Assembly (NCBI GenBank): GCA_029964075.1
Contig: CM057129.1
Location: 9,973,430-10,037,429, forward strand
DNA length: 64,000 bases
Direction of reading: 5' to 3'
From: Patiria pectinifera
Taxonomy: Eukaryota > Echinodermata > Asteroidea > Valvatida > Asterinidae
Shown here: in pieces, positions 1 to 64,000 of the stretch
How the letters are laid out: the number at the start of each line of letters is the position of its first letter
Numbering within the stretch: position 1 is the stretch's first letter
The notes under the pieces: generated by a model
What the model saw: the letters and a program-made list of their open reading frames with translations, nothing else
What the model was told of the DNA's origin: nothing
The model's database searches: none
Program-made: the position numbers and the translations under genes

Positions 1-2097
1 GAAACCTTTTTTTTTTTTCGGTGAACCTGGTGACGATATGACGAGTAATCTGCCTTTCTAAAAAGAAAGATGCAAAATCTAAATTGACAGTCTTCATATA
101 CAAAATTGCATGTCTGAGAACGACATTAAGTGATTTAGGAATTAGCGAAACTGTTTTTATCTAAAAGCACACAATTAAATTTGAATTGAACGAATTCAGC
201 CGGAAATCCTACATTAATGATGGTCTTTATGCATCAAACAGGATTTCTAAGCAACGATTGGCCAATAGTCACGGTTGTCGTAGGGGAGGGGGATCCCTCA
301 CTTCTTTTGTTTTGAATCGAATGAGGTTTTCTGTTTATAATGGTGACCAAAACGTTATCGGTGCATAAACAAACACAGTCTTCCACCAAAATACTATGCT
401 ATTGTGACGCTAAATTGAGAGAAAATGTACAATAAGAAGTACTTACTTGATGTAATGTTCTTGAATTTTATCACGAAAGAAACCATCAACACGTGAGCAG
501 ATTGGTGGCGGAAAATAATACCATTTTTTTTTTGAAAATGAGTTATTGAGTTATTTTCTTCATTGATATGGGAAACCGATCTCATACCAGTGAAGTATAG
601 TGGCGGAAATATTACAGGTGGACCACCGCAGTTAAGTTACAGTCGTTACAAAAAGAATTGTTTCCCCGGTGGTGGGAAATCAGCGCACCTCTTTGGCTAT
701 TAGCATCAGCCACCATCTGTTTGTCAACCACGAATGTGTCTAGAAAATCTGTTTAAGAAAATCTGTTCCATTATTGGAAACCCTAAACACTGAACATATT
801 GGGTTTTTTCAAAAAGATATTTTACAGAATCTACGTGATATTCTCAGTGGAACCCTGCATGCAAACATGGCTGAATTCATCTGAAAGCTGGTGCTTCAAA
901 CGTTGAAGTTGGACAGCAGAACAGACGGCCCGAATAATTCGTACAAACATCAACGCTTTACATGTTTCCTAGAAATGAATCCAGCTAGATAAAGCAATTT
1001 GTACTTGAATAAAGTTTGATCATGATCCGGTCCGTTCGTAACAATGTGCGCCCTCTGGTCTTTTCTGACCAGTAACACTTTTATCACGCAATGCTGAAAA
1101 GTAACGCTCAGGCCTATACGTGTAAAGTGATCAAACCGGAATGGCGCACTGTGAACTATTGAAATGACACAGTTTAAAAACAAAGTCCAAAAGGTATTGA
1201 AATTATCCCAATTTTAAATAACACAACATAGGACAGGATGTTTGAGATGTCCCGATTTCCTTCATACGTTCTTCCGTGGCCAACTTCCGCATAACCTTTT
1301 ATCCTGAATCAGTCAGAGTGATTGCCGGGAAAAAAAAAGGTGAGCGCATAGCATCGGAATTATATGTTTGATACAATAAACAGGGAAAACTAGCAAGAAA
1401 TTAAGGGTCTGAATGGTCATACTGATATTATGGGTCAAGTGTCGAACCTTTGCAAGATTTCTTTCTTTTAACAAGAAAAAAATGTTTTAATTTATCATCT
1501 GAAATATTGTGCAAGTGCGTGAACCTCAATAACAATATATATGGAACTTCATGTAATATGCTCTTGAAAACCTTCAGCCAGGTATGACTGGAAAACTGGC
1601 GAACCTAAATGGCAATACAAACTATAAAACTTCCATGATTTTTTAGTGAGCTATCGGTAGCGACAAGAATTCAAGTAAGTTTCTAAAAGCTAGAGAAATC
1701 AGTCAGAATTGTGGACAATTGTGTGTTGAGAGTGCACCATGGAAGTAGCAGCAATTGTCAGACAGGAATTCTATATTCCGAACAAATAAAATAAAAACCC
1801 CGATTAGTTTGCTCTTAGCTGTTATTGCCTGAAACTTTGGCCTCACAAAATGTTAGTATGTATCTGCAGCAACTGTTCAGACTAAGAGCTAATTCAGCTG
1901 TAGTCTATACAACATAATACCTGGTTATGATTCAAGCACCAATATCGAGTTACAAAATGGAAACGGAATTATCACGGTCGGAAATATTTATATCTCGCCG
2001 TTTTGCCTATGAGCAAATTTGTGTCAATGTCATATATCACAAAAGATCAATCAGAAAGTTTGCAGAATTATCGTCAAAGATTGTTTCAAACACTCAC

Positions 2098-2175
2098 CGT
2101 GCAATTCTTGTTCGATCTTGCAAACAGTTCTCACGGGTTGTCGTCTGAACGTGGACATGAGCTTCGGTCGATGTG
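2098..2175 (-). other. Putative 5' noncoding exon of a C1q-like gene lying left of the window
   Basis: On the minus strand an exon would end with ATTGCACG followed by a strong donor, GTGAGTGTT (intron begins at 2097). The same donor context occurs at the matching place in units B, C and D. Its right (5') end is a guess from the CRE/TATA-like block just upstream. No conserved protein is recognised, so it is treated as noncoding. The nearest C1q gene downstream in this direction would be off the left edge. The linkage is inferred from layout and splice signals only. Confidence 0.35.
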
Positions 2176-2199
2176 AGGAGTGAGTCGGCAGCTTGTGAC

Positions 2200-2440
2200 T
2201 TAAATATTGACGTCGATTTCCCGAGCAGTGACTGAGGAACTTGCATGCCCGGTTTGCGATTGGCCCCTGCGCGCTGTCAATCACACATCACTGACTCGCT
2301 TCATATTAATGAGAGGGAAATGATGTTAATATTGCATTGTCACATGTTAAGCCTGAAGCATGTATCACCGACACTCAAATAGACGCACCTAATTGGTGGA
2401 ATGATTGTATGGATGTCGGTGACACAGTCAAACACGTGGA
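2200..2440 (-). promoter_or_regulatory. Candidate promoter block (CRE, CCAAT, E-box) of unit A
   Basis: Read on the minus strand the block holds an E-box CACGTG near 2432, CCAAT (2259-2263), a CRE-like TGACGTC (2208-2214) and a TATA-like ATATTTAA (about 2200-2207), in the order expected upstream of an exon ending at 2098. The same order is kept in units B, C and D. Further CCAAT-like ATTGG motifs lie at about 2390-2520. Conservation among recent duplicates is weak evidence by itself; the motif order and spacing are the main support. Confidence 0.4.
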
Positions 2441-4015
2441 TTGTGATTGGCACCTGTCAATCACAGACGACTTACTTGTGGTCACCGACTTGTTGGGTGA
2501 CTAACTCTGGTTGGTGGATAGAATAATGACGTACATAGGCCAAATACGTGATTCAATCAGTGTTTGTTTTGCGCTTCGTGTTGTTTAATGGAGCCACGCA
2601 TTTGGTGGCTAGTATTTTGTAGTCAGGTTATGCAGTCTACATTTTTGATTGAAAAACGAAGGCGCAATAATCTGGCTTGAAAAGAAAAGGTAATAAGAAC
2701 TTTAATTCATTGTGTGCATAATATCCAGTCCATGTACAGTTGCCGCCCTCTTACGCTGAAGTATACTTATTTTGCAGAACCCAGCCGTTCCCAAAGGCAA
2801 CTTAATTACAACTATTCATCTATCCCCATCAACTAGTCAAACGTGCGCTCGGCTCGGCAACTTCTCGGCATGCAATCGACCTTGCACCTGCAGACCCCCT
2901 CCCCCACTAATTGAGGCCCTCCCACCTCCGCTTATTGAGCCCAACATATACCAAAAACCAACACATAATTAGGCCAACCCCGATCTCGAACCTCACCTAA
3001 TCAAACCTAATACCAAACTTACCCCAACTGTTTGGATCCAACCACGTACAACAAACTTCTTTTCTTAGAAAACACAAGCCTTCAATAGCCTGATCTCCAA
3101 GCCAAGCTCGAATCCCCATATTGAATCCCCGCCCCCACCATCCCTTCCCCCTCCTAACCACCCTGGGCAGCCAACGGCGGATCCCTAACCACTATGCTGA
3201 GGCGTAGAAAGGGGTGCATATTTAATGCTAGAGTGTTGTTGTTCCCCTTTCTATTAATAGTTTCGTCGAAAGAAAGAGGAAGAGTAAATCTATTTTTACA
3301 TCATTAACAGTAGTCTGGTGACATTTGTTTTTCGTTAGGTAACATATCGAGTGCCACTGTTTTTAGTTATTCACTCATCAATTTGCTGCTGATGACAACT
3401 AACAGTTTTCCCTGCTAAAATAGACCGGCTTATAAGAATACCTACTGAGAAAATTTGAAATGAAGGTGGGCCATATTCTACCAAAAGTCCAAAATAATCA
3501 CTAAGTGTGCCCCTGATTTCTAGCGGAACAACACTTCCCACAATTCCAGACAGTACCTGTTCTTTTACCTATCTAGGGTGTGTCGTTTTTAAACGTAGTA
3601 TTTTCGAGAGATATTATGCTGCGAAGTATTACTCATTGGCGTGGTTCATTAAAGGGACCTTAATTAAGACTCCTCATTTTCTGGAGGAAGCATTCAAAAG
3701 AGTTAAGCGCCTCCCCCGAATCCCAGACAGGCTGAGTGGTGAGGCACGCCCTCCCTAGCTTTCCGGGTTACGGCACTGAGTTTGAATTGACGTATCGTTT
3801 CTCATCATCCGGCCGGGACCAAGAGTTTGACCACGATGGGAACGTACAGCAATATTGTTGGGACAGCTATAATTAGGGGCAAAGAGGACAGGACGTTCGT
3901 ACTACGCCGTCTGGCATGAGGAGCTGGCCGCCTGTTTAATGCGCAGACCATTTTTTTTTTTACTAAATCGGGTACTTAGACCTCACCGCTACACTTGGCA
4001 ACGACCCTGCCCCTG

Positions 4016-4433
4016 AGGCCCACAAAAAAATACTCGATCTCTGGTCAGCGCGCGCGTCGATTTTAATTATGCGCGTCAACTTTTTTCTTCTTCTTCAAAT
4101 TAACACGGAAGCTACAAAAGCGTCCTCTATTGCCGCTCCTCCTCAAATTGTCGTACCAAGGAGCACCAAGGAATGGGGAGATTGTACCAAGGCAAATGAT
4201 AAAGGGCACTAAGGCAAATTATGGAGGACACCAATGTATAATGAGGACACACTCACACAAAAATAGTACCCACCTTGTCTGTACAATACAAGCTTTAAAA
4301 AAAAAGCCACCCCCCCAAAAAAAAAACACCGCGTCGCCGCATTAATTCTGGAACTCCGATCTGACCAGAGACCAACTATTTTTTGTGTTGACCTAACCAT
4401 GGAGGTAGAATACCTCTATGGCCTAACATACCT
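4016..4433. mobile_element. MITE with TA-type target, copy 1
   Basis: Inserted relative to unit B, where the flanks join directly (CCCCTAGCATACC near 20345). Imperfect terminal inverted repeats of about 34 bp start AGGCC and include TCTCTGGTCAG (left, near 4038) and CTGACCAGAGA (right, near 4360). The ends fit a TA-like target, as for Tc1/mariner-type non-autonomous elements, but superfamily is not certain. No coding capacity. A 38-bp stretch near its right end is absent from the second copy. Confidence 0.55.
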
Positions 4434-4759
4434 GCCCGTAAGCTGACGTGGGTTCAACTTGTACCCTATCCAACCCCCCGACCCCATCTCACCCGTCTAC
4501 CATCAATCTGCGGACGCAACCACCTAATTAATGCTTTACAATCTTCAGACCCAAACGGCCTAAGCACACTGCCCCTCAACAGCGGATACAGAACCAAATT
4601 GTCCATGTGCTTCCAGTTATGTTAGGCGGTGAGTGGAGGGGAAGGGGCAGGTAAAAGGGCCTGACACCCGGCAAGCTGGCCGTTACAAAATCGATAGGCG
4701 TGGTGGATGCGTTTCATTTTCCTTCATTATTTTTCCTGACTACATTATACTAGCATTTT

Positions 4760-5099
4760 GGGTGTTGTGGGTGGTTTGTGCGTAAAGCGCTCGCCTCTCA
4801 CCAAGATGACTACGGTTTGAATCCTGGCCGCGGATCACATGTGAGTAGAGTTGTGCTTTGGTTCTCTCCTGTGCCAGGAGGGTTTCTCCGTGCCCTCCGG
4901 TTTTCTTCCCTCCGGCAAAATTAAACACTTTCGATCTTAGGCTGTGCTCCGTGGTCATATATGGGTCGATGTGGTCGGCAGCAATAGGCGCCTTTACGTG
5001 CCAGCGGCCCGACCACGTTGTAGCCGCGTCCTTCGCAATTCAGCATCCCAGCTGCGAGTAAGGATGATTAGCCTCACAAATTATTAATTATTATATTTC
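4760..5099 (+). mobile_element. tRNA-derived SINE, copy 1 of unit A
   Basis: It starts GGGTG-TGTGGGTGG, has an A-box-like TGGTTTGTGCG and a B-box GGTTTGAATCC (GGTTCGAATCC in sister copies), and ends in an ATT-rich tail (TTATTAATTATTATATTTC). Paralogous sequence at about 10818 reads TAGCATTTTAAGAATCCGTG with no insert, i.e. an empty site, which fixes both ends. The same insertion is in units B and D, so it predates the duplication. Confidence 0.7.
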
Positions 5100-5416
5100 A
5101 AGAATCCGTGGGGGAAATGAAACGAGTGGACTACACCATCGTCTTCGTAATATTTACTGCTCTTGTTCAATTATTGAAAGATACATAACTATTGGTATCA
5201 GTTTTGTTGCCCCCTCCCATTTTCAACCCCTAACCCCCTCGACACACATCTGTACACGAACCCCAAATTCAAGACGACAAGACGACAAAACAGCAAAATA
5301 ATTATACAGACATACAAAGTAATTCACTGATTTCACTGTTGCAAATATTCTAATATCAAATTGACTAGAATTGTTAATAATATTAACGGATTGAAGTACT
5401 TAATAAGACATTTGTT

Positions 5417-5637
5417 ATTTTAAGATGGAATTTTTTGTCGGGGTGATATCAATCAAATTAGGTTGTTGTCCTTCACCGACGTTTAAACACTGTATACTCA
5501 GTCGGGTGGGACTCGAACCTACGACCCACTGCTTTCTAGTGCAGATGTCTTACCACTCGACCACCGAGCTAACTGGATTGGTAGGCGGGTTCGAATCTGA
5601 TGTACATAGCAGCGGGTACCGCATAAAATATTTTAAG
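5417..5637 (-). mobile_element. tRNA-derived SINE with 12-bp target-site duplication
   Basis: A 221-bp insertion present only in the first copy of the 2-kb duplication. It is flanked by perfect direct repeats AAGACATTTGTT at 5405-5416 and 5638-5649; the second copy (near 7385) has the site once. On the minus strand it has a tRNA-like head with A-box TGGTCGAGTGGTAAGAC and B-box GGTTCGAGTCC. The clean target duplication marks this as a young retroposition event, later than the local 2-kb duplication. Confidence 0.8.
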
Positions 5638-6021
5638 AAGACATTTGTTCACAAGAGCCAGATTGGTATTTGCTCGTTCATTTCGACGACAAACGATTTT
5701 TGTAAGTTTTTTGTTAAGTAAATATTCAAAATGTCTTTTCAATTCCACTTTCCGGAGAATTCGATTTCATTCCTCCAGAGTGTATTACAAGGGGCATGTA
5801 ACTATGTCCCACATTATCAAAAACTAGAGGTTTCAAAAACCTTGTTTTTTAGAATTTATAATCTATATCTTATCACATGATATTACTAAATTAATTAAGC
5901 AGTTAAACAAAGAGATATTATGAAATGTAAATGCACTTGAAAATAAACTACACATTTTGCACACTAAAATACTCTAGGTACTCTGACCTCACCGCTACAC
6001 TTGGCAACGACCCTTTCCCTA

Positions 6022-6399
6022 AGGCCAACAAAAATTAAAAATAGATCTCTGGTCAGCGCGCGCGTCGATTTTAATCATGCGCGTCAACCTTTTTTTTCTT
6101 CAAATTAACACGGAAGTTATAACCGCGCCCTCTATTGCCGCGCCTCCTCAAATGTTTGTACCAAGGAGCACCAAGGAATGGGGGAATTTCACCAAGGCAA
6201 ATGATGAAGGGCACCAAGGCAAATTATGGAGGACACAAATGTATAATGAGTACACAAAAAACAACATATACTATAGTACCCACCATGTCTGTACAATACA
6301 AGCTTGAAAAAAAGCCACCCCCCCAAAAAAAAAAACTGCGTCGCCGCATCAATTCCGGAACTTCGGTCTGACCAGAGACCGACAACTTTTTGGGGGGCC
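6022..6399. mobile_element. MITE with TA-type target, copy 2
   Basis: The duplicated partner of the element at 4016-4433, with the same inner terminal repeat TCTCTGGTCAG / CTGACCAGAGA. It is flanked by TA on the left (6020-6021) and TA on the right (CCTAACATACC). Internal ACCAAGG-type short repeats are shared by both copies. No coding capacity. Confidence 0.55.
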
Positions 6400-6735
6400 T
6401 AACATACCTGCCCGTAACCCTACGTGGGTTCAACTTTCACCCTATCCAGCCTCTCTCACCAAGGCTTTGCCCCCCCCCCCCCCCCATTTCACCCATCTAC
6501 CATCAATCTGTGGGACTCAACCACCTGATTAATGTCTTACAACCCTGCCCCTTCACGGCGGATACAGAACCAAATTGTCCATGTGCTTCCAGTTATGTTA
6601 GGTGGTGAGTGGAGGGAAGGGGGCAGGTAAAAGGGCCTGACACCCGGCAAGCTAGCCGTTACAGAATCGATAGGCGTGGGGACGCCTTTCATTTTTCCTT
6701 TATTATTTTTCCTGACTACATTATACTAGCATTTT

Positions 6736-7077
6736 GGATGGCGTGGGTGGCTTGTGCGTAAAGTGCTCGCCTCTCACCAAGGTGACTACGGTTCGAATCC
6801 TGGCCGCGGATCACGTGTGAGTAGAGTTTTGCGTTGGTTCTTTCCTGTGCCACGAGGGCTTTTCTCCGTGCCCTCCAGTTTTCCTCCCTCCGGAAAAATC
6901 AAATATTTTCGATCTCAGGCTGTGCTCCGTGGTCAAATATGGGTCGATGTGGTCGGCAGCCATAGGCGCCTTTACGTGCGAGCGGCCCGACCACGTTGTA
7001 GCCGCGTCCTTCGCAATTCAGCATCTCAGCTGCGAGTAAGGATGATTAGACCCCAAAATTATTAATTATTATATTTC
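6736..7077 (+). mobile_element. tRNA-derived SINE, copy 2 of unit A
   Basis: Same element as 4760-5099, carried along by the 2-kb duplication. A-box-like TGGCTTGTGCG, perfect B-box GGTTCGAATCC near 6790, and the ATT-rich tail are intact. Confidence 0.7.
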
Positions 7078-10000
7078 AAGAATCCGTGGGGGAAATGAAA
7101 CGAGTGGACTACACCATCGTCTTAGTAATTTTTATTGCTCTTGTTCAATTATTGAAAGACAAATAACTATTGGTATCAGTTTTGTTGTCCCCTCCCATTT
7201 TCAACCCCTTACCCCCTCGACACACATCTGCACCGAGCCTTGAACACAAACCCAAAATTCAAGACGACAAAACAGCAAAATAACTATACAGAAATACAAA
7301 TTAATTCACTAAATTAGTGCAGATATTTTTAATATCAAATTGACTAGAATTGTTAATAATAATCACTGATTTAAGTACTAAATAGGACATTTGTTCACAA
7401 GAGTCAGATTGGTATTTGCTCGTTCATTTCGACGACAAACGATTTTTTTTAACTTTTTGTATTAGTAAATATTCAAAATGTCTTTGCAATTATACTTTCC
7501 GGAGAGGTCGATTTCATTCTTCTAGAGTGTATTACAAGGGGCGTGAATGTCCCACATTATCAAAAACTAGAGTTTTCAAAACATTGTTTTTAGAATTAAT
7601 ATTCTATATCTTATCACATGATATTACTAAATTAGTAAGGCAGTTAAACAAAGACATATTATGAAATGTAAATGCACTTGAAAATAAACAACACCTTTTG
7701 TACAATAAAATAATCATTTGCAATAGAAATATAACTGCATTTTAACAATGCTCTGATAGTGTCACATTAACAATTAAAATGTCATTACATCGTAAACAAT
7801 CATTTCATCAGAATTAAACTCTGGGACCAAACTTTTAACACGTTAAAAATCCAATGAAAATAATTTGGCACACAAGAACAAAACAAAAACACTAATGACA
7901 TTTAAGAGTCATTGGTCCACTACGGTACAATTCAAACTCATTTATTTGTTTTTGTTTTTTTGTTTGTTTTATGTTTTTTTAGAAAGAAAACAAATCCTTC
8001 CGAGAATTAATAAATGATACTGCATTGGGCGTGTCTCCGCCGGGGTGTCTCTTATCCGGGGTAGCGTGAATTTAGGACCCTATGAAATACAGACTCATTA
8101 ATATTGTAGTGCGTGAAAGGGCTGGTGATAATTAGTAGAGTGACCGGTCACGCGAGAGAGTTTAACCAATAATAGGGTGCTAGTAAGTCAATCACATTAA
8201 TGTTTGTAGAAGACATAATTATGTGAGTTTTAAAGCAGCAAAGTCTTCATTCAAATTTAAGTTCAACTTCTCACCCTTGTTCATTCAAAAATGCAAAACT
8301 TTCTTTCAAATGCACTTAAACACGGGCAAGCGTTTTCGCACCCGGTTGAGTTGAGCGAAAATATAAAAATGTTTCAGGGTATCTTCATTACCCGCATAAC
8401 AAGTGCGCAATCTAGGTAGGGCTAACTTGTACATTGAATTCAATTTGGTAAATACGTTTACCAAAGTAAGACATGTTCAACCAATACTAGGGTAAAGGTG
8501 TTATAAGTTTTCTCAGGAGTCTGATTTTCATATGACACCGGAAACAAGCCTTTTTTTTTCTTAGAATGAAGTTGGGATGAGAGAAATTTATCGGGAATCA
8601 GTCTCAACCGGAGTGTCTGAGGAGCAGCACCATGGCCAGCTCCGGGCATGGGGGAGGGAGAGGGGCCACAATACCAGCTGGGGGACACACCACCAGAAAA
8701 CACAAAATTGCAGATAATGTTTTTTTCGCTAATGGTTTTTGCCAATTGGGGCTTGGCAGTTGCCTGACTATTTATGAGGCGCCCCCTCTATTGATGGAAA
8801 CGTAACACTAGTTTTTTCTCGGAATAAACTTTCAGTAGTTGTATGACGATTTCTCGCGGAAAATAATCTCCTTAAGAGTAATACATCAAGACCGATTACA
8901 GGCCGAACTTACAACTTTAAATATCTGGGCCAGGTAGGCTCGGGTTATTGCCCGTCCCCCCCCCCCAAAAGGAGTGTGTCATGTTTTTGGGACGTTGACC
9001 TTCTTTTTTCATTCGGTTTGTATTTTTCGCGTTTAAGATACAATATTTGTTTCGGTCGAACATGTATTCATGTTTCATTGTTTGACAGTTTCCCCATAAT
9101 ATTGAATCTCATAATGTTACGCAGTCATCATGACAAATCACTGGACGAAATTGAAATTTTGAAATACAGAATTAACTCGTTTTGGGGGCAACAACTCAAG
9201 AAATACTACAAGTATACAATTAAAATTTCAAACACCATGCGTTGGAGATCTACAGACATAAGTATTACTAAAAAAAAAAAAAAAAAAAAAAAAAACTTAG
9301 AGGGGAAGTACTTGTAGTTATCACTTATGTCTTTAGGAGTCGATTTACAGGTCTTGGGGTGCAGCCCTGTATTAAAATTCCCATAGAAACCAGTGTTAAA
9401 TGCCCATACCTTAAAACTCTTGTAAAAATACTCAGAACTCTCACGGGTATAGTTGCACGGAAACAAAAGGTAATCAACATGTCATCTGTTATTTTATTTT
9501 CATTTTTTGTGGGTTGAGCATTGACTTTTCGAGATATTCTCAACCAAAGAAGGCGACCCCTATTTCTTTTTCCCAAAGTGGAATACATGTAGTTGCCATC
9601 TTCAAAAAAAACCGATCCCTCCACAACATGACACAATAGCGCCACTTTGGAGCCCAATCGCATCCAAAATGTTCAGAATTGGAAGCCCCAAGTCCGGACC
9701 AGAGGGTTCATTGCATTATCTCTTCAAATCCCCAATTTTATGGCTCTCAGAACTCTCTAATACAGAATATTTTGAGGGTTTAACTTTCTTCCATGCACTT
9801 GGTGGATGGGTTTAGGACTATTTACCGGTGTGCACCCTTTACCATCCTGCATGGGCGCGATTTTTTTCCCTCCCAAACGTCATCCGCATAATGGGTGTAC
9901 GGTTGGCGTTTTGGAATTTACTTTTCGAAAAACGTGCGAAGAAAATATAAATTACATGAAAAGAAATGAATTCGAACGTAATGAAAATGACTATATTTCC

Positions 10001-10200
10001 CTTCAGATTTGTTTTGCCGATTAACCCCTCCACAAAAATTCCGCCCCTGCACACATCCACCCCCCCCCCCGATGCACGTGGCGATGACCCTGGCCCTAAC
10101 ATACCCGGCGTTTGTAAGATGAGCGTGTGAGGAAATCGTACAGCTTTCACCCTATCAGCCTCTCTCACCAATGCTCTCCCTCTCATTCTCACCCATCTCC

Positions 10201-10611
10201 AGGGGCGTAGCATGGTCATTTTTATGGGGGGGGGGGTTAAAACTTTTTCAAAAAGGCACTTGCACATCCGTGGTGAAATGTAGACAGGTTTTTTTTCTCC
10301 GGACGCTTGGCCTCCGTAAAATGGAAAAGCATTGGGGGTGGGGGTACCATCTGTCGATAAGGGCGCCGTGCAAAACCGACGATTATGCACACAAACGGCC
10401 AATATAGGGTGCTTTTTACGCGATACATGTGTCAAATTCTGAAAAAGGCAGCAAAAACGGCAAGTCCAACAAAAAAGGGCACTCTTTACAAATTATTGAG
10501 GGTAAGCCCGTAGAAAAAAAGGCATTTGAATGGAAAAAAGTAGTCTTTACAAAATATTGGGGTAAATACCCCCCTTACCCCCCCCCCCCTCCCCCGCTGG
10601 CTTCGCCTATG
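10201..10611. mobile_element. 411-bp non-autonomous element (GGCGTAGC ends)
   Basis: Unit A carries this insert between CCCATCTCC and ATTAATCTG; units B (26060) and D (63640) have the two flanks joined. The ends are short and imperfect (GGGGCGTAGC left, GCTTCGCC right). The target looks like ATCTCC/ATCCCC. It contains GGGCACTCTTTACAAATTAT-type and GTACCATCTGTCGAT motifs, a G-run and a C-run. A longer relative with the same motifs frames the 16-kb insertion in unit C. No coding capacity. Confidence 0.6.
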
Positions 10612-12284
10612 ATCCCCATTAATCTGCCAAACGCAACCACCTTATCTCTATCACCCTTCCAACCCAAGCCAACCTGAACACCCTGCCCTTCATAGGTGGA
10701 TGCAGAACAACACTGTCGGTGGGCTTCCGGTTGTGTTGGGGGAGGGGGGGGGCAAAGATTTATGGGCCTGACATCCAGCATTTTTCATTTCTCATTTTGT
10801 TATGTCTACATGTTTTAGCATTTTAAGAATCCGTGGGGTAAATGGGATATGTAGACTACACGATCGTCTTAGTGCCATTCATTGTTCTTGATGAATTATT
10901 GAAAGATAAGTAACAATCGGTATCATATTTTGCTCCCAGCCCCTCATCTTCAATCCCTAACCCCCTCGACACCACTAATCATTCATCCTCCGCCCCATCC
11001 ATCCTCAACCAATGTTAACCCGGCCTTTCATTAACACGATCCCAAAATCTAGAAGTCAAAACAAACACAAATGGACAAAAGTACAGGTAATTAACTGACT
11101 TTGTTTGCAATAATTTGTAATATCAAAGGGATTAGAATTGTTGACTATAATCACAGATTTAAGTACTTCATAAGAAATAATTTTGTTCATAAGAGTCAGA
11201 CTGGGATTTGCTCGTTCATTTCAACGACAAATGATTTTATTGACTGTCGTTAGTAAACGGTCAAAATGTCTCTGTAATTTTACTTTCTTGAGAGGAATTC
11301 GATGGAATGTAATACGAGTGGGACAAGGTTTTCAACATTGTTAAAAGCTAAATGTACAATTAAAGTAATGTTCAAAATACAGTTTTCGAGTATTTATATT
11401 CGATACTGATTACATGTTATACGATTCATTTCAATGCTTAAATTGGTTTAGCTACTTAACAGAGCACATCCTCAAATGTATACTTAAAAAAAAAGAGATG
11501 TCTTACAATCAAAATATACTAGAATTATAATTGCGTAATCTACTGATATAGTGTCACATTATCAACTTAAATTACATTAAATCGTAAACAATTTCATCAA
11601 AGTGAAAGCTCTAAGACTCAATTTTTCACATGAAACAAAAACTCAATTATACATGTATAAAATGGGATACGAAATAATGTGTTTAATAAAAGTTGAGAGT
11701 TCTTGGTTCACTATGGCGCAATTTGAAACTCTTGTTTTTTTTCAAAATAAAGTTTCCTAGGATAAATAAATGATATCACCAGACTTCATTTAATCTCTGG
11801 CTGTATACGGTTCGCGAAATGGAAATGAAAAAAAAAAAGTTTTTAATACTGTGCATTTGTTACTTTCCAAACAGACTATTGTAACGGTTTATGTTTTTTT
11901 TTGTACGATTACCAGTTTAAGAAATAACAACATATATGCAGAAGAAAGAGTCGTACGCCCGTACTTCAGGAACTACGTTGGCTCTCGGTTACGGTGCGGA
12001 ATGAATTGAAGCTTCACCGGTACTTTTCAAACTTATCCCCCATGGTGAGGCAGCGCTTCTATATTTAACTTCTTTTTAATTAACTGTTTTTACGCAGTTT
12101 TGATACGTGAATGTAAAATGCTTTGTATTAAGAATCAATTATCTTTCTTAATATCATGACATTGAACATTTTTCTTTTAATTCAGTTACTGTTTGGGCAA
12201 AATGGAAAGCGAAACCAAAAAAATGCAGCTCTGCTCCTGTATATTTATGTGCTGTGATTAAATTCTAGTTATTCAATTATTTAT

Positions 12285-13112
12285 TTATTCGGAGAAAAGG
12301 AGGAAGCCACTGAATGAGGTGTAGTGTTCGGTCGAAGAACCCTGCGCCCTACCGTACATGGTAATGTACACCGAGTCTCCTCGCTGCAGGACCATTACCG
12401 CGCTACCAGACAACTGACCTAGTTGATTTGATCTATCATATGTAGTGATCACCTTGTAGTTATTTTTAACAAGATGGATGTAAAGATAACCGCTGGTGCT
12501 ATACTTAAGAACAGAGAACGTAAATACGTAGGTGCCTGGCACACTACAGGTGAACGTGCCGGTCTCGAGATCGAAGCTGGTACCCGGAAGAAGGGTCTCG
12601 GCCTGCTGGAATGGCAAACGGGTGTCGTGACTCGTAGAGGTATCCGAGTGGCTGGTCCTTACCACCGTGAATGCCACCCGCAGGATGGAGTCGTCTGGTG
12701 TCTCTCCTGGTTCACCCTTCTGACCTTTGACACCAGTTTCCCCGGTTCCTCCTTCAAAACCAGGTAGCCCTCTCGGACCTATTTTTCCAGGCAGACCAAT
12801 CCCATCATCACCTTTAGACCCAGTGTTCCCAGGTGCTCCCCGCTCACCCATAGGTCCAATAGGGCCAATCTCACCTTGCTGACCTGCATCGCCCTTTGAC
12901 CCCGGCTGACCGTACGGCCCCATCGGTCCTACTGGGCCAGGCAGACCTGGTATGCCGGGTATTGCAGCAGGTCCCTGGCAGCACTGCTGACACACCTGAG
13001 ACCCAGGACCATCACCGTCCGAGGGAACCGGCCCAGTAGCGGAAGCTCTGAGCTTGACAGAGTTACCCAGAAGGAGGGCGATTGACAGAATGGTGGCCAC
13101 GCAGATCCTCAT
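12285..13112 (-). CDS. Secreted C1q-like protein with collagen stalk, paralog 1 (unit A)
   Basis: A 275-residue protein. Residues 1 to about 19 are a signal peptide (hydrophobic core [12 protein letters not shown]). CQQCC at 41-45 could link subunits by disulfides. Residues 53-136 are collagen-like Gly-X-Y triplets (about 28) with one imperfection, G-I-G at 104-106. Residues 145-275 form a C1q globular head, recognised by [25 protein letters not shown] and FSGFLL. Such proteins are secreted oligomeric lectin-like or complement-like recognition molecules; the ligand here is unknown. The ATG at 13112 is preceded by a consensus acceptor (TTTCCTTTCAG), so a 5' noncoding exon is likely, and an in-frame ATG further upstream is probably intronic. 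AATAAA on the minus strand overlaps the stop codon (12284-12289). Confidence 0.92.
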   Translation of the reverse strand: MRICVATILSIALLLGNSVKLRASATGPVPSDGDGPGSQVCQQCCQGPAAIPGIPGLPGPVGPMGPYGQPGSKGDAGQQGEIGPIGPMGERGAPGNTGSKGDDGIGLPGKIGPRGLPGFEGGTGETGVKGQKGEPGETPDDSILRVAFTVVRTSHSDTSTSHDTRLPFQQAETLLPGTSFDLETGTFTCSVPGTYVFTFSVLKYSTSGYLYIHLVKNNYKVITTYDRSNQLGQLSGSAVMVLQRGDSVYITMYGRAQGSSTEHYTSFSGFLLFSE

Positions 13113-13443
13113 CTGAAAGGAAAACAATAAAGGGCCTAAAATTACAAACAAAATCACTACGTAAAATGAAGAATTTGTATACGAGACATAATTGGAAGGA
13201 ATCATTATTCAGAGAATATGTCGGCAGTGGCCTATCCGAGAGCAAGGGGATAACGTGTAAATAAAAAGTGGGTTCTTTTTATATCTGTTGCCATGGCAAC
13301 TACGGGCAATCCACACTTGTTAGTATTATTGTTTTGCCCGCCGATAAAAGTTTGGAAAGAAGACGGAATTACATTTTTTTTTATGGGGACGGCACGCCCT
13401 TTCCACGGTCATGATAGAATCAATTAAACATCATCACACCAAC

Positions 13444-13511
13444 CTCGATGGTTTGCTCTTGAAATCTTAAAGATCAGGTCCAAGAAGAGATCACAAGGAG
13501 TTCAGTGTAGG
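13444..13511 (-). other. Putative 68-bp 5' noncoding exon of C1q paralog 1
   Basis: On the minus strand the segment is bounded by TTATTCAG on its 5' side and GTTGGTG on its 3' side. Exactly 68 bp lie between these signals in all three paralogs and none contains an ATG, as expected for a 5' UTR exon. The intron to the coding exon would be 331 bp. A TTTATA (TATAAA on the minus strand, 13543-13548) lies upstream, so this could instead be the first exon with a TATA promoter. The two readings cannot be separated here. Confidence 0.5.
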
Positions 13512-14309
13512 CTGAATAAATTAATAAAGAAAAGCGGTAACGTTTATAAGTAGTAAGGAATGAAATAATGTTATTATTGGTTTGAATCATATTGTGAGGT
13601 TTTTTCTTTTTTTTTTCATTTTTATAAATCATCATTCGAAAACAGGAACAGTTACACACTTGTAAATAATGAACTAAATTATTATTTGACCGGTATTTTC
13701 CTGGCCGAATACCTCCAGAAAAACAACATGTTTTAATGGGGCTCTTTGAAATTTCTCGGGTAACTAAATGCTGCCTGAAATCACCATTCAATGTATTCAA
13801 ACACATTCATTAAAATAAGAATTCCTTCCTCCCCCAAATGTATGCATTTTTAGGAACTATCAAGCGACTGAAGAGTTTTTGAAAGCATAACGCGAGTTTT
13901 TAAACCAGCAAATTCTTCATTCCAATAGCTTTTTTCCCGTCTAACTGCACAACTTGCCCGTTCAATATTCGAACACGTTCATTCAAATTCGAATATAAAC
14001 GCGCAAGCATTTTCAAACCCAGTTGAATTTAGCGAACGATCAAAATATTTAAGGGCATCTTCACTTTACGCGTAAAAAAAAGGAGGCAATTTAGGTATTT
14101 AGGTAACTTCGCCCCCGGCAATAAACTCTCTGGATCCGCCCTTGAAGATATTATATGACAGTGTTAAAACAAAGTATAAAATGACATAAGGTTTTGATAA
14201 AATTGTATACAGGAACGTACAAAGAAAATATAAAATGTCAGGGAAGGAAACATGAAATGTACACATCAAAAGTTAACAATTTATTGAGCAATTTAAGAGA
14301 CACGGTTTG

Positions 14310-14345
14310 CTGACTGGGGCTCCCTTAAGGGAACCCCAGTCAGAG
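14310..14345. repeat. Short hairpin at the 5' side of the LINE fragment
   Basis: GACTGGGGCTCCCTT is followed directly by AAGGGAACCCCAGTC, an inverted repeat with one mismatch. It lies at the junction between unit A sequence and the LINE fragment. Confidence 0.6.
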
Positions 14346-16372
14346 GGTCAGAGGCGCCGTTTGTTCTGGCATGGTAAGAGCGCAGAAGAGACCCGAGAAC
14401 ACGGCGTTGGTTTTTAGTGAAAAAACACCCTGATCGCTACAACTGTACCACCGACAGGAGGCTCCGAACGCATCTTTGCCATTTGTATATCCACCAGCAG
14501 TGGACCAGCCAATCTGCTGGGCATTTACGCCCAACCCTCTGCTCTCCCCCTGAGACAAAAGACAAGTTCTACGAGCCAGTTATCTGGGCCAAGCGCACCG
14601 CCTTCCTGAAGTACAAAGATAATCCATTGACAAGGAACCCTAACCCTGAAGCTCTTAGAAAAGCCAGGAGCAAGGCTCAGCAAACAGCACGACACTGCAC
14701 AATCAACTACTGGCTCAAACTCTCCTCCAGCATACAAGCCGCGTCCGACACAGGTGACATCAGGGGCATGTAAGAGTTGATCAAGCAAGCCACAGGTCCC
14801 TCCATAAACAAAAACGGCGCCTCTCAAATCCGAGTCCGGTGAAGTCATCACCGACAGCAGCAAACAGATGGAAAGGTGGGCTGAGCACTACATGGAGTTA
14901 TATGCCACAGAAAACACAGTGTCAGAGGAAGCTCTGAATGGCATCGCAAGCCTGCCTATGACGAAGGAGCTTGACAAAGACCCTACGCAAGAGGAGCTCA
15001 GCATAGTCATTGACAGACTCGCTTGCGGCAAGGCCACAGGTGCTGATGGGATAACACCTGACATCGTCCAACTTGAGAAACCAAAGGTTTTGCCATATCT
15101 TCACGACCTCCTCTGCCTTTCATAGAATGAAGGAGCCGTCCCCAGGACATGCGTGGCGCCAAAATATCTCTACTCAGCACTGTGGGGAAGGTCTTCGCAC
15201 GCCTTGCCCTTATCAGGCTCCAGCTTCTGGCGGATCGCGTCTACCCTGAGTCACAGTGTGGCTTCAGGGCATCAAGCTCCACAGTGGACATGATCTTCAC
15301 TCTTCGACAACTGCAGGAAAAATGTCATGAACAGAGGAGACCCCTGTATTTCGCTTTCTTCGACCTTACGAAGGCCTTTGACCTTGTTAGCAGAGATGGT
15401 CTCTTCAAGCTGCTTGCAAAGATCGGTTGCCCTCCAAAAACTTCTCAGCATCGTGACATCTTTTTACAACAACATGCAGGGCTCAGTTTGTTGTGATGGA
15501 AAAACTTCAGAGACCTTCCCAATCTGCAGGGGAGTAAAGCAGGGATGTGATCTTGCACCGACCCTCTTCGGATTTGTTTTCTTTCTCCTGCAGTCGTTTA
15601 CATTTCGCTCATCACCTGAAGGCGTCTACCTACACTCAAGAGCTGATGGCAAACTCTTCAACCTTGCCCGCCTGAGGTCCAAGACCAAAGTGACAAGTGT
15701 ACTCCTGAGAAAAATGGTATTTGTAGATGATGCAGCTCTAGCATCCCACACAGACACAGGGCTCCAGCCATGAAGTCGAAACCTCACCGTCCATCTCTAT
15801 TGACAGCAAGACTCTAGACTGTGTGAGCACCTTTACGTACCTCGGATCAACAGTCTCCAACAACCTGTCACTTGACGCAGAACTGATCACCCGTCTTACC
15901 AGGGCCGCCGCAGTGAAGGCCGGGCTGGCAAAGAGAGTGTGGTCTGACAAGAACCTAACTGTGTGCACAAAACTCCAGGTCTACCAGGCATGCGTCATCA
16001 GCACTCTGCTATACAGCAGTGAGGCCTGGACCACCTACACAGACAAGAAAAACGGCTGAACAGCTTCCACCTTCGCTGCCTACGCCGCATCACATGGCAG
16101 GACGCCGCATCGCATGGCATTAGAAAGTCCCCAACACAGAAGTCCTGGAACGTGCCCACTCCGCCAGCATGTTCGCCATGTTGAGCCAGGGCCGCCTCAG
16201 ATGGCTCGGTCACGTCCACAGGATGGACTCCAGTCGTCTCCCAAGGGCCATCCTGTATGGCGAGCTTTTGTCAGGCTCCAGGCCAATTGGTCGCCCGAGC
16301 CTACGCTTCAAGGACGTGTGTAAACGCGACATGAGGCAGACTGGCACAGAGTTGCTGACTCGAGTCATGTGA
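14340..16372 (+). mobile_element. Decayed non-LTR retrotransposon (LINE) reverse transcriptase fragment
   Basis: Translated pieces in shifting frames give a reverse-transcriptase order: a pre-RT segment (14868-15125, with KATGADGITPDIV), RT core (15149-15430, GFRASSSTVDMIF and FFDLTKAFDLVSRDGLF), the RGVKQGCDLAPTLF motif (about 15530), the catalytic box FVDDAAL (about 15720), FTYLGSTVSNN (15830) and a C-terminal segment RLRWLGHVHRMDSSRLPRA (16190). At least five frame changes or stops break it, so it cannot encode an active enzyme. The endonuclease part is missing (5' truncation is usual for LINEs). Clade is not assigned. It is on the strand opposite to the C1q genes, inside what may be the long first intron of paralog 1. 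Confidence 0.85.
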
Positions 16373-16520
16373 CTTGGACTCGAGTCGGACTCGAGTCGCT
16401 ATTTTTGTGACTTGTGACTTGACTTGTAAATACCAGCTTTGACTTGTGACTTGACTTGGACTTACAAACAATGACTTGTGACTTGACTTGGGATTGCAAA
16501 AAACGACTTGTTACCAACCC
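16362..16520. repeat. GACTTG/GACTCGAGTC minisatellite
   Basis: Many copies of GACTTGTGACTTGACTTG and the palindrome GACTCGAGTC directly follow the LINE fragment. Such arrays are often part of DNA-transposon-derived repeats in marine animals; here ends could not be set. From 16520 to about 16970 I see nothing recognisable. Confidence 0.75.
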
Positions 16521-18437
16521 AAGTCAGACGCTACTCGAGCGACCCAATACACTTTAATTAAGCTATTATACTTTTATTAGCTTTTTCATTCCAGAAAATA
16601 GACCTCAGTGACTGAATCCAGTAAAATGAATAGTTCCCACTAGTTTAAAACGTGTTTAATAAGACTGTCACAACAAACTACAGTTTTCAATGACCAATTG
16701 TCTCTTGCTTAATGTAAAGGTTGAACAAACTTTGAAAGGAACCTTTCATAAAAAGAAAGCAGGCCTTTGTCAATTACATGTAAAATACCGGATAGCCTAA
16801 CCCATTGGTAGGCGTTTAGTATACATGAAAAATGAACAATAAAGTGTTAGTATACTACATGTAATCGAGTGAGGAAGTCTTTTTCACGGTCATCTCAACA
16901 TTTATTTCTACAATGTAAAGTAAATTTATTAAAGTATACAAAGGGCTAATATCCGACATATATGTGATAGTTAAGCTACAGTCTTTACAAAAAGAATTAT
17001 TTCCCTGATAGTGGGAAATTAGCGCACCTGTTTGGCTATTAGCATCAATCACCATCTGTTTGTCAACCATGACTGTGTCACGGAAAATCTTTAGGGTTTA
17101 CGAAAATATGTACTATTATTGCAAACCTTAAACACTGAAAATGTTGCTTCTTCAAAAAGATTTATAACAGAATCTACGTGCCATTCTCAGTGGAACCCTC
17201 CATGCAAACATGGCTGAATTCATCTGAAAGCTGGTCCTTCAAACATTGAAGTCGGACAGCAGAACAGACGGCCCAAATAATTTGTACAAACATCAACGCT
17301 TTACGTGATTCCTAGTAATGAATCCAGCTACATAAAGCAATTTGAACTTGAATAAAGTGTATGATCATGATGCGGTCCGTTCGTATGTGCGCCCTCTAGT
17401 CTAATCTGACCAGTGACACTTTTATCAGGCAATGCTGAAAAGAAACCCTCAGGCCCATACGTGTATAGTGATCAAAGCGGAATGGAGCACTGTTAACTAG
17501 TAAACTGACACAGTTTAAAAACAAGGCGCAGAGGGTATTGAGATTATCCTAATTTTAAATAACACAACATAGCACAGGATGTTTGAGATGTCCCGATTTC
17601 CTTTATACGTTCTTCCGTGGCCAACTTCCGCATAACCTTTAATCCTGAATTAGTTAGAGTGATTGCCGGAAAAAAAAGGTGAGCGCATCGCATCGGAATT
17701 GTATGTTTGATACAATAAACAAGGAAAACTAGCAAGATAATAAAGGGGGTGAATGGTCATACCGATATTATGGGTCAAGTGTCGAGCTCTCGCAATATTT
17801 CTTTCTTTTAACCAAAACAAGTTTTAATTTATCATCTGAAATATTGTGTAAGTGCGTGAACAATATGCAATTTCATGTAATACGCTCTTGAAAACCTTCA
17901 GCAAGGTATGACTAGAAATCTGGCGAACCTGAATGGCAATACAAACTATAAAACTTGCATAGCTTTAAAGTGTGCTATCGGTAGTGACAACAATTCAAGT
18001 GAATTTTCAAGAGCTAGATAGAGAAATCAGTCAGAATTTTGGACAATTGTTTGTTGAGAGTGCACCATGGAAGTAGCAGCGATAATACTATCATACAGAA
18101 ATTCCTTATTCTGAACAAATGCAATGAAAACCCTGATTATTTGCTCTTAACATTTATTGCCTGAAACTTTGGTCTCAAAAAATGTTGGAATGAATATGCA
18201 TCAACTGTTTAGACTAAGGGCTTATTCAGCTGTATTATATACATTATAATATCTGATGATTATATAAGCACCTATCGATAAGTTATCGAGTTACCGTATG
18301 GAAACGGGATCATCATGGTCGGAAATATTTATATCTCGCCGTTTTGGCTATAAGCAAATTTGTGTCAATGTCATATATCACAAAAGATAAATCCCAAAGT
18401 TAGCAGAATTATCGTAAAGATTGTTCTTAACACTCAC

Positions 18438-18515
18438 CGTGCAATTCTTGTTCGATCTTGCACACAGTTCTCTTGGGTTGTCGTCTGAACGTGAACATGA
18501 GCTGCGGTCGTTGTG
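18438..18515 (-). other. Putative 5' noncoding first exon of C1q paralog 1
   Basis: Minus-strand donor GTGAGTGTT follows ATTGCACG at the place matching 2098 in unit A. The next plausible exon in this direction is the 68-bp one at 13444-13511, then the coding exon at 13112. The intron would be about 4.9 kb and would contain the LINE fragment and the minisatellite. The 5' end is estimated from the upstream CRE. Proposed by layout only. Confidence 0.35.
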
Positions 18516-18539
18516 AGAAGCGAGCCGGCAGCTTGTGAC

Positions 18540-18785
18540 TTAAATATTGACGTCGATTTCCCGAGCAGTGACTGAGGAACTTGCAAGCCCGGTTTGCGAT
18601 TGGCCCCTTCGCGCTGTCAATCACACATCACTGACTCGCTTCATATTAATAAGACGGAAATGATGTTAATATTGCATTGTCAAATTTTAAGCCTGAAGCT
18701 TGTATCACTGACACTGATATAGCCGCATCTGATTGGTGGAATGGTCGTATGGATGTCGGTGACACAATCAAACACGTGGATTGTG
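18540..18785 (-). promoter_or_regulatory. Candidate promoter block of unit B
   Basis: Minus-strand order is E-box CACGTG (near 18775), CCAAT (18599-18603), CRE-like TGACGTC (18548-18554) and TATA-like ATATTTAA next to it. Same arrangement as at 2200-2440. Confidence 0.4.
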
Positions 18786-20726
18786 ATTGGCACCTGTCAA
18801 TCACAGACCACTCACTTGTGGTCACCGACTTGTTGGGTGACTAACTTTGATTGGTGAATAGAATAATGACGTACACCGGCCATACGTGATACAATCAGTG
18901 TTTGTTTTGCGCTTCGTGTTATTTAATGGAGCCACGCATTCGGTGGCTAGTATTTTGTAGTCAGGTTATGCAGTCTACTTTTTGATGGAAAAACGAAAGT
19001 GTAGTAATTTATCAGTGCATGTACAGTTGCCGCCCTCTTACGATGAAGTATACTTATTTTGCAGATTGCAGCCGCAACGGTTCCCAAAGGCAACTTTATT
19101 ATAACCATTCATCTATCCCCATCCACTAGTCAAACGTGCGCTCGGCCCGGCCAACTCCTCGGCATGCAATCGACCTTGCACCTGCAGACCCCCTCCTCGC
19201 TAATTGAGGCCCTCGCACCTCCGCTTATTGGGCCCAACCTATACCTAAACCCAAACACATTATTATGCCAACTCTGATCTTGACCCTCGCCTAAACAAAC
19301 CTAATCCCAAACTTACCCCAACTGTTTGGATCCTACCATGTGCAACAAACTTCTTTTCTTAGAAAACACTAGCCTTCAATAGCCTGATCTCCAAGCAAAG
19401 CACGAATCCCCATATTAAACCCCTGCCCCCACCATCCCTTTCCCCTTCTAACCAACCTGGGCAGCCAACGGCGGATCCCGAACCAATATGCTGAGACGAA
19501 GAATGGGGTGCTTATTTAATGTTTGAGTGTTTTTGTTCCCCTTTCTATTAATAGTTTCGTCGACAGGAAGAGTAAGAGTAAATCAATTTGTACAACATTA
19601 TACAGTCGTGTCGTGACATTGGTTTTTCGTTGGGTAACCTATCGAGTGCCACTGTTTTTAGTAATTCACTCATCAATTTTCTGCTGATGACAACTTACAG
19701 TTCCCCACTAAAATAGACCGGCCTATAAGAATACCTTGAGAAGACGGTGGCCCATATTCTACCGAAAGTCCAAAATAATCACTAAGTGTGCCCATGAGTA
19801 TGCCTGATTTCTAACAGAACAATACTGCCCACAATCCAAACAGTTCCTATTATTTTACCTATCTCGGGTTTGTCGTTTTCAAACCTATTTTTTTCGAGAG
19901 ATATCAGGCCACAAAGTAGTATTCATTGGCGTGGTTTATTAAAAGGACCTTAATTAAGACTCCTCATTTTCTGGAGGAAGTATTCAAAAGAGTTAAGCGC
20001 CTCCCCCGAGTCCCAGACAGGCTAAGTGGTGAGGCACGCCCTCTCTAGTTCTCCGGGTTACGCCACTGAGTTTGAAGTGACGTATCGTATCTCAACATCC
20101 GGCCGGGACCATGGGTTTGACCAAGAACGTATAGCAATAATATTTTTTTACTGAAATAAATCTGCCACGGGATATTTGAAAATCACTTTGGGGTGTTGGG
20201 ACAGCTATAACCAGTGGTAAAGAGGACAGGACGTCCGTACTATACGCCGTCTGGTATTAGGAGCTGGCCGCCTGTTTAAAGCGCAGATAATTTTTACTAA
20301 ATCGGGTACTTAGACCTCACCGCTGCACTTGGCAACGACCCTGCCCCTAGCATACCTGCCCGTAAGCTGACGTGGGTTCAACTTTCACCCTATCGAGCCT
20401 CTCTCACCAAGACTTTGCCACCCCCACCCCTCATCTCACCCATGTCCCATCAATCTGCAGGAAGCAACCACCTAATTAATGTCTTACAACCTTCAGACCC
20501 AACCCGACCTGAACACCCAACCCGACCTGAACATCCTGCCCCTTAACGGCGGACAGAACCAAAGTCTGGATGTGCTTCCAGTTATGTTAGGCTGTGAGTG
20601 GAGGGGAAGGGGGCAGGTAAAAGTGCCTGACACCCGGCAAGCTGGCCGTTACAGAATCGATAGGTGTGGGGATGCGTTTCAGTTTTCCTTCATTTTTTTC
20701 CAGACTACAGTATATACTAGCATTTT

Positions 20727-21058
20727 GGGTGGCGTGGGTGGCTTGTGAGTAACTTTGCTCGCCTCTCACCAAGGTGACCACGGTTCGAATACTGGCCGCG
20801 GATCACATGTGAGTGGAGTTTTGCGTTGGTTCTCTCCTGTGCCACGAGGATTTTTCTCTTTGTTCTCCGGTTTTCCTCTCTCCGGCGAAATCAAACACTT
20901 TCGATCTCAGGCTGTGCTCCGTGATCATACATGGGTCGATGCGGCCGGCAGCCATCGTGCCAGCGGCCAGACCACGTTGTAGCCGCGTCCTTCGCAATTC
21001 AGCATCCCAGCTGCGAGTAAGGATGATTAGCCCCCCAAATTATTAATTATTATATTTC
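20727..21058 (+). mobile_element. tRNA-derived SINE, unit B copy
   Basis: Orthologous to the SINE at 4760-5099: GGGTGGCGTGGGTGGC start, B-box GGTTCGAATAC (one change), ATT-rich tail. A short deletion removes part of the tRNA-unrelated body near 20955 compared with the unit A copies. Confidence 0.7.
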
Positions 21059-22494
21059 AAGAATCCGTGGGGGAAATGAAACGAGTGGACTTCGCCATCG
21101 TCTTAGTAATATTTACTGCTCTTGTTCAATTATTGAAAGATAAATAACTATAGGTATTAGATTCGAGACGAAAAAAAAAGCAAAATAACTATACAGAAAT
21201 ACAAAGTAATTCACTGAATTAGTGCAAATATTTTTAATATCAAATTGACTAGAATTGTTAATATTAATCACTGATTTAAGTGCTTAATAGGACATTTGTT
21301 CACAAGAGTCAGATTGGTATTTGCTCATTCATTTCGACGACAAATGATTTTTTTTCTTTTTTTTTTTAGTAAATATTCAAAATGCCTTTGCAATTCTACT
21401 TTCCGGAGAATTCGATTTCATTCTTCCAGAGTGTATTACAAGGGGCATGTTTGTCCCACATTATCAAAAACTAGTGTTTTCAAAACCTTGTTTTTTAGAA
21501 TTGATATTCTATATCTTATCACATGATATTACTAAATTAGTTAAGCAGTTAAAAAAAGAGATATTATGAAATGTAAATGCACTTGAAAATAAACAACACC
21601 TTTTGTGCAATAAAATAATCATTTGCAATAGAATTATAACTACGTTTTAACAATGTTCTGATAGTGTCACATCAACAACGAAAAAAGCATTAAATCGTAA
21701 ACAATCATTTCATCAGAATTAAACTCTAAGACCAAACTTTTAACACGTTAAAAATCCAATGAAAATAATTTGGCACACAAGAAATTTTTCTTTTTTATAG
21801 AAAGAAACAAATCCTTCCGAGGATTAATAAATGATACTGCATTGGGTGTGTCTCCGCCGGGGGTGTCTCTTATCCGGAGTAGCGTGAATTTAGGACCATA
21901 TGCAATACAGACTCATTGATATTATAGTGCGTGTCTAGCTGGTGATAATTAGCAGAGTGACCGCTCACGCGAGAGAGTTTAACCAATAATAGGGTGCTAA
22001 TAAGTCAATCACATGTAGTAATGTTTGTAGAAGACATAATTATGTGAGTTTTAAAGCAGCATCTTCATTCAAATTTTAGTCCAATTTTTCACCCTCGCTC
22101 ATTCAAATCTGCAAAACTTTCTTTCAAATGCACTGAAACACGGGCAAGCGTTTTCGCACCCGGTTGGGTTTAGCAAAAATATAAAAAATGTTTCAGAGTA
22201 TCTTCATTACCCGCATAAAAAGTGTGTATATAACAATGTGTTTACCAAAGTAAGACATTTTCAACCAATACTGGGGAAAAGGTGTTATACGATTTTACAG
22301 GAGTCTGATTTTCATTTGACAGCGGAAGCGAGCCTTTTTTAAAAATGAAGTTTGGATGAGAGAAATGTATCGGGAATCAGTATTAACCTAAGTGTCTGAG
22401 GAGCAGCACCATGGCCAGCTCCGGACATGGGGGAGGGGGGAGGGGCCATATTACCAGCTGGGGTGGGGGAACACCACAAGAAAACACACAATTG

Positions 22495-24163
22495 CACAGT
22501 GGTATAAGAACCAGACATCGGGTCCAATTTGTATTTTAGTTTTACTTTAAAAAAACCTCCGATTGGAGTCTGAAAAGCAAGTTTTTAGTATAAAATACCC
22601 TTCTTTCAAATGTAATGCACTGTTTTTGAGATATTACAATTGTTATGTAGGCCTACATTGACGTGAGTAAAGTGAAATAAAGGATTCATATCATGTTTAA
22701 ATATAACGTGTCTGCCAATGCATACAAAGGTTCTTTTTACATTTTGTTATCATTTGTAATATTGCCCATCTCTTACCCTTTCGAATGGTGTATAGTATGA
22801 TAAGGACCAATTAAAGGATGACGTTGAAACAAAACATTGAAAAAATCGACTAACATGGAACGAAATGTAATATTTCCATACATTTACGGTCGCACATTTT
22901 GAAGAGTACCCACCATAAAATGTCATAAATTGGTAATATTTTGAATGACTCAACATTCCTTGTCTATATTAAATGACGGAAAATTAGCGGAAATGTTCCT
23001 TTTGGCCGTACAAGACGAATTTCGGAACGGTGTTTTCGACAGAAATTCGACAGAAATATCGCCTCGTGCACGAAATAGCGCCCTCTGATGATAGGCATGG
23101 TCAGCAAAATCGAGCAATACTTCCCAGTGAGTTAGTACGTCGTCATCGCATCGTGTTCTTATAGAGAGTGGAGACATTTGCGACGAAAGGGAAGTATTGA
23201 GTAGTCGATATACCTTATTTCGTGCATTTACAATAAAATAAGCATATTTACTATCGATTGCATGGATTGTAGGGAGGGTTATTTAAGAAGACTTCGCAAA
23301 AACAATTACAGAGAAAAGTGGTTTTCGAATTTTTTTTCCATGGACATTCGACACGGGTTTCAATTACTTTTCGAGCAAAGCAAAACACTGGGGGAAATAA
23401 AGACCATTTCAGCCAACCAGGCGTGTTTTCCCGACCCAGGGAAACCAGAGACCGGAGCTGTTATTGTGATGTAAACTGCCAGACTTCTTCAGGCTTAATT
23501 GAAAACAAAGATCTTAATATTTCTTAGAATTTTTCTTTTTGAAATCGATGGCCCTCCGTTCCTTTTTTTTTCGATTGTGCATGGTCTCACAATATGTTTT
23601 CCCTGAAATGGACAAGTTGGACAATCAAATACGCCACCCTCTAAATGGGATATTAAATAAAATACGGCTGCACCACTTAAGAGCACCATTTTCGGCCGGT
23701 AAAAATACAACAGAAAATAGTAGTAAGATTAATCATAACATTTTGCAAATAAATGGCCTTATCACAGGAAATAGATTATCTAAAAAAAATAAAAATAATA
23801 ATCACCGTGAAATCTTGCATTTGCAAACTGGTTTAATTTTTATTTAGCATAGTAAATCCAAAATTAACAACAACAAAGAATGTTTGGCTTCCGTGCCGAT
23901 ACGGTGAGAAGCGACGGGCCTGTAATAAACATAAATGCGAACATCGTCGCAAGAGGACGCCATTGATAAGTAGCGCCCTCTTTGAAATTAAGCTCCAATT
24001 TTTTACAATTTTGGTGAGTTAGGTTTTAAGATAATTCCCTGCCTAGTTTTCTGTACCCAGAGATGGTATTTAAACATGCTTGATTTATTTTATAGGACAT
24101 TTGACCGTTTATTGTCCTGGAATATACTGATGTCTAGGTCACATATGGTTTTAAACCACTGTG
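22495..24163. mobile_element. Non-autonomous DNA transposon with CACAGTG ends and 5-bp target duplication (Transib-like)
   Basis: The 1,669-bp insert is present only in unit B. The left end reads CACAGTGGTATAAGAACC; the right end, reverse-complemented, reads CACAGTGGTTTAAAACC. It is flanked by AATTG at 22490-22494 and at 24164-24168. Units A (near 8705) and D (near 61915) carry the empty site, with ATTGCAGATAATG or TTGCAGATAATG uninterrupted. CACWRTG ends with 5-bp duplications are the published signature of Transib and RAG-like transposons. No transposase is seen: the longest frames are about 70-100 codons and unrecognised. Confidence 0.75.
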
Positions 24164-25498
24164 AATTGCAGATAATGTTTTTACGCTTATGGTTTTTGAA
24201 AACGGGGGCTTGGCAGTTGCTCGCTTTGTGGGGACCACTATTTATGAGGCGCCCCCTCTATTGATGGAAACTTAACACTAGTTTTATTTAGCGCGCCCTT
24301 TCTCGACATAAACTTTCATTAGTTGTTTGACGGTTTCTCGCGAAATAGAATCTCCTTATGAGTAATACATCAAGACCGATTACTGGCCGAACTTACAACT
24401 TAAAACATCTGGGCCTGGTAGGCTCGAGTTATTGCCCGGCCCCCAAAAACAAGCGTGTCATATTTCTCGGACGTTGACTTTCTGTTTTCATTCGGTTTGT
24501 ATTTTTTGCGTTTAAGATACTATATTTGTTTCGATCAAACATGTATTATTATTTCATTGTTTGACAGTTTCCCCGTAATATTAAATCTCATAATGTTACG
24601 CAGTCATCATGACAAATCACTGGACGAAATTCTAACTTTGCAGTACAGTATTAACTCTTTTGGGGGGAAAAAACGCAAGAAATACTACATGTGTTCAATT
24701 AAAATTTCAAACACCATGCGTTGGAGATCTACAGTCATGAGTAATACTAACAAAAATCGGGAAGTACGTGTAGTTATCACTTATGTCTTTGGGAGTCGAT
24801 TTACAGGTCTTGGGGTGCAGCCCTGTATTACAATTCCCATAGACACCAGTGCTAAATGCCCATACTTCAAAATTCTTGTAAAAATACTCAGAACTCTCAC
24901 GGGTATAGCTGCACAGAAAAAAAGGTAATCAACATTTCATCTTTTATTTTATTTTCATTTTTTTTTACCTTTGACTTTTCGAGATATTCTCACCCAAGAA
25001 GGCGACCCCTATTTTTTCCCAAAGTGGAACAGTAGCCATCTTCAAAAACGATCCCTCCACAACATGACACAATTGCGCCACTTTGGAGCCCAATCGAATC
25101 CAAAATGCTCAGAATTGGAAGCCCCAAGTCCAGGCCAGAGGGTTCGTTGCTTTATCTCTTCAAATTCCCAATTGTATGGGTCTCAGAACTCTCTATTATA
25201 GAATATTTTGAGGGTTTAACTTTCTTTCATGCACTTGGCGGATGGGTTAAGGCCTATTTAACGGAGTGCACCCTGCACCATCCTGCATGGGCGCGATTTT
25301 TCTCTCCCAAACGTCATCCGCATAATGGGTGTACGCCATGGCGTTTTGAAATTAACTTTTCTAAAAACGTGAGCAGTAAATATAAAATAGAAAAAAAAAA
25401 GAAATGAATTCGAACGTTATGAAATTCGGACTTTATTTCCCTTTAACAAAATATCCTCTGAAGTATAAGTTTAGAAAAGAAAAAAGAAATCGGGGACA

Positions 25499-25575
25499 AA
25501 ACAACTGTGAATCGAACCTGCAACCTCGCAATGCAAAATCACAACCCTATCGACAGAGCTATCCTACTGCTCGCC
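25499..25575 (-). mobile_element. tRNA-like sequence (SINE head or tRNA pseudogene), unit B
   Basis: Minus strand has an A-box-like TAGCTCTGTCGATAGGG and a B-box GGTTCGATTC at tRNA spacing, but the acceptor stem and T stem do not pair well. Unit D has the orthologue; in unit A it lies in a deleted segment. A functional tRNA is unlikely. Confidence 0.5.
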
Positions 25576-27870
25576 AAAATGTGGGGGAAAATATAATTAT
25601 ATAAATGCGTACGTATCATAACAGTATCGTAGAGGGCGCTCAGCAACCATGTTTGTGGGTGTAGTTTAGGAAAAGAAAATTCGCATCCGGGGTCATGGTT
25701 TACCCCGATGGGAACGTAGGCCTACAGCAAAGCTACTTTTACTGAAATAAATCTGCCAACGGATATTTAAAAATTGCGGAAGAACGTGTTGTACTGGTAA
25801 CAATAATAATGTCCGCCTTTTGCGGTCAAGTGTCCAGAGGAAAAAACCTTTTCTCATGTCAAATTTGTTTTGGCGATGAACCCCTCCCCCTGGGAAAATT
25901 CTTGGATCCGCCCCTGCACACACCCACCTCCCCCATGCACTTGTCGATGACCCTGGCCATAACATACCCGGCGTTTGTAAGATGAGCGTGTGAGGAAATC
26001 GTACAGCTTTCACACTATTCAGCCTCTCTCACCAATGCTCTCTCTCTCATTCTCACCCATCTCCCATTAATCTGCGAAACGCAACCACCTTATCTCTATC
26101 ACCCTTCAAACCCAAGCCAACCTGAACACCCTGCCCATCACAGGCGGATGCAGAACAACACTGTCGGTGGGCTTCCGCTTGTGTTGGGGGAGGGGGGGGG
26201 GGGCAAAGATACATGGGCCTGACATCCAGCATTTTTCTTTTCTCATTTTGTTCTGTCTACATGTTTTAGCATTTTAAGAATCCGTGGGGTAAATGGGATA
26301 AGTATACTACACCATCGTCTTAGTGCCATTCATTGTTCTTGATGAATTATTGAAAGATAAGTAACAATCGGCATCATATTTTGCTCCCCGCCCCTCATCT
26401 TCAATCCCTAACCCCCTCGACACCACTAATCATTCATCCTCACCCCATCCATCCTCAACCAATGTTAACCCGGCCTTTCATTAACACGATCCCCAAATCT
26501 AGAGGTCAAAACAAACAAAAATGGACAAAAATACAGGTAATTAACTGACTCTGTTTGCAATAATTTGTAATATCAAAGGATTAAAATTGTTATCTTTAAT
26601 CACAGATTTAAGTTCTTAATAAGAAATTATTTTGTTCGTAAAAGTCAGACTATGATTTGCTCGTTCATTTCAACGACAATATTTCTCTGTAATTTTACTT
26701 TCTTGAGAGGAATTCGATGGAATGTTTTACGAGTGGACAAGGTTTTCCACATTGTTAAAAGCTAAATGTATACAATGTATGTAAAGTAATGTTCAAATAC
26801 ACTTTTCGAGTATTTATGTTCGATGCCGATTACATGTCATATGATTAATTTCTGTGCTTAAATTTTTAAGCTGTTAAACAGAGCACATCCTAAAATGTAT
26901 ACTTGGAAAAAATGTTTCTTAGAATCAAATATATACTATAGAATAATAATTGCGTATTCTGCTGATATAGTGTCACATTATCAACTAAAATTACATTAAA
27001 TCAATTTCATCATAGTGAAAGCTCTAAAACACAACTTTTAACATGAGACAAAAACTCAATTACAAATTGTGGCGCAATTTGAAACAGTTGGGGTTTTTTT
27101 TTCAAGAACAAAAGTTTCTGATGATAAATTAATGATATCACCCGATTTCATTTTATCTCTTGCTGTATACGGTATGCGAAATGCAAAGAAAAAAAAACCA
27201 CGTTATTTTTTTATACATGCATTTGTTACTTTCCAGACAGACTATTGAAACGGTTTTTTTTTCTTCATACGATTACCAGTTTAAAAAAATAACAACATAT
27301 ATGAGGAAGGAAGGGTCGTACGCCCATACTTCAGGAACTACGTTGGCTCTTGGTTACGGTGCGGAATGAATTCAAGATTCTTCGTCACTTTTCAAATGTA
27401 TCCGCCATGGTGAGGCAGCGCTACGGTACCTCACAGAGTAAATATCAGTTCATGCGTTAAACATTCGCACTAAAAGCTGTAATAGGGTTCAGTTCAACCT
27501 TCCTAAAGTTCGTCCAAAGCCTGGCAAGGCATACGGTGACCGTGCAGACTTCCACGTTATTTCAGAAAAAAATGAATTTGGAGGTTTTTTGATCGCAGCT
27601 AAAACCTTCTTTTTAAAAAGTCATAAATTTAACTCCTTTTTATTTTTATTTTTTATGCAGTTTTGATGTATTGTAAAGCGTTTCGATACTTTAATGTAAA
27701 ATGTTATGTACTAAGAATCAATTATCTGTCTTATTATCATAACATTGAACATTTTTTTTTTAATTCATTGGTTACTGTGGTGGCAAAATGGAAAGCGAAA
27801 CAAAACAAGAGCAGCACTGCTCCTGTATATTTATGCGTTGTGATTTAATTTTATTAAGTCATTTATTTAT

Positions 27871-28707
27871 TTATTCGGAGAAAAGGAGGAAGCCACTGAA
27901 TGAGGTGTAGTGATAGGTCGAAGAACCAGTCGCCCTACCGTACATGGTAAGATACACCGTATCTCCTCGCTGCAGGACCAGCACCGCGCTTCCAGACAAC
28001 TGACCACGTTGATTTGATTCACCATAGGTACTGATCACCTTGTAGTTATTTTTAACAAGATGGATGTTAAAAGTACCACTTTTGCTATAACTAAGACTAG
28101 AAAACGTAAATACGTAGGTGCCCGGCACACTACAGGTGAACGTGCCGGTCTCGAGATCGAAGCTGGTACCCGGCAGAAGCGTCTCGGCCTGCTGGAATGG
28201 CAAACGGGTTTCGTGACTCGTAGAGGTATCCGAGTGGCTCGTCCTCACAACGGTGAATGCAACCCGCTGGTTGGAGTCGTCTGGTGTCTCCCCTGGCTCA
28301 CCCTTCTGACCTTTGACACCAGTTTCCCCAGTTCCTCCAACAAAACCAGGTAGTCCTCTCGGACCTATCTTGCCGGGCAGACCAATCCCATCATCACCTT
28401 TAGACCCAGTGTTCCCAGGAGCTCCCCGCTCACCCATAGGTCCAATAGGCCCAACATCACCTTTGTGACCTTGCTGACCTGCATCGCCCTTTGACCCAGG
28501 ATGACCATACGGCCCCATCGGTCCTACTGGCCCAGGCAGACCTGGTATGCCGGGTATTGCAGCAGGTCCCTGGCAGCACTGCTGACACACCTGAGACGCA
28601 GGACCATCACCGTCCGAGGGAACCGGCCCAGTGACGGAAGCTCGGAGCTTGACAGAGTTACCCAGAAGGAGGGCGATTGACAGAATGGTGGCCACGCAGA
28701 TCTTCAT
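27871..28707 (-). CDS. Secreted C1q-like protein with collagen stalk, paralog 2 (unit B)
   Basis: A 278-residue paralog with the same layout as the unit A gene: signal peptide 1 to about 19, CQQCC at 41-45, collagen-like triplets from residue 53, C1q head over the last 130 residues ending FSGFLLFSE. It has one extra collagen triplet (HKGDVG region, after residue 80). In the head only one residue differs from paralog 1 in the first 55, but about 15 differ in the last 75. The ATG at 28707 directly follows an acceptor (TTTCTTTACAG), so the few upstream in-frame codons are taken as intronic. Stop codon and AATAAA overlap as in paralog 1. Expected to be a secreted oligomeric recognition protein; ligand unknown. 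Confidence 0.92.
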
Positions 28708-29085
28708 CTGTAAAGAAAACAAAATAGGGCCTATATTTAAAACTAAAAAAAAAACAATAACTAAATAAATAGTGATGTAACATAAACTGAAGAATTTGTC
28801 TGAGGGACATGTATGTATTTATAACATTTCTGAGGAATCGTTATTCAGAGAATGTGTTCGGAGTGATATGGCAGTTTCATTGTCATAAAATATAAGGAAA
28901 AGGTGGGTTTTTTTTTAAATCGGTTTCCATGGCAACGATGGAAAATCCACATAATTGGGCTGGTTATTACTTTTGCCCGCCAATAAAAGTCAGGGAAAGA
29001 GGCCGAATAACATCAGGTTTTTTTGTGGAGACGGCCTGCTCTTTCCAGGGTCATGATATAATTAATTAGACATCACCTCACCGAC

Positions 29086-29153
29086 CTCGATGGTTGGCTC
29101 TTGAAGACTTGAAGATCAGGTCCAAGAAGAGATCACAACTAATTTGGTGTGGG
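29086..29153 (-). other. Putative 68-bp 5' noncoding exon of C1q paralog 2
   Basis: Bounded on the minus strand by TTTTTTTGTTTCAG (a good polypyrimidine acceptor) and by the donor GTCGGTGAG. Contains no ATG. The intron to the coding exon would be 378 bp. TATAAA on the minus strand at 29186-29191 is an alternative sign of a promoter here. Confidence 0.5.
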
Positions 29154-29777
29154 CTGAAACAAAAAAAGAACGAAAACCGGTAACATTTATACTTGAGTAA
29201 GGAATTAAATAATTTTATCATCGATTTAATGCAATTGTGAGGTTTTGTTTTGTTTTGATGAATCATCATTCGAAATGGGACAGTTATTCACTAATTAATA
29301 ACGGTCAAAATGATTGTTTGACCGTTTTTTTCCTGGTGTCGCTTTGTGAAGTTTCTTGGGAACTGAATGCTCCATGAAATCAGCATTCAATTTATTGAAA
29401 CGCATTCAGTAAAACCCTTATTCAAATTCAATTTAACAAAAATGGTGTGTATTTTTTAAGCACTAGTAAGTCAATGAAATGATTTTGAAAGCATAATTTG
29501 ACAAATAGATTTTTTTCCTGTCTAATTTCACACCTTGCTTATTCAATATTTGAACACTTTCTTTCAAATTAGCAACTTTTTCAAATCCAGTTGAATTTAG
29601 CGAATGATCAAAATATTTAATGGTATCTTCACTATACGCGTAAAAAGTAAGCAATTTACGTAATCTTTGCATTGAATTTATGGTGCTTTTGATTTCAGTC
29701 CTGCTCGGGAATTCACATTCATGCATACGTTTACAAAAGTAACACGTGTTTAATAAAATTCGGCAGTTTAGCAAGAT

Positions 29778-29925
29778 CAGTGGCGGATCCAGGGGTGTGG
29801 AGGCAGTGACCTAAATATTATGAAATAAGGCCAAATTTTACTTGAGAGAGCCCTTACACCCACACCCTTTCCCCGGCACAACCTGCAACCCAGGCAGTAA
29901 CTCTCTGGATCCACCCTTGAAGGTA
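29778..29925. mobile_element. Small MITE with GGCGGATCC ends, unit B copy
   Basis: Ends read AGTGGCGGATCCAGGGG (left) and CTCTGGATCCACCCTT (right, inverted match). The orthologue in unit C is 55374-55530; in unit A only the right part remains (near 14120). Related ends occur at 48629-48966. No coding capacity. Confidence 0.6.
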
Positions 29926-29974
29926 CTGTCTGACAGTTATAAAGTATAAAATGACTTCTCTAACTAAATCACGG

Positions 29975-30290
29975 CTCTAACAGTATTATTATTACCCCGA
30001 TCATTGGGCCAATTAAACATTCCAAATATCATCTCAGCTCCCTGGGGAGTATACAGCTCGATGCTGCCTGTTAGGCGCAAGCAAGCTAAATCAATCACAT
30101 AACCATCTCTGCCCTCACAGGTACCCATTTACTCCTGGGTGCAGAGAAGCAATGAGTGACAAAATGCCTTGCCAAAGGGCACACGCACCATAACCCCTGG
30201 CTGGACTCGAACCCGCAACCCGCAGAATTACCCGCAGAAACCGAATTCTATGCCCTTAACCACGAGGCCACAGCACTCCTAAAGACGTCG
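29975..30290 (-). mobile_element. tRNA-derived SINE with conserved central domain
   Basis: On the minus strand: tRNA-like head with TGGCCTCGTGGTTAAGGGC and B-box GGTTCGAGTCC (near 30205), then a central block (near 30125-30175, GCCTTGCCAAAGGGCACACG and GGTACCCATTTACTCCTGGG on the plus strand) of the kind shared by SINEs of many marine invertebrates, and an ATT-repeat tail at 29975. It sits exactly between unit B and unit C. Confidence 0.65.
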
Positions 30291-31375
30291 GACAGCAGAG
30301 CAGACGGCACGAATAATTTGTACAAACATCAATTGCAATGGGCTTTTATTAAATGATAAAGCAATTTGAACTTGAATAAAACTGTGTGTGTGTGATCATG
30401 ATCCAGTCCGTTCGTATTTGCGCTCTCTAGTCTCTTCTGACCGGTGGCATTTTTATCGTGCAAGGCTTGAAAGTATTAACGTTCAGGCCTTTATAGTGAT
30501 CAAACCGGAACGACGCACTGTGATCAAGTGAAATGACACAGTTTAAAAACAAAGTGCAAAAGGTATTGAGATTATCCCAGTTTTCAATAACACAACATAG
30601 GACAGGATGTTAGAGATGTCCCAATTTCCTTTATACGTTCGTCCGTGGCCAACTTCCGCATAACCTTTTATACTGAACTAGTTAGAGTGATTGCCGGAAA
30701 AAATGTAGGCGCATCGCATTGGGATTTTATGGTTAATACAATAAACAGGGAAAACTAGAAGAAATCTAAGGGGGTGATTGATCATACTGATATTATGGGT
30801 CAATTGCCGAGCTTCCACAAGATTTCTTTCTTTGAAAGCGTAAACTTCAATAACAAAAAGGAACTTGATGTAATACACTCCAGGTTTGACTGGAAAACTG
30901 GCGAATCTGAATGACAATAAAAAGTATAAAACGTCCAAGAATTCATAGTGTTGTTTTTCACAATTCAGTATTTGGGCAATTACTGTGCGTCGAGAGTGCA
31001 CCATGTAAGTAGTAGCAGAAGTATTGTCAGACAGGAATTCCTTATTCCGAACTAAATAGAAAAAAAACCCGATTGTTGTTCTATAGCTTATATTGCCTGA
31101 AAATTTGGCCTCCCAAAATGTTGGCTTGAATCCGCATCAACTGTACAGACTAGAGCTAATTCAGCTGTAGTCTATACAACATAATACCTGGTTATGATTC
31201 AAGCACTAATATCGATAAGTTATCGAGTTACCGTATGGAAACGGGATCATCATGGTCGGAAATAATTATATCTCGCCGTTTTGCCTATGAGCAAATTTGT
31301 GTCAATGTCACATATCACCAAAGATCAATCCCAAAGTTTGCAGAATTATCGTCAAAGATTGTTTCAAACACTCAC

Positions 31376-31455
31376 CGTGCAACTCTTGTTCGATCTTGCA
31401 AACAGTTCTCTCGGGTTGTCTTCTGGACGTGGACATGAGCTGCGGTCGTTGTGAG
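31376..31455 (-). other. Putative 5' noncoding first exon of C1q paralog 2
   Basis: Same donor as in units A and B (GTGAGTGTT on the minus strand after AGTTGCACG). The next exon would be 29086-29153, giving a 2.2-kb intron that holds the SINE at 29975-30290. Right end estimated. Confidence 0.35.
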
Positions 31456-31479
31456 GAGTGAGCCGGCAGCTAGTGACTT

Positions 31480-31720
31480 AAATATTGACGTCAATTTCCC
31501 GAGAGGTGACTGAGGAACTTGCGAGCCCGGTTTGTGATTGGCCCCCTGGGTGCTGTCAATCACACATCACTGACTCGCTTCATATTGATGAGAGGGAAAT
31601 GACGCTAATGTTACATTGCCACACGTTAAACCCGAAACTTGTATCACCGACACTTAGACGCATCTAATTGGTGGAATGATCGTATGGATGTCGGTGACAC
31701 ATCCAAACACGTGAATTGTA
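31480..31720 (-). promoter_or_regulatory. Candidate promoter block of unit C
   Basis: Contains a full palindromic CRE, TGACGTCA, at 31486-31493 (the other units have TGACGTCG), a CCAAT just upstream on the minus strand (near 31540) and a TATA-like ATATTTAA next to the CRE. The E-box is altered here to CACGTGA context near 31712. Confidence 0.42.
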
Positions 31721-32380
31721 ATTGGCACCTGTCAATCACAGACCACTCACTTGTGATCACCGACTTGTTGGCTGACTAACTCTGATTGGTGGATAGAATA
31801 ATGACGTGCACCGGCCTTAAGTGATTTAATCAGTGTTTGTTTTGCGCTTCGTTATATTAATGGGACCACGCATTTGGTGGCAAGTATATATTTTGTAGTC
31901 CGGTTATGCAGTCTATATTTATGAAAGAAAAATGAAGATGATGTGAATTTAGCTTGAAAAAAAAGTAAGAACGTGAATATACTGTGTATACATAATATCC
32001 GGTTCATGTACAGTTGCCACCCTGTAACGGTGAAAATATACTTATTTTGCGCATTCCAGCCGATCCCAAAGGCAACTTATAATCATTGATCTACCCCCAT
32101 CCACACGCGCGCTCGGACAGACCACCTTCTCGGCATGCAATCGACCTTGTAACTTCAAGACCCCCTCTCTGCTTATTGAACACAACCTCTATACCAAAAC
32201 CAAACACAGAAATATGCCAACTCCAATCTTGACACTTGCCCAACCAACACCCAGTCCCAAACTCACTAAACTGTTTGGATACAACCGTATACAACAGACC
32301 TCTTTCCTCAACAAAACCCCAACCTTCAATAGCCGAAGCACGAATCCCCTTAGGGACCCCGGGCCCGCCCCCATTATCCC

Positions 32381-32483
32381 AGTGGCGTAGCACGGTCATT
32401 TATTGTTCGAATGTTCGAACATCCGTGGTGAAATGTAGACACAATTTTTTCACCGGACATTTGTCCTCCGTAAAATCAAAAAA
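32381..32483. mobile_element. Left end of a split relative of the 411-bp element
   Basis: AGTGGCGTAGCACGGTCATT, then ACATCCGTGGTGAAATGTAG and CCTCCGTAAAAT match the left 130 bp of the element at 10201-10611. The match stops at a GT tract; the right part resumes at 48554. Confidence 0.7.

Positions 32484-32511
<28 letters not shown>
32484..32511. repeat. GT microsatellite at the left border of the 16-kb insertion
   Basis: About 13 GT units directly after the left part of the split element. A second GT tract borders the right part at 48533-48553. Confidence 0.95.
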
Positions 32512-32514
<3 letters not shown>

Positions 32515-32892
32515 TCTTTCATACTCATTGAGGAGTTGTGCTCTTACACACACCAACGCTATGAGGAGTTTTTATTGTGTGACCAGTAATTTGAGGAGCT
32601 CCTCGAACTTTCATGTGCATTAAATCGATTCCAGAGGGCGCTGTTCATCAATTTTTCGTCACTTTAAAAAACTCCTCAAATTTACTAGAGTCAACATAAT
32701 TTTTCTCGAATTGAACGCTTACGCGCGAGCAGTGTGTGTTTTTCTGATGGACTCGTGTTGAATAGCGCCCTCAGGGAAACTCCTCGTTGTGGTCGTTTTA
32801 TTTCGCGCGCTTTCATGCATGCCAGATATCCGAGTTCTAGTGTAGCGGCCGGGAAGGCTGCTGAGCCGAGTGCTGTAAAAAAACAACGAAAA

Positions 32893-33013
32893 ATGGCACC
32901 AGTAAGACGAAAACAGCGGAAGAAAAAGGACCAACAGGAGGAAGCCCTGCAATATGTTAGATCAAGCAGCGATCGTGTTGGAGACTTCAGTGTCCGCGAC
33001 ACAAAACTAAAAG
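32893..33013 (+). CDS. Exon 1: basic N-terminus and start of SET domain
   Basis: Encodes a lysine/arginine-rich start (APVRRKQRKKKDQQEEALQY) and ends DTKLKG. The donor GTAAGG is consensus. Splicing to 38367 yields KLKGRGVFADRDF, matching the GKGRGV start of KMT5A-type SET domains, which supports both splice sites. The preceding 159 nt are also open from an ATG at 32734. The 5.35-kb intron is filled with MITEs, foldbacks and a minisatellite. Confidence 0.7.
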
Positions 33014-33239
33014 GTAAGGCCCTACACTACAGTGGAAAAGGATATTATAAACGGTAAACTCGCCCCTTACGCCATGCTTACTGACTCGCCCCTTACCGAC
33101 TCGCACTTTTGCAACTCGTCCCCTGGCCGACTTGCCCTTTGACCCTGGGGAGTTTGATGGCTATAGGGCCTAGCCTAGGCCTACAATGTATTGGTAAGAA
33201 TTCAAGAATGAGAATAGGCCTAGGCCTACCGGCATGACC

Positions 33240-33325
33240 GGTAGGCCAACTCGTACACGAGTCAACTCGTACGCAACCAACTCGCACGCAGGACGACGCG
33301 TATGTGAACCAACTCGTACGCATGA
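33240..33325. repeat. CAACTCGTACGC short tandem repeats, left arm
   Basis: Degenerate copies of CCAACTCGTACGCA. The reverse complement (CGTACGAGTTGGTTC) is repeated at 35228-35322, so the two arrays face each other 2 kb apart around two MITEs. A related GACTCGCCCCTTAC repeat precedes it at 33058-33130. Confidence 0.75.
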
Positions 33326-33336
33326 GTTAAAAAGTA

Positions 33337-33768
33337 GGTAATCCTTACTTTTAGGACACCTCTATTTTGTACGAGTTCTGTTCAAAATTGACTTTTGCAG
33401 ATGACTGTCCAGTACCAAAGTGACTTTTGCAGGCTAAAGAAGTCCTTTTTCTTCAGACAAACTCATGTTAGTTATAATTTTGAAAGCACTTTAAAAGAAA
33501 ATGTGACTTTCCTACCTTTTTGTGCAGTTTGCCATCTTGCTTTTTAAATTTATTTTCTGTTTGTCATCGTCGTCTTTAACCCCTCATAAATCAAAGCCCT
33601 GTGCTCTTTCTACAAAATCAAACCTGCTGATATTCAAGAGGTGTCATTGCCAAATGTTCAAATGTGTCAATAAATATCAGAATGTCACTTTTGAGTGTCA
33701 TTTAGTCAGCTGTTTTGGTGAGTCTTTTAACCTTATATAGGAAAGGGGTCCTAAAAGTAAGGATTACC
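33337..33768. mobile_element. 432-bp MITE with 8-bp target duplication
   Basis: Terminal inverted repeats begin GGTAATCCTTACTTTTAGGA at both ends (24-bp match with one change). Direct repeats AAAAAGTA flank it at 33329-33336 and 33769-33776. An 8-bp duplication fits hAT, Merlin or P-type elements; the GG start is compatible with Merlin. No coding capacity. Confidence 0.85.
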
Positions 33769-34021
33769 AAAAAGTAGCTAAATTGAGTAGGCCTACCCGC
33801 GGAAATTTTGATTTTATTTTATAAATGGTCTTTTGATTTGTGACTGGGCCTACATGTATGTTTCATTAAAGTTAATTGGTGGGAACTTTTTTTTATTTTG
33901 GGGAAATGCCTTCATGATTAATAATAATATGAATTAAATAGACCTAATAAATCTCTTTTTCAAATGATTGTTGGCTTATTTTGGGATGGAAGTTTATGTT
34001 TTGTAGCCTAGTAGTACTATA

Positions 34022-34767
34022 CGGTCCTAATAAAGCGCGTCAACAAGCGTCAACAAGTTTTAGTAGTCGTTAAGTGCGCGTCAACAAATTTTGTATAGGC
34101 CTTTGAACAATAAAAACAGCTTTATATGGTAGAAAAAGCAATAATGAACATCTTCTGCATATCAATTAAAGTTAAAATTACTTAAAAAGTGGTTTTCCAG
34201 CGCGAAATCTACAACGGATTTTTCGATTTAGTATTGGCCGCCATCTTGTTTGAGATCTACGTACTACGCATGCGTGGAGTGTACCATTCACGCATAGGGT
34301 TTCTTTATAGGAAATTAGGAAAACTATTTTTTTTTCAATTATAAATTATGCAAAACTTGGTCACGGTACTTGGCTAATTATTTGAAAAATATGCTTACCG
34401 ACACTCTTTACAATGTCTGCCAAAAAATCCCAATGCAAAAACCAAACGAGGTATCGCTAAGCGTATCGTATAAAGAAACCCCTATGCGTGAATGGTACAC
34501 TCCACGCATGCGTAGTATGTAGATCTCAAACAAGATGGCGGCCAATACTAAACCGAAAAACCCGTTTTAGATTTCGCGCTGGAAAACCACTTTTTAAGTA
34601 ATTTTAACTTTAATTGATATGCAGAAGATGTTCATTATTGCCTTTTCTACCATATAAAACTGTTTTTATTGTTCAAAGGCCTATACAAAGTTTGTTGACG
34701 CGCACCTAACGACTACTAAAACTTGTTGACGCTTGTTGACGCTTGTTGACGCGCTTTAGTAGAACCC
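34022..34767. mobile_element. 746-bp foldback MITE with 8-bp target duplication
   Basis: The two halves are inverted copies of about 300 bp each (for example GCGCGTCAACAAGCGTCAAC left, GTTGACGCTTGTTGACGC right). GTACTATA flanks it at 34014-34021 and 34768-34775. Each arm carries GCCGCCATCTTG, a perfect match to the YY1 motif, and TACGCATGCGT. The left end has two CGTCAACAAG units where the right has three. No coding capacity. Confidence 0.85.
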
Positions 34768-35227
34768 GTACTATAGGCCCAAAGTTGTATTTTTGGGGAT
34801 TAAAGATGTTGGCTTACTCTATAGTATCATGAGTATTGTGAAACCTCACGAGAATGGATGAACATTACATTGTATAGAGTACGGGGAAGCAATTTAGATT
34901 AATGAAAACTTTGGAAACGTTCACAACTTTTGTAAAGGAACTCACACAAGCTGTCGGTGTTTTCATGAAGGGAATTTCGTAAATCAAATTTTCCGACATC
35001 CCTTTTTCAGCTGAAATAAAATAGCCCTAACAGTCCTGAATCCTCCAATTTCCATATGATTTTGCACACCCCTTAGGGAGTTAAGGTTATGTGAATATGG
35101 TTTTGATTGTTTAAGGAAAACACTGTTCACAATTACAAAGAAATTTCAATCAAACGGAGAGAAGTCTGCTGTATTGGAAGAGTATAACTTAATTTTTTTC
35201 CCCTTAACTTTAACTTTTTGTTTGTTC

Positions 35228-35322
35228 CCGCGTACGAGTTGGTTCACATACGAGTTTGCATGTGTACAAGTTAACCAACCCGCATACGAGTTGTTCGCGT
35301 ACGAGTTGGTTCGCGTACGCGT
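35228..35322. repeat. Inverted partner of the 33240-33325 tandem repeats
   Basis: Several copies of GCGTACGAGTTGGTTC, the reverse complement of the repeat at 33240-33325. The stretch 34776-35227 between has no recognisable feature except a GTCCTGAATCCTCCA segment (35032) that recurs at 39097. Confidence 0.75.
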
Positions 35323-35433
35323 TGACCTGTCCCCAAATTCAATAGGCATGCAATTACAGACCAACTCAGACCCAGATTAACTTGGACCCAGAACAATTTT
35401 GGCCTACCCCTACACAGCTATAGGGTTAGACCT

Positions 35434-36071
35434 AGTCCGAGTAACTTGGATTCAAATATCGCCTGTTTAACGTTGTTAATGTTAAAGCATCAGACCTGCA
35501 TAATGTTTTCCTGGTGATAGTAGGGTCCGAGCCGATTGGCATATAATGTGGATTCTGGAATATTAAAAAATGACTAACAACCAAACACTTTACCAAGAAA
35601 ACATCTGTTTGCACAATCAAAACGACCACATAATTACTAAATACATCCCATGAGATACTATGTAGGCATTCATTGTTAAGACTGAGGTGGTAAGGTTTTC
35701 TTATGATCAGGATAAAAAGTGAAATTTATCGTTCAATTCCAAGAGCTCCCCTCGTGCAACATGCGATTGAATGATGTATTGCGATGCATTGTGGTTGGCC
35801 GGATACTCCCAGTTCATAAAATGGTCCCAACCGCAATGCCGTTATACAGTGCACGATGCATCGGTCGAGACCATTTTATGAACTGGAAGTATTAAACTGG
35901 TCATTTTGATGGTGAAATCGTATGGTTTTTTTGGGTAAAGTGTTTGGTTGTTAATCATTTTTTTTATATCGTGGAATCTGCATGATATTCCAATCAGCTC
36001 GGACCCTGCTTTTGCCAGAGACCACAACCGAATGTTGAAAAAGCAATACTTGGGTCCAAGTTACTCGGACC
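35434..36071. mobile_element. Foldback element, first copy
   Basis: Left arm starts AGTCCGAGTAACTTGGA and the right end is its inverted match TCCAAGTTACTCGGAC. Arms extend about 250 bp, with imperfect pairing. The second copy is 36223-36829. No coding capacity. Confidence 0.75.
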
Positions 36072-36222
36072 AGGTTTGCCCGAACTGAAACCCTATCAAT
36101 CGTTATCAATATGAATTAAACTACATTCACAAATCCATTCGATGGTACAGGTCACTTTCAGCCAATCCACTAAATGTTTTGCCCCTAAACACTGTCATGA
36201 CTGTTGAGTTACTGTCTCTGCT

Positions 36223-36829
36223 AGTCCGAGTACTTGGACCCAAATATCACATTTTCAACATTCGGTCGTGGTCTGGCCATAGTAGGGTCCAAGCTACACT
36301 CTTACGCTGTCAGACCTTTGCTCGAAATGAACAACAACCCAACACTTTGCCACAAAAACATCTGATTTCAGATTACACCATCAAAATGGCCTCAAAACTA
36401 GTAGGGGATTGATGACTAAGACTGAGTTGCTAAGGTTTACTTACATGTATGAACAGGTTGAACAATTAAAATTTACCGTTTAATTCAGAGAGTAGTGCAT
36501 TTTAAAATAATTTTATGGCTGCGACAACAATGTGATTTGGAGCTCTCTCAGAATTAAATGGTAAATTTCACTTTGCATCTGGATCGTTCGTAAACCTTAG
36601 CACCTCAGTCTTAATCATCAATCCTCTACTTGTGTCTCATGGGACGTTAGTAATTCTGTGGTTGTTTTGATGGTATGGTGAAATTGGATGTATTCTTGGC
36701 AAAGTGTCTGGTTGTTAGTCATTTTTTAATATTCCAGAATGTGCTGTTGGCAATTGGCTCGGACACTACTATCGCCAGACCACGACCGAATGTTAAAAAG
36801 CAAACATTTGGGTCCAAGTTACTTGGACT
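36223..36829. mobile_element. Foldback element, second copy
   Basis: Same family as 35434-36071: AGTCCGAGTACTTGGACCC left, GGGTCCAAGTTACTTGGACT right, with ACATTCGGTCGTGGTCTGGC paired in both arms. Two related copies in tandem suggest local duplication or nested targeting. Confidence 0.78.
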
Positions 36830-36849
36830 AATAGCTGACTAGGGGAAAT

Positions 36850-37345
36850 TTAGGCCCAGGCCCAGACGATCTTGGACCCAGACCAACTCAGACCTAGACC
36901 AACTTGGACCCAGACCAACTCAGAGCCTACATTTGTACGTGTACATGGTAGCCCAATACAGGCCCAGACAAATTCCAACCCAACAACTCAGATCCAGACC
37001 AACTCGGATCCAGACCAACTCGGATCCAGACCAACTCGGTTCCAGACCAACTCGGATCCAGACCAACTCGGATCCAGACCAACTCGGTTCCAGACCAACT
37101 CGGACCCAGACCAACTCGGACCCAGACCAACTCGGATCCAGACCAACTCAGACCTACATTTGTACGTGTACATGGTAGCCCAATACACGCCCAGACAAAT
37201 TCCAACCCAACAACTCGGACCCAGACCAACTCGGACCCAGACCAACTCGGATCCAGACCAACTCAGACCCAGACTGACTCAGACCTACATTTGTACGTGT
37301 ACATGGTAGCCCAATACACGCCCAGACCAATTTTGACCCAACCAC
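36850..37345. repeat. 16-bp minisatellite (GACCAACTCGGATCCA) with longer-period organisation
   Basis: About 20 copies of a 16-bp unit alternating GGATCCA, GGACCCA and GGTTCCA variants. They are interrupted three times (36926, 37153, 37287) by a GTACGTGTACATGGTAGCCC segment, giving a larger repeat period. The unit resembles the AACTTGGACCCA end of the adjoining foldback and may derive from it. Long open frames here are a by-product of the repeat. Confidence 0.9.
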
Positions 37346-37750
37346 TCTTACCTAGACCAACTCACGTGGTGGTAGCCCAACACAAACCTACCGGTACATG
37401 TAGCCCAATTCAGTTTAAATAATAGAACATACCGGTAGGCCTACATGTAATCTCTTCATGTACAATTTGGTAATTCTCATTACAGTAGCTTGCATTTATG
37501 CAGTTTGTTCGTCGTCTTTGGCACAAGTTAAACATGTTGAAAATCCATATTTTATCCTTCTTTAGGAAAACAACGATAACCGCCTAAATTTGATACAATT
37601 TGGAGCCAATGGCACCTTTGATTTGTACATGTGCACTATGCAAATATATTTTAGATGCATGTACAGCTTTAAAGGTATTATAACTTGGGGAAAGAATGTG
37701 ATTGTGTACAATGTACATGTAGGCTCTTAACTGTTAATGCTGGGAAAAAA

Positions 37751-37924
37751 TACGGGCAATTCACAATAGTGCGCCTCCAAGAGTTTGCAACGAGTTGGCC
37801 AATCACAATGCGCGAAATCAGTCGACCTTTTCCAAACGCACACATTGGGTCGACCGATTTTGCGCATTGTGATTGGCCAACGCGTTGCAAACTGTTGGAG
37901 GCGCGCTATTGTGAAACGACCGTA
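37751..37924. mobile_element. 174-bp hairpin MITE
   Basis: Nearly the whole element is two inverted arms: CACAATAGTGCGCCTCCAAG and TTGGCCAATCACAATGCGC left, their complements right. About 75-80 bp per arm. Contains an NF-Y-type CCAAT in each arm. Target duplication not clear. Confidence 0.75.
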
Positions 37925-38366
37925 TTGTGTTAGAATTTATGAATTCAAGAATAAATGTGAATGTGTAATTTATTAAGTTCAATCACTTTAACAACCTGCA
38001 GGCTTTGTTGTTACTTGAAATATTATTAGTCAGGTTGGCATCCGTTGGCATTCCCTTCTTCCATGTTGTTACCCGCCTTCGAATCCGGCCTGAGCCAACA
38101 TGGCCAATGTGCGGATTTGGTTATCAGTCCTCCAGTGATATCATGGGATTTTTGGTTTTTCCCAATATATTTTTCTAAGGTTAATAAAGCCAGCCTTTAA
38201 AACTCTACCGTCTTCTTATCCAGAAAGAATTAAAGATGGTACTTTCAACATGTATGAAAGGATAGACATTTGAATATTCAAGCACATGTGGATACAGTGA
38301 ACTTCTTGGACACACTATTTTTCTGTATTTCTTGGTTGTAATGTATTTCATAACTTCTGTTTACAG

Positions 38367-38520
38367 GGAGAGGGGTGTTTGCTGACAGAGATTTTGATGC
38401 AGGGGAGTTTCTCATGGAAAATGCTGGGGAGCTGATTTCCGCAGCAGAGGGCGAGCGCAGAGAGGAAACTACAGACAGTGTCTTCCGGTATTTCTTTACC
38501 AGCAGGGGCAAAGGTTACTG
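38367..38520 (+). CDS. Exon 2: SET domain, first part
   Basis: Acceptor TTTACAG then GGGRGV reading: GRGVFADRDFDAGEFLMENA, GELISAAEGERREE, VFRYFFTSRGKGY. This is the N-SET strand region of KMT5A-like enzymes. The donor is GTACGT at 38521; a stronger-looking GTAAGT lies 4 nt downstream but would put a stop right after the junction. Joining to 39365 recreates KGYCIDAT, matching YC-V-DAT of KMT5A. Confidence 0.82.
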
Positions 38521-38685
38521 GTACGTAAGTTGTGAAACTGTCATCAGTCAAATTTTGTAGTAATCGGTCATCATGTTTGTGGATTAAATTAATTTAGTCC
38601 TATAACTGAGCCAAACTAAGTGTTGCGATCTGTTAACTGGTTGACAGCAGTACTTTCTAATCTCTAGATAGTGCGGGAACCAACC

Positions 38686-38740
38686 AAAATACCCAGATGC
38701 GTAAAATAATAAAATATTATTGTATGCATCTGGGTATTTT
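38686..38740. repeat. Perfect short hairpin in intron 2
   Basis: AAAATACCCAGATGC is paired with GCATCTGGGTATTTT across an AT-rich loop. Could be a tiny MITE or a small structured RNA; no other support. Confidence 0.7.
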
Positions 38741-39364
38741 ATCTAAATTATTATTTCAGTCATCCGTGGGAATGCATACAATATGCTGAATAATAATAGA
38801 GAAAATAAGTCGTGCATATGCACCGTCGTTCTCAACTTTAGTCACAAAGAGCACTGGCCAACATCGGCTGTTGCTATGCGCATTGCTCAACCACTGCCCT
38901 TGCCTCCCAGCCATGTGCGACCGAAGCACGTGCTTCCACAGAAAAATCAGGGTGACACATACATGTAACGTAAAGTACGAGTGAAAAAACAGCCAGAAAA
39001 TTCCATTATAATGGAGGGAAAAAAATGTTTTTGCATTCTATAGCATTTTTGTGTAAAAAAGTTGATTCATTTTAAAAACCATGATTAACCCTAACAGTCC
39101 TGAATCCTCCAAAATCAATATATATAATTTTGCGCAGGCCTTAGGGAGATTAGGGTATGGTTGCTTTGCCTTTGACAATAGCCCCAAAATGCAGGGTAGA
39201 AAGGCCAATTACAGTAGACACCAAGGCCAAGGGCTCTTTTGTAAGGGCTTTTTATTTTTAATAAAAGTAAAAATTAGGAACAAAATAACAATTATTGCTC
39301 TTTTATTTTATGTATACAGTGTACATGTACATTGTTTTTCTTTTTTGGATTGTATTCATTGCAG

Positions 39365-39572
39365 TATTGATGCAACATCTGAACCAACAGAGGGGAAGCA
39401 ACTTGGGCGCTTAGTTAATCATGGTGATTTGAAGGAGGCCAATTCCAAGATGAAAGTCATCATGGATGGGGACAAACCAACACTCTGTCTGTTCTCCATT
39501 AAACCCATCCAGAAGGCAGAGGAAGTGTTATATGATTATGGGATCAACAAGTCTCCGTGGAAGACTGAAATG
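39365..39572 (+). CDS. Exon 3: SET domain core
   Basis: Encodes IDATSEPTEGKQLGRLVNHG, then a middle segment with PTLCLFSIKPIQKAEEVLYDYG and KSPWKTEM. LGRLxNH and YDYG are the cofactor and catalytic motifs of SET domains; the usual NHS is NHG here. KMT5A (SET8) mono-methylates histone H4 Lys20; whether this protein has that substrate is unknown. There is no Cys-rich post-SET, as in KMT5A. Acceptor CATTGCAG and donor GTATGA are both good, and the exon is free of lesions. Confidence 0.85.
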
Positions 39573-40195
39573 GTATGAACACGTAGTCTTACAATGTATG
39601 GGCATTAGGAAATAACATTGTGAGGGCCTGGTTGAGGCGAGGACCATTAAAATTGGGTTGCGTTCAACTCACATGAACGTTTGCAAACATTTGCCAAATT
39701 TTTATACACATCCTATAGAAAGCTGTTCATGTAGTTGGCAAACGTTGGTAAGTTAAACACACCCCAGGTCTGTTGTGACGCAGTGAAGACATGGTCGTTA
39801 CACTGTTTATTCCCTTTCGCCTAATAAATACCATTTTAATGAAATGAACAGTGATAATGCTAAAAATGTGTGACTTTTTTGTTAGTGCTTGTGTTTTGTT
39901 AGTGTTCAGGGACCATATTTCAGCTAAATACACGGTACCCTGTCTCTTCAATCTGTGTTTGTATTATTACTCACATGTTGCCAGAATCTGGCCAGTAATA
40001 CAATAGGATATGAGGCTGATATGCTGTGAAAATTGTCTGTACGCTTCAAATTTTCATAGCAGCTTTGAAAATTGCACACTGCACTTCCTTCCAAAATGTC
40101 TACATTGTGTTGACTGTCTTTGCGATTGAAAACTTGGATTTTTGACCTTATTACTTGTACTTTTGTAAGTTTTGTAACCTTCTTAGGACAAAACC

Positions 40196-40297
40196 AATAG
40201 AGGTTATGCGTTAAGGCGAAGTTAGAGGGCAAACCTTTGTATAAATTAAAATAACACACGAAACCCTCTAAGATGGCCGCAACGCATAACCTCTATT
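40196..40297. mobile_element. 102-bp MITE-like inverted repeat in intron 3
   Basis: Ends AATAGAGGTTATGCGTT and AACGCATAACCTCTATT are perfect inverted copies; the similarity continues imperfectly for about 35 bp. Contains AAGATGGCCGC near its right end. No clear target duplication. Confidence 0.7.
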
Positions 40298-40594
40298 AGC
40301 AACTATTGCAACAAAGCAAGATGTTTTAATGCTCTCTTGTCAGACTACACATGGTGTTTGAATGTTATATATTATATGGTACATACCTGCACAGTTGGAA
40401 CACTGTACTATTTTTTAATTGTCATTTTGTTATTAAGTTGGTTTTGGTATCAGTATGTGCCAAGTCCGATTCCTGTATGATGAGTCGGAACCCGAGTCAA
40501 CAGGTGAAGTCTTAGTTTCAGAACTTGCTTTGTCTTACACTTATTTCTACACTTGAACAATTATAAATGATTATTATTATTTTATTTTTTTCAG

Positions 40595-41914
40595 AATACA
40601 CCAGCTTCAAGTAGAAAACCCGAAGCCTCAAGTGAACCACCTGAGGCTTCTAGTGGACAACCTGTGGCTTTCAGCGGAACACCCGAGGCTTTCAGCGAAA
40701 CATCCGAGGCTTTCAGCGGAACACCTGAGGCTTTTAGCGGAGCACCCGAAGCCTCAAGTGGATCACCCGAAGCCTCAAGCGGAACAACCGAAGCCTCAAG
40801 CGGAACAACCGAAGTCTCAAGCGGAACAACCGAAGCCTCAAGCGGAACAACCGAAGTCTCAAGCGGAACAACCGAAGCCTCAAGCGGAACAACCGAAGCC
40901 TCAAGCGGAACAACCGAAGCCTCAAGCGGAACAACCGAAGCCTCAAGCGGAACAACTGAAGCCTCAAGCGGAACAACTGAAGCCTCAAGCGGAACACCCG
41001 AAGACTCAAGCGGAACACCCGAAGCCTCAAGCAGAACACCCGAAGCCTCAAGCGGAACACCTGAAGCCTCAAGCGGAACAACTGAAGCCTCAAGCGGAAC
41101 ACCCGATGCCTCAAGCGGAACAATCGAAGCCTCAAGCGGAACAACCGAAGCCTCAAGCGGAACAACCGAAGCCTCAAGCAGAACAACCGAAGTCTCAAGC
41201 GGAACACCCGAAGCCTCAAGCGGAACAACCGAAGCCTCAAGCAGAACACCCGAAGCCTCAAGCGGAACAACCGAAGCCTCAAGCGGTACAACCGAAGCCT
41301 CAAGCAGAACACCCGAAGCCTCAAGCAGAACACCCGAAGCCTCAAGCGGAACAACCGAAGCCTCAAGCAGAACACCCGAAGCCTCAAGCAGAACACCCGA
41401 AGCCTCAAGCGGAACAACCGAAGCCTCAAGCAGAACACCCGAAGCCTCAAGTGGAACACCGGAAGCCTCAAGCGGTACAACCGAAGCCTCAAGCGGAACA
41501 ACCGAAGCCTCAAGCGGAACACACGAAGCCTCAAGCGGAACATCCGTGGCATTCAGCTTACCACCGGAGGCTTTCAGCGGAACACCTGAGGTTTTCAGCG
41601 GAACACCCGAGGCTTTCAGCGGAACACCCGAGGTTTTCAGCGAAACACCCGAGGTTTTCAGCAGAACACCCGAGGCTGTCAGCGGAACACCCGAGGCTTT
41701 CAGCGGAACACCCGAGGCTGTCAGCGGAACTCCCGAGACTTTCAGCGGAATGCAACAGCTGTCTGTTGTCATAGAAACATCAGAGCATCTTCCTTGCACA
41801 TGTAATCCTGTTGATTTGTCAGAAATTGCACTGGACTCGGATGATTCATTGACATTTGCTGAGAGATTAGATGACAGGTTTATCCACCTCAATGGATCAA
41901 GAATGTCCACGTAG
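40595..41914 (+). CDS. Exon 4, intact part: heptad-repeat tail and stop
   Basis: Acceptor TTTTTTTCAG at 40585-40594. Frame continues from the SET exon as NTPASSRKPEASSE. About 55 seven-residue repeats follow, PEASSGT/TEASSGT in the middle and PEAFSGT at both ends, then a unique segment (MQQLSVVIETSEHLPCTCNP, LDSDDSLTFAERLDD) and a TAG at 41912. The repeat is Ser/Thr/Pro/Glu-rich, probably disordered and a possible phosphorylation or glycosylation platform. With exons 1-3 this gives 600 residues. The TAG is followed by 350 more in-frame codons, so it probably arose by mutation. Confidence 0.72.
   Translation, partial: NTPASSRKPEASSEPPEASSGQPVAFSGTPEAFSETSEAFSGTPEAFSGAPEASSGSPEASSGTTEASSGTTEVSSGTTEASSGTTEVSSGTTEASSGTTEASSGTTEASSGTTEASSGTTEASSGTTEASSGTPEDSSGTPEASSRTPEASSGTPEASSGTTEASSGTPDASSGTIEASSGTTEASSGTTEASSRTTEVSSGTPEASSGTTEASSRTPEASSGTTEASSGTTEASSRTPEASSRTPEASSGTTEASSRTPEASSRTPEASSGTTEASSRTPEASSGTPEASSGTTEASSGTTEASSGTHEASSGTSVAFSLPPEAFSGTPEVFSGTPEAFSGTPEVFSETPEVFSRTPEAVSGTPEAFSGTPEAVSGTPETFSGMQQLSVVIETSEHLPCTCNPVDLSEIALDSDDSLTFAERLDDRFIHLNGSRMST
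40600..41755. repeat. 21-bp coding minisatellite
   Basis: Unit GAAGCCTCAAGCGGAACAACC, about 55 copies, inside exon 4. Because 21 is divisible by three and the unit lacks stops, long frames also open in the other forward frames and on the minus strand; these are not genes. The two edges carry the older variant GAGGCTTTCAGCGGAACACCC. Confidence 0.95.
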
Positions 41915-43887
41915 GCAGCTGGAACTGCCCAAGTAGACATCTATAGAGACATCTCTAAACAAGTATCAGGACCACAGAACCCTAAGGTAAATTTGTTGGT
42001 TCATGTATCTGACAACACAGCTCAACTTGGTCTAGGTCCCCATGAGCCACTTGCTGGTAGTGGAAATGAATCTGATGCTGATGGGATGTCTGTCGAGGAT
42101 GAGGATGAATCCAGTGTGTATGAACCCTCAAGATGGAGTGAAGAGGATTCAGTGTCATCTGACAGCAGCGAGTTGTCAGACAATTTGGATGAATTTCCAC
42201 AAAAGAGGTCTTGTACAACCAAGGCTAAGGTTCCAAAATCTGGGATTGTGTCTTTTTCAAGTGAATCTGATTCTTCAGAATCAGCTGAACAAGGCACAAC
42301 TACCAGTAGTTCCAAAGTAACACCAGCCAGCACTTCTTGCGGTTCCAAGCGTAAGAACAAAGAGAATATATCACCTCGAAAAAGAGGGGAAAAGTGCAAA
42401 GGTAAACAGAAATCTGTTGTGCAAGAAAAATATGCTTGGGTAGTGTCCTCAGCAAACACTGCCAAAAAAGGACAAAGGGTGTGGGACAAAAGACATTACT
42501 GCGTGTTTTGTCTAAAACCTTACAAAAAGTTGTCGAAACATTGGGAGGACAAACATTCAGAAGAAAGTGAGGTCGGAAAAATATTTGCGCTTGAAAAAAA
42601 AACCAAAGAGAGAAGTCACCTCATTGCAAATTTGAGAAAAGCTGGTGACTACGAACATAATAAGAGAGTGTTGGCTGGTGAGGACAAAGGTGAGCTAATT
42701 GTTCATAAGCGGCCGAACTACGGTGACAAGTCTAAAACCAATGAGTACATGTTTTGTTCAGATTGCCGAGGCCTTTACAAGAAAAAGGCTCTCTACAGAC
42801 ATAAAAAAAAATGTCCTCAGCGTAAAATGTACAAAAAGGGTTCCAGACATATTAGAGCAGGGGCAGCCCTTCTGCCAATACCGCATGATGTCTCCAGTTG
42901 TCTAAAAGGTGTACTCAGTGGAATGGAGCAAGACCATATCACCATAGTTGCCAGAATGACCCCCTAATTCTGAAACTTGGTGAGCATTATGCTGCTGCTG
43001 CAGGGCATACTAATAATAGTAACCACTACATTGCTCAGAAGATGAGGGAAGCTTCACGTTTACTGTCTGCTGCACGTAGCCTCAATGAACGAATCTGTAC
43101 TGCAAAGGACTTAGTCCTTCCAAGAAACTTTGACATTGTTGTTGATGCTGCCTTGAAATGTTCAAGGTTTGATGACACAACATTTCAGTTTTCCACTCCA
43201 TCATTGGCAAGGAAACATGGCCACATACTTAATAGGTAAATAGTAGACGCTGAAGCCCTGAAAACGGGGGTTTTTGTTGATGATGGGCAAAGTGCAGCAG
43301 GCTTTAAACGACTCATGCAATCAGAATGGAGTACAAGAGTCTCAGGTCATGCATTAAGACAGGCGAGCGAGGCCAAATGGAATGAACCACAAAGGCTGCC
43401 GCTTACACAAGATATAATGAAATTGCACAAACACATGCGTGAAGAAGAGCACAGGCTAAAATCTCAAATACGACAGTCTGGAATTTCAGGGGAGAGTTTT
43501 ACAAAGTTAGCACAAGTAACACTGGCACAGCTAATTGTGTATAACAGAAGACGGCCAGGAGAAACACAGTTTCTGAAAGTGGAAACTTACCAAAAGAATG
43601 TAGCACGTGGAGTAGATGCTCATGGTGACGTTATGGAATCATTGTCCCTGTCAGAGAAACTGTCTATTGACAGGTTGTCCCTAGTGTATATACGAGGGAA
43701 ACGAAATAGAGGAGTGCCACTTCTTTTCACTCCAAAGATGAGAGAATCTGTTGATATCTTGGTTAGTTCACGAGAGCAAGTTGGGGTTCATCCCGAAAAT
43801 CCCTATGTTTTTGCTCGGATAAATGCAGATGCAATGGGTCCGCACAGGGGATGTGACTGTTTGCGGATGCTTGCAAAAAAAATGTAA
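41915..43887 (+). pseudogene. Zinc-knuckle and tyrosine-recombinase-like half of the gene, broken
   Basis: In frame with exon 4 after the TAG: an acidic, Ser-rich linker, a basic stretch, then C-x2-C-x9-H-x4-H (CVFCLKPY, about 42500) and C-x2-C-x11-H-x3-C (CSDCRGLY, about 42757). Near 42953 one nucleotide is lost; the next frame gives NDPLILKLGEHYAA. A TAA at 43237 sits inside the conserved core, then IVDAEALK, WNEPQRLPLTQDI, IVYNRRRPGET and VYIRGKRNRGVPLLFTPKM continue. The last resembles the GK-x-R-x-VPL beta-hairpin of tyrosine recombinases. The frame ends at 43885 in an A-run, before any H-x-x-R or catalytic Tyr. Confidence 0.7.
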
Positions 43888-45169
43888 AAAAAAAAAAAAT
43901 CCTAGCACACTGATTTTCTAGATTCAGTCAAGAACTGTGAAATATAAAAAAAAAACACCTGTAAGTGCATGTATGTATCATGTGCTGGGATGGTTTTGTT
44001 CATGTGTTCATTCAAGATACATGTAATTATAAATACATGTAATTATTAACAGACCTGTTATTTGTTGTGTTTTCTCCTTTTCACTCATCCCTTCAATCGA
44101 TCTTGATTTCTGTTTTTGACATCAGAAAAGTTGGAACCTACAGTGTATTCATTAATGTGTGTTTTAATTAGTTTATAAAAAAAAACATAATTAATTACTT
44201 TAATGTTCAAGAAATATGAGTTACCAAAGAAATTGAAAACGCTGTTTCCTAGTTACCCCAGAACTTGGAAGGAAATAATGACACATTTCAGTTTAATGTA
44301 CTTTAAAAATGGTTGTGATGATACATGACAAAACAGGGAATTATACATGTAGTTCCACATGTTGAGATGGTCATAGAATACAAGTTGAGTTTTATTTTGT
44401 ATAGTTATGTTAACTCACAAGAATGAGTGAATGAGTGAGTTTCAGTTTTAAGGCGAGTCTCGACACAAAACAAAATTAGTTGTATCATATTGAGGAGTTT
44501 TGACAGTGTGTTGCTAAAAGTGTCTTGAGTACAAAGTATCTGATTACTATGAGATCATTTTTTGCAAATTTTTGATTATGCAAAAATGCTACATGTATAT
44601 CCTTCTCTTATTCCCCTTAAGCATCACTACACTACATGTCAGTTGATTGCAACATTTTTGGACATTGTGACCAGGTTCATTGTGACCGTAATGATTTCAG
44701 TGCTGTGTTATGAAAGCTGTTGAAGATCATTTTTTTGTGAAAAGGGCTGCAGTCGGGATTAGAATCATCTGCCTGGTTATTAAATTGACGGATCATTCCA
44801 ATTGCAAAGTATTCTAGCTTTTTTTTCCACAGCATCCAGGATTTTACGCAGCTTGGTCACAGTGTTCAAAATGTTGTGATCAACTGACCATTGCGCAGTG
44901 TTGCGTGACTAAAATTAATTGAAACTTGTAAGGATTTTTCACGTTGGCAAGGATAGGGAGTATCTGCTGACTAAACAAATTTCAAAATATACCAGGCACA
45001 TGTATATTGTGGGTTTTGATACACAGGACAAAGTGAGGAGTTGTAGTTTTAATTGTTTTGATTCACAGGACAAAATGAGGAATCGTAGTTTTAACTGTTG
45101 ATTCACAGGACAAAATGAGGAGTTACAGTTTTTACTGTGTTATTATAGTTGGGGAGATTTGTGATGTGA

Positions 45170-45425
45170 TTGACTTGTATGATACAGGCATGGAATTTGG
45201 CACACAGTCATAGTATGTCATTAGAACTGGCTATGGAGCCATCAAAGATTTTTACTTTGAAAAATATAAGTATAATAGCATGAAATTTTCAAAATGGCTG
45301 CCATTGCATGTTATCCTACCCATATTTTTCAAACAACAAATCTGCGATGGCTCCATATCCAAATATCTTTCCCATGACATACTAGGACTGTGTGCCCAAT
45401 TCCATGCCTTTATCATAAAAGTGAA
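45170..45425. repeat. Hairpin inside the minisatellite, copy 1
   Basis: Left arm includes TTTGGCACACAGTC and GGCTATGGAGCCATC; right arm has the complements GATGGCTCCATATCC and GACTGTGTGCCCAA. Arms of about 85 bp, loop of about 85 bp. Repeated at 45983-46244. Confidence 0.8.
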
Positions 45426-45982
45426 CAGTTCACATAACATTATATTGAGCACCGATCTCCTCGACTAATACAAGGGACAAAATAAGGAGTTGTACATGTA
45501 GTAAACTGTGTTTATACACAAGACAAAATGAGGAGTTTAGTTTTAATTGTGTCTATACACAAGACAAAATGAGGAGTTTAGTTTTAATTGTGTCTATACA
45601 CAAGACAAAATGAGGAGTTTGGTTTTAATTGTGTCCATACACAAGACAAAATGAGGAGTTTGGTTTTAATTGTGTTGATTCACATGACGAATGAGGAGTT
45701 TAGTCCTATTTGTGTTCATAAACAAGACAAAATGAGGAGTTTAGTTTCAATTGTGTTCATACACAAGACAAAATGAGGAGTTTTATGTGTTAATACAAAA
45801 GACAAAATGAGGAGTTTAGAATTTAATTGTGTTTATACACAGGACAAAATGAGGAGTTTGGCTTTAGTTGTGTTCATACACAAGACAAAATGAGGAGTTT
45901 ATATTTAATTGTAATTTTACACAGGACAAAATGAGGAGTTACCGGTTTTACTGTGTTAATATAGTTGGGGAGATTTGTGGTG

Positions 45983-46244
45983 AGATTGACTTTTATGATA
46001 AAGGCACAGAATTTGGCACACAGTCGGAGTATGTCATTAGAAAGATAATTGGCTATGGAGCCATCAAAGATTTTTACTTTGAAAAAATATAAGTATAATA
46101 GCATGAAATTTTCAAAATGGCTGCCATTGCATGTTATCCTACCCATATTTTTCAAACAACAAATCTGCAATGGCTCCATAGCCAAATATCTTTCCCATGA
46201 CATACTAGGACTGTGTGCCCAATTCCATGCCTTTATCATAAAAG
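45983..46244. repeat. Hairpin inside the minisatellite, copy 2
   Basis: Near-identical to 45170-45425; here the arms pair better (GGCTATGGAGCCAT with ATGGCTCCATAGCC). Confidence 0.8.
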
Positions 46245-46749
46245 GGATCAGTTCACATAACATTATATTGAGCACCGATCTCCTCGACTAATACACGGGA
46301 CAAAATGAGTTGTAGTTTTAACTGTGTTGATTCACAGGGCGACATGAGGAGTTGAGTTTTAATTGTGTTTATACACAAAACAAAATGAGGAGTTTAGCTT
46401 TAATTGTGTTTATACACAAGACAAAATGAGGAGTTTGGCTTTGTGTTTATACACAAGACAAAATGAGGAGTTGAGTTTTAATTGTGTTTATACACAAGAC
46501 AAAATGAGGAGTTTAGTTTTAATTGTGTTTATACACACAACAAAATGAGGAGTTTAGCTTTAATTGTGTTTCACATACATGACAAAATGAGGAGTTGCAG
46601 TTGTACTTTTAATTGTGTTTACAAATCTGACAAAATGAGGAGTTATGGTATTTTGTGTTACATGCTTGTATTTATTCTACATACATGGAAGAATATTAGA
46701 CATGACTCTCGCTTATTTTGTATCCCAAAGGGCATGGGTGTTAGTTAAA

Positions 46750-46896
46750 ATGGTCGAGTTGTGTAAAGAATTTGGTATCGAAGGAGTATGTGGACAATAT
46801 CAACAAGATTACTGGATGATTTTATATGACGAGTTGCAGGTTGCCTTCCTTGAATTTAACATTGTCAGACGGGGATGGCCATGCAAAATTTACAAG
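46750..46896 (+). CDS. Possible exon of a small unrecognised gene
   Basis: Encodes MVELCKEFGIEGVCGQYQQD and continues with WMILYDELQVAFLEF and GWPCKIYK, ending at a GTTTGT donor. The frame is open for 35 codons upstream. Joining in phase 0 to 47218-47292 gives LDDLLTQLSASHTARLDVPV and a stop. The first part faintly recalls the RNA-binding-like gag domains of some transposons, but I do not recognise it with any confidence. It lies in the 16-kb insertion, downstream of the minisatellite. Confidence 0.25.
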
Positions 46897-47217
46897 GTTT
46901 GTTTAGAACTTTTATTTTTTACATGTACTATTTATGTTTAAATTGATCCTGCATGGTTACATTAAAAATCCACACATGTACTGTACATGTTAAGATAAAG
47001 TGCTGATTCCGAGGGTTTTTCTTTTTCGAATAACCCTTTTATAATTTATATTATATTGTTTATAATCATGAATCAATGGACATACAGTGATTTTTCCCTT
47101 AATGTTGACTTATTTTGCTATTGTATCTAGTTTGATTGTGCTGATTGAGGTTCTGTATACTAATTTTGACATTTAAGACAAAAGTAGCAGAAATTGTAAT
47201 TCCTTTTTCAAATATAG

Positions 47218-47292
47218 CTGGACGATTTGTTGACACAGTTGTCAGCTAGCCACACTGCCAGACTAGATGTACCTGTACATGCTCCAACTTGA
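47218..47292 (+). CDS. Possible terminal exon of the same small gene
   Basis: Preceded by a moderate acceptor (TTTTTCAAATATAG). 24 codons and TGA, ending VPVHAPT. Supported only by the splice phase with 46896. From 47293 to 47815 I see nothing recognisable. Confidence 0.22.
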   Translation: MDDLLTQLSASHTARLDVPVHAPT

Positions 47293-47814
47293 GAGTCATC
47301 TTGTTCCTTGTAGCGGAGCCAGTTCTTAGCCAGAGTTTCAATGGAGTCATACAAGTCCTGAACTTTTTCTCGTTTTTAACCCGTTACGATCAACAAAATG
47401 CAATACATCAGGTTGTACTAATTTGTTTACTGATGTTAAGATTAATAATGTTTTGATGTGCTTCACAGTTCTTGATTATGTCAATGGGATACAGATTTTT
47501 TTCTGAAGGCTTAGGCCACATGTGACTTCAGATTGGGGTCGGGAGTTCACTGCATTTATGAAACACATTTGTTCAATCATACTTGAGATGAATGCAACTG
47601 GTGTCCATGTACATGTACCAAGACTTCTGTAATAGCCTATTTGGAGTTGTGACAAAATGTGAACTTGGAATAAAGTTTTGTACTTTTAATGTTTTGGGAA
47701 AATAGTTTGTACCAGTTTTGAGCAGATATTTTGTAATTTCTCCGTTTTTAGAAAATAAATGTTTTCCTGTGTTTCACTGATAATTAAGTAACCAACTAAT
47801 CATGTATCACTAAC

Positions 47815-47954
47815 CGTTATTGTAACAACAATTGACTGAACGTGTAGTAATATATACTACACTCTGCCTATCACTACTTATAGATGATACCAGAGAATTT
47901 GATCAAGCGTTTTGTAGTAAATGCTACACTGTCGGTCATTTGTTGTTACATCGG
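47815..47954. mobile_element. Inverted-repeat element (TGTAACAACAA ends)
   Basis: Left TTGTAACAACAATTGACTGA and right TCATTTGTTGTTACATCGG are imperfect inverted copies, with GTGTAGTA / TACTACAC pairing inside. MITE-like. From 47955 to 48530 nothing else is recognisable apart from a short CACACTCACACAC stretch near 48420. Confidence 0.5.
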
Positions 47955-48532
47955 TTTGTGAGAGATAATCTTTCAAAGTTGTTTTTATGAAGGCTTTAAC
48001 TTCATTATAAAACGTACCCTTTTTCAATCATACATGAAGTGTACATTTTGACCATGCTTAAGGGTCTTTAAAATGTCCAAAACTGTTAGAGAATTAGAAT
48101 GACAAATGGTGTTCATGAGAAGTGATTATAAAATAAAACTTCAGTATTGGTTACATTTCAATAATTTTCACTGTGGTTTGTTTATGGAGTTATTTATATT
48201 TCACTTTGTCTAGAAAAATGAACTTCCTGCCATATAAACGTATTTTACATAAATATTGCCCCTTGTATCTGTTCTGACACCCCAGTACAATCACTTTTGA
48301 AGTTGTTTTTGGCCGTTAAGTCCAGAATTCAATCCCTTGTGAAATATGGTGCAGTAACAAATAAGTCACGTGATCCGTGCGGCTGTGTGTCATATTTCCT
48401 CCAGTGAGCATTTACATTCACACACACTCACACACCCAAGCTCACACCGTCATAATATTGGTACAGTTCGAGACCACCTCGAAATGTAGGTATTGTGCTT
48501 AGGGCCTCGAATGGTATGCGGAACAAGTATGG

Positions 48533-48553
48533 GTGTGTGTGTGTGTGTGTGTG
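48533..48553. repeat. GT microsatellite at the right border of the 16-kb insertion
   Basis: About 10 GT units, followed at once by the right part of the split element. Partner of 32484-32511. Confidence 0.95.
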
Positions 48554-49223
48554 GGGTGGTTAGGCTGGTACCATCTGTCGATGGGGTGCTGTTTACAACC
48601 GACAATTATGAAGACTATAACCGACAATCAGGTGCGGATCCAGGAATGTTCGCGGGGGTCATCAGCAAAAAAATCTGAAAATGTACACAGGGTTTTTTTT
48701 TTCTCTGGACACTTGGCCTCCGAAAAATCAAAACCTGAGTGGGGGGGGGGGGGTGGGTACCATATTTCAGTAGGGGGCGCTGTTCAAATTCAATGATTAT
48801 TAACACTAGATTACAGAATGGTGTACCGTATTTTGAAAAGGCAAACATTATACCAGTTTAACTTTTTTTTGGTGTCAGGGTGGGGGGAGGGGGTGGTTTC
48901 GACTTATTTTTTAGGAATTTGTATGGAAAGTTTTTTGGGGGGACAGGGCCCGGATCCGCGCCTGACAATAAAATGGTGCTTTTTGGGCGATACAGGCGGG
49001 CTATTGAAAAAAAAAGAGGCATCCGAAACGGTATATCACACAAAAAAGGGCACCACTTCTTTTTAAAAAGGGCATTTAACAAAGAGGGCACTCTTTACAA
49101 ATTATTGGGTGGTAAGCGGTGGTGAAATAAGGGCATTTGAATGGAAAAGGGCACTCTTTACAAAATATTGGGGGCGGGAGAAAATCATCCCCCCCCCCCC
49201 CACCGCTGCCTACGCCAATAAGC
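48554..49223. mobile_element. Right part of the split element
   Basis: GGTACCATCTGTCGAT, GGTGCTTTTTGGGCGATACA, GGGCACTCTTTACAAATTAT and a C-run then GCCTACGCC follow the order of the right two thirds of 10201-10611. A younger MITE (48629-48966) is nested in it. After 49223 unit C sequence resumes at CATCCCTTTACCTCC, matching CATCCCTTCCCCCTCC of unit A near 3149. Confidence 0.7.
48629..48966. mobile_element. Nested MITE with GGCGGATCC-type ends
   Basis: Left TCAGGTGCGGATCCAGG and right CCCGGATCCGCGCCTGA are inverted copies. It interrupts ACCGACAATCA and AATAAAATGGTGC, which are contiguous in the 411-bp relative. Ends resemble the small MITEs at 29778 and 55374. Confidence 0.7.
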
Positions 49224-50512
49224 ATCCCTTTACCTCCTGACCACCCCGGGCTGCCTACGGTGGATCCCGTATACCCCACATTTACGGTAAGGCGGCTTCG
49301 AGATCGGGGGGGGGCGTCTATTTAATGCCAGGGTGCTGTTGTTCTCCTTTTCATTAATATTTCCATCAAGAGGAAGAGGATGAGTAAGTCCATTTTGCAA
49401 CAGTTGTGTCGTCTATCGTAGTTCTTGTTAAATAATAATTTTTTTTTCCCAATTGAGGTTGCCGCTTTAATTTGCTTAAACGATGTATCAAATCCGCCCT
49501 GCTGGTAGACAGCGGCGTAGCCACTGGGGTGGAGTGGGGGAGGGATGGTGTGTAGGGGGCTTGGGCTTACACACGCACCAGTAGATGATCATAATGTCCC
49601 GCAGTCGCCCCCCGGAAATAATGAATTCCCATAAATGACCATGCGGTTAAAAGGTATAACAGAAATTGCCCCCCCCCCTATCCTTCCACTGGAATAACAT
49701 CTTGTAACTCTACCAGTCCCCCATAGTGGAAAGTCTGGCTACACTGCTGCTGGTAGACCGGTTCCAGCTTCCTATTATATTATCAAGTCTAAATACTGGG
49801 ATAGGGAACAATGCTGTGTACACCGCAAGAAACGAATAAATGTCAGGTCACAAATTAAATTAAATAGAAATGTCTGCAGTACCGGGTTATGAAGCCTATT
49901 TTACAAACAAAAGACTAAACGTGGGCCGATTGTTTTGGTCGGCGTCTCATTCAAAAGTGAAGAACCTTTGTAGCTCTAGAAACAAGAAAACTTGAGAAAA
50001 AAAGATGGGGCTGTAATAAACTAATATACGAACTAGGTTTAAACGTGTTTTGGGTTGATTTCCTAGGTCGATTTTATTTAAGTTTTTTTTACCTCTTTTT
50101 TGCTTAAGTGAGAAGGGGCCGTTTTGTTGTCTAAAATCATGACAACACGCCTATTTTTCTAATTTGTAGTCGTTGCAATGGGCTTTTATTATTTTGATGA
50201 CAGGGCACTTTTTCACAAAATTTCCTGATTATCAATATAAATATTGAGCTTTTTATTCGTAACCAAAAAAGCCAAAAAAAGGAAAAAAAACATGAATAAT
50301 TAGCTGTACAACAACTCGCCATTTCAATCTTTCAAAAACGATGGGATGGCCTAAATGTTGGACAATCCATCACGATTATTTTCTCTGCACGTTACCATCC
50401 ATTAATTCAGTGCGGAGCTAAGTTGAAAACTTACATCAAAAATCGCTAAGGCGAAGTAAAAAAAAAACATGTTACTTGTCCTGCCCGCTTCTTTTTTGGA
50501 GGCCGCCTGGGT

Positions 50513-50679
<167 letters not shown>

Positions 50680-51027
50680 TATTTGAAAAAGGCAGTAAAA
50701 AACACCGAACAAGTCCACGGTGAAAGCAAATGCGTCTAAAGCCGTTCATTGTAGACCAATACAACTCTAAATGACACTGTAAATGTGTTCAGTTCTCTTG
50801 TCCAACTTGTCTTCCATTTTAAAGTGTCTTGGAGCAGTGCGAACACCAACGGTTGCAGGAAATATCAAATTGGCGGCCATCTTGAAAAAAAAATAATGAA
50901 AAGCCCCTCTTCCTCTTTTTTTTCTTCAAAAACCGGGAAGAGAAACTTGTTTTTTTTTTATTCGGCCTAATATATTCCAAAACGATGTAGCTCCATCGAT
51001 CAATATACCAAAAGCTACGGTTGTACG

Positions 51028-51715
51028 CAGGGTGTGTCAAAAAAGCGGTACCCAAACCCCAAAAATTATAATTCATATTTTTTTAAAAATTTGTGGCACT
51101 AAACATAATAATGACCGGAAAGCCAATTTCATAAGCTCCTTTTTGATGAAAAACATACTAAAATTAATCAATCTGTTCAATCAATATCACCATTTAAACA
51201 CAATAGAAATGACCCTAAAACCTCTTCGTCCAAAAATGCGATTTCAAGAATCGTCGTCAAAATTGTCTTCAAACATGCACCAGCGATAAAGCCTCAGTTT
51301 AAAAGTTGAAAATATTCAACAAGGTCCTTTTGAAGGCCCGTTTTTGGAACAAAGTGGAATTTATAAATCATATTGTTTGCCTAACCAGGGTTGTTAATAA
51401 AGATATTGTGTACTACAGTTGTTGACAGTTTTGAAACAAGCATTCTGTGTCATTTTTGTTGTTGTTCCAAACAGTAAAAATACACAATAAACTGTGTTTT
51501 GACGAAAAGGTTTTAGGGTCATTGCGTTTTAGTGGTGATATTCTTTGAATGGATTGAGCAATTTCATTAGTATTTTTTTCTCCAAAAGTAGGTTGTGCAA
51601 TTGTCTTTCCAGTCATTATTACTTTTGATGCTTCACATTTATTCAAATGTGAACTATATTTGTGGGGGTTTGGGTTCCGCTTCTTTTTTTTTTTCCTTTT
51701 TTTGGACTCACCCTG
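51028..51715. mobile_element. 688-bp foldback DNA element
   Basis: Ends CAGGGTGTGTCAAAAAAGCGG-like (left, first 20 bp) and CACCCTG (right) are inverted copies, with CCCAAACCCC / GGGGGTTTGGG and a long imperfect pairing of about 250 bp in each arm (CCCTAAAACCTCTTCGTC left, GACGAAAAGGTTTTAGGG right). The ends recall TA-targeting elements but no clean duplication is seen. No transposase. Confidence 0.75.
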
Positions 51716-53343
51716 TATTAAAACAAACCATATCAAGACACACAATTCTACAATCTTGGCTTTTTTTTAGGTTCAGCATTGTTCATCTCAATATTTGTAC
51801 TACTTTCAGAAGGCACGTTGATTTCTTTTTATTTTTTTTAACAGCGATACGGTCAAATTATCAAAGAGGTCTTTATAAAACTCACCGCAATAAATGCTTA
51901 AAATGCAGTACAAATTTGAGCTATTTATAAAGCTGCTATTTTGTGAACATAATTTAAAACATAAAGGAATTTTTGGTTATGATACTTCTTCGCATCGTAC
52001 TTTTTTTTAACTTTCCAAACATCTGTAAACAATTTTAAAAAGATACAATACATTCATAACTTTTCTTCAATACTTGAAGAAATAAGCAGCCGGAAATAGC
52101 AAAATATCTCTGCAAGGTAACATCAAATCATGATCCACTCCAAAAAACTATCAATGTAGTAAACCACTCCAAAAACTATAAATGTAGCTTCAAACTCAAA
52201 GCTTGTTGAGTTTGAACTTTTCTCTAATTAAAAAGAAATTATGCATAAAGGTTTTTTTTCAGCAACAACGCATTATATAGGCCTATCACACTTCGACACA
52301 GGCCGTGGTTCTTTTTATGTAAAAGATACGTAACGTCACCCATGTTTTATATAATACGTTCAATTCTATGCTGCAATTCAAATGCATCGATTTGTTTCCA
52401 GCAAGAAACAAAATCTTTAAGAGGATTAATGATATCGGGGCGAGTCTCCACCCACAATCGTCATTAATTATTATACATGTTCACATAACAAAGTGAACAA
52501 ATAACATATTTTCTGAAATATTTTATTGGTTTACATTGTTATAAAAACTCTAATAACAATATTTCATTTCATAGTGGACACAAATATAATTATTGTCAAA
52601 TATTGTTAAGCAAACTTTCGTAATATATCTCTCAATACTCGAAAAGCTAAATTACAAGCACTCGGAATTGTAAATATATTACCTATACGGAACAGTGCAG
52701 TGCAATGTAAACACATACATTATTGTTTAATAGATACATCTGATAACTCCCGATTAGATTATTTGAACAGTATATTTCTTATATGTTGGTTCATACGATT
52801 ACCAGCTTAAAACATTACACCATATTTAGAATGCTGCAGCTGCCCGACTGATTACCTCGAGAAGTATAGATCGCAAAGCAGACATGCATCCATACTTCAG
52901 GAACTACATTGGCTCTCGGTTACACGGTGCGAATAGATTCTTTGTTAGTTTTCACACTTATCCGTCGAGTTGAGTTCAGACCTTAATTCGCACTAAAAGC
53001 TGTGGTGGGTTAAGTTCAACAATCCTAAAGTGTGTCCAAAGCCTAACAAAGCACACGGGATCGTGCTATTACCATGTCGAGCAGATTTTCAATCTCAACT
53101 AAAAATATGTCCTTCTAAAAACATATCATTTTTATCGTATTTCATTTTTTTTCAAAGTAGTTTTTATGTCGTGCAAACAGTTTCGATATTTTAATGCTAT
53201 ACATTGTATTAAAAATTAATCATTTTTATCAAGCGTATTTAATTCATATTTATTATATTGGTTATTGTTTCGGCAAAATGAAAAGCGAAAATGTTGGGGT
53301 TTTTTGGGATTTGTATTTTTTTTGGGGGGAGGCTGCACTGCTC

Positions 53344-53349
53344 TTTATT
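53344..53349 (-). terminator. Polyadenylation signal of C1q paralog 3
   Basis: AATAAA on the minus strand (TTTATT on the plus), 24 bases past the stop codon at 53373. Paralogs 1 and 2 instead have AATAAA overlapping their stop codons. Confidence 0.55.
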
Positions 53350-53372
53350 TATGCGAGGTGATGATTAGTTAA

Positions 53373-54209
53373 TTAGTTAATTGATTCCGGGTAAAGGAGG
53401 AAGCCACTGAATGAGGTGTAGCGATAGGTGGGATGACTATGCGCCTTACCGTACATGGTAAGATACACCGTGTCTCCACGCTGCAGAACCAGCACCGCGC
53501 TTCCAGACAACTGAACTCGTTGATTTGCTGCACAATAGGTGGTAGTCACCTTGTGGTTGTTTTTAACAAGATTGATGTCAAGGCTACCGCTGTTGATAAA
53601 CTTAAGAACAGAAAACGTAAATACGTAGGTGCCCGGCACACTACAGGTGAACGTGCCGGTCTCAAGATCGAAGCTGGTGCCCGGCAGAAGCGTCTCGGTC
53701 TGCTGGAAGGGCAAACGGGTGTCGTGACTCGAAGAGGCATCTGAGGGGCTCGTCCTCACCACGGTGAATGCCACCCGCTGATTGGAGTCGTCTGGTATCT
53801 CCCCTGGCTCACCCTTCTGACCTTTGACACCAGCCTGACCGGCTTCTCCAACTAGACCCGGTAGGCCTCTCGGACCTATCTTGCCGGGCAGACCAATCCC
53901 ATTGTCACCTTTAGACCCAGTGTTCCCAGGTGCTCCCCGATCACCCATATGGCCAATATGTCCAATATCACCTTTTTGACCTGCATCGCCCTTTGACCCC
54001 GACTGACCATACGGCCCCATTGGTCCTACCGGTCCAGGCAGACCTGGTATGCCGGGTATTGCAGCAGGTCCCTGGCAGCATTGTTGACACACCTGAGACG
54101 CAGGACCATCACCATCCGAGGGAACCGGCCCAGTTTCGGAAGCTTGGAGCTTGACAGAGTTACCCAGAAGGAGGGCGATTGACAGAATGATGGCCACGCA
54201 GATCCTCAT
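53373..54209 (-). CDS. Secreted C1q-like protein with collagen stalk, paralog 3 (unit C)
   Basis: A 278-residue paralog: signal peptide, CQQCC at 41-45, collagen triplets from 53 (GDRGAPG, with HIGHMG replacing PIGPMG), C1q head to the end. The C-terminus is extended to FSGFLLYPESIN, three residues past the others, because the ancestral stop is lost. The head has an extra Cys (TTYCAANQ, about residue 226) in the variable patch. ATG at 54209 follows the acceptor TTTCTTTACAG; 24 upstream in-frame codons are judged intronic. Most diverged of the three. Predicted secreted recognition molecule, ligand unknown. Confidence 0.92.
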   Translation of the reverse strand: MRICVAIILSIALLLGNSVKLQASETGPVPSDGDGPASQVCQQCCQGPAAIPGIPGLPGPVGPMGPYGQSGSKGDAGQKGDIGHIGHMGDRGAPGNTGSKGDNGIGLPGKIGPRGLPGLVGEAGQAGVKGQKGEPGEIPDDSNQRVAFTVVRTSPSDASSSHDTRLPFQQTETLLPGTSFDLETGTFTCSVPGTYVFTFSVLKFINSGSLDINLVKNNHKVTTTYCAANQRVQLSGSAVLVLQRGDTVYLTMYGKAHSHPTYRYTSFSGFLLYPESIN

Positions 54210-54595
54210 CTGTAAAGAAACCAATACAGGGCCTATATGTAAATCTAAAAACAAAATCAATAAGCAATAAGAAATAGGCATAATGATGTTACATACACTG
54301 AAGAGTTTGTCTTAGAGACACGTGTGACTTCATAATAATTTTGTGGAATCATTATTCAGAGAATGTGTACGGCGTGATGACAATGGCCTATCCGGTGGCA
54401 AGGGGCTATAACATTATATGAAAAGGTTTTTAATCGGTTTCCATGGCAACTGCGGGCAATCCACATTATTGGGCTTGTCATTATTTTTCGAAATTAGTTA
54501 GGAAAGGAGACCAAATTATATTAGATTTCTTTTTATGGGGACGGCGTGCCCTTTCAACTGTCATGACAGAATCAATTAAACATCACCATACCGAC

Positions 54596-54663
54596 CTCGA
54601 TGGTTCGCTCTTGAAGTCTTGAAGATCAGGTCCAGGAAGAGATCAAAAGGAATTCACTGTAGG
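54596..54663 (-). other. Putative 68-bp 5' noncoding exon of C1q paralog 3
   Basis: Minus-strand acceptor TTTATTATGTTTCAG and donor GTCGGTATG flank exactly 68 bp with no ATG. Intron to the coding exon 386 bp. The TATAAA of the other units is changed to CATAAA here (54698-54703), which favours the internal-exon reading over a TATA promoter. Confidence 0.5.
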
Positions 54664-55373
54664 CTGAAACATAATAAACAAAGAAAAACCGGTAACGTTT
54701 ATGCTTGAGTAAAGAAAGAAATACTTTATTCTTCGATTTTAATACAATTTTGATTTTTTTTCTCACTTTGATCAATAATCATTCGAAAATCAGGTACAAT
54801 TATTCACTAATAAAACCAATGGTCAAAGATTATTTGTATTTTCGTGACCGAATACGCCCAGGCAAAATGTGTTACTGACGCTTTAAGATAATTTTCTCAG
54901 GAACTTGAATGCTCCCTGAAATCAACATTACATTTATTCAAACGCTTTCGTTAAAGCCTTTTAATTAATTATACATTTTTTTTTCAAAATCATTATACAA
55001 AAAACTGTGTATTTTTGAGGCACTTGTAAGTCATTGAATCATTTTTGAAAGCATAATTATCTGAGTTTTTAAAACAGCATATTCTTCATTTAAATATGTT
55101 TTTTTCCGTCCAATTTCACACCTTGCTCATTCAATGTGTGAACAGTTTCTTTCAAATTCGCATACAAACCCGTCAGCATTCTCAAACCCAGTTGAATTTA
55201 GCGAACGATCAAATTATTTAAGGGTATCTCCGCTATACGCGTATAAATGTAGGCAATTGGCGTATTTGCATTGAATTTATTTTGCTTTGGATTTCAGTCC
55301 AGCGCGGGAATTTAACATGCATACATTCAAAAAAGTGATACAGGTTTAATACAATTCGGCAGTTTAGCCCGAT

Positions 55374-55530
55374 CAGTGGCAGATCCAGGGTTGTGGAAGG
55401 GGCCCTCCCCTGGCAGTGACCGAAAAATTATCAAAAAAGCCAAATTTCAATTGGGAGAGCCCTCCCACCCTCACCTTTTCTCTCGGCACAATCTTCGCCC
55501 GGCAATAAACTCTCTGGGTCCGCCCTTAAA
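55374..55530. mobile_element. Small MITE with GGCGGATCC ends, unit C copy
   Basis: Left AGTGGCAGATCCAGGGTTG, right CTCTGGGTCCGCCCTTA. Orthologue of 29778-29925. 55600-56040 after it is A+T-rich with nothing recognisable. Confidence 0.6.
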
Positions 55531-56230
55531 GATATTATGTGGCAGTGTTGAAGAAAATAATAAAATGACATAACCTTTGATAAAGTTTTATGAAGGAATG
55601 TACTATTTTTTGTTTAATTGTCAGGGAAGGAAACATGACACGTGCGTATCAAAACTTAAAAATTGTTGAGTGGCTAGATGATAGAAAGAATGAAAATTTA
55701 AGCACTTGTTCAAAATTATGCTTATTGCGCAAAAATATATATATATATATTTTTTATATTTAGACCATATTAACCAGTTTGTTAATTGTTGTAATCACTC
55801 TATGGAAATAAAAATAAAATAAAAAAGATACTGTAAATGAATCAAATTTCTTTTCTTTTCGCCAACACGATTAGACGGTTTATGCAGCCTTCAATCTATT
55901 TTAGTTTGCATGCATATCTCTCTTTTATTTCCTTTTAGTTCCCTTACTTTTTTGTTGGTTTTGCGAAACTGATTGTACGTACATAAATATGAAAGAAAGA
56001 AAAATTCGTGTGTTTCGTCAGTAATCAATTTGAAGAACCCGGTAAAAATATGAGGAGGAATCTACTTTTTTTTTAAGGGAAGATGCAAAGTCTAAATTGA
56101 CAGTGTTCATGTACACTGAATTCATCGGAAAGCTGGTGCTTTAAACTTTAATATCAGACAGCACAGCAGACGCTCGAATAATAAGTACAAACCTCAACTT
56201 TTGGCATGATTTCCACACATTTATCCAGCC

Positions 56231-56500
56231 ATGAGCGTCGCCAGGATTTTTTTTTTGTGTAGAGGAGGACAAAGTACCCCCCCCCCCCCCAATTATTCGT
56301 TTATTTTCCCGATTGAAATTTTTTCGGGGTTTGGCAGGGACATTTTTCACCCCAACCAATTAGATTAACAACAATATGATTTCGCTCCTGTTTTTTTTTT
56401 TCTTTTTTTTATCCCCTTTTATTCTCCTTTTTTTTGGTTTTTGCTCGTCCTGGGGACACCCCCCCCCCACCTTGCCACTGCTTCACGACGCCAATGCATA
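56231..56500. mobile_element. Insertion private to unit D (GCGTCGCCAGG end)
   Basis: Units A and B read AATCCAGCTAGATAAAGC continuously; unit D has about 270 bp inside this site, starting GAGCGTCGCCAGGA and ending TTCACGACGCCAATG, short inverted ends. Rich in T- and C-runs. Flanks ATCCAGCC and TACAGCCA may be a degraded target duplication. Confidence 0.5.
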
Positions 56501-58106
56501 CAGCCAGATAAAGCAATTTAAAATTGAATAAATATGTGTGATCATGACCCAATCCATTCGTATTTACGCGCAATGGTCCTTTTCTGACCAGTGACCATTT
56601 TTTTTTTTTTTGCAGACCAGTAAATACATTTTAATAGACCCAATGTTCAAATTGTTATGTCCCCACTTCAGAAGTTCAGGAAAAGTATTCACAACTCTCT
56701 GAGGGCTGTTCAAGACGTACATCAAATTAAAGCTTTTTTCATCATCTTTCATTTTCTGTTCAATTTTCTGGGGGTTCAATCATCTGTGTGATCAAAGAAG
56801 ATCACCCCTAAAAGCAGTCCTGACGCCCAACGCTTTTTTTTAAATGGACGCTTACGCTCCATTGCAAAATAGAGGCATTTTAGGGCCTAATCATTATCCA
56901 CATTTCACAGAAATACGAGCTCGCAGTCCTCTGCACGGCTTCAAACCTTTTTTTTTTTTTACAAATCATCAAGTTCACGGCCTTCAAAATGCTTTTATAC
57001 TGAAGAATTTGAGGACATGCAAATCGTGATTTTGCCGGCATAGGCAATTTCGGACTGATTTGCTGGCCTGCACCCATGTAGTGATCAAACAGGAATGGCG
57101 CACTGTAAACTAGCGAAATGACACACTTTAAAAACACATTTCGCAAAAGGTATTGAGATTATCCCAATTTTCAATAACACAACATGGAACAGGATGTTTG
57201 AGATGTCTCGATCTCCCCTATACGTTTTTCCGTGGCCAACTTCCGCATAACCTTTTATGCTGTATTAGTAAGAGTGATTTCCGGAAAAAAAAAAGTGAGT
57301 GCATCGCATCGGGATTTTATGTTTGACAACAAACAGGGAAAACTAGCGAGAAAATAAAGGGGTTGATTGATCATACCGATATTATGGGTCAAGTGTCGAG
57401 CTTTCGCAAGATGTATTTCTTAATTTGAACACAAAAAGGGTTTTAATTTATCATCTGAAAAATTGTGTAAGTGCGTGAACTTCAATAACAATAAGAAACT
57501 TGATGTAATACACTCTTGAAAAAGCTACAGCCAGGTTTCACTGGAAACTGGCGAAACTGAATGGTAATAAAAACTATAAAATTTCCATGAATTTATAGTG
57601 TTGTTTTTCACTATTCAGTATTTGGCCAATTACTGTGCGTCGAGAGTGCACCATATGGATATAGGTAGTAGCAGAAATATTGTCAGACAGGAATTCCTTA
57701 TCCTGAACAAACACAACCAAGACTGATGCTCTTAGCTAGAAACTTGGCCTCACAAAATGTTGATCTGAATCCGCATCAACTGTTCAGACTAAGAGCTAGT
57801 TCAGCTATAGTCTATACAACATAATACCTGGTTATAAATTCAAGCACCAATATCGATAACTCACAAAATTTTGGCATGTATCTGCATCAACTGTTTGGAC
57901 TAAGAACTAATTCAGCTATACATTATATAATCTGGTGATTATTCAAGCACCTATCGATAAGTTATCGAGTAACCTTATGGAAATGGGATCATCATGGTCG
58001 GAAATATGTATAGGCTATAAGCACATTTTTGTGTCAACATCATATATCAAAAAGATCAATCCCAAAGTTGGAAGAATTATTGCAAAAGCTTGTTTCAAAC
58101 ACTCAC

Positions 58107-58190
58107 CCTGCAATTCTTGCTTGATCTTGCAAACAGTTCTCTCGGGTTGTCGCCTGAACGTGAACGTGATCTGCGGTCGTTGTGAGGAGT
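58107..58190 (-). other. Putative 5' noncoding first exon of C1q paralog 3
   Basis: Minus-strand GAATTGCAG followed by GGTGAGTG; the donor GTGAGT is retained although the preceding base changed from C to G relative to the other units. The next exon would be 54596-54663, giving a 3.4-kb intron. 5' end estimated. Confidence 0.33.
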
Positions 58191-58209
58191 GAACCGGCAA
58201 GTTGTGCCT

Positions 58210-58445
58210 TAAATATTGACGTCGATTTCCCGAGCAGTGACTGAGGAACTTGCAAGCCCGGTTTGTGATTGGCCCCCTGCGCGCTGTCAATCATACATCA
58301 TTGACTCTCTTCATATTGATGAGAGGGAAATGGTGTTAATGTTACATTGCCAGGCCTTAAACCCGAAGCTTGTAACACCGACACTTAGACGCATCTAATT
58401 GGTGGAATGATCGTATGGATGTCGGTGACACATCCAAACACGTGT
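58210..58445 (-). promoter_or_regulatory. Candidate promoter block of unit D
   Basis: Minus-strand order E-box CACGTG (near 58440), CCAAT (near 58270), CRE-like TGACGTC (58217-58223) and TATA-like ATATTTAA beside it, as in units A-C. Confidence 0.4.
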
Positions 58446-59196
58446 ATTGTGATTGGCACATGTCAATCACCGACCACTCACTTGTGGTCACCGACTTGTT
58501 GGGTGACTAACTATGATTGGTGGATAGAATAATGACGTACACCGGCCATACGTGATTCAATCAGTGTTTGTTTTGCGCTTTGTGTTATTAAATGGAACCA
58601 CGCATTTGGTGGCTAGTATTTTGTAGTAAGGTTATGCAGTCTACATTTTTGATTGAAAAACGAAGGCGTAATAATTTAGCTTGAAAAGAAAGAAATAAGA
58701 ACTTCAATATATTGTGTTCATAATATCCGGTCCCTGTACATTTGCCGCCCTATTACGGTGAAGTATACTTATTTTGCAGAACCCAGCCGTTCCCAAAGGC
58801 AACTAATTACAACCATTCATCTATCCCCATCCACTAGTCAAACGTGCGCTCGGCTCGGCAACTTCTTTGCATGCAATCGACCTTGCAACTGCAGACCCCG
58901 TCCTCGCTAATTGAGGCCCTCCCACCTCCGCTTATTGAGCCCAACCTATACCTAAAACCAAACGCATAATTATGCCAACCCCGATCTTGACCCTCGCCTA
59001 ATCAAACCTAATCCCAAGCTTACCCAAACTGTTCGGATCCTACCATGTGCAACAAACTTCTTTCCTTAGGAAATAGCCTGATCTCCAAGCCAAGCACAAA
59101 TTCCCATATTGAACCACTGCCCCACCATCCCTTCCCCCTCCTAACCACCCTGGGCAGCCAACGACGGATCCCTGACCAATATGCTGAAGTGGAGAA

Positions 59197-59650
59197 GGCA
59201 AGGTAATGAATATGAATTATTTAGTTCATGACCTCGTGTTTGTTTGGCTAGCCGCGCCGCGCCGCGCACCCGACAAACGTCATAAACTATGATGCATATT
59301 CATTATCTTGCCCAAGCACGCCCGCATAATGCATACATTACAACGCGGCCGCCATTTTGAAATCGCATGGAGAACATTTTCAGGACCATATTTGTGGAAG
59401 ATTATGACTGAAAGTCGTCTTTTGGCCAGATGGATGAAAATTTGGGACCAAAGAACGTTTTTTCCTCTACGACTAGGAACCTTAACTTTGGATATTGCTG
59501 TCCTGGACGAGAAGATAATCTCGATCAAAATCTGTAGCAAAATCGCTCCATCAGAGTAAAAAAAAAAATTAAGTATGTGGGGAAGCATTGAGCGTCTGGC
59601 CGTACTACAGAGCTTGCGATAGTACTGTACGGCCAGACGCAGTCGGGCTA
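59197..59650. other. Segment private to unit D with two hairpins
   Basis: Replaces about 1.2 kb of unit A sequence (about 3195-4437). Starts with an inverted repeat (GGCAAGGTAATGAATATG left, CATATTCATTATCTTGCC right, 59197-59313) around GCCGCGCCGCGCCGCGC, then GCGGCCGCCATTTTG, and ends with a hairpin GCGTCTGGCCGTAC / GTACGGCCAGACGC (59592-59640). A frame at 59308-59559 (83 codons) is not recognised. Probably mobile DNA. Confidence 0.55.
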
Positions 59651-59988
59651 ACGTGGGTTCAACTTTCACCCTATCCAGCCTCTCTCACCAAGGCTTTTCC
59701 ACCCCCCCCCCATCTCACCCATCTACCATCAATCTGCGGACACAACCACCTAATTAATGTTTTATAGCCTTCAGACCCAAACGGCCTAAACACCCTGCCC
59801 CTTCACGGCGGATACAGAACCAAATTGTCCATGTGCTCCCAGTTATGTTAGGCGGTGAGTGGAGGGGTAGGGGGCAGGTAAAAGGGCCTGATACACGGCA
59901 AGATGGCCGTTACAGAATCGAAAGGCTTGGGGATGCCTTTCATTCTTCCTTCATATTATTTTTCTGACTACATTATACTAGCATTTTT

Positions 59989-60330
59989 GGGTGGCGTGGG
60001 TGGCTTGTACGTAAAGTGCTCGCCCCTCACCAAGGTGACTACGGTTCGAATCCTGGCCGCGGATCACGTGTGAGTAGAGTTGTGCGTTGGTTCTTTCATG
60101 TGCCACGAGGGTTTATCTCCGTGGCCACCGGTTTCTCTCCCTCCGGAAAAATCAAACACTTTCGATCTCAGGCTGTGCTCCGTGGTCATATATGGGTCTA
60201 TGTGGTCGGCAGCCATAGGCGCCTTTACGTGCCAGCCGCCCGACCACGTTGTAGCCGCGTACTTCGCAATTCAGCATCCCAGCTGCGAGTAAGGATGATT
60301 AGCCTCCCAAATTATTAATTATTATATTTG
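59989..60330 (+). mobile_element. tRNA-derived SINE, unit D copy
   Basis: GGGTGGCGTGGGTGGC start, perfect B-box GGTTCGAATCC near 60049, ATT-rich tail ending at AAGAATCCGTG. Orthologous to 4760-5099. Confidence 0.7.
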
Positions 60331-63082
60331 AAGAATCCGTGGGGGAAATGAAACGAGTGGACTACGCCATCGTCTTAGTAATATTTACTGCTCTTGTTCA
60401 ATTATTGAAAGATAAATAACTATTGGAATCAATTTTGTTGCCCCTCCCATTTTCAATCCCTAACCCCCTCGACACACATCTGTACCGGGCCTTAAACACG
60501 AACCCCAAATTCCATACGACAAAACAGCAAAGTAATTATACAGAAATATAAAGTAATTCACCGAATTGATGCAAATATTTGTAATATCAAATTGGCTAGA
60601 ATTGTTAATAATAATCACTGATTTAAGTACTTAATTTCGACGAGAAACGATTTCTCTAACTGTTTTTAAAGTAAATATTCAAAATGTCTTTGCAATTCTA
60701 CTTTCCGGAGAATTCGATTTCATTCTTTCAGAGTGTATTACAAGGGGCATGTTTGTCCCACATTATCAAAAACTAGAGTTTTCAAAACATAGTGTTTAGA
60801 ATTTATATTCTATATCTTATCACATGATATTACTAAATTAGTTAAGCAGTAAACTGTTACACAAAGAGATATTATGAAATGTAAATGCAATTGAAAATAA
60901 ACAACACCTTTTGTACAATAAAATAATAATTGGCAATAGAATTATAACTACGTTTAAACAATGCTCTGGTAGTGTCACCTTAACAACTAACATTGCATTA
61001 AATCGTAAACAATTATTTCATCAGAATTAAATTCTAAGATCAAACTTTCAACACGTTAAAAATCCAATGAAAATAATTTGGCACACAAGAAAAAAAAACA
61101 ATAATGACATTTAAGAGTCATTGGTCCACTATGGTGAAATTCAAACTCATTTCTTTGTTTGTTTTTGTTTTTTTTAGAAAGAAAAAAAAATCCTTCCGAG
61201 GATTAATACATGATACTGCATTGGGCGTGTCTCCGCCGGGGTGTCTCTTATCCGGGGTAGCGTGAATTTAGGACCCTTTGAAAGACAGACTCATCAATAT
61301 TATAGTGCGTGTCTAGGTGGTGATAATTAGTAGAGTGACCGCTCACGCGAGAGAGTTTAACCAATAATAGGGTGCTAGTAAGTCAATCACATTAATGTTT
61401 GTAGAAGACATAATTATGTGAGTTTTAAAGCAGCAAAGTCTTCATTCAAATTTTAGTCCAACTACTCACCCTTGCTCATTCAAAATTGCAAACTTTCTTT
61501 CAAATGCACTTAAACACGGGCAAGCGTTTTCGCACCCGGTTGAGTTTAGCGAAAATATAAACATGTTTCAGGGTATCTTCATTACCCGCATAACAAGTGT
61601 GCAATCTAGGTAGACCTAATTTGTACATTGAATTCAATTTGGTAAATACGTTAATTTACCAAAGTAAGACTTTCTTAAGCAATACTGAGGTAAAGGTGTT
61701 ATAAGTTTTCAAAGGAGTCTGATTTTCATATGACAGCGGAAAAAAGGGTGTTTTTTTTCTTAAATGAAGTTTGGATGAAATAAATAAATCGGGAATCAGT
61801 ATTAACCTGAGGGTCTCTGGAGCAGCACTATAGCCAGCTCCGGACATGGGGGAGGGGGAGGGGACATATAACCAGCTGTGGAGGGGGGGGGCACACCACA
61901 AGAAAACACACAGTTGCAGATAATGTTTTTACGCTTATGGTTTTTGCCAAAGGGGGCTTGGCAGTTGCTCGCTATTTATGAGGCGCCCCCTCTATTGATG
62001 GAAACTTAACACTAGTTTTATTTCGCGCGCCCTTTCTCGAAATAAACTTTTATTAGTTGTTCGACGGTTTCTCGCAAAATAGAATCTCCTTATAAGTAAT
62101 ACATCCAGACCGATTACTGGCCAAACTTACAACTTAAAGTTCGGTCAAACATGTATTATTGTTTCATTGTTAATGTTACGCAGTCATCATGACAAATCAC
62201 TGGACGAAATTCTAATTTTGAAATACAGTATTAACTCGTTTTGGGGGCAACAACTCAAGACATACCACATGTTTTCAATTAAAATTTCAAACTCCATGCG
62301 TTGGAGATCTACAGTCATGAGTATTACTAAAACAAAATTGGGAAGTACGTGAAATTATCACGGATGTCTTTGGGAGTCGATGTACAGGTCTTGGGGTGCA
62401 GCACTGTATTAAAATTCCCATAGACACCAGTGCTAAATGCCCATACTTCAAAATTCTTGTAAAAATACTCAGAACTCTCACAGGTATAGCTGCACAGAAA
62501 AAAAGGCAATCAACAGGTCATTTTTTATTTGATTTTCATTTTTTGTGTGGGTTGACCATTGACTTTTCGAGATATTCTCACCCAAAGAAGGCGACCCCTA
62601 TTTTTTCCCAAAGTGGAACAGTAGCCGTCTTCAAAAACGATCCCTCCACTACATGAGACAAAAGCGCCACTTTCGAGCCCAATTCCATCCAAAATGCTCA
62701 AAATTGGAAGCCGCAAGTCCGGGCCAGAGGGTTCATTGCCTTATCTCTTCAAATCCCCAATTTTATGGCTCTCAGAACTCTCTAATATAGAATATTTTGA
62801 GGGCTTAACTTTCTTTCATGCACTCGGCGGATGGGTTGAGGCCTATTTACCGGTGTACACCCTTTACCATCCTGCATGGGCGCGATTTTGTTTTTTTCCC
62901 AAACGTCATTCGCATAATGGGTGTAGGCTAAGGCGTTTTGGAATTTACTTTTCTAAAAACGAGAGACGAAAATATGAATTGGAAAAAAAATGAATTCGAA
63001 CGTAATGAAATTCGGGCTTTATTTCCCTTTAACAAAATATTGTCTGAAGCCTAAGGTTTGAAAAAGAAAATCGGGGACAAAA

Positions 63083-63156
63083 CAACGGTGAATCGAACCT
63101 GCAACCTTGCAACGCAAAATCACAACCCTATCCACTGAGCTATGGCGCTGCTCGCC
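63083..63156 (-). mobile_element. tRNA-like sequence, unit D copy
   Basis: Orthologue of 25499-25575 and better preserved: A-box TAGCTCAGTGGATAGGG and B-box GGTTCGATTC on the minus strand. An anticodon loop TTTTGCG can be drawn (anticodon TTG, Gln-like), but the acceptor stem does not pair, so a SINE head or pseudogene is more likely than a gene. Confidence 0.5.
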
Positions 63157-64000
63157 AAAATGCGGGGGGAAATATAATTATGTACCTGCGTACGTATCAT
63201 AAAAGTATCGTAGAGAGCGCTAAACAACCATGTATGTGGGTGTAGTTTAGGAAAAGAAAATTCGCATCCGGGGCCATGGTTTACCACGATGGGAACGTAC
63301 AGCAAAGCTATTTTTACTGAAATAAATCTGCCAACGGATATTTAAAAATTGCGGAAGAACATGTTTTACTGGTAACAATAATAATGCCCGCCTTTTGGCG
63401 GCCAAGTGTCCGGAGAAACAAACTTGTTTGCATTTCAGATTTGTTTTGCCGATGAACCCCTCCCCTGGGAAAATTCCTGGATCCACCCCTGCACACACCC
63501 ACCTCCTCCATGCACGTGGCTATGACCCTGGCACTATTATACCCGGCGTTTGTAAGATGAGCGTATGAGGAAATCGTACAGCTTTCACCCTATTCAGCCT
63601 CTCTCACCAATGCTCTCTCTCTCATTCTCACCCATTTCCCATTAATCTGCGAAACGCAACCACCTTATCTCTATCACCCTTCAAACCCAAGCCAACCTGA
63701 ACACCCTGCCCATCACAGGCGGATGCAGAACAACACTGTCGGTGGGCTTCCGCTTGTGTTGGGGGAGGGGGGGGGGGCAAAGATACATGGGCCTGACATC
63801 CAGCATTTTTCTTTTCTCATTTTGTTCTGTCTACATGTTTTAGCATTTTAAGAATCCGTGGGGTAAATGGGATAAGTATACTACACCATCGTCTTAGTGC
63901 CATTCATTGTTCTTGATGAATTATTGAAAGATAAGTAACAATCGGCATCATATTTTGCTCCCCGCCCCTCATCTTCAATCCCTAACCCCCTCGACACCAC

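Follow-up and report, generated by a model that had tools for sequence, protein, structure and literature searches.

A KMT5A-type SET domain and a tyrosine-recombinase-like domain in a ~16-kb element of Patiria pectinifera

Can a histone-methyltransferase-type domain and a DNA-recombinase-like domain travel together in one mobile element, and are they then made as one protein? The question is raised by a locus of Patiria pectinifera lying in a window of 64,000 nucleotides (assembly GCA_029964075.1, contig CM057129.1, positions 9,973,430 to 10,037,429, forward strand; coordinates below are those of the window). Transposons with chromatin modifiers offer a direct route to how mobile DNA handles nucleosomes and silencing, and transposon capture of chromatin domains is reportedly the subject of a 2022 paper on chromatin evolution. 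No SET-recombinase element is named in the titles and abstract openings listed in the literature searched. Fish and invertebrate databases hold many “KMT5A-like” proteins, among which, we assume, relatives of the element may be annotated and left unexplained.

Extent, ends and target DNA of the element

The first-pass annotation had taken 32893–43887 as the unit. Alignment of copies places the real extent at ~32507–48529, a ~16-kb element found in the genome as ten near-identical copies at ten different sites. These differently placed copies, together with a paralogous empty site, bear out the earlier impression of a mobile locus. The features that define the element are:

32507–32534, + strand: left end, TGTG followed by TTTGTCTTTCATACTC, from the alignment of ten copies
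33338–33768, no strand assigned: window-only insert of ~431 bp in intron 1, with inverted ends GTAATCCTTACTTTTAGGAC / GTCCTAAAAGTAAGGATTAC
48500–48529, + strand: right end, ...GGTATGCGGAACAAGTA, then TG-rich DNA, read in ten of ten copies

The left-end pattern occurs at exactly ten places in the genome (nine exact, one with one mismatch), and to the left of the invariant TGTG the bases of the ten aligned copies diverge. The end sequences are AACAAGTATG on the right and TTTGTC on the left. Both ends are sharp, and outside the TG-rich DNA the flanks of the ten copies differ, although some lie in copies of one dispersed repeat; between the window and the C20b copy, the flanks are 78% alike and the elements 98.6%. 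The four intact copies differ by a dS of 0.003–0.017, which indicates recent movement. The ~431-bp insert lies between 8- or 9-bp repeats (AAAAAGTAG); it is missing in the C12 copy, and the same gap is seen in the aligned rows of C20a, C12, C7a and C21.

Terminal inverted repeats of the classic type are absent, and the ends carry only imperfect arms of 12–14 bp: the right arm GTATGCGGAACAAG and the left arm TTTGTCTTTCATAC are imperfect reverse complements, and would flank a TATG/TG-rich core. Taken alone and with offsets free, the arms of the first family are weak (3046 of 20000 shuffles are as good); in one geometry, the arms of this and a second family give 16/24 matches, which 25 of 50000 shuffles reach.

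TG-rich DNA surrounds all ten copies. In the 30 nt to the left of the invariant TGTG, TG is counted 6.2 times, compared with 2.3 at other TGTG positions, an enrichment reached by none of 20000 resamples. The window sits within a cluster of duplicated collagen-C1q genes, and this cluster holds empty versions of the window's insertion site. One paralogous empty site reads ..AAAATCAAAAAAG(TG)nGGGGG.., and identical flanks enclose the element in the window, which shows a clean insertion of the element into (TG)n. Two of the three empty sites read have G-rich rather than TG tracts; in the one with a TG run, no target duplication is seen outside that run.

Reading frames of the window copy

The coding features of the window copy, all in exons or in the frames that follow them, are:

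32893–33013, + strand: exon 1, with the ATG, a basic N-terminal part and the start of the SET domain, from splice phases and translation
38367–38520, + strand: exon 2, first half of the SET domain
39365–39572, + strand: exon 3, second half of the SET domain, with IDAT, GRLVNH and LYDYG
40595–41914, + strand: first part of exon 4, a 21-bp tandem array of ~54.6 heptads that ends at a TAG
41915–42967, + strand: second frame, encoding a C2H2 finger at ~42500–42556 and a C2HC finger at ~42755–42814
42889–43239, + strand: next stretch, in a different frame that stops at TAA 43237–43239; uninterrupted in four copies
43240–43887, + strand: first half only of the recombinase-like domain, with a box-I-like R-P-G-E at ~43552 and the GKRxRxVPLL hairpin at ~43696

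The phases of the first three exons match, as had been claimed, and give a 161-aa KMT5A-like SET domain; the junction to exon 4 is likewise in frame, and the measured length of the array agrees with the earlier count of about 55 heptads. Pfam SET (PF00856) matches the joined exons with E=1.3e-18, and KMT5A/SETD8 is the top match among 74 solved-structure sequences (E=2.7e-18). The NH and YDYG motifs, which in SET domains provide SAM-binding or catalytic residues, are both present. Exon 1 is intact, and the SET frame open, in six of six near-identical copies read. A Pfam match of the heptad array to the grass antifreeze roll PF21300 was taken as a low-complexity match.

Beyond the heptads, the proposed single frame from the SET exon through the Cys/His motifs breaks down, since an in-frame TAG at 41912–41914 closes the SET-heptad frame upstream of the zinc fingers. 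This TAG is kept in 9/9 copies read (of ten copies), and is therefore a trait of the family; damage of the window copy is ruled out. A read-through hairpin after the TAG is not supported (z -0.23). By eye, one can place a short GT-AG intron that would remove the TAG and keep the frame; chance alone yields many such pairs, and we do not claim it. Given the conserved TAG, a fused SET-recombinase protein in the window's subfamily is a candidate only.

Downstream, four copies keep a 900–901-aa frame (ORF2) that contains the two zinc fingers and the recombinase-like domain, and has internal Met codons of its own; at L005, the intact frame of 901 aa spans 169–2871. The two Cys/His motifs noted earlier are its C2H2 and C2HC fingers, whose eight ligands are common to the loci L005 and L029, and the GKRxRxVPLL stretch is found where it had been reported. 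The first-pass annotation had allowed for one frameshift before the recombinase. The frame does change, between 42889 and 42967, but the TAA at 43237–43239 interrupts the window copy as well, in addition to the TAG. The damage ending at this TAA is common to the window and four sister copies. Moreover, ~0.7 kb that is kept in five other copies read is deleted after 43888, so that the recombinase-like frame stops at 43887 and the catalytic R-H-Y part is lost, leaving the first R and the K only. Frameshift, stop and deletion are all three present in the window copy and three other insertions; four insertions with a common recombinase deletion are as expected of copies that apparently moved in trans.

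Relatives and the identity of the recombinase-like domain

Is the pairing of SET and recombinase peculiar to these copies? The genome holds 55 places related to exon 3. At 31 of these 55, a recombinase match follows within 10 kb downstream on the same strand, whereas the controls, which looked for the two in wrong arrangements, gave 0; the linkage persists where the recombinases are only 22–39% identical to that of the window. In the second family, the SET domain is 52% and the second half of the recombinase 38–39% identical to the window's; the family, with five right ends read, also ends in ..AAGTATG with TG-rich DNA after it, and one left flank is not TG-rich.

The absence of any other copy with both parts in one frame had been named as grounds for refutation. 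The distant relative L029 (C20:15718000-15724500) goes against this: a single stop-free frame of 1359 aa takes in its last SET exon, the linker of repeats, the fingers and the whole recombinase-like domain. In L030, a 1310-aa frame covers the last SET exon and extends to the end of the recombinase's first half. The idea of a single frame thus holds for L029 and partly for L030; in the window's subfamily, the conserved TAG interrupts it. The SET motifs of both relatives are altered (NH to NQ and YDYG to CNYG in L029; NH to ND in L030), and methylation is doubtful in either because the NH histidine is Q or D.

In a host KMT5A-like gene on C19, two exons meet close to the residue at which they do so in the element SET, which suggests capture of genomic DNA with introns. 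Host KMT5A copies have no recombinase match within 40 kb downstream, and human KMT5A is matched less well by the element SETs than by the host copies.

The proposed relation to tyrosine recombinases is upheld by the order of residues, by placement at TG targets and in part by residue spacing; the profile libraries do not support it, and the comparison with XerD is marginal. Residues R122, K171, R246, H272 and Y281 of L005 follow the XerD order R148, K172, R247, H270 and Y279, with spacings (L005/XerD) of 49/24 for R-K, 75/75 for K-R, 26/23 for R-H and 9/9 for H-Y; where box II would have its histidine, every member aligned has T. The R-K-R-H-Y signature, which was written after the alignment had been viewed, is present in 4/4 intact copies and L029, and in 0/6000 shuffled proteins. 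The hhalign alignment to XerD is collinear with a score of 21.9, which was reached by 7/150 column shuffles and 19/150 block shuffles.

None of the Pfam, PHROG, NCBIfam or PDB profiles searched recognises the recombinase part. Annotation by means of Pfam, PHROGs and NCBIfam would consequently miss this family, because the searched models do not recognise it. The NCBIfam hits (best E 0.0023) are to unrelated families and far under their own cut-offs. A single-piece PDB search gave three chains, the best being the repetitive k-cTRP5 (E 0.0028), which we take as chance, and nothing was found in PDB with an alignment of the recombinase part. In the same genome, PF00589 (146/242 candidates scored) matched other loci and none of the element loci, and the 54 places matched by DUF3504 have no overlap with them, as compared by eye. 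Scans of viral contigs found no relative of the element. No Pfam match to reverse transcriptase was found in five proteins from the window exons, five frames of relatives and eight further window frames (83–137 aa).

Proposed model, alternatives and known systems

We consider it likely that the locus is a defective ~16-kb DNA transposon with a tyrosine-recombinase-like mover and a SET domain of KMT5A type that it acquired from a gene of its host. The recombinase would pair the right and left ends, with the TATG/TG-rich core between the arms; excision across the TG core would yield a circle, which would enter a TG-rich target through one crossover. Such an integration would leave no duplicated target bases beyond the TG run. 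Both zinc fingers are predicted to bind DNA. The SET part may keep the complex attached to nucleosomes and, in copies that retain the residues required, may methylate H4K20 of the histones, or a lysine like it, at the ends or target; the circle, the enzyme chemistry, histone methylation and any benefit to the element all belong to this proposal. Some relatives have a common frame for the last SET exon and the recombinase; where the TAG parts them, as it does in the window's subfamily, there would be two proteins, or one joined via splicing or read-through. More tentatively, these elements could form an ancient family of animal DNA transposons not described before, in which a KMT5A-type SET domain became part of the recombinase machinery, in some lineages in one polypeptide, and marks or grips nucleosomes at TG-rich targets or at the element's own ends.

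Several other readings were weighed. The SET exons might be a passenger, that is, a captured host fragment without a role in the movement of a recombinase transposon, or a chromatin tether without methyltransferase activity. The loss of SAM-binding or catalytic residues in L029 and L030 and the TAG between SET and recombinase would fit, yet a mere passenger should decay, whereas the SET frame is open in all six copies read and the pairing is kept at the lowest recombinase identities; we regard this reading as rather unlikely. Somewhat less probable still is that SET-heptad and finger-recombinase frames are two neighbouring genes with separate products in all families, the single-frame cases being chance run-ons. 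The TAG kept throughout the copies read of the window's subfamily and the Met codons of ORF2 agree with two genes, but runs of 1359 and 1310 open codons are not expected by chance.

Improbable, in our view, is that the recombinase-like domain is an unrelated, new transposase-type or DNA-binding domain. Such a domain would explain the missing library matches, the marginal XerD alignment, the R-K distance of 49 and the T at the box-II position; it would not explain collinear R-K-R-H-Y residues with two XerD-like spacings, a signature (albeit post hoc) shared by the intact copies and L029, inverted arms around a short core, and the lack of target duplication outside the TG run. We give very little credence to an ordinary, immobile family of host genes that segmental duplication has multiplied, despite the duplicated collagen-C1q cluster around the window, as the flanks differ, the ends are sharp and empty sites occur inside that very cluster. 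The empty sites and sharp ends also rule out that the locus is just a pseudogene of the host or a segmental duplicate.

For the transposon that we favour, a single genome provides intact copies that moved recently, defective ones whose movement was apparently in trans, and an empty site that arose naturally. The ends are defined and the target is TG-rich, and older relatives have the recombinase and part of the methyltransferase-type domain in one reading frame. A role of SET in aiming or protecting integration is now testable.

Among known proteins, KMT5A (SETD8, PR-Set7) is the closest SET domain of solved structure, with C19 host copies that have a similar exon boundary; unlike these, the element SETs are linked to a recombinase, and some have no NH histidine. 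In the parts of the DIRS literature covered here (PMC4157794), tyrosine-recombinase retrotransposons share with the element a tyrosine recombinase and, in some cases, zinc fingers, and DIRS has an extra putative methyltransferase (MT) domain that is not called a SET domain there; unlike DIRS/Ngaro, the element gave no match to reverse transcriptase in its Pfam-scanned frames.

Cryptons, as portrayed in portions of Kojima and Jurka 2011 (PMC3212892), resemble the element in several respects: they too are recombinase-type DNA elements without a recognised reverse transcriptase or classic terminal inverted repeats, with a short repeat at both ends (TG-rich in the element), arms of ~12 bp around a short core, and defective derivatives that moved. 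Most CryptonS elements are described there as having TATGG termini in common; among the 15 right ends read here from both families, 13 have TATG and seven TATGGG. Unlike a Crypton, the element is ~16 kb long and has introns, it encodes two zinc fingers as well as a SET domain of KMT5A type, and its recombinase is missed by the Crypton domain model DUF3504; the terms “SET domain” and “methyltransferase” are absent from the main text of that paper. Finally, SETMAR, in the excerpted account of PMC12062965, also joins a SET histone methyltransferase to a transposon enzyme. SETMAR is a host gene that gained a mariner transposase, whereas here the SET domain is carried by the mobile element itself, in many copies and with a recombinase of another kind.

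Copies, target sites and linkage of the element

We compared the window with the rest of the assembly (613.5 Mb, 1020 contigs; window at C1:9973430-10037429), which holds 106 matches to the 215-aa recombinase-like piece and 55 to the 69-aa SET exon 3. Both parts occur at high identity in ten places, on C1 (the window), C3, C7 (two), C12, C20 (two), C21, C22 and C166, where the SET exon is 97-100% and the recombinase piece 88-100% identical to the window. As judged from 40 kb around five of these copies and the ends of four more, identity between copies starts at TGTG/TTTGTCTTTCATACTC and stops at GGTATGCGGAACAAGTA, corresponding to about 32507 to 48529 in the window. Genome-wide, the left-end pattern is found in ten places, which are the same ten copies (nine exact, one with a mismatch), and the right end was read in all ten. 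Features of the window are as follows.

Features in and around the element (window positions)
12285-13208, 27871-28818, 53373-54311 (-): three collagen-C1q genes, in a duplicated C1 region whose other parts provide the empty site
15131-15496 (+): reverse-transcriptase fragment (PF00078, E=7.1e-13), outside the element
32893-33013, 38367-38520, 39365-39572: SET exons 1-3
33338-33768: insert of about 431 bp in intron 1 that has inverted ends and a duplication of 8 or 9 bp (AAAAAGTAG); absent from the C12 copy
40603-41750: heptad array in exon 4, which starts at 40595
45013-46602: within the element, tandem arrays with a repeat unit of 40-42 bp (..TGTGTTTATACACAAGACAAAATGAGGAGTT..), present in other copies too

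The insert in intron 1 resembles a nested, short non-autonomous DNA transposon. The TGAGGAGTT part of the 40-42 bp unit resembles TTGAGGAGTTG just inside the left end, and the arrays may therefore be binding-site arrays.

Beyond the element ends the flanks are unlike each other, apart from several at TG-rich spots in dispersed repeats; by eye, such repeats are shared by the window and the second C20 copy (C20b), and by the C12 copy, one C7 copy (C7a) and a C15 copy of the second family described below. The left flanks of the window and C20b are 78% alike (59 bases) vs 98.6% for the elements (3.65 kb), so the two are separate insertions. The 30-base stretch left of TGTG contains 6.2 TG steps on average in the copies, compared with 2.3 at 622 other TGTG sites in the window, and none of 20000 resamples was as high; the other C20 copy (C20a) is the one in ten without TG there. 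As a joined query, the window flanks have seven matches elsewhere at 85-95% that span virtually its full length (six on C1, the seventh on a small contig), and further partial matches of the flank elsewhere in the genome place it in a dispersed repeat. The best empty site reads ...AAAATCAAAAAAG, a TG run, GGGGGTGAGGCTGGTACC..., and in the window the element lies between these same two flanks; the other two empty sites read have G-rich tracts where the best site has TG. These sites are paralogous, not allelic, and lie in a region with duplicated collagen-C1q genes.

A recombinase match lies downstream of the SET-exon match on the same strand within 10 kb in 31 of 55 cases and within 40 kb in 43. 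None of the three wrong arrangements occurs within 10 kb, and at 40 kb their counts are 4, 1 and 0 (based on 82 of the 106 recombinase matches). Twelve SET matches, including both copies of the host KMT5A-like gene on C19, have no recombinase match within 40 kb. In L029, a distant relative on C20, a single 1359-aa frame takes in SET exon 3, a repeat-rich linker, the fingers and the recombinase as far as its tyrosine; in L030, another relative, 1310 aa run from SET exon 3 into the recombinase, with the remainder in another frame. These are the only SET-recombinase pairs for which both matches were reported in one open frame, the two parts being otherwise in different frames or split by introns or damage. 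A repeat-rich linker between SET and fingers is present in all three lineages read. The structural idea of the first-pass annotation, that SET and recombinase-like parts form a single mobile unit, is well supported.

C7 (44.9 Mb, about 7% of the assembly) carries 41 of the 82 recombinase places and 24 of the 55 SET places, many of them diverged, and may be a repeat sink or an unusual chromosome.

Reading frames, origin and role of the SET part

The splice phases of the three SET exons and exon 4 match, as had been proposed from the sequence alone. The 161-aa SET product matches PF00856 (Pfam, E=1.3e-18), and among solved structures KMT5A/SETD8 come closest (E=2.7e-18). At the start of exon 4 stand about 54.6 heptads, encoded by a 21-bp tandem array; array length lies between about 41 and 105 units in six copies (window and loci L009-L028), with the frame intact. 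The single frame from SET through the fingers originally envisaged for the window copy does not hold, being broken before the fingers by a TAG at 41912-41914, which is found between SET and fingers in 9/9 copies read of this subfamily. The finger frame opens directly after this TAG in the same register, and in the window is lost between 42889 and 42967; a further stop (TAA) lies at 43237-43239, and the recombinase-like frame 43240-43887 ends without any R-H-Y part.

In four of the ten copies the second frame is intact (900-901 aa) and encodes two fingers (C2H2 and C2HC) together with a complete recombinase-like domain. Among these four, pairwise dS is 0.003-0.017, indicating recent movement, and dN is below dS in 6/6 pairs. 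The frameshift and TAA are common to the window, C22, C20b, C21 and C166 copies, and a deletion of about 0.7 kb to the first four, with the stretch retained in C166. Copies with shared lesions occupy different sites, and it appears that intact copies mobilized the broken-recombinase ones in trans. For the middle of the element the comparison covers nine copies; in the tenth, the second C7 copy (C7b), the recombinase match carries its own stop.

The match between the host C19 gene and human KMT5A falls into two pieces that meet near query residue 57, at about the junction of element exons 2 and 3, which suggests that the SET part may have been captured as genomic DNA together with its intron. 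This host gene is present in two copies in opposite orientation 1.3 Mb apart (C19:2909339-2910538, +; 4221635-4223346, -), reflecting duplication or an assembly effect.

The NH and YDYG motifs are kept in the SET of the window's subfamily, and the NH histidine is not kept in L029 or L030. A chromatin-modifying role for SET during integration can be put forward only tentatively, and a tether or passenger role is just slightly less likely. No SET-bearing tyrosine-recombinase element was found in the titles and abstract beginnings surveyed, nor in passages of PMC3212892, PMC12062965, PMC5753468, PMC4157794 and PMC12153100; Repbase and most subscription papers lay outside this search.

The recombinase-like domain and end geometry

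Profiles from Pfam, PHROGs, NCBIfam and the PDB do not recognize the recombinase-like domain, and genome searches with DUF3504 and PF00589 return many other recombinase loci and, by eye, none of the SET-element loci (146 of 242 PF00589 candidates scored). With its 54 DUF3504 places, the genome holds many canonical Crypton-type recombinase loci besides the SET elements. As far as the aligned sequences extend, the intact second frame of the window's family, L029, L030 and the family-2 copy have in common R (NRRRxGET), K (GKR), R (LRKH / MRKY / VRKY), H (LGH / MGH) and Y; the box-II histidine position is T. With hhalign, the motifs are in register with a 19-sequence XerD profile, at a score reached by 7 of the 150 profiles shuffled by column and 19 of the 150 shuffled by block. 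A tyrosine recombinase is the best reading of the domain, not a proven one.

A second family, represented by copies on C15 and C21, has a SET 52% identical to that of the window and a recombinase 38-39% identical in its second half and 29% in its first. Its ends are sharp (left TGCTCTCACGCAGGGC; right CCTTCGTGTAAGTATG, then TG-rich), and the right end is found in five places, which are its five SET-recombinase copies (C8, C15, C19, C20, C21). All five right flanks are TG-rich, in contrast to the C21 copy's left flank.

In the intact copy L005 (901-aa second frame), R, K, R, H and Y are at 122, 171, 246, 272 and 281, compared with 148, 172, 247, 270 and 279 in E. coli XerD: the K-R (75) and H-Y (9) distances are equal, R-H is 26 vs 23, and the first R-K is 49 vs 24. 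In each family, the bases just inside the right end are imperfectly reverse-complementary to those just inside the left end, and the offsets from the TG core (2 and 0 bases) are identical in the two families. Taken jointly, the inverted arms match at 16/24 positions (25 of 50000 shuffles as good); the family-1 arms alone, with offsets free, are weak (3046 of 20000 shuffles as good). Tyrosine recombinases typically have 11-13 bp inverted repeats around 6-8 bp, according to the Crypton paper PMC3212892.
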